From positions 1 to 33,051 of the forward strand of contig JADGBZ010000034.1 in the NCBI GenBank assembly GCA_015231175.1: a stretch of DNA of 33,051 nucleotides, given 5' to 3'. The stretch comes from Magnetococcales bacterium (lineage in GTDB: Bacteria > Pseudomonadota > Magnetococcia > Magnetococcales > DC0425bin3). Below the pieces are notes generated by a model that was not told where the DNA came from, did no database searches, and saw nothing but the letters and a program-made list of their open reading frames with translations. The position numbers were made by a program, and so were the translations under genes. Of the stretch, positions 1 through 33,051 are shown in pieces. How positions within the stretch are numbered: position 1 is the stretch's first letter; every line of letters begins with the position of its first letter.

Positions 1-3000
1 ATTCGAGTTTGGTAGGGCTGTGTGACCGCGATCAACCAAGAAGGGACACTACCCAGTAACGCATCCCACACCGGATGACTATGGCCAGACGGGTCGGTCT
101 CATGGAGTTTTTCAGTCACCATAAATCGCGGGTCGGAAGAGAAGAGAACTTCGGAGTATCCATATTTCAACCCCTCGCCCAGAGGGTGGGAAACATCCCA
201 CCGGTATCCAAGCACCATGCGCGCCAGGATGATCCAGAGTTCCCTCATGGTGGTGCGGACGCCGACCTCTACCAACCGGTCGAATACGTTCAAGACACGT
301 TTTCGCACCCGTTCATCCCGCAATTTTTCAAGATGGCGTTTGGGCAAGGGCACCGATTCCGCCGTGATTTGCTCAAGAGTCGGATCGGAGAGGATGCGAT
401 TCAGCATCTGGCCGGAAATTCCCTGACTCAAGTCGGAGAGGATGCGATTCAGCATCTGGCCGGAAATTCCCTGACTCAAGGGGTTCCTCAGGCTTAAATC
501 GATCACCAGCAATCCGTTCCGCGCTTTTTCCGCATCTGACGATTCCCCGTAGACCAATCGGTTCCGGCATTGCCGGTCAAGTTCTTCCGCCAGACTCGGC
601 AAGGTCTCCCTGGCATCACTGCGAAGGAGATGAAGGGGATATTCGTTGATGGCAATGCAGAAAGGTTTTTTCGCGGAAACAGCTTCGCGCCAGCGGTCAC
701 GCACGGGTGCGATGCTGCCTTTGCGCATGGTAGCCGTGGCATCCTCGATGACCACTGCGCCCTGTTGGCGTAGTTCGGAAGCAAGCCTGCGCAATACGTG
801 GGTCTTGCCATCTCCGGCGTTTCCAGTCAGGAACAGACTGACACCCTGACGGACTTGCTCAGCAATGAAATCCTCCACCGCCAATTGCACATGAAGGCGG
901 TCGAATTCGGGTTCAGACAGAGAATCGGAGGTGATCTTTGGCCCCGCCTCGGCGAGTTGACGCCAGAAGGACACCGACATCCCCGGTGTTCCGGGATGCG
1001 CCGAAGATTCTGGCGATGGGGGAGAGGGAGGCATGGCGGCAGTGTTCTCCTGGTCCTCCAGGGTGGGGAGCCGATCACTCAACTTCCAGGAACCTGACAT
1101 CATCAAAGCGGTCATGCTTGGCACATGACGCAACCTTGGCGCAAGCCAACGGGTAACCCAATAATTCACAACACGCTCACCAGCCCGCCTGAAATCCTGT
1201 GGCCTCGCCAGGTAGTCGGGAAGTTCGACCGGGCGGTTGTTGAGGAAGTCCACAGCCTGGGGGGCAAGCGCGGTCACATAAATCAAACGTTGCCGATTGT
1301 GCCGCATCAAGGCGTCCGGTGGAAAGCCCAATTCGCGCAATCCGGCCACAAGAAGACGCAACTTTGGGCTTGGACCCTCGCCAAAAATGCTGTTGACGTC
1401 CTTGAATTTTTTTTGATGACGGAGGAATTCTTCCACCGCATTCCTGGTTTCGCTCAAAAACTGAAGCGTGCCAAACCCGGCGGTCAGCCCCAGTCGGCGA
1501 AAACGCAATTCTGGTTGTTGCTCACTGATGGTTCCCGCCGGGAGTCTGACACGTTCATACTGACTGCTGCCTTGGGCGTAGAGACTGGTCGTGCCGAGAT
1601 AGACCAGGGGATTGTCGCGATAAACCTCCGCGTTCTTAATCTGGGAGGAGATGATGGAAGCTCCCGAGTACTGGCGGCGGTAGTCATCGCCTATCTGGGG
1701 CGAATACAGGAGCAAAGCGGCCAGTTTGCCGCCAAGAATGTGATTGTACGGGGGAATGGCTCCGCAGGTGCTGATCTCCAGCATATTGACGCCCGCATAC
1801 CGGCTCTTGATGGCGTCGAGCACCGTTTGCAGGGCAAGCCTCACCTCTTCGCGAGCCAATACGGCAAGAAAACGTTCGGGGTTTTGCAGATTATCTCGAT
1901 GGGTGAGCAGGGTAAGACGGGCATGGAGCAGGTCGGCCAGCAGGGCCGCCCGCTTGCGGGCCACCAAATGCCGACGCGCTTTCTGCATAGTGGGACTCTT
2001 GAAGGGTTTGGCCTCCAGATTCAGCACCTCGTCGTCTACCGGCGGGTGATCGCTGCCAAGCTCCAACGCTTCCCCGTCTTCGACCAGAAGCAGGGGCCCA
2101 TCGTTGCCGGATCGCAACCGAGCCAATTCCTTCAGAGTCTCGTCGCGCAAGAGGTCGAATTCTTTTGCCTTGCGCCTCAAAAGGGAAATCAACGCTGGTT
2201 TGGGATGGGTGATTTCTTCGGGTGATGCTAACCCTTCCGCATGAACGTCTTCTATCGCGGCGGCGAGTTGTGTTTCCATCCACTCGTATTCTGCGGTCAA
2301 TCTCCCCTCACGGGCGGATTTTCCAAATCGTTCCGAGAGTGCTTCCAGGTTCCAGCACAGGTCTTTTTCCCGTTCCACGCCCATTTGCAGGGCAGTGTTG
2401 GTCAGACCGATGATTCCCATCACCGCATGATTGGGATGGGCGGCGTCTCGCACGAGGTAGAGCAGTTGCCGACCGGGTGTGGAAAATTGTGGGATGGCCC
2501 AGGTATGGCGGAAATATCGCCAGATTTCCCGCAAAAAATGCCCCGTATGCTCGTCAACCCCTTCCGACGTGACCAATTGCAAATAGGGACGAATGACGGT
2601 GCTAAGGGACGAATCCCGATCTTCGCCTTGGCGTGCCTGAGCACCGAGCAAGCGGGCATGCAATTCCGCGCCCTCAGCGATCAATCCGGTGATGGATTTT
2701 TTGCCGGTCTTGGGTGTTGGAGCCTCCATGCGCTGGATAAAAGCACGTACAGCGGGATCGCGAAGCTGGGCCTCGACCGCCGGGCGAAAGACTTCCTTTG
2801 TCTTTTTCTTTTCTTCAAGGATTTCTTCAGGGTTGAGGCCATGTCGTCGCGATGGGACGGAATACAATTCAATGCCGTAGCCATCTTCACGGATCTTCCA
2901 TCCCAGCCTTTCCAGGTCCAGGAGGACACGAACCGCCGCCATGAAGGCGTAACGATCCTCTCCGACCATGGGGTGACTGGTGGCCCAACGAAGCTCCGCC

Positions 3001-3119
3001 GAGAGCAACGCCTCCCGATCCTGTTCCGTGGTGAGTGGGGCGCGGGCCAGGGTACGCGCCATGGCAAGGTAACGTTCGGCGGCGACACCCGTCAATTTTG
3101 GTTGAACGGAAACGATCAT
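1..3119 (-). CDS. DruA-like (DUF4338) protein fused to a P-loop ATPase domain, 3' end outside window
   Basis: The frame is open without a stop from an ATG at 3119 to the window edge, giving 1,039 visible residues. Residues about 1-640 look like the DUF4338 family, whose best known member is DruA of the Druantia anti-phage system. Visible signatures are CGAIPPYNHILGGKL (452-466), a GASIIS segment soon after, and TTSLYAQGSSQYERVRLP (510-527). A proline/serine-rich linker follows (about 684-712). Then comes an ATPase domain with Walker A GNAGDGKT (766-773) and a hydrophobic stretch ending in Asp874 (LLVID) that could be Walker B. DruA itself is normally about 400 residues without an ATPase, so this is a fusion or a larger relative. 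The start has only a weak GCAGGG Shine-Dalgarno. It diverges from a toxin-antitoxin operon. A defence role is inferred from the family; the DUF4338 assignment rests on motif recognition. Confidence 0.8.
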   Translation of the reverse strand, partial: MIVSVQPKLTGVAAERYLAMARTLARAPLTTEQDREALLSAELRWATSHPMVGEDRYAFMAAVRVLLDLERLGWKIREDGYGIELYSVPSRRHGLNPEEILEEKKKTKEVFRPAVEAQLRDPAVRAFIQRMEAPTPKTGKKSITGLIAEGAELHARLLGAQARQGEDRDSSLSTVIRPYLQLVTSEGVDEHTGHFLREIWRYFRHTWAIPQFSTPGRQLLYLVRDAAHPNHAVMGIIGLTNTALQMGVEREKDLCWNLEALSERFGKSAREGRLTAEYEWMETQLAAAIEDVHAEGLASPEEITHPKPALISLLRRKAKEFDLLRDETLKELARLRSGNDGPLLLVEDGEALELGSDHPPVDDEVLNLEAKPFKSPTMQKARRHLVARKRAALLADLLHARLTLLTHRDNLQNPERFLAVLAREEVRLALQTVLDAIKSRYAGVNMLEISTCGAIPPYNHILGGKLAALLLYSPQIGDDYRRQYSGASIISSQIKNAEVYRDNPLVYLGTTSLYAQGSSQYERVRLPAGTISEQQPELRFRRLGLTAGFGTLQFLSETRNAVEEFLRHQKKFKDVNSIFGEGPSPKLRLLVAGLRELGFPPDALMRHNRQRLIYVTALAPQAVDFLNNRPVELPDYLARPQDFRRAGERVVNYWVTRWLAPRLRHVPSMTALMMSGSWKLSDRLPTLEDQENTAAMPPSPPSPESSAHPGTPGMSVSFWRQLAEAGPKITSDSLSEPEFDRLHVQLAVEDFIAEQVRQGVSLFLTGNAGDGKTHVLRRLASELRQQGAVVIEDATATMRKGSIAPVRDRWREAVSAKKPFCIAINEYPLHLLRSDARETLPSLAEELDRQCRNRLVYGESSDAEKARNGLLVIDLSLRNPLSQGISGQMLNRILSDLSQGISGQMLNRILSDPTLEQITAESVPLPKRHLEKLRDERVRKRVLNVFDRLVEVGVRTTMRELWIILARMVLGYRWDVSHPLGEGLKYGYSEVLFSSDPRFMVTEKLHETDPSGHSHPVWDALLGSVPSWLIAVTQPYQTR
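384..479 (-). repeat. 48-bp in-frame tandem duplication inside the ATPase domain
   Basis: Two adjacent 48-bp copies (432-479 and 384-431) differ at a single base, a synonymous GAC/GAT change. Each encodes LSQGISGQMLNRILSD, at residues 881-896 and 897-912 of the DruA-like fusion. The duplication sits just after the presumed Walker B strand. The near identity points to a recent event, and the frame is preserved. Confidence 0.95.
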
Positions 3120-3232
3120 CTGACCCTGCAAATCACAATGCGAAGCTGATGGTGGATTGATCCAACCCTGGCCCTTCGAAAGGGGGGCTCCCGCGCAATC
3201 CTTGCCCGTGTTGCCGGAAAATGATGCACATC

Positions 3233-3246
3233 CCTACGAAGGTAGG
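3233..3246. promoter_or_regulatory. Inverted repeat CCTAC-N4-GTAGG, candidate operator
   Basis: A perfect 5-bp inverted repeat with a 4-nt spacer lies 44 bp before the antitoxin start, in the 170-bp divergent spacer between the DruA-like gene and the toxin-antitoxin operon. Phd/YefM-type antitoxins usually repress their own operon by binding such short palindromes. The role here is inferred from position only, and a 5-bp arm can arise by chance. Confidence 0.3.
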
Positions 3247-3289
3247 ATATTCTACAAGAAAGCCACCCCATTGACCAGTCGGTGCAGAC

Positions 3290-3538
3290 ATGGAACAACG
3301 AATCAGCTTGCGTGAGGCCAACCAGCATTTAGCCCGTTACATCAAGGCGGTTGAAGCTGGAGAGGAGGTCATCATCACCCGGCGCGGACAACCCATCGCC
3401 CGTCTGATGCCTCTGCCCCGTGAACGAGTGTTGAGCGAAGAGCAGCAGGTGGCCCGCGAACGCACCCGGATGAGGATGCAACAGGGCTATGCCCTGGGAG
3501 GGGAACCAATTTCCCGGGATGAACTCCATGAACGGTGA
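3290..3538 (+). CDS. Phd/YefM-family antitoxin
   Basis: This 82-residue protein has the classic N-terminal Phd/YefM DNA-binding pattern. ISLREANQHLARYIKAVEAG gives the first strand and helix, and EEVIITRRGQPIARLMPL gives the two-stranded wing. The C-terminal 40 residues are charged and probably neutralise the toxin. Its TGA lies inside the start region of the PIN toxin gene, so the two are translationally coupled, as is usual for type II toxin-antitoxin pairs. Family members bind the operator in front of their own operon; the inverted repeat at 3233 is the nearest candidate. The exact partner specificity cannot be read from the sequence. Confidence 0.9.
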   Translation: MEQRISLREANQHLARYIKAVEAGEEVIITRRGQPIARLMPLPRERVLSEEQQVARERTRMRMQQGYALGGEPISRDELHER

Positions 3539-3968
3539 GCGGTACACCCTCGACACCAACATCCTTCTCTATGCCCTGGACCGCGAGGCAGACAAAAAGC
3601 ACACCATCGCTTCAGCGTTGCTGGATCAAGCGGTCGCGGAGAACTGCGTGTTGATGCTCCAGTCTCTGGGCGAATTTTTCCGGGCAGCGACCGCCAAAGG
3701 CAAAATGCCTGTTGCGGAAGCCTCCGATCAGGTGCGGGACTGGCTGACTTTGTTTCAGGTTCAATCCGCCGGACCACCCACAATTACCAAGGCACTCCGT
3801 GCAGTGCAAGACCATGGCATTTCTTTCTGGGACGCCATGCTGTGGTCCTGCGCCAAGGAAGCTGGTTGTGCCATGGTGGTCAGCGAGGATTTCCAGCACG
3901 GGCGAGTGCTGGAGGGAGTCAGGTTTCATAACCCGTTTTTAGACGCTTCTGGTTCAGATGAAAAATAG
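3519..3968 (+). CDS. PIN-domain (VapC-like) ribonuclease toxin
   Basis: The product is 149 residues, typical for VapC toxins. The acidic metal-binding residues of the PIN fold are present: Asp12 in YTLDTNILLYAL, Glu52 in SLGEFFRA, Asp105 in ISFWDAMLW, and Glu123/Asp124 in VVSEDFQ. It should cleave RNA, often tRNA or rRNA in this family, when not bound by the antitoxin encoded just upstream. The start is uncertain: ATGs at 3519 and 3528 both overlap the antitoxin's end and keep the DTN motif near the N-terminus. An ATG at 3489 is also in frame but would add a tail unusual for the family. Nothing in the active site looks damaged, so the pair is probably functional. Confidence 0.88.
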   Translation: MNSMNGERYTLDTNILLYALDREADKKHTIASALLDQAVAENCVLMLQSLGEFFRAATAKGKMPVAEASDQVRDWLTLFQVQSAGPPTITKALRAVQDHGISFWDAMLWSCAKEAGCAMVVSEDFQHGRVLEGVRFHNPFLDASGSDEK

Positions 3969-4082
3969 CTTCTGAAATAGGTGGGGAGGAATTTTGCATG
4001 AACCTGCCGCGACGATATGCCGCCGACGATATCCGTGAGTTGGTTGATTTCCTTGCCAAAGACCCCGAACGAACTCCTGTGG

Positions 4083-4091
4083 CCTTGGCCG
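4083..4091. repeat. Left copy of 9-bp target site duplication (CCTTGGCCG)
   Basis: CCTTGGCCG occurs here and at 5505-5513, immediately outside the IS256-family element. Eight or nine base pairs is the duplication size expected for this family. Joining the flanks through one copy restores the interrupted reading frame, which independently supports the call. Confidence 0.85.
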
Positions 4092-5504
4092 AGTAGTGTC
4101 CCAGGGAGTGGTGTAAATTTCGGAGCCAGCCGGGGGGCGGCGCAGCGCTCCTACGGATAGCTGGCGGAGCCGACCCCCGGCGGGATGGCGGTCACGGTGG
4201 TTCTTTCCTAGAGTGAAGTTGGCCACATCAACTCAAAGGAGAGGAGATCACCATGACCCCCGAGGACAGGATGACATTGTTGACCTTGGCGGAGAAGTCC
4301 GGAGAACCGAGCTTCTTGCGCGATCTGGGAGAATTCGTGCTTCAGAAGCTGATGGAGATCGAGGCGGAGGAGCGTTGCGGCGCTGGCCGCTATGATCGTT
4401 CGGACGAAAGGAGCAACTATCGGAACGGGTATCGGGATCGTCTCCTGGAAACCCGGCTGGGAACCATGGAGTTGAAGGTCCCGAAGTTGCGCAAGGGCAG
4501 CTACTATCCGTCCTTCCTTGAGCCCCGCAAGACGACGGAAAAGGCATTGGTGGCCGTGGTGCAGGAAGCCTATGTTCAAGGCGTATCCACCCGGCGGGTT
4601 GACGAACTGGTCCAGGCCATGGGTATGAGCGGCATCTCCAAGAGCCAGGTTTCCAGGCTGTGCGCCGAGATCGATGAGCGCGTCCGATCCTTCCTGGACA
4701 GGCCCCTGGCGGGAGAATGGCCTTTCCTCTGGCTGGACGCCACTTGGCTCAAGGTGCGACGGGCGGGGCGCATCATCTCCGTGGCCGCAACCATCGCCGT
4801 AGCCGTGAACAGTCAGGGACAGCGAGAAATCATCGGTCTCAAGGTCGGTCTGTCCGAGGCGGAACTTTTCTGGACCGACTTCCTGCGCAGTCTGGTAGGC
4901 AGGGGGCTGACAGGTGTTCGGCTGGTCGTCTCCGATGCCCATGGCGGCCTGAAGGCGGCTATCGGAAAGGTCCTGGGAGCCACATGGCAGCGATGCCGGG
5001 TCCACTTCATGCGCAACATCCTGGCCTGTGCTCCCAAGAGCCATGCCGACATGGTGGCCGCCGCCGTCCGCACCGCCTTCGCCCAGGAGGACATGGAGTC
5101 CGCCAGACGTCAGTGGCGCTCTGTGGCTGATTCCTTGCGGGGGAAGTTCAAGGAGGCGGCCAGGACCATGGACGAGGCCGAAGATGACGTCCTGGCCTTC
5201 ATGGGCTTCCCCAGGAAACTGCGTCGCCAGATCCATTCCACCAACACCATTGAACGGCTCAACCGGGAGATCAAACGCCGCACCGACGTGGTGGGCATCT
5301 TCCCCAATGAGGAGGCCATCATCCGACTCACGGGAGCTGTCCTCATGGAGATCAACGACGACTGGACCGTCTCCAGACGCTACCTGAGCCTGGAGGCCAT
5401 CAAGGAATCCATGAACGAAAACGGTGACGCAATGACCATGCTTGAAGCTGCTTGATCAGACAAAGGAGAGACCACCGAATTTCCACCACTTGACGGGACA
5501 TGAT
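4092..5504 (+). mobile_element. IS256-family insertion sequence, apparently complete
   Basis: The 1,413-bp element holds a single intact transposase gene. Its ends carry imperfect inverted repeats that align as TGTCCC, then AGTGGTG and AAATT(T)CGG: left from 4097, right reading inward from 5500. The few bases outside TGTCCC (4092-4096 and 5501-5504) match poorly, so the termini are set by the flanking 9-bp duplication CCTTGGCCG rather than by the repeats. The 4117-4252 leader is GC-rich with no gene visible. An intact coding frame, matching ends and an intact duplication together indicate a recent insertion. Confidence 0.88.
4253..5455 (+). CDS. IS256-family (mutator-type) transposase
   Basis: The 400-residue product is full length for the family. 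The DDE triad is visible as Asp162 (FLWLDATWLKVR), Asp228 (LVVSDAHGGLKAA) and Glu334 (STNTIERLNREIKRRT), the last inside the family's signature near the C-terminus. The N-terminal part has the usual GAGRYDRSDERSNYRNGYR segment. Translation starts at an ATG with a strong AGGAGAGGAG leader. It is the only gene of its element and catalyses cut or copy-out transposition of it. No frameshift or stop is seen. Confidence 0.96.
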   Translation: MTPEDRMTLLTLAEKSGEPSFLRDLGEFVLQKLMEIEAEERCGAGRYDRSDERSNYRNGYRDRLLETRLGTMELKVPKLRKGSYYPSFLEPRKTTEKALVAVVQEAYVQGVSTRRVDELVQAMGMSGISKSQVSRLCAEIDERVRSFLDRPLAGEWPFLWLDATWLKVRRAGRIISVAATIAVAVNSQGQREIIGLKVGLSEAELFWTDFLRSLVGRGLTGVRLVVSDAHGGLKAAIGKVLGATWQRCRVHFMRNILACAPKSHADMVAAAVRTAFAQEDMESARRQWRSVADSLRGKFKEAARTMDEAEDDVLAFMGFPRKLRRQIHSTNTIERLNREIKRRTDVVGIFPNEEAIIRLTGAVLMEINDDWTVSRRYLSLEAIKESMNENGDAMTMLEAA

Positions 5505-5513
5505 CCTTGGCCG
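5505..5513. repeat. Right copy of 9-bp target site duplication (CCTTGGCCG)
   Basis: This is identical to 4083-4091 and directly follows the right end of the IS256-family element. Downstream of it the interrupted small gene resumes in frame. Confidence 0.85.
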
Positions 5514-5631
5514 GGATGAGGGAACTGGTTGCCATATTGAAACACTTCGAGAACATGACAGACCAGGACATTGAAGCGATGGTTAGGAGACACTGGAGTG
5601 ACTCCTGATTCCAAATATATTCATTTACTTC

Positions 5632-5848
5632 TTATACATAGAACACCGGTACATCCGCGCTCCCCTGGCTTCTGAAGGCCCGCCCGTCGCGCACCGTCAC
5701 TTGGTCCCCCACTGCCAGCCCCGCCTCGGCAGGCACCTCCACCACCCCCTGGGCCGTGGCTACGCGGACCATTCCACCGTTGAGGGCCACCACCCTCCCG
5801 GTCACGGCCCGCCGACCGGCCAGCAGACGTTGCAGGTCAATCAGCGGC
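5632..5848 (-). pseudogene. 3' remnant of an unidentified leftward gene
   Basis: A leftward frame ending at TAA 5632 encodes about 70 residues that look like real protein, including RAVTGRVVALNGGMVRVATA and VVEVPAEAGLAVGDQVTVRDG. This is a small beta-rich, OB-like pattern of valines and glycines. Near 5848 this sequence stops making sense, because from there the opposite strand encodes the body of a serine recombinase. The gene therefore lacks its 5' end. I do not recognise the family. The abrupt junction between two opposite-facing, both 5'-truncated genes marks a deletion or recombination endpoint. Confidence 0.5.
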
Positions 5849-6553
5849 TGGGACACCCTGCTGGTCAAGGAGTTGGCCGAAGCCGGGGCGGTGGGCAAGA
5901 ACGGCAAACCCATGGACAAGGGCTACCTCTACCGCATCCTGGCCAACCGCCTCTACCTGGGGGAAATCGTCCTGGGAGCCGAGGTCTTTCCCGGAGAGCA
6001 CCAAGCGATCATCGACCGGGAGACCTGGGAGGGCGTCCGCGAAACCCTCGCCTCCAACACCCCCCGCCGGAACGACAACCGGGTGCAGTCCCCGGCCCTG
6101 CTCAAGGGGATCGTCCGTTGCCGCCACTGCGACCGGGCCATGAGCCCCACCTTCACCCGCAAAGCGGGCCGGATGTACCGCTATTACACCTGCCAGAACG
6201 CCTGCAAGAACGGCCACGACGCCTGTCCCCAGCGCACCGTGGCCGCCGGAGAGATCGAGGCGGTGGTGATCGGGCAGGTGCGCACCATGCTGCGGTCGCC
6301 GGAGATGGTGGTGAAGACCTGGCAGGCCAACGAGGAGGTTTCCGAACGGGACGTGGCCGAGGCCCTGCGGCGGCTCGACCCGGTGTGGGAGGAACTCTTC
6401 CCGGTGGAGCAACAGCGGCTGGTACACCTGCTCATCGCCCGGGTGGAGGTGGAAAAGGGCGGGGTGAAGGTGCATCTGCGCGCCGAGGGACTCGATACTC
6501 TGGCCCGTGAACTGAACGATCTCTGGAACCAGAAAGAGGAGGTGGCGGCATGA
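5849..6553 (+). pseudogene. Large serine recombinase, N-terminal catalytic domain missing
   Basis: From about 5850 the frame encodes the middle and end of a large serine recombinase. It contains the DNA-binding 'recombinase' domain (TLLVKELAEAGAVG, MDKGYLYRILANRLYLGEIV, PGEHQAIIDRETWE). A zinc ribbon follows (CRHC, then YYTCQNACKNGHDACPQR), and then a helical tail. The N-terminal resolvase domain with the catalytic serine is absent. Upstream the sequence switches to a remnant of another gene on the other strand. In-frame ATGs upstream (for example 5756) would only add unrelated residues. It cannot catalyse recombination, though a DNA-binding fragment might still be made. It overlaps the next gene by 4 nt (ATGA), keeping the usual operon arrangement. 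Confidence 0.82.
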
Positions 6554-6948
6554 AAGCGGAATTGAGCCGGGACGGCAAGGAGATCATCGTCACCATCCCC
6601 GTTTGTCTGAAACGGCGGGGTGGGCGCAAGCTGATCATCGCCCCGGAGGGAGCCGGAATGCCCACGCCCCGGGACGACACCCTGGCCAGGCTGGTGGCCA
6701 AGGCCCACAAGTGGTTGCGCCTGCTGGAAGGCGGCAAGGTTCCCTCCATCAGTGCGTTGGCGGAACAGGAGAAGTTTGACCTTTCCTATGCGTCCAGGGT
6801 GTTGAGCTTGACCCTGCTTGCGCCGGATATTATCGAAGCCATCCTGGATGACCGCCAGCCTGATGTCATGACGTGGCGCGAACTGAGAAAGCCGTTTCCC
6901 ATGATATGGGAGGAGCAACGTGAAAAGTGGGGCATAAAAAATCCATAA
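6550..6948 (+). CDS. Small conserved companion protein of serine recombinases
   Basis: This 132-residue protein starts at an ATG overlapping the recombinase stop codon by 4 nt. The first 40 residues form a basic beta-strand segment. The rest, with SISALAEQEKFDLSYASRVL followed by LTLLAPDIIEAILDDRQP, looks like a helix-turn-helix fold, as in KorB/ParB-type helical modules. Proteins with this LAPDIIEAILDGRQP-like motif commonly follow serine recombinase genes in proteobacterial islands; their function is not established. The frame itself is intact, but its partner is truncated, so it may now be orphaned. Confidence 0.7.
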   Translation: MKAELSRDGKEIIVTIPVCLKRRGGRKLIIAPEGAGMPTPRDDTLARLVAKAHKWLRLLEGGKVPSISALAEQEKFDLSYASRVLSLTLLAPDIIEAILDDRQPDVMTWRELRKPFPMIWEEQREKWGIKNP

Positions 6949-6990
6949 TCCCGTGAGCAGGCAAGGCACCATTCTCGTTTGCGCAACTGA

Positions 6991-8025
6991 TTATCTCGTT
7001 CGAAACTCCGCGAGCCGGGAACAATCGACCAGACGGTCGAGGTTCTGGAGAGTAAAAACCTTGCCATGGGTAGCCAGGAGCAGCTTTTTCATGTCCTCCC
7101 GCCGCACCTTGAATCCCCTGCCAGCCACACAGGCAATGACCTCGAACCTGGGTGGCTGGTCCTGGTTTCTTCCTTGCATGGACAAAGCACCCAGATGTTG
7201 GACACGGGTCACCTTATCCCGTGCCGTGCCGTCGTCCTCGGTGATCTTGGCCTCGATAACCACCAGGGGATTGAACTCGTCGGGTATGATGAAATCTGGG
7301 GCTTGGTCGAAGCCGATCATGCGTTCGGCTCGCTTGGTCTTGCGGAACCCGACCCCGGCGCGGACCAAAGCCCCCTCGATAGCACTTTCCAACACATCGC
7401 CCACCAGTTCACTTACCGAGTCCCGGTGCCCTGCGAATGGCCGCCCCAGGAAGCGTTCGTAGAGCAGCATGGCGTAGGGCACCCCCATGTCGGCGAGAGG
7501 CTGAATGCTGGCCAAGCCGTTCCGGGTGTCTGCCTGTTCCAGGCGGTGCATGGTGCCCTCCACCACCGAAGGGGCACCTTCCCTGAGCAGAAGGCATGCC
7601 GTTTCGACCAGAGCACGCAACCGCTGACTGGTTAAGCTGTTGCCCAATTTCAGGGCGGTAAGCGGTTCCATCCTGATCTTGCGGTCCAGGGTACGAATCG
7701 CCCCTTGGCTCACGTCAATACCCGTCCGTTGGATGGCCACATAGGCCCACTCCGGCGGCGTAAATCCCAGTATGGCCCGCAACACGATGAAGGAGACAGG
7801 AGTCTGCTGGACCACTTCAAGCAGAATCTCAGGAGATATCTGGCGGAACCCTCCTGTGGCGCGCTTGATGGCCTCGTAGCCCTGGGCAAACGCGGGATAA
7901 TCGATGAATCCTGGCCCTTTCGGCAATGTCAGGAACTCGGATTGCAGACTGCCGAACACCGCATCGACGTAGATGTCCAGATCTGACTGGATTTCCGCGA
8001 AGGGTACCTCAAAGGGGAACGGCAT
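6991..8025 (-). CDS. PD-(D/E)XK nuclease, probable restriction endonuclease partner of the adjacent methylase
   Basis: The 344-residue protein has a C-terminal nuclease core. Asp244 sits in APDFIIPDE and Glu258-Ala-Lys260 in LVVIEAK, the D...ExK spacing of PD-(D/E)XK enzymes. Glu217 in the preceding helix may be the extra acidic residue. The N-terminal 200 residues are helical with no motif I recognise and may provide DNA recognition. The start is placed at ATG 8025 because GGAGGG lies 7 nt upstream; a longer frame to 8133 has no such support. It overlaps the methylase gene's end by 17 nt, so the two are co-translated. Together they look like a restriction-modification pair. Specificity cannot be inferred. 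A Mrr-like or other repair nuclease is less likely given the context. Confidence 0.75.
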   Translation of the reverse strand: MPFPFEVPFAEIQSDLDIYVDAVFGSLQSEFLTLPKGPGFIDYPAFAQGYEAIKRATGGFRQISPEILLEVVQQTPVSFIVLRAILGFTPPEWAYVAIQRTGIDVSQGAIRTLDRKIRMEPLTALKLGNSLTSQRLRALVETACLLLREGAPSVVEGTMHRLEQADTRNGLASIQPLADMGVPYAMLLYERFLGRPFAGHRDSVSELVGDVLESAIEGALVRAGVGFRKTKRAERMIGFDQAPDFIIPDEFNPLVVIEAKITEDDGTARDKVTRVQHLGALSMQGRNQDQPPRFEVIACVAGRGFKVRREDMKKLLLATHGKVFTLQNLDRLVDCSRLAEFRTR

Positions 8026-10201
8026 GGGTTTCCCTCCAGGCAAACAGTCCTGCCGTCGGTTCCTCTTCGCAAACGGGTGCAGCGATGCCAGCAACAATCC
8101 GTTTAATGGCTTCCTGGCTATCCCCGAAACCATTCACTGTTTGGGCCAGGATCGCTAGCCTCTCCGGCGTCGTCAGGTTGGGATTCCATGTGTGCCGCAA
8201 CCGCCAGATGGCCATACGGGTAAGATGACCAAATACGATGCAACGGACATCCCCGGCGGATGGCTTCAGTCCCGCTTTGCGTAGCTGAATCAACTCCCTG
8301 ATCACAATGGGCAGAAGAACGTCAATCTCACCGAACAGGAGCGTTGCGTTGGTTTGGCCATTGGCCCGGCAAACAAACACCGTATCGACGATGGACGAGC
8401 CAGTTCCGTGGATGTGGATCGATCCCCCCATTTCAGCCGGACATGGCAGGGATGCGGTGCAGGTCAATCCAGCGTCCAGGATGGCAACCCCCACCGCGTG
8501 GTAGGCCTCGATCCGGTTGTGATGGTAAGTGAAGGCCAGAGGCGCACCAGGTTTCAACGCCTGTGCCATGCGCCGGTAAACTGCGGACAGCCCTTCGGTG
8601 AAATACTCAAACCCTCGTCCCTGGGAAACATTGCCGGTCAGTTCCTGCGGTGATAGCGCCGTCTTCTGGTCGAACCCCACACATCCGCTGTCGGCCAACT
8701 GCCGCAGCCAAGCATGGCAGAAATCCATCAGTTCCCCATACTGGACATTGCCGAAGTAAGGCGGATCGGTGAGTACTGCGTCCAGAGTGGCGGTGGGTAG
8801 CGTCATATCTGTCGAGGATGCACGGTGGAGTTCCACCCTGCGTGGGCGAGCACCGTTGTTGCGCTCGCCTATCCACTCTCCCTGGATCGGGATGGTGGTC
8901 TTGCGTCCGTTCCTGTGGTCCACCTCGAAGGGTGCGCTGCAATAACGTTTGGCCTTCAGGAATTTCTCCACGATGTTTGCCCACCCTCCTGAGCCCACGT
9001 TCACACCGTGGCCGTTGAGGGTGCCGAGCAGATTGGATTCGCACTGCACCAGACCCACCGGAAAACCGTGGACAGAGAAAATATCCAATGACTTTAATGC
9101 CATTGTGTCGTATCGGCACAACATGTTCTGGTAACGGAGCAGATCGGAGAGGTTGGTTGCCAGGGCGCGTCGTACCCGTTCGTCGGCGATTCCGGCAATG
9201 AGGCGGCAGCTCAGTTCCAAGCCCAGGAGTTGGCGCTCGTTGAACATGTCCCGATAGCGTCCGTACCCCCACCGGTGCAAGCGACCAGTTTCGTCTCCAG
9301 CGGGAATGATATCCTCGGGAACAAATCTGGGGGTTGTCTCCTGCCAACGGGATGTGGCCAGCTTGGCTTTCTCCAGATCCTTGGCGTCCGGCTTTTTGAA
9401 GAAACGTCCCCGGTGGCGTTCTTTTTGGTGGGGATTGTGGTATTCAATGGCGAAAAGCCGATGTCCGGGTGGTTCCGCTCCCGGTCTGGGGTAGCTGTTG
9501 GCATGACCGCAATGAGGGCAGGAACACTGACCGCGTTTGGCAGGCCCGACGTTGCGCAGTCCGCTTCCGCACCCACCGCATCTTCCGGGGTTTCGGAGGT
9601 CTACCACCTCGTTCAAGTCGCCGCAACCAGGGCAGACCAAAACATTGCGAGGGTGTCGCTTGTTCTCGGCCAGCAGGTAGCCGGGGAACAGGTCGAAGGT
9701 GCCGCCACACCGTTCGCAGTCAAGAACCTTGACCCAGAGGAAGTACTTCACGGGTACATCGCGCTCTCCGTACAAAGGACAGTCGGTGTTGTACAGTCCC
9801 CCAACCTCGCGTTCCAAATCGGCCATCAGACCATCGGCGGCAATTCGGTAAGCGGCAAGGTCGAGATGCTCAATCTCTTCCCGGACAATCCAAAAGGACA
9901 TGGGGTTGATGTCGCAACCGATCACGTCACAGCCGACGCGGTTGGCCTCGATCAATGGCGTACCGCCTCCCATGAAGGGGTCAGCTACGGTCTTTCCTGA
10001 AAAATCGTTGGCACGGAAGAACGTCTCTGCCAGAGGGCGATCCCCAAACTCTGCCAGCAACAACCCCCGGAATAGCGTGCCAGGACGGCGGGCAAACCAC
10101 TTATGCACGGCGATGATCGGTCGGTAGTTTTGCTGAATCTGCTTCTCTTTCAATGCCAGGGAAGCGATCAAGGAGATATCGAAGGTCGATTCGATGGTCA
10201 T
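8009..10201 (-). CDS. DUF1156-type DNA methyltransferase with zinc-finger insert
   Basis: The 730-residue protein begins with a DUF1156-like segment (IIAVHKWFARRPGTLFRGLL). This leads into the SAM-binding motif DPFMGGGTPLIEA (74-86) and then the catalytic motif TDPPYFGNVQYGE (478-490). The order FxGxG before DPPY and the DPPY type indicate N6-adenine or N4-cytosine methylation. Between the motifs lies an insert with four cysteine pairs (Cys162/165, 190/193, 208/211, 228/231), probably two zinc ribbons. The start is ATG 10201 with GGAG 12 nt upstream; an in-frame TTG at 10219 overlaps that site and is less likely. The gene overlaps the nuclease gene downstream. DUF1156 proteins also occur in multi-gene anti-phage systems with a helicase and a DUF499 ATPase, but neither is present here. 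Confidence 0.85.
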   Translation of the reverse strand: MTIESTFDISLIASLALKEKQIQQNYRPIIAVHKWFARRPGTLFRGLLLAEFGDRPLAETFFRANDFSGKTVADPFMGGGTPLIEANRVGCDVIGCDINPMSFWIVREEIEHLDLAAYRIAADGLMADLEREVGGLYNTDCPLYGERDVPVKYFLWVKVLDCERCGGTFDLFPGYLLAENKRHPRNVLVCPGCGDLNEVVDLRNPGRCGGCGSGLRNVGPAKRGQCSCPHCGHANSYPRPGAEPPGHRLFAIEYHNPHQKERHRGRFFKKPDAKDLEKAKLATSRWQETTPRFVPEDIIPAGDETGRLHRWGYGRYRDMFNERQLLGLELSCRLIAGIADERVRRALATNLSDLLRYQNMLCRYDTMALKSLDIFSVHGFPVGLVQCESNLLGTLNGHGVNVGSGGWANIVEKFLKAKRYCSAPFEVDHRNGRKTTIPIQGEWIGERNNGARPRRVELHRASSTDMTLPTATLDAVLTDPPYFGNVQYGELMDFCHAWLRQLADSGCVGFDQKTALSPQELTGNVSQGRGFEYFTEGLSAVYRRMAQALKPGAPLAFTYHHNRIEAYHAVGVAILDAGLTCTASLPCPAEMGGSIHIHGTGSSIVDTVFVCRANGQTNATLLFGEIDVLLPIVIRELIQLRKAGLKPSAGDVRCIVFGHLTRMAIWRLRHTWNPNLTTPERLAILAQTVNGFGDSQEAIKRIVAGIAAPVCEEEPTAGLFAWRETHAVPL

Positions 10202-10302
10202 TGAAAAGGGTGTCTCCAAGAGTTGATCTGGTCTTCCGAAGATGATCTCGGACCCAAGTTTACCTCCTTTTCCGTTTTCAAGCCAACCATCCTGCGCATC
10301 AA

Positions 10303-10397
10303 ACGGGTCAACAGGCTGTTGACCAGCGAGATTCCTTCGTTATTCGATAGTTAAGGCGGGTCAACAGCTACTGGACCCGCAGGGGGCGGGTCAACAG
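10303..10397. repeat. Three GGGTCAACAG repeats, two set in inverted repeats
   Basis: GGGTCAACAG occurs at 10305-10314, 10358-10367 and 10388-10397; the last two share the longer core GCGGGTCAACAG. The first is part of a near-perfect palindrome, GGTCAACAG-G-CTGTTGACC (10306-10324). The second is enclosed by GCGGGTC...GACCCGC. The cluster lies about 100-200 bp upstream of the methylase gene and could be a binding site for a regulator. That role is inference. Confidence 0.6.
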
Positions 10398-10523
10398 GTT
10401 TTGGAGAATACTGGCCGAGAGAGAAGAGACGGGCGGATTCCGACTCCGACGGGTCCGACACCGAACCAAGTTCCTTCTCGAACCACCCGTGCTAACCATT
10501 GGAAACATTGGGGTTTTTAAACG

Positions 10524-10555
10524 CCGAAAGACCGCCGGGGTGGGCGGTCTTTCGG
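10524..10555. terminator. 13-bp perfect hairpin, terminator-like but without a clear T-run
   Basis: CCGAAAGACCGCC (10524-10536) pairs perfectly with GGCGGTCTTTCGG (10543-10555) around a 6-nt loop. On the plus strand it is followed by AAGAGAAAA. On the minus strand it is followed by CGTTTAAAAA. Neither is a classical U-tract, so the terminator call is tentative. Confidence 0.4.
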
Positions 10556-10807
10556 AAGAGAAAACCCTGCAAATTCAAAATGGTGGAGCGAACCATCCCC
10601 GGATCGTGAATTCTTTGAAATTTTTATGTGGTTCAATAGAGAAGGTTTACCCGATTCTCGACCAGGCGAGCGAGACCGCAAGGCGGGGCAACTGATTGGG
10701 GAAGAAAGAGAATCAGGAAAGTGGGGAGGAATTCTCCGATCCCATCTCTGGAAGCGGATCGGAGTCAGGGTGGCAACCGTTCCGGGCTGGATCTGGTTGG
10801 AGGGCTA

Positions 10808-10840
10808 TCCCCGGCGATTTCACCCCGACCTCGCCGGGGA
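10808..10840. repeat. 10-bp inverted repeat with 13-nt loop
   Basis: TCCCCGGCGA (10808-10817) is the exact reverse complement of TCGCCGGGGA (10831-10840). It lies 147 bp before the transposase start. It may belong to the transposon's leader or be a stray structured element. No function is evident. Confidence 0.4.
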
Positions 10841-10986
10841 GGAGGGACTGACCGAAGGCCCCGAATTGGGGGGTGCGGAAGGCTACCCTCCCGCCCACCC
10901 TTTCTGAGAGCCGTGCCGAAATCTAGGATCCACCATCTGCATGGCTTTTGGCCATTTTTCAAAACGGCGCGAGGACAGTTTCAGCA

Positions 10987-12057
10987 ATGGCGAGTTCGTT
11001 CGTGTTCCTCCTGTGGACCATGATGGCCCACTTCTTCAGTCCCCGGCACAACGCCGAGATCCGGTTCCTCAAGGCCCAGATCCGCATCCTTCAGGCGCGG
11101 GTGACGACCAACCGGATCGCTCCGACGCCGGAGGAAAAATCAGAACTTCTCCGCATCGGTGCCGAATGCGACCACAATGTGGCCGACCTGATGGAGATCG
11201 TCAAGCCCGCCACCTACCGGCGTTGGGTCAGCCAGTCCACCAAGGATCAGCCCATCAAGCCGCTCGGACGCCCCCGGCCGACCCAGGAACTGCGGGACGC
11301 CGCCATACTCATGGCCAAGGAAAACATCCTCTGGGGCTACCGACGCATTGCCGGAGAACTCAAGAGGCTGGGGCGGTATGCCGGAGCCACCACGGTCAAG
11401 CGGATTTTTCGGGAAGCCAACATCCACCCAACCCCCGAGAAGGAGAAGAAGAAACCGCCCCTGCCTTGGCTGACTTTCCTCAAGGCCCACCTGGAATCCG
11501 TCGTGGCCTGCGATTTCTTTACCAAGGACGTCTTCACCCCCATGGGCAAGATGACGGCCTACGCCATGGTCTTCATCCACCTGGGCAGCAGGCGGGTCCA
11601 TTGCAGCGCGCCGACCTATTCCCCCGACAGCGCCTGGGTGACCCAGCAAGCCCGCAACGCCCTGATGTGGTGCGACGAGCAAGGCGTCAGGCCCCGATTT
11701 CTGATCCGCGACGCCGACACCAAATTCTCTGGCCCCTTCAACGAGGTCTGGAAATCAGAAGGGGGCCGGGTTATCCAGATTCCCAATGGGGCACCCCAAG
11801 CCAACGCATACTGCGAGTCCTTCATCGGCACCCTGAAGCGGGAGTGCCTGGATTTCTTCGTCTGCTTCAGCAATTCCCAGCTCGCCTACATTTTGAAGAC
11901 CTGGGTTCGTCATTATAACACCGAGCGACCGCATTCCGGCGAAGGGATCGGGAACAACGTCCTTTGTCCAGACTTCCGGCCCCATGTGTCCGGGCCAATC
12001 CGATGTTGAGAAGCACTTGGGGGGATCGTCCGATCCTACTACAGACAGGCGGCATAA
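10987..12057 (+). pseudogene. rve/DDE integrase-core transposase with a premature TGA near the C-terminus
   Basis: From ATG 10987 the frame gives 340 residues to TGA 12007-12009. An N-terminal helix-turn-helix (residues about 50-145, with WGYRRIAGELKRLG) precedes the rve catalytic core: Asp176 (VVACDFFTKD), Asp242/244 (LIRDADTKFSG) and Glu277 (AYCESFIGTLKRECLDFF). The end HYNTERPHSGEGIGN is typical of the family. Immediately after the TGA the same frame continues as EALGGIVRSYYRQAA to TAA 12055-12057. This is the terminal motif such transposases normally carry (usually ..RC-R-E-x-LGG..YYR.A). CGA to TGA at one codon would explain it. The catalytic core is complete, so activity may survive. 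I could not define inverted repeats or target duplications. Confidence 0.8.
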
Positions 12058-12243
12058 GGCCTTCCCAGATCATGGTTGGTCGGCTACTCTTTCCCTCAAA
12101 TCGTATGCTGAACAAGGCTTCCTACATTTTGGCACACTCCATTAATTTCTCCCTACCCATGTGAAACAGCGAGGAACCTCTAAGATCGGAGGCATTATCG
12201 CGGTCGGATGGAGTATATGGTAGGGGCAACTAACAATATAATC
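12058..12243. other. Spacer at the edge of the AT-rich island, no gene seen
   Basis: These 186 bp lie between the transposase and the convergent PLP-enzyme gene. Base composition shifts from GC-rich to AT-rich here. No hairpin with a T-run or other site stands out. It may hold the transposon's right end. Confidence 0.5.
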
Positions 12244-13407
12244 TTAGCATCCCTTATAGTGAAGCAATCGATCGATTGCTTCACTCAAAACATCTGGATC
12301 GCAAGCCACATTTATCCGGCCAAAGCCTTCCCACTCTGATCCGTATCCCGAACCATCGTCCAACGAAACTTTGGCTCGCCGCAAGGCATTGAAGCATGAT
12401 CGATATGGTGGGAAACCCAGTTCCCTCAAATTCACCCAAATAAAAGGTGTCGAACCAAAGCAATAAAAAGAGTCAGAACTTAATACATTTGCAAACCGTT
12501 TCTTCGCAACCAACATGTTCTCGCGAATAGCAACCCGAGCTTCTGCCAGCCAATCCAACCCACTTGTGAGACAGGCGGATGCAACACACTCAAATAAAGC
12601 AGTTGGAGGACAAACACGAGGATGCGAAAAATCGCGAAATATATCACCAGTCTTGTAATTCGAAAAAGCAAGCCAAGCACCACGTATAGAAGAAACTGCC
12701 CATGACTTAGTCACCGATTCTGCAAGAACTACATCATTAGAATTCTCAAAGATACTCTTCAAAAAATCCATCTCACTTAAGTCTAGAAGCGGTCTGTATA
12801 TACAATCAATAACAATTTTCATGCCCGCACGAGTTGCTAGACTAGCTAAATCAATAGCTTCTTGTTTGCTGAAAATTGATCCAGTGGGCACATGTGGAAA
12901 CGTCATCAGCACCGCTCCTTGCGTCCCATCGCACGCCGCTTCAACTGCATCAACATCAATTGACACACCATCGGCGGTACAGCACAAGTTAACAACTTCA
13001 GGCACTCCACCGCCAGAAACAATGGCGTTACACAGACCTGGGTATGCCGGACCAAGAACGATTATCTTTTTTTTGCTACGGTCAAGAAGTCGAACTATCT
13101 CGCTTATAGCAAATAGCAGCCCACCAACGAACTGCAGATTTGCTATATCAAAATTAATGCCTATTTCTTGGTATTGCTTCTGCAGAATCTCACGTAGTTT
13201 TGTCCTCTCATTGCCTGGAAAATATCCAAGATCGCTAGATCTGGCTTTCTGTGCAATTGCGTTTACAATGTGCTCCGAGACTCTGCAGTCAAATTCTGCA
13301 ACATCAAGGGGCAAAACGTCTTTCCCAAAACGCGACCATTTAAGACTACTTCGCTTTCGGCAATCAGTTTCCGATAGCCAGTTAAACTGTGAAGGTTTAG
13401 AAGGCAT
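12244..13407 (-). CDS. PLP-dependent aminotransferase / C-S lyase-like enzyme (fold type I, MalY/PatB-like)
   Basis: The 387-residue protein shows the class I/II aminotransferase layout. VLPLDVAEFDCRVSEHIVNAI resembles the MalY 'WVADMDF' opening. LGYFPGN comes next, then Asp201/Tyr204 in IVIDCIYRPL, and Lys234 in AESVTKSW, which should form the PLP Schiff base. Near the end, GFGRINVACDP supplies the substrate-carboxylate Arg. The usual NPxNPTG motif reads FPHVPTG, so Val replaces the Asn that contacts PLP O3'. This is unusual and may alter chemistry or abolish it. The start ATG 13407 overlaps the upstream gene's end by 11 nt; in-frame ATGs further upstream lie deep inside that gene. It is the last gene of the leftward AT-rich set. 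An aminotransferase or beta-lyase role is inference; the substrate is unknown. Confidence 0.75.
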   Translation of the reverse strand: MPSKPSQFNWLSETDCRKRSSLKWSRFGKDVLPLDVAEFDCRVSEHIVNAIAQKARSSDLGYFPGNERTKLREILQKQYQEIGINFDIANLQFVGGLLFAISEIVRLLDRSKKKIIVLGPAYPGLCNAIVSGGGVPEVVNLCCTADGVSIDVDAVEAACDGTQGAVLMTFPHVPTGSIFSKQEAIDLASLATRAGMKIVIDCIYRPLLDLSEMDFLKSIFENSNDVVLAESVTKSWAVSSIRGAWLAFSNYKTGDIFRDFSHPRVCPPTALFECVASACLTSGLDWLAEARVAIRENMLVAKKRFANVLSSDSFYCFGSTPFIWVNLRELGFPPYRSCFNALRRAKVSLDDGSGYGSEWEGFGRINVACDPDVLSEAIDRLLHYKGC

Positions 13408-14599
13408 TTGTCTGCAAGGGAAATACCCACTCCTCATTAATTTTTGGTACCTGTACATTACCAGCGACACGTTTAACTTGAAACAAAGCTTCAAACGAGA
13501 CCACATTTCTGGAAAAACCAGCAAATTTTCCTCTTACGGTACGGAAATTTTCAGCGGCTTGTGGAAGGTCACTAAATGCTAGTGCTGCTCCCAAGACACC
13601 AGAAGTGTGCAACCCATGCACCATAATCACCGAAGCACTTGGATCGAAGGGGTTCGGAAAGCGTGCAAAATATCCATAGTCGATTAATAACAATCCATCA
13701 TGATATTCAGGTCTAATAACTTGGATGGAATCACCACTTTCAAGATTCAACGATTCTCCATCTTCCGCATACTTGATCGCGCTCCTTATAGTTCGATTAA
13801 ATTCCCGACAAATTGGGTTTCCAGGTAAAACATCATCAATCCCAGGGCCACCAATTACAACAAGGTTATCCCTCAATAACTGTTTACCTGGAAACTCGTC
13901 TGAAGTGTATTTATGGACGCGAGAGCTATAGTTTCGCGATAGAAACACCATTAGCTCAAGAACAGTATCTTTATCGCTAAACTGCTCAAGATAAACATGA
14001 TTTCTGTGGTTTGGGTTTGATGAGTATAAATTATCTGTAGATTTCGATGCTACAATATGAATTGCGCCTGTCTCCTGAGGAAACCAAATTAGATTTCTAT
14101 CCATTGGGCTAATTCTCTGCCCTGCAAGGACTTCATGCACCTTTTCTACCAATCGATAAGGCAGCGTTACCGACAGATTAGCATCATCCTCATAATAGAG
14201 CGGATCATCATAAAAATCGGTGTTTCTTATGCTTTCCACTCTCTCTCTTCTTATCGTAATAATATGAGGTATTTTTGCGGCTTCACAATACCCTGCTTGG
14301 TACAGCTCAACAGCTGAGTCGCCAGCGCTAATATCTAAAATCAACAATGATGATGCATTCAATGCAGACACCACATTCCTGGCTGTAATTTTACTTTGTG
14401 AAGTTTGTTGTGCAACTAGCTCAACTTCTAAGTGTACGCCTTCTTCTGTAAGCATAGCTGATGCAGCCGCTGCCGCTTTAGTCACCGATGCACTAAAAAT
14501 CGATGCAGCTTCAGTGTTTCCACGGTAACAAGTGCCAATGGCAACTAACACTCTGACAGTTTTCTTGCCCGAAGCCTGTTTATTGGGTTTAGGTGACAT
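13397..14599 (-). CDS. Two-domain protein with an N-terminal nucleoside deoxyribosyltransferase/TIR-like domain
   Basis: Residues about 16-160 form an alternating alpha/beta domain opening RVLVAIGTCY. A core LLILDISAGDSAVELYQAGY (85-104) resembles the 'D-S-G-x-x-x-E-x-G-x-A' signature of nucleoside 2-deoxyribosyltransferases and related TIR-like nucleotide-processing folds; Glu98 would be the nucleophile. The C-terminal half (about 245-400) has NLVVIGGPG, then LIDYGYFARFPNPFDP, then VIMVHGLHTSGVLGAAL. It looks like a second folded sensor or ligand-binding domain that I cannot name. The start is uncertain: ATG 14599, or TTG 14611 overlapping the upstream stop. Either way the gene is translationally coupled upstream and overlaps the PLP enzyme downstream by 11 nt. 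Proteins with such domains are frequent in bacterial conflict systems, but a metabolic role is equally possible. Confidence 0.6.
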   Translation of the reverse strand: MSPKPNKQASGKKTVRVLVAIGTCYRGNTEAASIFSASVTKAAAAASAMLTEEGVHLEVELVAQQTSQSKITARNVVSALNASSLLILDISAGDSAVELYQAGYCEAAKIPHIITIRRERVESIRNTDFYDDPLYYEDDANLSVTLPYRLVEKVHEVLAGQRISPMDRNLIWFPQETGAIHIVASKSTDNLYSSNPNHRNHVYLEQFSDKDTVLELMVFLSRNYSSRVHKYTSDEFPGKQLLRDNLVVIGGPGIDDVLPGNPICREFNRTIRSAIKYAEDGESLNLESGDSIQVIRPEYHDGLLLIDYGYFARFPNPFDPSASVIMVHGLHTSGVLGAALAFSDLPQAAENFRTVRGKFAGFSRNVVSFEALFQVKRVAGNVQVPKINEEWVFPLQTNAF

Positions 14600-14607
14600 A
14601 TCAATAC

Positions 14608-15369
14608 TCAATTCTTATCAATCATTTTCATGCGACGAAGAAATAGTTTTTGAATGATTTCAGTTGGAGGTGAAACCGAAAACAAAACCGACCCTGCTCC
14701 AAGCGACAATCCTAAAGACGGATCCACAATTCCTGCAATCAATGACGCTGTTGACAGAGCAACCAAACTTACTCGCTCAGCAAGAGCAATGTTACCAATG
14801 GCACTTAGACACATTCCATAGGTTAGTAAATTTGCCCCGATATTAGATAATAACTCAGGCCGCATGAGCCACAAGTCCAACTCAACCGAACGGTTTATGA
14901 TAGGCAAGACCTTGATTGTAAGGTAGTCAGCTATTTCAAAGTAGATGGAAGCTTGTTCTTTGTCAGAGACCATCCTAGTTTCATTAATTATTACTTGAAC
15001 TGTCCTAATTATCCCCCTCACTTTGTCTTCAGATACTACGGATATACTGCGCTCACGGTCATCTGTAGATTCAATTTTCTTTAGTTCTGACAAAAAAGTG
15101 GAATCTTTGCTTGGTTTCGTAATTTCAGATGCCCAGAGATCTATGAAATCTATACCCAACTCAATTGTGGGTTTCTTTATCTCAGTACATAAATTCAGGA
15201 TAATATTTGCTGTGACAAGCTTATTGTCCAAGTTTGATCCTGCACTAGGCCCCCAAACGGTTTTAGACCAAAGCAAGAGGCCAAATTCGTCTGTTTGATG
15301 AGAACGATTTCGTGCTAGTCGCCCTAGAGTTGATATTACATGAAGCGGGTCAATTTGTATCTCGCTCAT
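14608..15369 (-). CDS. Unknown 253-residue protein with hydrophobic C-terminal region
   Basis: No family is recognised. The first 170 residues are mixed and charged. Residues about 178-232 are strongly hydrophobic and rich in Ala, Gly, Leu and Ser (LLTYGMCLSAIGNIALA, SLVALSTASLIAGIV, LGLSLGAGSVLFSV), compatible with two or three membrane segments. The basic tail FLRRMKM would lie on the cytoplasmic side. ATG 15369 has GGGA about 9 nt upstream. Its end touches the next gene (4-nt overlap if that gene uses TTG 14611), so the two are likely expressed together. Directly upstream lies an IS1182-family remnant, which separates this gene from the biosynthetic genes further right and may have cut an original operon. 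A membrane-anchored partner of the NDT-like protein is a plausible guess only. Confidence 0.5.
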   Translation of the reverse strand: MSEIQIDPLHVISTLGRLARNRSHQTDEFGLLLWSKTVWGPSAGSNLDNKLVTANIILNLCTEIKKPTIELGIDFIDLWASEITKPSKDSTFLSELKKIESTDDRERSISVVSEDKVRGIIRTVQVIINETRMVSDKEQASIYFEIADYLTIKVLPIINRSVELDLWLMRPELLSNIGANLLTYGMCLSAIGNIALAERVSLVALSTASLIAGIVDPSLGLSLGAGSVLFSVSPPTEIIQKLFLRRMKMIDKN

Positions 15370-15499
15370 ATCAATGTCCCATTTAGGAGTCTGTCTCCAA
15401 ATAGTCTGGCTAGTTGGTTACAGTGGTCAGTTGACCGAAAGTAGGCCCTGCCAGTCCGGTTTCTTACTGACGAAAAGGCGGGAATTCCACCCTCAATGG

Positions 15500-15860
15500 A
15501 GCTATTTGGCCCCTTTCTCCCCTCTGCGGACGTACTCCACCTGCATTTTCTTGAGATTGTGCTCCACGGCGTGCAGTTCCACTCCCCATCGCAAAACTTG
15601 ATCCCGCGCATCCGGAACTCGTCCGTACCCTGGGTTTCCTTCATCTGCCCGAACACTGGCTCATCTTCCGTCATCCATTCTCGATTTTATAGCATCTTTC
15701 CGCACTTGGTCAACAGCTTCCGCTCCATCCGTTCCCGATTCGTCAGATCCTGCGGAATCCTCCATCCGCCCCCGTGGTGCCACCTGTTCTTACATCGCTC
15801 GTCGATGTTTCCAATCCTTCCGGGTGGCGATCAACAGTTCACAGTCGTCTGTCCCCGCCC
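15500..15860 (-). pseudogene. IS1182-family transposase, C-terminal remnant
   Basis: The leftward frames carry the C-terminal signature of IS1182-type transposases in broken form. LLIATRKDWKHRRAM comes first, then RIPQDLTNRERMERKL with a stop codon soon after, then EPVFGQMKETQGTDEFRMRG. After a one-base frame change comes LHAVEHNLKKMQVEYVRRGE. At least one stop and one frameshift are needed to join them, and the N-terminal three quarters of the gene are absent. It is dead. It sits between the glycosyltransferase gene and the hydrophobic-protein gene, in sequence more GC-rich than its neighbours. Confidence 0.75.
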
Positions 15861-16110
15861 CGTTGTTCTCATCCGACTGAGGTGGACGGACCCCAAAGCA
15901 AGGACAGAAATCGGATCGGAATAAGCTACACCCTACCCATGGTAGAAGGCCGTTCCGGACCACCCTTTCGCGTGTCAAATTTTAAAAATGGTTTTCCCAA
16001 GACTCCATGCTCAGATGAGGAGAAGGGGGCATGGTTGCGGGAAACGGTCGTATCGTTTTGTTGGTCTCGAATCCGGGGTCCATTTTACTGCTCTTCTATC
16101 CAAACATGAT
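15861..16110. other. Scar sequence between the IS1182 remnant and the glycosyltransferase gene
   Basis: No gene is recognisable in these 250 bp or in 15370-15499 on the other side of the remnant. The composition is intermediate and probably represents decayed insertion-sequence ends. Intact inverted repeats or a target duplication were not found by eye. Confidence 0.45.
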
Positions 16111-17343
16111 TTATCGTGCTAACCTCATAGAACTATTTGCAGCAGATATTATTTTATTCAAGATATTCTGGCTGCAGATCTTATTAGCAACACAGGCTTT
16201 CACCCTATTGATCTCTTCCAGTGATGCCTCGTACAATACAGCTTGCTGGAAGTCTTCGTGTGTTCGTCGATAGGTCCAATTATCAGGGATAAGGTTGGCG
16301 GCTCCTACATATCCGTTTTTTGGTACAACAATCTTAGCTCCCGCTATTATTGCCTCAAGCATAGTATAAGGAACCAAATCATACCTTGATGTGCAGGCCA
16401 CAACCCCACAACTCGCAATCCAAGGAAATACAGATTGAATCAATACATTGTGTGGAAGTCGAGGAAGACGAGTTATATGCTGCCTAAATCCACAATCAAG
16501 CTTGCTATCAATTTCGCGAAACACAGGATCTTCAATCTCACCACCTATCAAGACAACCCCGCTAATCATGCCTGATGCAATGATACCATGAACACCCTCC
16601 AAAAAGAAATCAACATCTTTAAAGTAGTCAAACCTTGAAACAGCAAAGAGTACATATCTTTCGCCATTATTTGTAGCTAATTGTTTCAGTTCATCCGGAA
16701 GTAAATCGTGTTTTATGAATGATTCATTGTTTACCACGGGCGGAAGATTAAAGATGCGCGATCTATTAATCCCAAGGAGATTTAGATGGTCAATTTGTAT
16801 TTTACTTATCTCTGCGAACACTACATTACAACGGTTTGTAAGTTTTTCGAGTGCGCCACTCTGACGACACAAAAGGAAATCTGCTTTTGGGTGATCCCAA
16901 TCAAATGCCATCCGTCCATTTTCTTCACCAAGAAACGCAAAAACTGAGCTGACAAAAGGCGAATGATTGGTAATTACTATAGGTATGCTTGGTTCGAAGT
17001 AATCAGCAACTGCTAAACTCTGGCAATATAAAATAGCCCTGCAATCGTTACTCGATAAAAGCCTAAATTCGCCTGAAAAAAATTTAATCAAATCATCACG
17101 TCGCATGTCAAAATTAAAAGAAACGATGGAAGCATCATAATCCATAATGCGGCACCGCTTGCATTTCGGCTGCAGTAATGTTTGATCGCGATTGTACAAT
17201 AAAAAACTAACTTCAATTCCTGCCCCAGAAAGAATTTCTGAAATATGCAGAACGTGTTGGACCACTCCATAGATGAACGCAGAATTCCGTTCTATAGGAA
17301 CAAACTTATTGTTGAAAACGATAACCATCCTTTTTAAAGACAC
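16111..17343 (-). CDS. GT4-family glycosyltransferase
   Basis: The 410-residue protein has the two Rossmann-like halves of GT-B enzymes. The nucleotide-sugar half contains RYVLFAVSRFDYFKDVDFFL, the usual 'hGRhxxxKG' strand. It then has ACTSRYDLVPYTMLEAIIAGAKIVVP, which is the EX7E motif with Asp in place of the first Glu. The N-terminal half carries the acceptor-side helices (GVVQHVLHISEILSGAG) expected for lipid- or glycan-linked acceptors. The GTG start at 17343 is preferred because GGGGGA lies 8 nt before it; the first ATG (17328) lacks spacing. It follows the beta-helix acyltransferase gene by 32 bp and is probably co-transcribed. It should add a hexose-type sugar to a glycan, lipid or small-molecule acceptor; the exact substrate is unknown. 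Confidence 0.82.
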   Translation of the reverse strand: MSLKRMVIVFNNKFVPIERNSAFIYGVVQHVLHISEILSGAGIEVSFLLYNRDQTLLQPKCKRCRIMDYDASIVSFNFDMRRDDLIKFFSGEFRLLSSNDCRAILYCQSLAVADYFEPSIPIVITNHSPFVSSVFAFLGEENGRMAFDWDHPKADFLLCRQSGALEKLTNRCNVVFAEISKIQIDHLNLLGINRSRIFNLPPVVNNESFIKHDLLPDELKQLATNNGERYVLFAVSRFDYFKDVDFFLEGVHGIIASGMISGVVLIGGEIEDPVFREIDSKLDCGFRQHITRLPRLPHNVLIQSVFPWIASCGVVACTSRYDLVPYTMLEAIIAGAKIVVPKNGYVGAANLIPDNWTYRRTHEDFQQAVLYEASLEEINRVKACVANKICSQNILNKIISAANSSMRLAR

Positions 17344-17375
17344 CTCTTCATTCCCCCTGTCTCTCCAATCATGGT

Positions 17376-17951
17376 CTACGACCTTGCCCTAACAAGTCCA
17401 CGCATTGATTTAAGTGGCCTCCACTTCCCGCTCCCAATAAATGTTTTTGCTGGAACATCACTTCGAACAATTTCTCCAGCAGCAATATAAGAGCCTTTTC
17501 CGATTACTATTCCTCCAACAATTTCCGCACCTTGCGCAATAACCACTCCTTCTCTGATAATTGGAGAAACTTCGTCGACCTCTCCCCACTTCAAGGTCGC
17601 GTCTTGATACTGATGAGACATTTCACCCATCATGGTCACCTTCGGTCCAATAACTGTGCGGTCAGGAATATTTCCTCCTATGATGCAGTCCGGTCCGATA
17701 AGCGCATGTCTAGCTACTCTAACGGCATCGACAAGTTGAGATCTTTGCCCAATCCTTGAACCTCTTCCAACTACAGAATGGTGTGCGAGGATCACGTCTG
17801 CTTCGAGATATGCACCTGCCTCGATGACGCAAAATGCCCCTATTATTACACCCGCTTCAATTATTGTTGACTCCTCTACTTCACCTGGAAGTGAGTAGCC
17901 AATCACTGCTGTTGGGTGAACAATTGCGCTTTCATGAATTTTAACGGACAT
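17376..17951 (-). CDS. Left-handed beta-helix (hexapeptide-repeat) acyltransferase
   Basis: The 191-residue protein is built almost entirely of hexapeptide repeats ([LIV]-G-x4): AVIGYS, GVIIGAFCVIEAGAYLEADV, VVGRGSRIG, IIGGNI, VIGPKV, then GVVIAQGAEIVGGIVIGKGS. Catalytic His candidates are His53/His54 in ILAHHSVVG and the later His of MSHQYQD. Members transfer acetyl or longer acyl groups from CoA or a carrier protein to sugar hydroxyl or amino groups. The neighbouring adenylation enzyme and carrier protein make an acyl-carrier donor plausible, and the adjacent glycosyltransferase makes a sugar acceptor plausible. Six bases separate it from the hydrolase gene upstream. The start at ATG 17951 has no strong Shine-Dalgarno, as expected for coupled translation. 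Confidence 0.82.
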   Translation of the reverse strand: MSVKIHESAIVHPTAVIGYSLPGEVEESTIIEAGVIIGAFCVIEAGAYLEADVILAHHSVVGRGSRIGQRSQLVDAVRVARHALIGPDCIIGGNIPDRTVIGPKVTMMGEMSHQYQDATLKWGEVDEVSPIIREGVVIAQGAEIVGGIVIGKGSYIAAGEIVRSDVPAKTFIGSGKWRPLKSMRGLVRARS

Positions 17952-17957
17952 TTTTGC

Positions 17958-18824
17958 CTAGCCTATCACTGGAAATTTTCCACTAAGGGAACCATGGTTT
18001 AACAACCCAATAAGCTCCTCGAACACTGATGCCTGAAAGAACTTTGTCTTTTCTTCTTTGAAATTTGCATCACCAGGTTGAGCAAAACCATGATCTGCTC
18101 CTGGGATTTCTATGAGTTTTGCTTCATTATGGTCTCCCTTAACGCGGTTTCTCGAAATTGTAATGTCTACCCCTGCATCTTTATCACCATGAAATATCCA
18201 GATATTTTTAGTCGGCAGCAAAGTTTCAAAAGCTTTGAATTCGTTAATTATCGGTCTCCCGAATGGCTTTCCCCATGAAACAAGTGTATTCTTCTGCGTT
18301 AATTCGACTATCGCGTTATCAGATAGACCGTCATAGTTCCCCTTGCTCTCTCCAGCTCTACCGCCTTCGTCCGAACCCTTAATGTACTCATGAATGTAGT
18401 CAAGGATTGGGGCAAAAAGAACACACTTATCTATCATACTCTCGTTTCTGGAACACCAAGTTGAAGCTACACCTCCGGAGAATGATTGAGCAAGAACTGA
18501 AATTTTAGATATTTTATTGATCGACTCGCTAGCTATTCTTACTGCGGCATCAATATCGTTGTACAATCCCGCCAACGTTAATTCGGATAGTGGGCGACTT
18601 GAGTCAAAACCATGACAACGCCAGTCGAAACGAAATGACGCTATTGAATTCTCACGTAGTTGACTTGCAAGCCTAGTATAAAATCCTAAGTATTCGTCCC
18701 TGGTAACGTTAATGCCTGGCACCATAACAAGCAATTGATCAAATACTCCCCCCTGTGGAATTTCGAGCGTTCCCTCAAGCTCAACACCATCAAAACTGGT
18801 AAATCGTAAATCTCTAACGGTCAT
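17958..18824 (-). CDS. Alpha/beta hydrolase (esterase or editing thioesterase type)
   Basis: The roughly 288-residue protein has an alpha/beta-hydrolase layout. An oxyanion-hole strand LLVMVPGINVTRDEYLG comes first, then FRFDWRCHGFDSS. The nucleophile elbow is SVLAQSFSGGVAS (Ser in AQSFSG). The acid Asp is in WIFHGDKDAGVD and the His in PGADHGFAQPGD, so the triad is complete. It may release or edit carrier-bound intermediates (type II thioesterase role) or hydrolyse an ester in the final product. This is inferred from its place between the carrier-protein and acyltransferase genes. The start is set at ATG 18824 with AGGGGG 6 nt upstream; ATG 18827 and TTG 18842 are alternatives. The last of these would overlap the carrier-protein gene. 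Confidence 0.8.
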   Translation of the reverse strand: MTVRDLRFTSFDGVELEGTLEIPQGGVFDQLLVMVPGINVTRDEYLGFYTRLASQLRENSIASFRFDWRCHGFDSSRPLSELTLAGLYNDIDAAVRIASESINKISKISVLAQSFSGGVASTWCSRNESMIDKCVLFAPILDYIHEYIKGSDEGGRAGESKGNYDGLSDNAIVELTQKNTLVSWGKPFGRPIINEFKAFETLLPTKNIWIFHGDKDAGVDITISRNRVKGDHNEAKLIEIPGADHGFAQPGDANFKEEKTKFFQASVFEELIGLLNHGSLSGKFPVIG

Positions 18825-18838
18825 CATAGTCCCCCTGT

Positions 18839-19099
18839 TCAATTACGAATGTTTCTTTTGTCAGACATTTTTTCTAGCAGCAACCCGTGGAGGGCCTCTA
18901 GAGAATCACACCTTACCATTTCTAAGTCGGATATTTCGACGGAAAACACTTCTTCAATCTTCTCAACTATTTCAATCGTTGCCAAACTGTCCCAGCCTGG
19001 AGTACGGTAGACTGCAATCTGGATATCATTTTCACAATTTTGTTTTATTCCGAGCACGTCTAGTATAATTATCCTTATTTTGCTTTTCATGTTAATCAT
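18839..19099 (-). CDS. Acyl/peptidyl carrier protein
   Basis: At 86 residues it is the right size for a free-standing carrier protein. The phosphopantetheine attachment motif is clear: GWDSLATIEIVEKIEEVF, where Ser of DSL would take the 4'-phosphopantetheine arm. Helix 3 follows with VEISDLEMVRCDSLEALHGL. The protein is acidic overall. It overlaps the end of the adenylation gene by 8 nt, implying a one-to-one partnership: the adenylating enzyme should load its acid onto this protein as a thioester. It needs a phosphopantetheinyl transferase encoded elsewhere. ATG 19099 is used; ATG 19090 is a close alternative. Confidence 0.9.
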   Translation of the reverse strand: MINMKSKIRIIILDVLGIKQNCENDIQIAVYRTPGWDSLATIEIVEKIEEVFSVEISDLEMVRCDSLEALHGLLLEKMSDKRNIRN

Positions 19100-20558
19100 T
19101 TTCCAAGCTTGAGCTGTCGTGGATAAGTTTCTCGCAAGCTGCGTAGTTGATTTTACCTCTTAAATTTCTAGGCAATACTTTAGCGGTCATGATGTTTGTT
19201 GGGCATACAAAACTAGGGACTTCTTCTGCCACGATTAGGTTAATTTGATCTACAGAAACAGCTGGAGATGCCTCTACCAACAGCGTTAAATCATCACCAG
19301 ACTTTAAGACCACACAAGTAGCACCTAATCTCTTTATAAGTAATTCTTCCATGGTTTCTAGTTGTACCCTATTGCCATTTCGAACTATCTCTCGTCCTAA
19401 CCGGCCTTGATACACAAGCCCATCCCCAGAATCATCTACAATATCGCTGGTGTTGTAAATTCCTACCTCTCCAGGAGCCTTCAATTGGTAAAAATTGCTT
19501 GAACCATTTTTTGTGTCTAACCACTCAATGCAAACCTGTTTACTGCTAATTTGAAGCTCACCAGAGCTACTTCCATTTCGTGGTAATATTTTAATACTTG
19601 TATTAACAGTTGGACTACCCAAATCAGGAATTGCTCGATCATTTTGCAGAGACAGTTTTTCCCGGTTGATATGCTTTATCATAGAGAAGCCTGCAACTTC
19701 AGCGCATCCATATGTTGTATATAATTTAGTTTTTCTGGGTAGCCAAGCATTCATTTCCACGAGCGTTGAATGATGGACGATATCACCTCCCAAACCAACA
19801 AATTCCAGACTGAGTTCGCGCTGCAAACTGCGCCTTCGGCCAGCGGAGATCAGCTTGGATATTTGAGGGACACTTCGGAAATGAGTAGCTTGAGATTTTG
19901 CAAGTTGTGCATAAGCACTTAGTGGGTTCTTTTGGGGATCGTAGTATATGCTGGAGCCTGACGTTAGAGCCATCAATGCATTGTTCATCCACATATCGGA
20001 TGTATAGTCACCACATTCTATCCAAATATGTTCAGGTCTCAGAGCAAGATTATAGCGGGCCCATTTCAGAAACTCCGCTAGCCCTAACGAGTCAACTCCT
20101 ATTATTTTGGGGGCCCCCAATGAACCAGAAGTCAAGGTCATATGGCTTACAGCAGAATGAAACGCACTTGGCTCTTTCTGGATCGGGATGACTTGATCGA
20201 CTGAACTAGTTTCTATTTTAAATTTAATATTAGCGGTAGAAATGACAAGCTTTGCGTCTAAAGTATTAATATGCCGTTTGACTGCTTCAATAGAGGTCTG
20301 CTCACCCAAAACCATCATTCGAAAATTACCCAGGCAGCTAGCAAGTAGTGTCGCGTACATTACACTGCTGTCAGCTCCAAAGTAGATTACATAGTCATTC
20401 CTGCTAACTTTATTATGCGTAGCAAGACTGATGACACCTGAAACCAAGTGTGACAGATCTGTGTAAGTTATTTTACCCCAAGATCCTGCTAAAGCGATCA
20501 AGTTATCGTGTCTCTCAAACGAACTTAAGATCAGGCTTCTCATGTTTACAGTGTCCAA
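19092..20558 (-). CDS. Stand-alone adenylation enzyme (AMP-binding superfamily)
   Basis: The 488-residue protein shows the ANL-superfamily core motifs. The P-loop-like MTLTSGSLGAPK is A3. YTTYGCAEVAGF is A5. IYNTSDIVDDSGDGLVYQGR is A7, and GREIVRNGNRVQLETMEELL is A8. The C-terminal Lys in LPRNLRGKINY is A10. All catalytic positions are kept, so it should activate a carboxylic or amino acid as the acyl-adenylate and load the carrier protein encoded next. The substrate pocket (IWIECGDYTSDMWMNNALMAL) is not one I can decode. Start: TTG 20558 has GGGAG 9 nt upstream and is preferred over ATG 20543, which lacks a site. It is the first gene of the leftward operon; a MITE-like element sits 34 bp upstream and could affect its promoter. 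Confidence 0.86.
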   Translation of the reverse strand: MDTVNMRSLILSSFERHDNLIALAGSWGKITYTDLSHLVSGVISLATHNKVSRNDYVIYFGADSSVMYATLLASCLGNFRMMVLGEQTSIEAVKRHINTLDAKLVISTANIKFKIETSSVDQVIPIQKEPSAFHSAVSHMTLTSGSLGAPKIIGVDSLGLAEFLKWARYNLALRPEHIWIECGDYTSDMWMNNALMALTSGSSIYYDPQKNPLSAYAQLAKSQATHFRSVPQISKLISAGRRRSLQRELSLEFVGLGGDIVHHSTLVEMNAWLPRKTKLYTTYGCAEVAGFSMIKHINREKLSLQNDRAIPDLGSPTVNTSIKILPRNGSSSGELQISSKQVCIEWLDTKNGSSNFYQLKAPGEVGIYNTSDIVDDSGDGLVYQGRLGREIVRNGNRVQLETMEELLIKRLGATCVVLKSGDDLTLLVEASPAVSVDQINLIVAEEVPSFVCPTNIMTAKVLPRNLRGKINYAACEKLIHDSSSLEND

Positions 20559-20592
20559 AGTACATTACTCCCGAGCCAGTTTCCGAATCTAG

Positions 20593-20874
20593 GTCGTGTT
20601 GACATTCAAAACCGCGCAACCTCTTGCAGAGATTCACCCTGTCTGTCATTCCCGCGCAGAGCCTGCCCTCGAATGCTTAAATCGGGGGCGGGAATCCAGG
20701 AAAAGTTGCCAACGGATGCGATCCTCCAAGGAGACAAAGGGCCTTTATTCTCTCGCAGCGAAGTCTGTTTCCCGCTCCCCCATCATGAAAGTCCGCCTGG
20801 ATTCCCGCCTGCGCGGGAATGACGGAGGATACTTTCGGGAAATTTGCTGTTTTTCCGCCGAATGTCAACACGCC
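20593..20874. mobile_element. MITE-like element with 15-bp terminal inverted repeats and CTAG flanks
   Basis: The left end starts GTCGTGTTGACATTC. The reverse complement of the right end is GGCGTGTTGACATTC, so 14 of 15 bases match. CTAG flanks both sides (20589-20592 and 20875-20878), consistent with a 4-bp target duplication or a preferred palindromic target. The 282-bp interior has no coding frame but does hold REP-like palindromes. It is probably a non-autonomous element mobilised by a transposase encoded elsewhere; the IS5-like remnant nearby is a candidate relative only. Confidence 0.6.
20646..20823. repeat. REP-like inverted repeats inside the MITE
   Basis: GTCATTCCCGCGCAG near 20646 is the reverse complement of CTGCGCGGGAATGAC ending at 20823. 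GGCGGGAATCCAGG (about 20688-20701) pairs with CTGGATTCCCGCC (about 20798-20810). This 'CATTCCCGCG...GCGGGAATCCAG' vocabulary is common in dispersed proteobacterial repeats. The nested symmetry would fold into a long branched hairpin. Confidence 0.55.
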
Positions 20875-20919
20875 CTAGCAATGACACGCAGTGCATTGAG
20901 TTGAGTTCCGAAAAAATTT

Positions 20920-21182
20920 TCAGCCGAAATCCAAGGCCAGTTGGCCGTGCTCCGAGGCTGGTGGTGGCGGACTGCGCCGGGGATGCCGGGCACAGATTTC
21001 GTGGATTCCATCGGCCAGTGCATAGAGCCGGAAGTCCGGCACGCCGAAAATCCGCCTGGCCGCTTTCAGCAGGTGCGAGGCCAGGATGTCCAGCTTGATG
21101 CGCGTGCCCAGCACCACCGCCGTGAAAAAGGCCGCCGCGTTCACCAGCACCACTATGTTGCGCAGCCGACGGTAGCTCAACC
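20920..21182 (-). pseudogene. C-terminal remnant of an IS4-like transposase
   Basis: A leftward frame ending at 20920 encodes RRLRNIVVLVNAAAFFTAVV, then LGTRIKLDILASHLLKAARR, then IFGVPDFRLYALADGIHEI, and ends LALDFG. This resembles the conserved tail of IS4-type DDE transposases that finish with a basic helix and 'FGIPDFRYYALADG'. The catalytic part is missing. At about 21182 it abuts a fragment of a different transposase in another frame, so this is a junction of two dead elements. The family call rests on the tail motif only. Confidence 0.5.
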
Positions 21183-21399
21183 CTCGAATATCCTCCACCG
21201 AGCAAAACGAACGTAGACCCTATGCCAGTGTCCATACCATTCAGGCAAATCCCGCCATGGAGAAACTGTGCGTGCGATCCAAAAGACAGCCTCTACAAAT
21301 TTTGGTTATCCCCGGCTGTTCGTCCTGGATCCTTTCGTTGCTTGGCAGAAGATCCTTGATCCGCTCCCATTGGTCATCTCGTAATATGTCCCGACCCAT
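21183..21399 (-). pseudogene. IS5-family (IS427-like) transposase, N-terminal fragment with frameshift
   Basis: ATG 21399 opens MGRDILRDDQWERIKDLLP, the standard N-terminus of IS427-type IS5 transposases. After about 30 residues a one-base shift (near the AACCAAAATTTG stretch) is needed to continue with FVEAVFWIARTVSPWRDLPE and WYGHWHRVYVRFARWRIFE, which is again the family sequence. The fragment then stops at the junction with the IS4-like remnant. It covers only the first 70 or so residues and has no catalytic core. Confidence 0.8.
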
Positions 21400-21401
21400 T
21401 T

Positions 21402-21423
21402 CTGATCCCTCATGGGGGATCAG
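21402..21423. repeat. 8-bp perfect hairpin at the vsr stop codon
   Basis: CTGATCCC (21402-21409) and GGGATCAG (21416-21423) are perfect complements around a 6-nt loop that contains the vsr remnant's TGA. There is no T-run on either side, so a terminator role is uncertain. It might also be part of an insertion-sequence end. Confidence 0.4.
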
Positions 21424-21737
21424 GATTTAACATAACCACGCGAATGGGAACAGGCCCTAACTCCCTCATCAAATTTTTGGGAATGTCGTGATCTTCTTTA
21501 ACCTCATGCTCCCAAACCCGAACAACCCTCCACCCCATCTTCGCCAGTTCCTCATCCACCCGTCGATCCCGCTCCAGGTTGCAGGCCAGCTTCTTCTGCC
21601 AGAACTCGGCATTCCGCACGGGCGCTGTATAGTGGATCGGACACCCGTGCCAAAAACACCCATCCACAAAGACGACCACCTTACCCTTTATAAAAGCAAA
21701 ATCCGGCGTCCCTGGCAAGTCCGGTCGTACACGGTAG
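21410..21737 (-). pseudogene. vsr: Very short patch repair endonuclease, 5' end removed
   Basis: About 109 residues of Vsr remain: YRVRPDLPGTPDFAFIKGKV, then VVFVDGCFWHGCPIHYTAPV, then EFWQKKLACNLERDRRVDEELA, and finally WRVVRVWEHEVKED. The catalytic Asp (GTPDF) and His residues (FWHGCPIH) are present. The N-terminal helix and its conserved residues are gone. The frame enters from the ISAs1-like element at 21738, whose terminal repeat directly abuts the YRV codons. Vsr nicks at T:G mismatches produced by deamination of 5-methylcytosine and usually accompanies a cytosine-5 methylase; no such gene is in this window. A read-through fusion starting inside the IS is possible but would probably not be active. 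Confidence 0.85.
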
Positions 21738-22957
21738 CAGGGCAATCGCATTTCAAAATTGAGCGAGGAGGGTTGCGAGAAAGTCATTGCTCCAACCAGC
21801 ACGTTTGAATTTGACGCGCATGGATCCCTTTGATCCATCTTTTCGGACGATGTTTGTGGCCATATGGCGAAGAACGGCCAAGTTTTCCGGACCGTTGTCC
21901 TTGCGTGAGCGGTTTTGGTCCTCGTTGAGGACAACATCAAGTACCCAGTGCAGGCTATTCTCAATGCCCCAATGCGAGCGAACGACTTGTCCAAAACGTT
22001 CGGCAGATAATGGTGTACTCAGAAGATAATAAGCTGTTTCTGTGGTTTTTTTTATGGATGTCTCGCGAATTCTGTCCACCTTGCCAATCGCTGCCAAACC
22101 TGGCCAGGAATGAAATTTTTGAAGCCAATCAATGTCAGTCGAAACCACTGCGGTCCGGATTTCGATACGCCCGTGGTCACCATCGGTTGTGGTATGCGGA
22201 ACACATTTAACTTCCGGGTCATTGAAGAATAGGCTGACATCAGTATGCAAGGTGCCCTGGTTTCCTTTGAGAGCAAACGCATAATCTCCGCCCTGATCAA
22301 CGATCTGTTGAGCGATGCTGCGTTGGCAATTGAGAGCATCAACGGTGACAATATTGCCTTTAAGTGAGAGCATTTTCAATAAGTTGGGAACTGCGGTAAT
22401 TTCATTGGACTTGGTGTCGGTGGCTACCTGGGCCAGTACCATTCTTTGTTCACAACCCCAGGCACTGACCATATGCAGAGCGGATTGTCCGCTTGCTGTG
22501 TCGAAAGAGTGGCGAAGTGCCTTGCCATCAATGGCGATAACGCCTCGGCAGATTTCTGAAAAATGGGCCATGAATTTTATAAAACAGGCTTGGAACTGCT
22601 TTGGGTCAATCAGTCTGAACACCCGACTGAATGTGTCATGGCTCGGAATGCCGTACTCCAATTTCAGGAATTGGCGGAGAAACTCTTCTTTTGCCTGACC
22701 GAATATCTGCATATCCACTGCGGTTTGTCCTCCACATAGAACCGTGCAAAGTGCAATCACTAAAATTTCCAATAAGTTATGCCGTTCAGCATGGCCTGTT
22801 CTGGGATCCTCTAACGAGTCAAAACACGCAGCGAAATCCTCCATGACTTTTCCTCCACAGTTCGTTTGTCACGCAACTGTGAAAGGATTGGTCGATTTTT
22901 GTAACCAGCACAAGCCTGCTCGTTGGTGTCAACAGATTTTGAAATGCGATTGCCCTG
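21738..22957 (-). mobile_element. ISAs1-family insertion sequence, intact
   Basis: The 1,220-bp element is bounded by perfect 22-bp inverted repeats beginning CAGGGCAATCGCATTTC (21738-21759 and 22936-22957). It contains one uninterrupted transposase gene whose stop codon lies inside the left repeat. The bases outside the two ends (ACACGGTAG and GCCCCTGCC) do not match, so no target duplication remains. The left end cuts the vsr gene. The right end abuts a 51-bp direct repeat. Confidence 0.92.
21753..22844 (-). CDS. ISAs1-family transposase
   Basis: The 363-residue protein is full length. The family opening FDSLEDPRTGHAERHNLLEI is followed by SHDTFSRVFRLIDP. The first catalytic Asp lies in GVIAIDGKALRHSFD, and later conserved segments are VDALNCQRSIAQQIV, GGDYAFALKGNQG and SHWGIENSLHWVLDVVLNED. 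No frame damage is seen. ATG 22844 opens the family N-terminus (MEDFAACF). It is the sole gene of its element and should be active. Confidence 0.95.
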   Translation of the reverse strand: MEDFAACFDSLEDPRTGHAERHNLLEILVIALCTVLCGGQTAVDMQIFGQAKEEFLRQFLKLEYGIPSHDTFSRVFRLIDPKQFQACFIKFMAHFSEICRGVIAIDGKALRHSFDTASGQSALHMVSAWGCEQRMVLAQVATDTKSNEITAVPNLLKMLSLKGNIVTVDALNCQRSIAQQIVDQGGDYAFALKGNQGTLHTDVSLFFNDPEVKCVPHTTTDGDHGRIEIRTAVVSTDIDWLQKFHSWPGLAAIGKVDRIRETSIKKTTETAYYLLSTPLSAERFGQVVRSHWGIENSLHWVLDVVLNEDQNRSRKDNGPENLAVLRHMATNIVRKDGSKGSMRVKFKRAGWSNDFLATLLAQF

Positions 22958-23007
22958 GCCCCTGCCGCATTCCGACTTTGCTTCAAGGCGGGATGGGTTT
23001 AGGATGG
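22957..23007. repeat. 51-bp direct repeat, left copy
   Basis: This matches 23589-23639 at 44 of 51 positions; both end with GGATGGGTTTAGGATGG. The two copies bracket the RelB/RelE-like gene pair. The left copy begins exactly at the right end of the ISAs1-like element, so it may be truncated. It is intergenic and non-coding. Confidence 0.8.
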
Positions 23008-23050
23008 ACGGCGAGGTGCTGCCAACCGTGTCGTTCGAGGAGGTCGAAGC

Positions 23051-23263
23051 ATGTTGCCCATTGCCGTGGATGCCGAGGTTGAAGAGCAATTGAAAGCTGT
23101 GGCAGACGGGTTGCACAAACCTGTTGCCGAATGCCTGCACGACGCCATTCTGCAATACATCGAAGACAGACAGGATTATCTTTCCGCTGCAAAGGCGATT
23201 GCCCGTCAAGAGCCTGCCATCACCCTGGATGAACTGGAAAAACGCCTTGGCCTGGACGGTTGA
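23051..23263 (+). CDS. Antitoxin of a RelE-type toxin-antitoxin pair
   Basis: The 70-residue acidic protein starts MLPIAVDAEVEEQLKAVADG, a ribbon-helix-helix-like N-terminus: a beta strand followed by an amphipathic helix. It continues with a helical linker and ends ITLDELEKRLGLDG, a pattern common in antitoxins paired with RelE/StbE toxins. AGGAGG-like purine sequence (CGAGGAGGTCG) lies just upstream of the ATG. The toxin frame begins 17 nt before this gene ends. It should bind the toxin and repress the shared promoter. Confidence 0.85.
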   Translation: MLPIAVDAEVEEQLKAVADGLHKPVAECLHDAILQYIEDRQDYLSAAKAIARQEPAITLDELEKRLGLDG

Positions 23264-23522
23264 AATACGGGAGACGGCGGAAAAACAAATCTTGCATCTG
23301 GATATGCAAGACAAAGTTCGCATCGTTCGTTTCTTGAGATTGCGACTGTCAGGAACGCATGATCCCCGAAGCATGGGAAAGCCGCTCAGAGGGCGGCTTG
23401 CAGGTCTTTGGCGATACAGGGTGGGCAACTATCGCCTTTTGTGCCGCCTGCGTGATGAGACCATTACCGTGATCGTCCTGGAGGTTGGCCATCGTCGCGA
23501 AGTTTACCGCACTGACATTTGA
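23247..23522 (+). CDS. RelE/StbE-family mRNA interferase toxin
   Basis: Starting from TTG 23247 the product is 91 residues and begins (M)AWTVEIRETAEKQILHLD, exactly the usual RelE/StbE opening. It then shows DPRSMGKPLRG, LWRYRVGNYRLLCRL and VIVLEVGHRREVYR, the C-terminal basic strands that form the active site. No ATG lies at a suitable place; the frame is open upstream to ATG 23124, but that would bury the start inside the antitoxin gene. The TTG overlaps the antitoxin by 17 nt, so translation is coupled. Members cleave mRNA in the ribosomal A site. Confidence 0.87.
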   Translation: MAWTVEIRETAEKQILHLDMQDKVRIVRFLRLRLSGTHDPRSMGKPLRGRLAGLWRYRVGNYRLLCRLRDETITVIVLEVGHRREVYRTDI

Positions 23523-23588
23523 TCACCGGAGTTCACCCAGCCTCCGAGTTTTTGGGTGACTTTGCATCGGGCCAGGAATGAGCGTGAT

Positions 23589-23639
23589 GGCCTCTGCCGC
23601 ATACCACCTTTGCCTCAGGGCAGGATGGGTTTAGGATGG
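23589..23639. repeat. 51-bp direct repeat, right copy
   Basis: This is the partner of 22957-23007 (44 of 51 identical), in the spacer between the RelE-like toxin and the first hybrid kinase. It ends 48 bp before the kinase start. Confidence 0.8.
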
Positions 23640-23687
23640 GCGCCGCATCCGTTTGCCGTTCAACATGGGGCAACCCCGCCGAGCGCC

Positions 23688-26600
23688 ATGAAATCGATCC
23701 TCGTTGTGGAAGACTCCAAAAGTTTCGGGGAGATGTTGCGCAACCGCATGCAGGATGCGCTGGACATGGCGGTGGTCTGGGCGCGTTCCCTGGCCGAGGC
23801 CAGGCACGCTGTGGCCCGGGCGCGTGACCCCTTCGCCATGGGCATCCTCGATCTGTACCTGCCGGATGCCCTTAACGGGGAGATCGTTGACTTTGCCTTG
23901 CAACAGCGTATCCCCAGCGTGGTGTTGACCGGCGAATACCACCCCGGGTTGCGGGACCGGATTCTGCACCAGGGGGTTCTGGATTATTTCATCAAGGACA
24001 ACATCGGCGTCATCGACGCCGTTGTCTATTTTGCCAGGCGTTTCTTTCGCAATCACCATACTTATATTTTGGTGGTTGACGACTCCCGCAGCGCCCGAAC
24101 CGTTCTGGCCGGTTTACTGAAACGGTATGGTTTCAAGGTATTGGAGGCGGCGGATGGCGAGGAGGCCCTGAAACAACTGGCTGCAAACCCGGTCCGGATC
24201 GTCTTGTCCGATTACCAGATGCCCGGCATGGACGGTTTTCAACTGACGCGAAAAATTCGCGCTCAATACGCCCCCCATGCCATGGCCGTGATCGGTTTTT
24301 CCGCCCACGACAACGGTGACCTGGCCAGCCGCTTCATCAAGGCCGGCGCCAACGATTTTCTCGCCAAGCCCTTTCGCAACGAAGAGCTGTTGTGCCGGGT
24401 TTTCCAGACCATTGAAGCCATTGACCGGCACCGGGAGACGGAACAGCTTGTCAGGCGTCAGGAGAGCCTGGTCAAACGTCACCAGGCCATCCTGGAAAAT
24501 GCCCTGGACGCCATCATCACGACGGACCGCCGTGGGTGTGTGATGGATTTCAATCCAGCCGCCGAAAACCTGTTCGGTTTTACCAAGGGGCTGGTCATGG
24601 GCCGTCCCATACAGGATTACATCATCCCCCCTGACCTGAAGGAACGGCATCAACGCGCCATCAATCGCTGGGCCACCCGCGAGGGGGATGCGGCCATTCT
24701 CAAACGCCGTCTCGAATTGTCGGGCAAACGCGCCGATGGCGACATCATCGATCTGGAGGTGGCCATCACCGCCATTCGCCATGATGAAGATCTGCAATTC
24801 ACGGCCTTTCTCCAGGATACCACCCAACGGCGGCAGTTGTTGAAATCCCTCGAAGAGACCCTGAAAGTGGCCGAATCGGCTGGCCGGGCCAAAAGCGAGT
24901 TCATCGCCAACACCAGCCATGAAATCCGCACCCCCATGAACGCCATCATCGGCTTCACGGAACTGGCCCTCAAGACCGACCTCTCCCCCCGCCTGGTCGA
25001 TTACCTGAGCAAGGTCCAGACGGCCTCGCACACCCTGATGGGACTGATCGACGATATTCTCGATTTTTCCAAAATGGAGGCAGGAAAGCTGGAGCTGGAT
25101 CCTGTGGTCTTCGACCCCCAGGACATGATCGACCGGTTGGCCGAACTGTTCAGCATGCAGACGATGGAAAAAAGCATCGAGTTGGTTTTTTACGCTCCCA
25201 TCGCCTCCAGCCACGCCTTTTTTGGCGATGAACAACGCCTGGAACAGGTCTTGATCAACCTGATCCGCAACGCCATCAAGTTCACCGACGGCGGCACCAT
25301 CTCGGTACGGATGTCCATGCGCACCACGGGTGACGATACCGTTGATCTGACCTGCCGGATTCAGGACTCCGGCATCGGCATTGACCCGGAGCGGTTGCCG
25401 CATCTTTTTCAGCCCTTCGTGCAGGCGGATGGCTCGACCACGCGCAAATATGGTGGCACCGGTCTCGGATTGGCCATATGCAAGCGGTTGGTCGAGATGA
25501 TGCAGGGCAGCATTTTTGCCGAGAGTATGCCGGATTCCGGCAGCACGTTTGCTTTCACCATTCCTCTGGTGATCCGCCCCCCTCTGCACCAGAATCCCCT
25601 GACCATGGCACGACGTTTTCACGGCATGCGCGTCCTGGCCGTGGATGACAACGGCGCCACTCGGGAGATGCTGCGCGGCATCCTGGGCTCGTTCGGTCTG
25701 GAAACGACCACCGTGGAGTCGGGAGAGGCGGCCATGACCGAAGCGCTCACCGCCCTGGCGGATAACCGACCCTTTCCCCTGATCATCATGGACTGGCGCC
25801 TGCCTGGCGAAAACGGCATCGAGATCACGAAAAAAATCTGGGAAATCCAAGCCAGGACCGCTCCATCGGTTGCCCGGGCCAAGGTCGTCATGCTCACCGC
25901 CTTCGGTGACGATGAGACCGAACAGGAGGCCGTGACGACCGGTATCGACGCTTTCATCCACAAACCGGTGACCCGTTCACACCTCCTGGAAACCATCCAG
26001 AAAGTGTTTGGCGAACGAACCCCGAAACGGGATCGACTGGCCAAGTTGCTGGCCGAAGAGGCGGAGACCACCAGCAGGATCGGCGGCACGCGCATTCTCC
26101 TGGCCGATGACAACGCAATCAATCAACAGGTAGCCAGGGAAATTTTGGAGCGGGTCGGTTTGCTGGTGGACATCGCCAGCCATGGCCAGGAGGTTTTGGA
26201 TCTGCTGGAAAGAAACACTTACGGCGCCGTGCTGATGGATATCCAGATGCCGGTCATGGATGGCCTGGAAACGGCGCGCCGCATGCGGGCCGATCCGCGT
26301 TTTCGCGACCTGCCGATCATCGCCATGACCGCCCGCGCCATGGCCGAGGATAAACGCCATTGCCTGGAAGCCGGCATGAATGAACACCTGGCCAAACCCA
26401 TTCGTCCGGAACGGCTGTACGGCTTGTTGGGAAGGCTGGTGGGGCCCATCGCCACGCCACGGGCCCCACCCGAGATGTCGGCAACCGAGGGAGGTATCCC
26501 GGATTTGCCTGGGTTGGACAGCGACGACGGCCTGCGTCGTGTCGGCGGCAACCGCACCCTCTACCGACGCCTGCTGATCCGTTTCCGGGAGGAGCAGGCG

Positions 26601-27119
26601 CACCTCCTGGAACAAATCACCACCGCCCTGAATCTGCATGATCAGGAGGCTGCGGCCCATTTGACGCACACCATCAAGGGAGTGGCCGGCAATATCGGCG
26701 CCAAACCCCTCCAGCAGGCGGCCCTGGATCTGGAGTTGACCATCAAAAACGACCAGGATACACAGGCTGCCCTGGCCGTTTTTGCCACACGCCTGACCGC
26801 GTTGCTTGCCGTTCTGCGGCAGGTCACGGAGAGCGCCAGCGATCACGAGGTGATCCGGAACATGGACGATGTGCCACCCGAGGTCCGTGACCGCCTCGCA
26901 CCTCTCATGCAACAGTTGGCGCGGCAACTTGCCGATTACAATTTTGAGGCCCATGATCTGCTGGATACCATGCGCCAGGAGTTCTCCGCCACCTCCCTGG
27001 GGGTGAGCCTGGAAAAGGCGGCGGCGCAGCTTGAACGATACGAATTTGAAAATGTCCTGAAAATATTGGCGAGGGTCGCCGCAGAACTCGATATTCCTCT
27101 GGGGGAAGAGGACGCATGA
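23688..27119 (+). CDS. Hybrid histidine kinase with four receiver domains, PAS and HPt
   Basis: The 1,143-residue cytoplasmic protein has, in order: receiver 1 ([13 protein letters not shown], phospho-Asp55, Lys in YFIKDN); receiver 2 ([12 protein letters not shown], Asp175); PAS (about 265-385, [20 protein letters not shown]); HisKA with His411 in [16 protein letters not shown]; HATPase_c with its N, G1 and G2 boxes ([28 protein letters not shown]); receiver 3 ([12 protein letters not shown], Asp702); receiver 4 ([14 protein letters not shown], Asp851); and HPt with His994 in [13 protein letters not shown]. No membrane segment is seen. ATG 23688 is chosen because it opens the receiver fold; the frame extends to 23556 through repeat-like sequence. 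It overlaps the second kinase by 4 nt. Sensor input probably comes through PAS or partner proteins; the output is unknown. Confidence 0.92.
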
Positions 27120-29518
27120 ACGACATCGTTCCCAAAAAAAAGGTTCTCATCGTCGATGATCAACGCTCCAACATCGACATCCTGATCGGCATTTTGCCCG
27201 AATACGAGCGCCGCATTGCCCTGAATGGCCAACAGGCCCTGAAAATTGCCAGGTCGGACAATCCGCCCGATATCATCCTGCTGGATATCATGATGCCGGA
27301 AATGAATGGCTATCAGGTGTGCCAATCCCTCAAGGATGATCCCAAAACCCGGGCCATACCCGTCATTTTCGTCACCGCCAAAAAAGAGGTGGAGGACGAA
27401 ACCAAAGGGTTGGCGTTGGGTGCTGTGGACTATGTCACCAAACCTTTCAATCCCGACATCGTGCGGCAACGGGTCAAGAATCATCTTGACCTGAAAGACC
27501 AACGGGATCACCTGGAAAGGATCGTCGATCAGCGCACCGGCGAATTGGCTTTGGCCCTGAAAGCCGCCGAAACGGCCAATCGCGCCAAAAGCGACTTCCT
27601 GGCCAATATGAGCCATGAGATTCGTACCCCCATGAACGCCATCATCGGCATGACGGATCTGCTCCTGAATGGCAATCCCGCCCTGGAGCAGCGAGAGTTT
27701 CTGGAAATCATACAAACCTCATCACGCTCCCTGCTGGATCTGCTCAACAGCATTCTGGATCTCTCCAAAATCGATGCCGGACACCTGCACTTGGAACAAA
27801 TCCCCTTCGATTTGCGGGGACGCCTGGAAAGCGCCTGTGAGACCATGGCCCTGAAAGCACATGAAAAAGGGTTGGAGCTGCTGTGCCATATCTCTGAAAA
27901 AACCCCGGTGGCCCTGATCGGAGATCCTTTGCGCCTGCATCAGGTGCTTATCAACCTGCTCAGCAATGCCATCAAATTCACCGAGCACGGCGAAGTGATA
28001 TTGAACGTCTCCCCGGATGCGGAGGAACAACCAACATCAGAGAGTTGCCTGCTGCACTTTTTGGTCGAGGACACGGGGATCGGAATCTCTGCCGATCGCC
28101 GGGAACAAATTTTCGAACGCTTTACCCAGGTGGATGGCTCCATCACCCGAAATTTTGGTGGCACCGGTCTGGGGCTGACCATCTGTCAGCATCTGGTGGA
28201 GTTGATGGGCGGCAGGATCTGGGTGGAGAGCCAACCCGATCAAGGCAGCCGCTTCCATTTTACGACCCGCATGACCGTCGGCCAGCGCTGCCTGACCGAT
28301 CCGGGCCGAATCCTTGAAGAACGAAGAGAACAAAATAAAAGCCTGGAGTTGGCGGGTCTCTCCGCTCTGGTGATCTGGCAGAATCGTCGTGGACAACACA
28401 TTTTGCAAGACACGTTGCAGGAGTTCGGCATCGTGACGGCTGCCGTCATCGACACGGCGGCGGCCTGGGCAGCATTGCAACAGCGGTCAGCCGCAGAACC
28501 CTTCGATCTGGTGATCCTTGATTTCGATCTCCTTGACACGGACGAAACCTGGCTTGCCAGGCTGGAAAAACAGCCCGGCTGGCGTGGCCATCTCATCATC
28601 CTGCTCCCCACGCACCGGCACATCGACGATCTGGACCAGTCATACAAGGGGAAAAGCCACGTCTATTGCCGCAAACCGATCAAAAAATATGCCCTCTGGC
28701 GCCGTATCATGCACATTCTGGGGCGCCTGCCGGATACGGAAGAGCTGCGACCGGAACCGCGCAAGTTGACACGGCTGCTCCCTCCAGAATCGCCGTTGAA
28801 CATTTTGCTGGTCGAAGATACCCCCAACAATCAAAAATTGGCCTTGACGGCATTGCAACAGGTGGGTCACCGGGTTACGGTGGCCGAGCACGGCAAGGAG
28901 GCTCTGGTGGCCATTGCCGCCAATGTTTTTGATTTGATCCTGATGGATCTGCACATGCCGGAAATGGACGGCTACGAAACCACCCGCTGCATCCGTAATG
29001 GCATCGGGGTGACCGAAAACAAACGCCACATTCCCATCGTTGCCGTGACCGCACGCACCATGGAGTCCGAGCGGCAGCGTTGCCTGCAGGCGGGCATGAA
29101 CGGTTTTTTGCGCAAACCTTATCGGATCGAAGAGTTGCTGGCGGCCATCGCTCCCTTCTGTACCGCAAAAGAAACGCCGATCCGCAAACCCGCCCAGATC
29201 TGCGAAATGCCCGTCTTGAAAGCCGTGGAATCATCCCCGGAAGCCGACGCTGGTGGCCGCGCCCGTTTTTTGGCAGAGGCCTCGAACCAGCTGCAAACAT
29301 TACAACGCGCCATTGCCGCCCAGGATCCGGGTAAATCCTGCAAATTGGCCGGTCGGCTCAAGGATGCCGCCACGGATGCAGGCGCGGCCCGGGTGCGCGT
29401 CAAGGCCATGTTGCTGAGCGGCAAGGTTGAAGTCAAAAATTGGCCCGACGCCGAACGCGCCGTGCGTGATCTTGCCCAGGAGATCGACAGGGCGCTGGCG
29501 GCCCTTCGTGAAGGGTAA
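27116..29518 (+). CDS. Hybrid histidine kinase with N-terminal receiver, one degenerate and one C-terminal receiver
   Basis: The 800-residue protein starts with a receiver ([11 protein letters not shown], Asp57 in [14 protein letters not shown], Lys in YVTKPF). A coiled linker leads to HisKA with His167 ([16 protein letters not shown]) and HATPase_c ([26 protein letters not shown]). Next comes a degenerate receiver: the acidic pair is replaced by Gln-Asn in ALVIWQN, but Asp469 and Lys in CRKPI remain. A canonical receiver follows ([13 protein letters not shown], Asp611 in [14 protein letters not shown]). There is no intact HPt; the last 90 residues are helical but lack the HTxKG motif. ATG 27116 overlaps the upstream TGA (ATGA), so the two kinases are made together, and HPt His994 of the first may serve both. 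Confidence 0.92.
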
Positions 29519-29524
29519 CGATTC

Positions 29525-29610
29525 CCTCACCACCCTTTCAATAAAAGCTTGGACAGGAGTAACTATTCATCACCCTTGCAAGAAAAGCCTGGACAGGAAA
29601 GCCTTTGTCA
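29525..29610. repeat. Tandem plus dispersed intergenic repeat (TAACTATTCA...GCCTTTGTCA)
   Basis: The unit CACCCTTKCAAxAAAAGCYTGGACAGGA occurs twice in tandem here (about 29531-29558 and 29571-29598). The larger block 29559-29610 (GTAACTATTCA ... GAAAGCCTTTGTCA) recurs at 33000-33051 with only a few differences. It follows the second kinase stop directly. It is intergenic and probably belongs to a dispersed repeat family. Confidence 0.75.
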
Positions 29611-29701
29611 GGGCTTCGCCCCAAACCCCACCAGGGCGCTGCCCTGTGGACCCGCCAGGGCGCTGCCCTGGACCCGCCAGGGAGCCAGCCCCCTGGACCC
29701 C
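29611..29701. repeat. Palindromic GC-rich repeat array (CAGGGCGCTGCCCTG)
   Basis: The self-complementary 15-mer CAGGGCGCTGCCCTG occurs at 29632-29646 and 29656-29670, followed by a diverged third unit from about 29678. Spacers read (T)GGACCCGC. A short GGGCTTCGCCCC hairpin precedes them. Together with the preceding repeat it fills the 220-bp gap between the convergent second kinase and chemoreceptor genes. It could terminate both transcripts by structure, but no T-run is present. Such arrays are often dispersed through GC-rich proteobacterial genomes. Confidence 0.7.
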
Positions 29702-29740
29702 GATGCGTTGCCGGGTGGTGAAAAATGACTGCCATTCTTT

Positions 29741-31621
29741 CTATCCCAGCCGGAAAAAGGCCACCGACTCCTGCAATTTTTGCGCTTCCTCCGTCAACTC
29801 GGTGGCCGTTGCCGACATTTCCGCCGAGGCGCCAGCGTTTTGTTGGATCACCTGGTCCAACTGCTGGACAGCCAGATTGACCTGTTGCGCCCCCTGATTT
29901 TGTTCTTCCGAGCCGGAGGTGATCTCCTGTACCAGTTCAGCCGTGCGTTGGATATCCGGAACCAGGCGCGCCAAAAGGGCCCCGGCCCGCTCCGCCACCG
30001 TCACCGTACTGCTGGAAAGCTCTTTGATCTCGCCCGCCGCATTCTGGCTGCGCTCGGCCAGTTTGCGCACCTCGGCTGCGACCACGGCAAACCCCTTGCC
30101 GTGTTCACCAGCCCGGGCCGCCTCGATGGCTGCATTGAGCGCCAGCAGATTGGTTTGTCGGGCAATTTCTTCGATGATACCGATCTTGCCGGCGATTTCA
30201 GTCATGGCGGTCACGGCCTGGGACACGGCCTCCCCCCCTTCCTGAGCATCTTTGGAGGCTTGTTGAGCCATTTTTCCGGTGGTGACGGCGTTATCCGTGT
30301 TGTTGGCAATGTTGGCTGTCATCTGCTCCATGGCTGCCGAGGTCTCCTCGACGCTGGCAGCCTGGGAGGTGGCTCCCTCCGAGAGGTGAATGGCACTTTC
30401 ACTTACCGTGCCACTCCCCGACACCACCCCCTGCGCGATGGTCTGAATCGCCCCAACCGTCTCCCGCAGCTGATGCACCATACGATACATGGCCCCATAA
30501 ATGCCCTTTTTAGTTCCGCAAACGCCCGTAAAGGTGACCGTAAGATCCCCCTGGGCAACCCGTTCGGTGACCCGCATCACCTCGACAGGCTCACACCCAA
30601 TCATTCCCAATATCTGTCGGGTGAACAGGACGCCCAGGCCTGTCGCCACCAGGATGCTGCTCAGGACAACGACAAGATAAAGAAAAAAATTCAACCTGGC
30701 TGTATCCCGCAAGTGGGTTGCCTTGGCTGACAAATCGGTTGCCAAGCGATCCTCGACCACCTTTAGCGCATCAATCCGCAGCGTGCTCGCGGCAAACCAG
30801 ACACCAGAATCGATCTTGAACCCGCCACTGCCCGACTTGTCAAAAGCCGCCTGGCGATAGGATTCCACCTCCTCCACAGCTTTGCCTGACAATTTTTCCT
30901 TGAGAAAATCGGTCTGTTCCGGCGTGGCCATGGAACGAAAGATGTGTTGATAACCCTCCTGTTCGCCAACCAGTTTGCCAAACAGGCGCAGCATGCCCGG
31001 TGCGAAGCGGTCTGCGGCGAACGTATTGGCCAGCACGGCCCGCTCCTGTCCGGCCCGCTCCTTGGCGAGCAGCAGGTTGACATACGCCGTGGATTGACTC
31101 ACCAGCGCCACGTCCGCAGCCAGATTGGGCAAACCTTCCACTGTTTCCAGGAGGGAGGCGATCATCCCGGTGTAATACCCGATGGCTTCCGGAGCCGAAA
31201 TGGTCAAATCATCCACTTTCCGGCGTACACCTGCCAATGCGTCCAGTTTCTGCATGCCTGCATCCAACCGACCCGAAAACCCGCCACCAAAAAGGGTGAC
31301 GTCGAAAATTTTGATGTAATCCCGGAGCACCCCTATCGTCCTGTCCGTCTCCTGTGACCGTTGTTGGGGAAGTTCACTTTTAAATTTGACCCCTTTGCTC
31401 CCCAAAAAACCTGCCGACATCCCTCGTTCCTTTTGGGCCTCGTGAACAACCGCGCTGATGCGTACCGCCAAACCCGTCAAGGACTCCATCGCATCCATGC
31501 GCTGTGCGAGATGCATTTTTTCCCATACCGCAGCGCCACCAAACCAAAGCAGTCCCGACAATGGCAGAACCAGCATGATCAGAAACTTGTTCCGCAAACG
31601 CATGTTGTCCAGCCATCCCAT
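29741..31621 (-). CDS. Methyl-accepting chemotaxis protein with NIT-like (nitrate/nitrite-sensing) domain
   Basis: The 626-residue membrane receptor starts [20 protein letters not shown], giving the first membrane segment (about 11-31). The periplasmic domain (about 35-308) shows features of the NIT family, including [19 protein letters not shown] near its start and [20 protein letters not shown] in the middle. A second membrane segment (about 310-333) is followed by HAMP-like helices. The signalling hairpin has its tip at [20 protein letters not shown] (around 480-505). ATG 31621 has GGGAGG 5 nt upstream, deciding the start over upstream codons. It ends with an ordinary helix, with no CheR-binding pentapeptide visible. 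It should signal to CheA/CheW encoded elsewhere; nitrate as ligand is a family-based guess. Confidence 0.92.
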
Positions 31622-31787
31622 GTCAACCTCCCGACTGTTGTGTTTGGGAAGAGAGACTCTTCTCCCCCTCCTCACGACGATGATGAGACATCCCCCTGGT
31701 CTCTTTCACTTCATGAAAAATCAAGCGCCCCCATACCGAACTCAGCCATCCATGTTTTCCACCCCCTAAAAAATAAGTCAAGATTCC

Positions 31788-31817
31788 ATGACAATTTTTT
31801 TGTGATCGTATTAAAAT
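31788..31817 (+). promoter_or_regulatory. Candidate sigma-70-type promoter for the coiled-coil gene
   Basis: ATGACA (31788-31793, five of six to TTGACA) and TAAAAT (31812-31817, five of six to TATAAT) are 18 bp apart. They end 43 bp before the start codon at 31861. The region is AT-rich within the 239-bp divergent spacer to the chemoreceptor gene. No operator is obvious. This is supported by consensus match only. Confidence 0.45.
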
Positions 31818-31860
31818 GGGGGGAGTGTGCTCTGGATCAAACTCGAAAGGGAATTCCACC

Positions 31861-32382
31861 ATGTCGGTTGACGATTTGGATCTCGAAAAATTTGCCAAAG
31901 TTCTTCAACTTACCGACTCAACCCACGACGGTGAAGTCCTGAATTCCATCAGACTGGCCAATCAGATGCTGAAAAAATCGGGGCTTTCGTTTTTGGATAT
32001 CGTGCGCCAGCGGGAAGCCGACACCTCCGTGACGGAGATGCGCACCGAGTTTTTACGCCGGATGCAGCATTTGACCCAAAAGAATCAGGCCGAACAGGAA
32101 GCCATGCGCGAGGAACACCGCAAAGAGGTGGACTATCTGAACCGGCGTATCGTCTGGTGGCGGGAAAAGGCCGTGCGCATGAATGACGAATCCCATCAGG
32201 AGGAGATCCTGAAGCTGAACCGTAAAATTGACTGGTGGCGCCACAAATACCAGCATTTGCAGGAACGGGTCGAGCAGGAAAAAGCAGAGCTGATTGCGAC
32301 CATGACCAAGCGGATCAACTATTGGAAGAGCAAAGCCAGCGGCGCCCTGCTGGGTTTCCAGTCCAAAAATCCGGCGGCATAG
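31861..32382 (+). CDS. Small coiled-coil protein with three Trp-rich repeats
   Basis: The 173-residue protein has an N-terminal helical module (FAKVLQLTDSTHDGEVLNSI, RLANQMLKKSGLSFLDIV) of a type seen in many proteobacterial proteins (DUF2786-like), with no known biochemical role. The rest is a highly charged coiled coil. It carries three related motifs: LNRRIVWWREKA (93-104), LNRKIDWWRHKY (119-130) and MTKRINYWKSKA (148-159). No signal peptide or membrane segment is visible. ATG 31861 is preceded by GAAAGGGA about 8 nt upstream; a longer in-frame start at 31816 has no site and lies in the predicted -10 region. It converges with the TlpA-like gene with 13 bp between them. I cannot assign a function. 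Confidence 0.75.
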   Translation: MSVDDLDLEKFAKVLQLTDSTHDGEVLNSIRLANQMLKKSGLSFLDIVRQREADTSVTEMRTEFLRRMQHLTQKNQAEQEAMREEHRKEVDYLNRRIVWWREKAVRMNDESHQEEILKLNRKIDWWRHKYQHLQERVEQEKAELIATMTKRINYWKSKASGALLGFQSKNPAA

Positions 32383-32395
32383 AGACAGGGTTTCG

Positions 32396-32938
32396 TCAGG
32401 GAGGCGCGCTCAGAAGGGGTTCGATCCAGCGGCGGAGTCGTTCGGGCTCCAACTCGCCGGTCTGGGAGCGCACGACGTTGCCCTTGCGATCCAAAAATTT
32501 GGTGGTCGGCAGCCCCACAACCCCACCCAGGAATTGACCGAGACCCTGGATTTTTTTTGGATCGCCCAAAATGATGGGGTAGTTGATGCCCCATTGGGTA
32601 ACGAATCCACTGAGTTTACCCCGATCGGCGCGGTCCATGAAATTCACCCCGATGATGGCCAGACCTTGTTCCTGATACTGTTTTTGAAACTGGATCAGAG
32701 TGGGTATTTCGTTGAGGCAGGGGGGGCACCAGGTGGCCCAAAAATTGATCACCAGCACCTTGCCGCGATAGTCGGCAAGACGCAACTTCTCTCCGGTAAC
32801 GGTCTCCAGCGGGGCATCGAGACCGCGTGGCGGCTCGGCCCAGGCCGGGAAGATCGCACATGCCGAGCACAAGCATGCCAGAAGAATCGCCCAGCCACAA
32901 ACAACCTCCCACCCAAAACCGCGCAAACGATGTCTCAT
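32396..32938 (-). CDS. TlpA-family exported thiol-disulfide oxidoreductase
   Basis: The 180-residue protein starts with a signal sequence: basic MRHRLRGFGW, a hydrophobic stretch to residue 30, and AWA|EPP as a likely signal peptidase I site. LLAC at residues 19-22 could instead be a weak lipobox. The thioredoxin fold follows, with the active site WCPPC at 70-74 in VLVINFWATWCPPCLNEIPT. The family's cis-Pro strand is in VVGLPTTKFLDRKG. It should act in the periplasm as a thiol reductant, for example in cytochrome c maturation or oxidative-stress repair. ATG 32938 has AAGGAG about 9 nt upstream; an in-frame codon at 32986 is less supported. Confidence 0.9.
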   Translation of the reverse strand: MRHRLRGFGWEVVCGWAILLACLCSACAIFPAWAEPPRGLDAPLETVTGEKLRLADYRGKVLVINFWATWCPPCLNEIPTLIQFQKQYQEQGLAIIGVNFMDRADRGKLSGFVTQWGINYPIILGDPKKIQGLGQFLGGVVGLPTTKFLDRKGNVVRSQTGELEPERLRRWIEPLLSAPP

Positions 32939-32999
32939 ATGGCCGCTCCTTCCCTTTTCCTGGTAGCAACGCTCGATCTTTGGCAACCTTTGGCAACTG

Positions 33000-33051
33000 G
33001 TAACTATTCAGCACCCTTTCAAAAAAAGCCTGGATATGAAAGCCTTTGTCA
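33000..33051. repeat. Dispersed 52-nt repeat, second copy, at window edge
   Basis: This matches 29559-29610 with a few substitutions, in the same orientation and at similar register (GTAACTATTCA at the start, GAAAGCCTTTGTCA at the end). It continues beyond the window. It lies upstream of the TlpA-like gene. Confidence 0.75.

Follow-up and report, generated by a model that had tools for sequence, protein, structure and literature searches.

The gene at the left end of the window (the whole stretch of 33,051 nucleotides that was analysed, from a Magnetococcales bacterium) is, with a probability of about three in four, the first gene of a variant restriction operon of the DndFGH/SspFGH type, in which a DruA domain fills the N-terminal slot of DndF and acts as an integral subunit. 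DruA is probably a built-in, acyltransferase-like subunit of the complex. Phage restriction has been published for both SspFGH and DndFGH (PMC8092258, PMC10853773), and the variant operon would be expected to act against phages as well. The sequence-only reading had proposed that the fusion could be the core of an undescribed anti-phage system; the fusion is real, but the system appears to be a variant of DndFGH/SspFGH with SspG-like and SspH-like genes rather than an undescribed core.

Layout of the fusion gene

The gene is a minus-strand open frame of 1043 codons that runs from position 3131 to the contig end (Table 1). Its probable start codon is the ATG at residue 5 (position 3119), the coordinate at which the sequence-only reading had the gene end. 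A DUF4338/DruA domain had been proposed for the N-terminal ~640 residues, followed in a single polypeptide by a proline-rich linker and a Walker A ATPase, and this layout, which is conserved in homologues, is borne out. In particular, the Pfam profile of DruA (PF14236) matches the protein at E 2.7e-27, with 96 bits against a cut-off of 27, and the PADLOC profile DruA1 does so at E 3.5e-115; the Walker A motif, TGNAGDGKT, occupies residues 769-777, after the linker. The combination of DruA and P-loop in this frame is far above chance. In an AF2 model computed from an alignment without plasmid-record sequences, the mean pLDDT is 87, with values mostly above 90 in the DruA region and low values at residues 699-717. 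The ATPase also carries a perfect tandem duplication, the unit of which is present in one copy in the homologue from genome G014.

Table 1. Features of the fusion gene and its surroundings at the left end of the window
Feature	Position	Strand	Evidence
DruA-DndF/SspF fusion gene, 5' part, open to contig end	1..3131	-	open frame, Pfam, PADLOC, G014 homologue
DruA region, residues 33-695	1047..3035	-	PADLOC DruA1 384 bits; PF14236 96 bits; AF2 pLDDT
Proline-rich linker, residues 696-735 (approximate)	927..1046	-	sequence; low pLDDT 699-717
DndF/SspF-type P-loop domain, residues 736-1025	57..926	-	PADLOC SspF/DndF matches; profile-profile comparison; conserved columns
Walker A of P-loop domain	801-827	-	sequence
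IS1-family insertion sequence end interrupting the fusion gene	1..53		identical ends at 6 other genome places
Two tandem identical 48-bp copies in the ATPase (in-frame 16-residue duplication)	385..480	-	sequence; single copy in G014 homologue

It is hardly credible that two neighbouring genes were joined here by chance read-through or by the assembly. The gene does border on an insertion sequence at a contig end, and DruA and F are encoded by separate genes in about 40% of loci; however, such a joining is refuted by homologues, which include an intact 1281-aa protein of G014 that is 67% identical to the window protein and 34 complete fused frames from many phyla that share this domain order. 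In the tree, fused DruA-SspF forms make up several supported clades.

When the whole model of the window protein was compared with the PDB by Foldseek, no match fell below E 0.001. The DruA part of the model aligns with malonyl-CoA decarboxylase 4f0x over 181 residues, with an rmsd of 5.3 and a middling Z score of 7.5 (below 8). The catalytic domain of human malonyl-CoA decarboxylase is of the GNAT type. This match, which is not strong alone, agrees with the published assignment of DUF4338 as GNAT (PMC10853773). The best viral fold match is a 469-aa protein of the giant virus Faunusvirus (A0A3G4ZXG3 in BFVD, E 1.9e-7), with a long alignment and a high rmsd.

Identity of the ATPase

Judged by homology, DruA's ATPase partner is DndF/SspF, a subunit of the DndFGH/SspFGH restriction complex. 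Sequence libraries gave weak pointers from the ATPase part to SspF, DndF and DptF. Profiles of the DruA loci were compared with genuine reference loci (DptF in G323, 483 bits; SspG in G010, 713 bits, and in G270, 508 bits). The F profile matches genuine DptF/SspF at 97-100%, with 100% probability over 506 columns, and the G profile matches SspG at 99.0% (E 9.8e-25); the H profile without its motor matches the reference at 98.2% in local and 99.4% in global comparison over 1065 columns, whereas the controls, a shuffled sequence and DruE, stay at 0.1%. Moreover, an Asn replaces the Walker B acid of the ATPase domain (AIN, residues 827-829) in conserved columns, and Asn in this position is a hallmark of DndF (PMC10853773). 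The F subunit consists of this P-loop domain and a large lid; its second half is missing from the window copy and present in G014. The sequence-only reading had suggested comparing the ATPase with AAA and STAND families, to which it does not belong: Pfam matches to STAND and AAA_16 lie under the cut-off, and structural matches to STAND, ORC and TnsC proteins (Z 8-9) were put down to the common P-loop core.

DUF4338 has already been given as an N-terminal fusion of DndF by Rakesh, Aravind and Krishnan (2024, PMC10853773); thus, the DruA-DndF fusion alone is not new, and the supposition that it had not been catalogued as a defence component holds only in part. The proteins of that study share with those described here the fusion, the DndF P-loop with Asn for the Walker B acid and the downstream DndG and DndH, and the PT-modification module is often absent. 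Unlike here, however, the domain is treated as an occasional backup effector, HerA/FtsK is the sole DndH motor and Druantia is unmentioned; the words 'RuvB', 'Druantia' and 'SfsA' are absent from the text.

A conserved DruA-F-G-H operon

Relatives were picked by their similarity to the fusion from 84,980 species genomes, viral contigs and plasmid records. In a sample drawn in this way, the constancy of G and H counts as independent evidence, whereas how often DruA occurs does not. An SspF-like frame is present in 63 loci; DruA is fused to it in 36 of them and is fused or directly upstream in nearly all. The strict order DruA-F-G-H, fused or split, occurs in 48 loci, where neighbouring genes mostly overlap or lie a few bases apart. 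In intact relatives, DruA~F is followed by G and then by H, and the G014 homologue continues into both; a G subunit downstream of F is also present at locus L011 and on contig C98 of the window's own genome. The loci come from 14 phyla of both prokaryotic domains, haloarchaea included. The SspABCD-SspFGH system (PMC8092258) has homologues of F, G and H in equal order; in contrast to it, the operons described here contain DruA, have a RuvB motor in one branch, and show no SspABCD-like family among their conserved neighbours. In 22 loci, mostly from Firmicutes (e.g., L048:13959-14642), an SfsA-type protein with an OB and a restriction-enzyme-like domain is encoded directly 3' of H.

It has been proposed for all variable DndF fusions that the fused domain is a backup effector (Rakesh et al. 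2024, PMC10853773). DruA would then be a suicide acyltransferase that is released upon failure of restriction, and DndFGH would work without it. The DndF slot does vary: at L139 (2963-6904) and L140 (4520-8653), the DndF proteins, of about 1300-1380 aa, have an N-terminal slot that looks NERD-like and kinase-like and is not DruA. However, nearly all loci across the phyla have DruA fused or immediately upstream, a higher constancy than an optional add-on would lead one to expect, albeit in a sample chosen via the fusion. The backup role is possible but rather doubtful, and DruA as an integral subunit is preferred.

DruA-SspFGH operons were also seen on three IMG/VR viral contigs (L116, L117 and L118), and the DruA of L117 is identical to that of L054, a copy from a Clostridia genome. 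No relatives of the fusion turned up in the annotated phage collection. In a Thiohalocapsa remnant (L069:9923-11724), a DruA fragment and a RuvB-like fragment lie in one frame, which suggests an internal deletion of the operon.

The H subunit and its motor

The alignment shows a PD-(D/E)xK-type nuclease motif in H: the D..D..ExK columns are conserved in H proteins, those of the RuvB type included. The motif was judged from alignment columns, since a count by regular expression is too strict. At the C-terminus, most other DruA-SspFGH loci carry an FtsK/HerA motor on H, but Pfam finds RuvB_N in 8 of 45 H proteins and RuvB_C in 5 of 45 instead. For the G014 H C-terminus, the predicted structure aligns with complete RuvB (6blb) over 280 residues with a Z score of 16.2; the rmsd is 13.0 across all three domains and 2.1 when the AAA core of 9dx3 is the reference. 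In 8 of 45 SspH-like proteins, the usual FtsK/HerA pump has thus given way to a complete RuvB motor for branch migration.

RuvB-type H proteins gave no direct PADLOC SspH matches; they are counted as members because of their homology to FtsK-type H, with which they share the non-motor part, and because of the profile comparison. The RuvB branch holds the nearest relatives of the window protein, and one of its members, L040, has a non-RuvB motor. Intact operons of the FtsK type come, for example, from Exiguobacterium and Anaerotruncus colihominis, and those of the RuvB type from G014 and a member of the Methylococcaceae. As RuvB stands in this branch where a HerA/FtsK motor would mark the H C-terminus, the system is called a variant and not a canonical member of DndFGH/SspFGH. 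A literature search of open-licence papers found nothing on RuvB combined with DndH, so a report elsewhere is possible; the motor swap looks new, as does the fixed operon of DruA and DndFGH. Moreover, the exchange of FtsK/HerA for RuvB in DndH provides two versions of one system, in which the role of the motor (pumping versus branch recognition) becomes testable.

Relation to Druantia

DruA, an orphan protein of Druantia, is now tied to the DndFGH/SspFGH complex. In this sample it is usually partnered by SspF, with Druantia type I forming one branch. Druantia type I (DruABCDE) shares full-length DruA with the operons described here and, in their haloarchaeal version, DruE and a weak DruD-like gene; in contrast to it, most DruA-SspFGH loci lack DruE, and their DruA falls in other clades. 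The available descriptions of PADLOC's published Druantia types contain no DruA-F-G-H operon.

A plain Druantia system, in which DruA works with a DruE helicase from another place in the genome and SspFGH is no more than a neighbour, is improbable. DruE does lie near DruA at L045 and L077 and at the haloarchaeal hybrid loci L008, L009, L062, L065, L067 and L119, which are often on plasmids and in which DruE stands with a weakly DruD-like gene and an unknown gene in divergent orientation to DruA-SspF-SspG-SspH; moreover, the window's own genome encodes a DruE-like (YprA-family) helicase in a 2104-codon frame on another contig (G000:C69:9335-14086). However, no DruE match was found in the G014 genome, at L011, at L020 or at most DruA-SspFGH loci. 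Among 80 DruA domains in a midpoint-rooted tree, whose rooting does not give the direction of change, the DruE-linked copies without SspF are confined to a separate supported clade of 19 with no SspF-linked copy inside. The physical fusion to F also argues that DruA acts with F.

Possible mechanism

In a complex with DruA as an integral part, F would be the nucleotide-binding subunit and G would be expected to read DNA; G and H together would bind DNA, which the motor would move, and the nuclease of H would cut DNA without a self signal. DruA~F may sense a nucleotide or an infection signal and thereby gate cutting by H. The RuvB motor in the window's branch suggests action on branched or replicating DNA.

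DndC is above the cut-off in only 3 of 50 genomes with DruA-SspFGH loci; thus, Dnd phosphorothioation is not the general self mark. It is conceivable, though unlikely, that DruA itself is a DNA-modifying enzyme of the GNAT fold that writes a self mark for the DndFGH-type nuclease in place of phosphorothioation, with the RuvB-motor branch attacking branched, replicating phage DNA. Mom of phage Mu offers a comparison for a DNA-modifying GNAT-fold enzyme. If DruA did write the mark, one four-part operon would be a complete modification-restriction system.

The damaged copy and its neighbours

The window copy itself is a broken, inactivated and decaying remnant. The sequence-only reading had looked to DNA left of the window for the rest of the gene, but the window starts where contig C34 starts. 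Positions 1-53 are the terminal part of an IS1-family element that occurs at 7 places in the genome, nearly all of them contig ends; a transposase beside the matching element in C4 belongs to DDE_Tnp_IS1 (156 bits). The fusion gene is therefore broken off near codon 1025 by the insertion. Similarity to the intact protein of G014 ends at the insertion-sequence junction, the insertion sequence supplies the final ~18 codons of the frame, and the missing ~256 codons were not found anywhere in the assembly. The remaining operon genes lie on C98, which opens with the terminal part of another repeated element and picks up the operon within the G gene. This part is damaged too: the H gene stops after 1259 codons, just short of the motor, which is absent, and lies beside a truncated HATPase gene. 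As the assembly is a draft, an intact allele of the fusion gene may exist.

The sequence-only reading had pointed to toxin-antitoxin and restriction genes nearby, but both pairs lie outside the conserved operon. The Phd/PIN pair consists of separate genes on the strand opposite to the fusion gene, and the methylase/nuclease pair, also separate genes, lies past a transposase and the remnant of a recombinase. At positions 6991-10219, a DUF1156/HmaB-like DNA methylase gene overlaps the next gene, whose family is unknown, and the two may form a restriction pair. Farther on, a minus-strand gene run (12244-20558) encoding a PatB-like aminotransferase, an AMP-binding enzyme, a glycosyltransferase, a hexapeptide transferase and other proteins resembles a small biosynthetic cluster.

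Follow-up and report, generated by a model that had tools for sequence, protein, structure and literature searches.

In lincosamide biosynthesis, LmbC and the carrier protein LmbN-CP activate an amino acid that is later amide-linked to an amino sugar (PMC4351081). In the assembly of the Flavobacterium psychrophilum O-polysaccharide, an ACP of its own is predicted to supply the acyl group to a PglD-like acyltransferase (PMC6519341), and in Vibrio cholerae O1 a dedicated acid pathway acylates the amino groups of perosamine (PMC3441752). We analyzed a 33,051-nucleotide stretch of DNA from a Magnetococcales bacterium (the window), in which positions 12244 to 20558 are predicted to encode a stand-alone adenylation enzyme (AMP), a carrier protein (ACP), an alpha/beta hydrolase (HYD), a left-handed beta-helix acyltransferase (LbH), a family 4-type glycosyltransferase (GT4), a PatB/MalY-like enzyme (PLP) and a 404-aa protein (P404). 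The same seven genes stand together in G441, a genome from another class of the same phylum. We propose, with confidence evenly balanced for and against, that these positions carry a mobile biosynthetic cassette of seven genes, gained by horizontal transfer, which makes an aminoacyl-sugar by the mechanism set out below and is interrupted here by an insertion sequence (IS) scar and one extra gene.

Results

The cassette genes in the window have a GC content of 37.9 to 46.4% and a GC3 of 0.33 to 0.41, compared with 56.6 to 61% and 0.65 to 0.79 in the flanking host-type genes, which bears out the sharp difference in composition reported by the sequence-only reading. Every gene of the island lies on the minus strand, and AMP, ACP, HYD, LbH and GT4 are indeed packed leftward as that reading had described, with overlaps of 8 nt (AMP/ACP) and 4 nt (ACP/HYD) and gaps of 6 nt (HYD-LbH) and 32 nt (LbH-GT4); Pfam and NCBIfam domains agree with its assignments, the GT4 match falling just short of the curated cut-off. 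The island also contains the PLP enzyme, P404, a 253-aa protein (P253) and a 0.7-kb transposase scar (DDE_Tnp_1_6 in Pfam; 15366 to 16110), which splits the cassette, has a GC content of about 0.49, above that of the cassette genes, and has no second copy in the same genome. The conserved set is broken up in the window by the IS scar and the nonconserved P253.

Both edges of the island consist of mobile-element sequence. On the left is an integrase-core (IS3/IS481-type) transposase on the plus strand (10948 to 12009), partial copies of which, 87 to 89% identical, occur elsewhere in the genome. The right boundary region holds a MITE-like element with 19-bp inverted ends (20589 to 20878) and an ISAs1-type insertion sequence with perfect 22-bp inverted ends on the minus strand (21738 to 22957), whose transposase has a GC content between the cassette and host-type values. 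The MITE-like element lies 31 bp upstream of the AMP start and has probably replaced the native DNA upstream of the cassette; because that DNA is cut so close to the start, expression of the window cassette is uncertain. A mis-binned contig was considered and is unlikely, since related copies of the flank transposon sequence are found on the genome's other contigs. We note that the window flank also encodes a DUF1156/Hma-like DNA methylase and a truncated Vsr-like nuclease.

In G441, the order is AMP-ACP-HYD-LbH-P404-PLP-GT4, with all genes on the same strand and none more than 15 nt from the next, and the seven genes are 27 to 53% identical in amino acid sequence to those of the window (AMP, 27%; HYD, 42%; LbH, 53%; GT4, 30%; P404, 45%; PLP, 34%). 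Both copies retain the ACP serine, the HYD serine and histidine, the PLP lysine and arginine, and the D-x7-E motif of GT4. The G441 cassette has about 44% GC in a host of 65 to 70% GC; taken over both copies, the genes have about 40 to 46% GC (50% for LbH of G441) and a GC3 of 0.33 to 0.47, compared with 0.65 to 0.87 in flanking host genes. This second copy adjoins an ISL3 transposase, and both lie within a conjugative-type element that carries a phage-type integrase, ParB, a TraG-type coupling protein and a TrbB-type ATPase, and the element has relatives among conjugative plasmids. Because G441 holds all seven genes, packed and beside mobile-element genes, we conclude that the cassette genes travel together, and the transfer that had been read from composition is now seen as a compositional contrast in a mobile-element context in two hosts. 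The recurrence of the same seven genes in compact form with nothing extra also argues that the set is self-sufficient. Among the genomes sampled, G441 held the only complete cassette besides that of the window; on this sample the expectation that the genes keep company survived, and the idea of a cooperating gene set gained the synteny of G441, with the correction that the unit comprises seven genes rather than five, PLP and P404 having been missed.

AMP (19092 to 20558; 488 aa; Pfam AMP-binding, E = 3.9e-19) starts at a TTG codon preceded by GGGAG and resembles an aminoacyl-carrier ligase; it matched the AA-adenyl-dom model at 2.4e-27 in an NCBIfam scan, and its closest solved structure is the L-prolyl-carrier ligase 7thn. 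The alignments showed that D188, corresponding to the alpha-amino-binding Asp of A-domains (D235 in GrsA), and the catalytic K469 (K517) are invariant. Because this A-domain Asp is conserved, the activated acid is more likely to be an alpha-amino acid than another acid. Seven of the 10 pocket positions are identical between the window and G441, despite 26 to 28% identity over the protein, and an Arg in the pocket, R228, is present in both; the amino acid possibly has an acidic side chain. ACP (18839 to 19099; 86 aa) is an acyl/peptidyl carrier protein by its PP-binding match (1.1e-5; Pfam score of 26, cut-off of 20.8) and carries the GWDSL serine in both copies. HYD (17958 to 18842; 294 aa; Hydrolase_4, 4.9e-12) shares S120, D220 or D222, and H251 with its G441 counterpart and may be either an editing thioesterase or an aminoacyl shuttle. 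Its homologues on actinobacterial plasmids (30 to 36% identity) are stand-alone genes adjoining XRE regulators.

LbH (17376 to 17951; 191 aa; Hexapep, 2.5e-16) matched, weakly, the solved chains of QdtC and other sugar N-acyltransferases as its nearest relatives. Enzymes of the LbH type also use acyl-CoA, and certain LbH folds are carbonic anhydrases. GT4 (16111 to 17343; 410 aa; Pfam, 1e-5) scored 26.2 bits in the window against a curated cut-off of 27, whereas its G441 ortholog scored 28.6, above the cut-off; D322-x7-E330 is conserved in both. PLP (12244 to 13407; Aminotran_1_2, 4.5e-24), a fold-type I enzyme with a likely ATG start at 13407, retains the catalytic K234 and R364 in the two copies. 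Its match to the PatB model TIGR04350 (6e-42; 143.9 bits) falls below the cut-off of 340, and the protein is likely a C-S lyase or aminotransferase of the same fold family as PatB.

P404 (13397 to 14611; BLASTP ortholog in G441) is 22% identical between the copies in its N-terminal half and 56.5% in its C-terminal half. Profile matches of the G441 protein to Nuc_deoxyrib_tr (0.0072) and to a PADLOC TIR effector model (5e-4) were below cut-off. In the N-x-x-x-E-L-G motif, the predicted catalytic Glu is a Glu in G441 (NVMYELGY) and a Gln in the window (LYQAGY). These features suggest a new family with an N-terminal TIR/nucleoside-deoxyribosyltransferase-like domain and a strongly conserved C-terminal domain of unassigned fold; structure prediction from the single sequence (mean pLDDT, 31.7) gave no usable model. 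P253 (14608 to 15369), an orphan that overlaps the P404 start by 4 nt, matched no family in Pfam, NCBIfam or PADLOC and nothing on plasmids, and is absent from the G441 cassette. None of the window's cassette proteins matched the PADLOC anti-phage models.

A query of the genome collection with AMP returned no relatives. In sampled genomes, its relatives were generic ligases, mostly of 22 to 27% identity, and the neighborhoods of six of them contained no other recognizable cassette gene. Two plasmid ligases were rejected as counterparts: that of Klebsiella sits in a Dlt-like operon, and that of Agrobacterium vitis belongs to an acyl-CoA dehydrogenase/P450 cluster. Searching the collection with an LbH alignment yielded generic LpxA-type or distant matches only; this alignment was padded by two invented rows and carries no evidential weight. 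Viral contigs scanned with P404, LbH, HYD and AMP gave no matches. The set had not been recognized as a described cluster in the sequence-only reading, and our literature search, whose coverage mostly excluded subscription journals, likewise found no match to the seven genes.

Discussion

In the mechanism that we propose, AMP would adenylate an alpha-amino acid, possibly one with an acidic side chain, and load it on holo-ACP, and HYD would edit the thioester or shuttle the aminoacyl group. PLP would make or remodel the amino acid, or cleave the C-S bond of an intermediate. LbH would move the amino acid from the carrier onto the amine of an amino sugar, presumably drawn from the host, and GT4 would attach the acylated sugar to an acceptor or build it there. 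The cassette has no nucleotide-sugar genes that would tell which amino sugar this is. P404 would be a conserved partner whose activity lies outside the model. The earlier scheme of activation, loading and transfer to a sugar fits the enzyme families and their conserved catalytic residues and was incomplete in leaving out PLP and P404. Its label of a glycan-modifying module goes further than the gene content warrants: flippase, polymerase, nucleotide-sugar enzyme and transporter are all missing from the cassette, whose product is no less likely to be a small soluble conjugate.

GT4 and LbH are typical of polysaccharide loci, which are commonly low in GC and mobile, and the cassette could instead N-acylate an amino sugar in the O-antigen or exopolysaccharide of its host, altering phage or immune recognition. 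ACP-borne acyl transfer is predicted for the F. psychrophilum O-polysaccharide (PMC6519341), perosamine is N-acylated by tetronate in V. cholerae O1 (PMC3441752), and some weak matches to LbH lie in haloarchaeal sugar loci. However, sugar-nucleotide, flippase, polymerase and ligase genes are absent from both copies, neither is surrounded by a recognizable polysaccharide locus, and such a role offers no evident use for P404 or the PLP enzyme, so that we consider this role possible but unlikely. An origin as the remnant of a larger antibiotic- or siderophore-like cluster, the rest of which has been lost, would account for the lincosamide-type trio of stand-alone A-domain, carrier and PLP enzyme, but is improbable given that G441 has the identical seven genes, compact and complete with nothing extra, and that export or resistance genes are absent.

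The lack of a transporter and the mobile, IS-flanked setting would also suit a conflict system, anti-phage or otherwise, that makes a small molecule inside the cell for the TIR/deoxyribosyltransferase-like P404 to sense or consume. The weak matches of the G441 P404 and the methylase and truncated nuclease in the window flank point the same way. Against this, the predicted catalytic Glu is replaced by Gln in the window, in a half of the protein that is 22% conserved, PADLOC matches none of the window's cassette proteins, and we know of no defense system with this enzyme set; we regard the idea as rather doubtful. Equally doubtful is its fuller form, in which a self-sufficient mobile cassette makes an intracellular aminoacyl-sugar that P404 senses, modifies or consumes in a conflict or signaling system; if true, this would be a new class pairing carrier-protein biosynthesis with a TIR-like protein. 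We give almost no credence to the idea that the genes are a variant form of the ligase/ACP/hydrolase trio associated with exosortase A: AMP and HYD match TIGR03098 and TIGR03100, but at 42.2 and 23.3 bits against cut-offs of 592 and 168, no exosortase gene was recognized nearby, and the genome has no TIGR03098 match above cut-off.

Taking the aminoacyl-sugar cassette as the preferred reading, the block appears to be a mobile biosynthetic pathway not described before, because it entered two unrelated bacteria as a unit and includes an unmatched protein family. It is a compact unit that moves as a block between bacteria of different classes, and since all seven have stayed side by side under selection despite divergence to 27 to 53% identity, it offers a strong starting point for finding a new metabolite. 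The P404 family brings a deeply conserved domain of unassigned fold, and the cluster can be searched for by its seven-gene signature and tested in a laboratory host.

The tetronate module of V. cholerae O1 comprises a ligase, an ACP and a beta-helix transferase and sits within a full O-antigen cluster; to our knowledge, it has neither P404 nor a PatB-like enzyme. D-Alanylation by DltA and DltC likewise uses a stand-alone aminoacyl ligase and a carrier, and AMP weakly matches DltA models, but its score with TIGR01734 is 66.8 bits against a cut-off of 560, and the cassette has no DltB (MBOAT) or DltD neighbors. A further related system is the wfpC-G module of F. psychrophilum, for which the authors predicted ACP-dependent N-acylation of Qui2NAc4N by a dedicated ACP and a beta-helix sugar N-acyltransferase (PMC6519341); there, ketoacyl synthases build the acyl chain, whereas here an A-domain ligase would supply what is probably an amino acid, outside any polysaccharide locus. 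The lincosamide synthetase (LmbC, LmbN-CP and LmbD, with the PLP enzyme LmbF) shares the stand-alone A-domain, carrier and PLP enzyme in its pathway (PMC4351081, PMC5518657). Pfam and NCBIfam scans of the cassette recognized no LmbD, LmbE or LmbV family member and no sugar genes. Unlike the lincosamide system, the cassette has GT4, HYD and P404, and its likely transferase is the beta-helix acyltransferase. By analogy, the best reading is that an amino acid is joined to an amino sugar, much as happens in lincosamides or in the N-acylation of O-antigens, though by other enzymes, possibly adding a route from amino acids to sugars that combines an A-domain, a carrier and a beta-helix transferase.

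Gene order and composition of the cassette

The window is the entire contig G000:C34 of a 3.8-Mb genome, and between ~12.2 and 20.6 kb its GC content falls to 40-46%. The genes of this island, all of which read leftward (minus strand), have a GC3 of 0.33-0.41; in flanking genes of host type it is 0.65-0.79. Profile searches identified an AMP-binding ligase (AMP; 19092-20558), a carrier protein (ACP; 18839-19099), an alpha/beta hydrolase (HYD; 17958-18842), a left-handed beta-helix acyltransferase (LbH; 17376-17951) and a GT4-type glycosyltransferase (GT4; 16111-17343), the five functions that a sequence-only reading had named. Successive genes from AMP to GT4 overlap by 8 and 4 nt and are then separated by gaps of 6 and 32 nt. 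Beyond GT4 lie a transposase scar (15366-16110), an orphan 253-aa gene (P253; 14608-15369), a 404-aa gene (P404; 13397-14611) and a gene for a PatB/MalY-like PLP enzyme (PLP; 12244-13407), near whose 3′ end we noted a loop-less, perfect 28-bp palindrome (12258-12285).

A seven-gene set recurs in a second genome

We searched other genomes for the cassette proteins. AMP had distant generic relatives at best among 100 near relatives, 398 genomes of the phylum and 48 of the class; HYD had no relatives at E ≤ 1e-12 among 398 genomes, and P404 had none among 200. With LbH, a search of 357 genomes from another class of the same phylum returned a single strong match (53% identity, E = 6e-62), in the genome G441. 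There, AMP-ACP-HYD-LbH-P404-PLP-GT4 lie contiguously on a single strand with gaps of ≤15 nt, which supports the view that the genes travel together. Identities to the window proteins are 27% for AMP, 39% for ACP, 42% for HYD, 53% for LbH, 45% for P404, 34% for PLP and 30% for GT4. Of the eight intact genes of the window, all but P253 are present in this set, so the true unit is seven genes; the unit of five proposed earlier was present but had omitted PLP and P404. The window GT4 is relocated, from the operon end to beside the transposase scar. The G441 cassette is the only complete second copy known; both full-collection genome scans were insensitive, the second being run with a query alignment padded with invented probe rows.

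Mobility and flanking DNA

The G441 cassette is likewise AT-rich (41-48% GC within a 60-72% GC region; GC3 0.35-0.47) and is flanked by an ISL3 transposase. The enclosing element encodes a phage-type integrase, ParB, parts of a Strawberry-notch-type helicase, a TraG-type coupling protein and a TrbB-type ATPase, and its backbone is similar to Paracoccus plasmids and many conjugative plasmids. In this region (L103 and L105; G441:C1:1809001-1849000) the cassette is cargo of an element of conjugative type, and the host is GC-rich. Low mutual identity and a common AT-rich composition suggest that the two copies may have been acquired independently from a diverse AT-rich pool.

In the window, an integrase-core transposase marks the left cassette boundary, and a MITE-like element and an ISAs1 element mark the right. 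The MITE-like element (20589-20878; 19-bp inverted ends, inner CATTCCCGCG/CGCGGGAATG-type repeats) lies directly upstream of the cassette and interrupts native upstream DNA 31 bp ahead of the AMP start, leaving it uncertain whether this genome expresses the cassette. The ISAs1 element (21738-22957) has perfect 22-bp inverted ends and apparently truncates a Vsr-like nuclease gene (21410-21994). Other contigs of the same genome hold related copies of the flank transposon sequence, so contamination is an unlikely source of the window contig. Further left are a DNA methylase that resembles defence methylases of the HmaB/DUF1156/PglX type and is possibly rearranged (8009-10219 and 6991-8133), and three related 24-nt CGGGTCAACAG repeats (10304-10410); to the right (23556-31675), two very large hybrid histidine kinases precede a NIT-domain chemoreceptor encoded on the other strand.

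Conserved residues and a proposed pathway

AMP aligns with a stand-alone L-prolyl-carrier ligase and other A-domains, and its alpha-amino-binding Asp (D188) and catalytic Lys (K469) are invariant in the alignment. The mapped pocket reads D-[ML]-[NT]-R-G-G-T-G-[FI]-K, to our knowledge matching no standard signature. As 7 of the 10 pocket positions are identical between the copies despite 26-28% identity over the rest of the protein, both enzymes probably use the same substrate. Where GrsA has residue 278, both copies carry a conserved Arg in the pocket, perhaps a weak sign of an acidic side chain.

Other catalytic features are also retained: the GWDSL serine of ACP, the Ser and His of HYD, the Lys and carboxylate-binding Arg of PLP, and the D-x7-E pair of GT4. 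LbH is distant kin of QdtC and other sugar N-acyltransferases. Stand-alone HYD homologues (30-36%) occur beside XRE regulators on Kitasatospora/Streptomyces linear plasmids (L085, L087 and L088, around 9001-9819).

The window P404 had no matches in Pfam, NCBIfam or PDB, and a structure predicted from the one sequence was not usable. The N-terminal part of the G441 copy weakly matched Nuc_deoxyrib_tr (0.0072) and a TIR effector model (5e-4). This part is only 22% identical between the copies, and the Glu predicted to be catalytic is replaced by Gln in the window copy. The C-terminal 239 residues, at 56.5% identity, are among the cassette's most conserved stretches, so it is probably this conserved domain that does the work.

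In the simplest pathway predicted from these assignments, an amino acid would be loaded as aminoacyl-ACP and passed on to form an aminoacyl-amide of an amino sugar, which GT4 would add or use. HYD could serve as an editing thioesterase or shuttle, and PLP might provide or remodel the amino acid, or break a C-S bond.

Comparison with known systems

Cassette proteins scored below curated cut-offs for exosortase-A-associated families, as did AMP for the DltA family and PLP for the PatB family, and no cassette protein of the window matched a PADLOC model of a known defence system. In working mode, and with no claim of membership, we liken the cassette to two systems: the carrier-fed sugar N-acylation predicted for the F. 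psychrophilum O-polysaccharide (PMC6519341), and lincosamide synthetase. In the latter, the A-domain LmbC loads the carrier LmbN-CP and the amino acid is joined to an amino sugar through an amide bond (PMC4351081); a PLP enzyme takes part at a later stage (PMC5518657).

Follow-up and report, generated by a model that had tools for sequence, protein, structure and literature searches.

A two-domain protein with an NDT/TIR-like fold in the tail of a putative mobile biosynthetic operon from a Magnetococcales bacterium

The window (the whole stretch of 33,051 nucleotides analysed here) carries three overlapping genes that a sequence-only reading had proposed as a coupled trio of a membrane protein (p253), a two-domain protein (p404), and a PLP enzyme. 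We consider it somewhat more likely than not that the genes for p404 and the PLP enzyme close an operon of seven genes which was acquired horizontally and makes a sugar-linked (amino)acyl compound, and that p253 is a local addition to this operon. Our best reading of the region is a mobile operon for a glycoconjugate or small molecule, equipped with a TIR/NDT-type sensor-enzyme. The relevant features are:

12244-13407, minus strand: PLP enzyme, MalY/PatB-like, fold-type I, 387 aa, stop at 12244
14611-13397, minus strand: p404, 404 codons from TTG; N-terminal NDT/TIR-fold domain and C-terminal BcsB-FD-like domain
15369-14608, minus strand: p253, 253 codons, ATG start; an orphan outside the conserved gene set
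15370-16110, minus strand: spacer, decayed transposase C-terminus which splits the operon
16111-17343, minus strand: GT4-like glycosyltransferase (Glyco_trans_1_4 in Pfam, E 1e-5, just under the cut-off)
17376-17951, minus strand: hexapeptide-repeat acyltransferase, LpxD/NeuD-like (PF00132, E 2.5e-16)
17958-18842, minus strand: alpha/beta hydrolase (PF12146, E 5e-12)
18839-19099, minus strand: acyl/peptidyl carrier protein (PF00550, E 1e-5)
19092-20558, minus strand: AMP-forming adenylation enzyme (PF00501, E 4e-19)

The proposed overlaps are confirmed, with all three frames on the minus strand. The stop codon of p253 (TGA) and the start codon of p404 (TTG at 14611) overlap; p404 could equally well start from the ATG at 14599. 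The frame of the PLP enzyme opens at 13524 (426 codons). The alignment with its best PDB relative begins at residue 12, counted from the ATG at 13407, so the true start is probably 13407, which gives an overlap of about 11 bases with p404. When a 2-kb stretch was shuffled 2000 times by mononucleotides, 253 codons in a row without a stop never arose; together with the fact that p404 and the PLP enzyme both have relatives, this supports frames beyond chance.

Full-length relatives of p404 were found in Azospirillum, a Bacteroidales MAG, and Roseivirga, with local identities of 48% (locus L008), 32% (L009), and 30% (L010). All three are located inside the biosynthetic operon, as is p404 of the window, which supports the earlier fallback, a "tail of the biosynthetic operon". 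Genes for adenylation, carrier, hexapeptide, and glycosyltransferase-like proteins accompany p404 at four of four loci, which are all the full-length loci known; the alpha/beta hydrolase is present at three and a MalY-like PLP enzyme at two. In Azospirillum, the operon is unbroken, with the order A-ACP-hydrolase-hexapeptide-p404-PLP-GT. Identity of the window proteins to their counterparts is 53% (L008), 40% (L009), and 39% (L010) for the hexapeptide acyltransferase, 42% (L008) and 33% (L009) for the hydrolase, 39% (L008) for the carrier protein, and, relative to the Azospirillum copies, 34% for the PLP enzyme and 30% for the glycosyltransferase. The adenylation enzyme also matches TIGR01733 (E 2.4e-27, below the model cut-off) and, in the PDB, the L-proline-[carrier protein] ligase 7thn (E 4e-13). 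In searches of plasmids, the hexapeptide gene had no match at 1e-10; the hydrolase matched eight records from actinobacterial plasmids, with unrelated contexts among the six that were examined, two of which carry no annotated genes.

The operon is a low-GC island. Its genes in the window all have 38-46% GC, compared to 52-63% in the window blocks at 1-12 kb and 23-33 kb; the Azospirillum copy has about 39-49%, its flanks 56-70%. The spacer (53% GC) matches DDE_Tnp_1_6 from Pfam (E 9e-4, 20.0 bits, under the cut-off of 25.1), and its translation is interrupted by stops and a frameshift. As IS genes flank the island on both sides, a decayed transposase lies within it, and p253 is an orphan, the three genes might be unrelated leftovers that were assembled by insertion sequences. 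This is already disfavoured and strikes us as very improbable, given that p404 and the PLP gene are adjacent in Azospirillum in unchanged order, that the frames overlap, and that GC and codon-position GC resemble the rest of the operon.

The trio is not supported as an independent unit: p253 has no relatives in any of the searches below, and neither Bacteroidota locus has a PLP gene adjoining p404. A conflict trio in this sense was rejected, with p253 being unique and the PLP gene optional. The membrane nature attributed to p253 is not established either. Its C-terminal third is mildly hydrophobic, and the best 19-residue Kyte-Doolittle mean in the protein is 1.53. No match to p253 was found in Pfam (up to E 1, including the SLATT/DUF4231 profile), PADLOC, PHROGs, or the PDB, so its assignment as a SLATT or other known effector was rejected; in NCBIfam, TraB alone was hit (E 0.055, 12.4 bits vs. 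a cut-off of 178). Plasmids, phages, viral contigs, and the 47 other genomes of its class contained no relative. A single weak hit among 179 genomes (E 0.0015) is a multi-TM membrane protein, which we set aside as matching through hydrophobicity. Among the four p404 loci, p253 is present only in the window.

The assignment of the third gene to the MalY/PatB-type PLP enzymes is supported (PDB 3fdb, E 6e-27; MalY 1d2f, E 9e-21). The protein matches PF00155 (aminotransferase class I/II; E 4.5e-24, 85.7 bits vs. a cut-off of 19.7), and its best-scoring model is TIGR04350 (MalY/PatB C-S lyases), at 143.9 bits, which is less than the cut-off of 340. A conserved lysine in TKSW is aligned to the one in SKSF of MalY, the PLP-binding lysine.

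The first half of p404 was suspected to be NDT/TIR-like, and the fold search points in that direction. The structure model is modest (mean pLDDT 61.9). For the N-terminal domain (about residues 17-165), it retrieved MilB (Z 11.8), DNPH1 (11.3), the RPS4 TIR domain (10.8), and NDT (10.3). MilB is a CMP N-glycosidase of nucleoside-antibiotic biosynthesis. The top rows are three MilB entries and DNPH1 (Z 11.3-11.8 over 125-135 residues, rmsd 3.0-3.4), with response regulators and Ras following at 10-11. The match to RPS4 TIR suggests a fold compatible with TIR domain NADases, a putative activity. At sequence level, p404 of the window has no match up to E 1 in Pfam, NCBIfam, or PADLOC, and its best PHROGs match has E 0.43. 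PF05014 (Nucleoside 2-deoxyribosyltransferase family) is reached at the curated cut-off by none of the four family members; the window copy has no match, the one from L008 scores E 0.0072 (16.9 bits vs. 28.8). Relatives of p404 were absent from plasmids (also when searched with one C-domain relative) and from viral contigs (three scans); three viral-contig loci retrieved by a motif pattern proved not to be relatives. The window p404 has no relative in phages. Five Streptococcus prophages have part of the N-terminal half in common with the Roseivirga p404 (27.6% identity).

The D94/E98 pattern that had been highlighted (D98/E102 when counted from the TTG) is not the conserved pair of the family; all four orthologues share D93. 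In the column of the catalytic nucleophile Glu, the window copy has Gln105, with E102 three residues earlier. MilB has Glu103 here, and its E103A variant is inactive (PMC4081090). All 61 distinct relatives in the alignment carry Glu in this column, three of them p404 orthologues, a count biased by a search profile that itself contains the Glu. Because of Gln105, the N-domain of the window is possibly not an active glycosidase; E102, about one helical turn before, might substitute for the missing Glu. The other three orthologues retain the Glu and the D...N...E motif and, to judge from these residues, their N-domains look catalytic.

A distinct second domain had also been predicted, and it is indeed found at about residues 210-400. 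Its separate model (pTM 0.71) is better than that of p404. It resembles the flavodoxin-like domain of BcsB (Foldseek E 1.2e-3, probability 1.00; Z 9.9 over 163-166 residues, rmsd 3.6-3.7), in the absence of a sequence match. The top rows of the fold search comprise BcsB, the N-domains of GH84/GH67/GH115 glycoside hydrolases, and an S-layer wall-anchoring domain; a sequence-level link was found to none of these, and the BFVD fold search returned nothing with E <= 0.001. The C-domain recurs on membrane and DNA-binding proteins. It was found on winged-helix-TM proteins (L076, L077, L091), and at L090 it adjoins a PP2C-like gene. Roseivirga has another locus, at which a TM-anchored C-domain is accompanied by hydrolase and hexapeptide genes of these same families. 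L078 (G636) was dismissed as a chance match to NFPNPFNPSTS, a common surface-protein motif; alignment A4 omits it, and also L077 as the second winged-helix-TM example. The C-domains on TM and winged-helix-TM proteins look like sensors rather than biosynthetic enzymes. Together with Gln105, these proteins and the PP2C-like neighbour would fit p404 being a receptor-regulator, the C-domain sensing the operon product and the N-domain acting as a non-catalytic nucleotide-binding switch which controls the pathway enzymes. Against this stand the three orthologues with apparently catalytic N-domains, and we regard such a role as quite improbable.

The genomic context in Roseivirga bears on the conflict-system logic that had been invoked. 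At the 3' end of rhaM, two successive low-GC insertions on the same strand carry a SLATT + TIR/NDT pair and the p404 operon. They share a leader (215 bp, 88%), and the rhaM ends are duplicated. The 140-aa protein of the pair matches DUF4231 (E 3.6e-22) and SLATT_1 (E 3.5e-8). The leader element occurs at five further places dispersed through the genome. As a candidate attC site, such as would end an integron cassette, it was compared across the seven copies: an AAC...GTT-bounded palindromic element pairs at 10-12 of 13 arm positions in six of them and at 8 of 13 in the seventh. A type III-A retron (PRTase, WH, RT) follows one copy and a PLD-nuclease-like gene another, and a third is located between an integron/Xer-type recombinase (TIGR02249, 209.7 bits vs. 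265; NF040815, "site-specific tyrosine recombinase/integron integrase", 220.6 vs. 220) and an HNH protein. The remaining two are upstream of unknown ORFs and of SDR + AraC genes. At its right end, the Roseivirga p404 unit showed no copy of the element.

With this tandem and the leader shared with a retron, a conflict role is conceivable, though not for the trio as a unit. An anti-phage or interbacterial cassette would work as follows: the p404 C-domain senses an acyl-sugar ligand made by the operon, or its change during infection, whereupon the NDT/TIR domain cleaves NAD or a nucleotide, with p253 as a membrane accessory. Besides the tandem and the leader copies near retron, recombinase/HNH, and PLD-nuclease-like genes, it is favoured by a PADLOC TIR "Effector" model matching the Roseivirga p404 (E 6e-4) and by a PhdYefM/PIN pair and a DUF1156-type DNA methylase among the window neighbours. 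However, the window trio lacks any PADLOC match, two copies of the leader stand before genes unconnected with defence, Glu is missing from its usual place in the window N-domain, and seven-gene biosynthetic sets are atypical of defence cassettes. We judge it possible but rather unlikely. A bolder version, which we hold to be unlikely, is a new mobile conflict/signalling cassette whose own adenylation-carrier-acyltransferase-glycosyltransferase set builds a sugar-linked ligand. The ligand would be read by the p404-type fusion of a carbohydrate-type sensor (BcsB/GH-N/S-layer-anchor fold) and a TIR/NDT nucleotide-cleaving domain, so that immunity or self-recognition is gated by a glycoconjugate of the cell's own making rather than by a cyclic nucleotide.

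The gene set, its synteny, the low-GC island, and the fold similarities are observed; in the biosynthetic operon that we prefer, substrates, reaction order, and product are deduced from the enzyme families. The PLP enzyme may make or trim an amino acid, which the adenylation enzyme would load onto the carrier protein; the hexapeptide transferase would pass it on to an amino sugar, the glycosyltransferase would place this sugar, and the hydrolase may release or edit the product. p404 would connect nucleotide chemistry with the pathway: the glycan part would be bound by its C-domain, and its N-domain would act on an N-glycosidic nucleotide ligand, which the window copy perhaps only binds. The set of seven genes is now divided by the decayed transposase. 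For the operon we count synteny across distant lineages, the low-GC island, the top rank of MilB, the glycan-associated C-domain folds, and the TM-anchored C-domain at the second Roseivirga locus; against it, Gln105, the modest p404 model, close-running unrelated alpha/beta folds, the small number of loci, the sensor-like C-domain proteins, and the Roseivirga cassette context, which points to a conflict function.

Among known systems, MilB/BlsM-type CMP N-glycosidases (NDT family) are likewise NDT-type proteins within a biosynthetic cluster, and MilB is the best structural match of the N-domain, at 7% identity. p404 differs by its second domain, the missing PF05014 match at the cut-off, and Gln in place of Glu103. 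SLATT + TIR/NDT-type pairs (TIR-DrHyd-SLOG clade) are similar in the fold, the Roseivirga tandem neighbour, and the idea of a membrane partner, but p253 has no SLATT match and p404 is embedded among biosynthetic genes. The BcsB, glycoside hydrolase, and S-layer domains have the C-domain fold in common, whereas p404 has the motif GGPG...DYGYFARFPNPF and the fusion to an NDT/TIR fold. Stand-alone adenylation + carrier pairs that come with an acyltransferase, DltA/DltC-like ones among them, follow the same logic of A-domain, carrier, and transferase; here, a hexapeptide transferase, a glycosyltransferase, a hydrolase, and p404 are joined in one operon. In the literature searched, we found no description of a biosynthetic operon in which a TIR/NDT-type domain is paired with a glycan-associated fold. 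Should p404 read the operon product, it would connect natural-product enzymes with TIR-type signalling; as an enzyme, it would be a two-domain relative of the nucleoside-antibiotic N-glycosidases. With about 8 kb, the operon is compact and testable under either reading.

The sequence-only reading had singled out a trio (12244–15369; a hydrophobic protein, an NDT/TIR-like protein, and a PLP enzyme) as a possible conflict system, with the tail of a biosynthetic operon as fallback. The unusual two-domain protein of 404 codons (p404) is real, and the fallback was the right alternative: all listed p404 relatives are found in such operons. The trio as such is not supported as a conflict system. The window has the following features.

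3290–3968: PhdYefM/PIN toxin–antitoxin pair
4253–5455: Mutator-type transposase
6991–10219: DUF1156-type DNA methylase and an overlapping 380-aa protein, perhaps its restriction partner
10948–12009: IS481/IS3-like transposase
20558–12244, minus strand: adenylation enzyme (A), carrier protein (ACP), alpha/beta hydrolase, hexapeptide transferase, GT4-like glycosyltransferase (GT), 741-base spacer, orphan 253-codon protein (p253), p404, PLP enzyme
within the spacer: decayed transposase end (DDE_Tnp_1_6, 20.0 bits vs. a cut-off of 25.1)
21753–22844: DDE_Tnp_1 transposase

These three other transposases surround the island. Within either block of the operon, frames overlap or almost touch. The base composition of the operon genes is foreign (38–46% GC, compared to 53% in the spacer and 52–63% outside the island in 1-kb blocks at 1–12 kb and 23–33 kb). 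Because of these contrasts and the transposase remnant in the spacer, we consider that the gene set probably entered as a single piece and was split afterwards. A self-match revealed a self-complementary 28-base stretch (12258–12285) that lies within the PLP gene, at its 3′ end.

Among 398 genomes of its own phylum, p404 matched only itself, and no relative was found in the plasmids, phages, or viral contigs searched. A species-genome scan with a conserved 58-residue stretch as query returned at least three relatives among 591 pattern-matching stretches, and the three listed are all full-length. Azospirillum cavernae (L008) has the unbroken run A-ACP-hydrolase-hexapeptide-p404-PLP-GT, with transposase-like genes nearby and a phage-type integrase several kilobases off. 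The order is GT-like-hydrolase-hexapeptide-p404-A-ACP in a Bacteroidales MAG (L009, a 6.75 kb contig) and GT-like-hexapeptide-p404-A-ACP in Roseivirga echinicomitans (L010). Homology of the shared genes was tested pairwise across loci; local identity to the window copy is 53/40/39% for the hexapeptide transferase and 48/32/30% for p404 (L008/L009/L010). In L009 and L010, the GT-like genes match glycosyltransferase models only weakly, and at E 1e-3 they show no homology to the window GT. When about 400 genomes were drawn evenly from each of two phyla, full-length p404 turned up in the seed genomes alone (1/395 in the Roseivirga phylum, 1/397 in the Azospirillum phylum); the remaining positive genomes (71 and 32, respectively) match one domain only, which is the N-domain in 99 of the 103.

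The fold search suggested for both halves of p404 favoured an NDT/TIR-like N-terminal model and pointed to a BcsB-like C-terminal one. For the N-domain (AlphaFold2 model from four sequences, mean pLDDT 61.9), the closest fold is MilB (Z 11.8, 135 residues, rmsd 3.4), followed by DNPH1, RPS4 TIR, and an NDT. Since unrelated alpha/beta folds reach Z 10–11, fold similarity alone does not prove the domain type; the sequence-level link comes from a PF05014 match below cut-off in the L008 orthologue (E 0.0072) and the N-domain matches in the two phylum draws. The motif-terminal Glu is present in 61/61 distinct aligned relatives. The window motif reads D93-ISAGDSAV-E102-LY-Q105-AGY, with Gln in the conserved Glu column; the D94/E98 pattern proposed earlier corresponds to D98/E102 in TTG numbering and falls outside the conserved pair. 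MilB requires the equivalent Glu, E103A being inactive (PMC4081090).

Modelled by itself, the C-domain gave a better model (pTM 0.71). BcsB fills the first eleven PDB rows in Foldseek (best E 1.2e-3, prob 1.00), and VIA gave Z 9.9 over 166 residues for BcsB, about 9 for GH84 N-domains, 7–8 for GH67/GH115, and 6.9 for the M. voltae S-layer wall-anchoring domain. In BcsB, each repeat couples a flavodoxin-like domain to a carbohydrate-binding-like region (PMC11379886). The motif GGPxxN...DYG...P...G.HT.G recurs elsewhere, whole or partial, in proteins with an N-terminal hydrophobic segment, TM-like as judged by eye (L075, L090, L092), which in some is joined to a winged helix (L076, L077, L091). 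At a second Roseivirga locus (L092:4616–6784), a membrane-type C-domain protein precedes a hydrolase (27% identity to that of the L009 operon) and a hexapeptide transferase (30%), both from families also present in the p404 operon. These three thus co-travel without the NDT fold, which speaks for a common ligand. In a genome of Azospirillum's order (L090:6202–7808), a membrane-type C-domain protein has directly behind it a gene without a Pfam match, PP2C-like as judged by eye.

In Roseivirga, two tandem low-GC units lie at the rhaM 3′ end (31–39% GC vs. mostly 41–51% in the flanks).

L010:2750–10232: SLATT + TIR/NDT pair and, directly downstream on the same strand, the p404 operon
L010:3180–3246, L010:5494–5559: palindromic element copies
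L122:4187–4254, L123:1770–1836, L124:5111–5178, L125:4266–4333, L126:4541–4606: further copies in this genome

The SLATT protein matches DUF4231 (3.6e-22) and SLATT_1 (3.5e-8); its 429-aa TIR/NDT-type partner matches CAP12-TIR (E 0.006) and NDT (E 0.0065), both below cut-off. SLATT + TIR pairing in Firmicutes phages is described in PMC9503650. Because each unit is preceded by a 215-bp leader of identical type (88% alike) and a partial rhaM 3′-end copy (93% over 81 bp; between the two units, 77% over 95 bp), the units are probably two successive insertions at a single target. Neither unit showed an integrase gene. The leader core is palindromic, AAC...GTT-bounded, and attC-like. Its search yielded nine sites below E 1e-3, two of which are rhaM ends, leaving seven core sites in the genome. 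The five copies outside the two units precede, respectively, a type III-A retron (PRTase-WH-RT), an HNH protein (integron/Xer-type recombinase on the opposite side), a PLD-nuclease-like protein, two ORFs, and an SDR + AraC pair. Anti-phage genes in integron cassettes are covered in a review (PMC12409362). The operon as a whole may thus act in conflict, a possibility that comes mainly from the Roseivirga context.

The gene content, its synteny, the foreign base composition, and both fold similarities were observed directly; the working scheme is deduced. Judging from the protein families, the PLP enzyme would supply an amino acid, to be activated and loaded onto the carrier protein; the hexapeptide transferase would pass the loaded group to a sugar, accompanied by glycosyl transfer and hydrolytic editing, and p404 would connect the pathway to a nucleotide or N-glycoside. 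The spread of the C-domain on membrane and DNA-binding proteins favours p404 as a sensor. The retained Glu favours catalysis in the three orthologues, and the Gln favours binding in the window copy.
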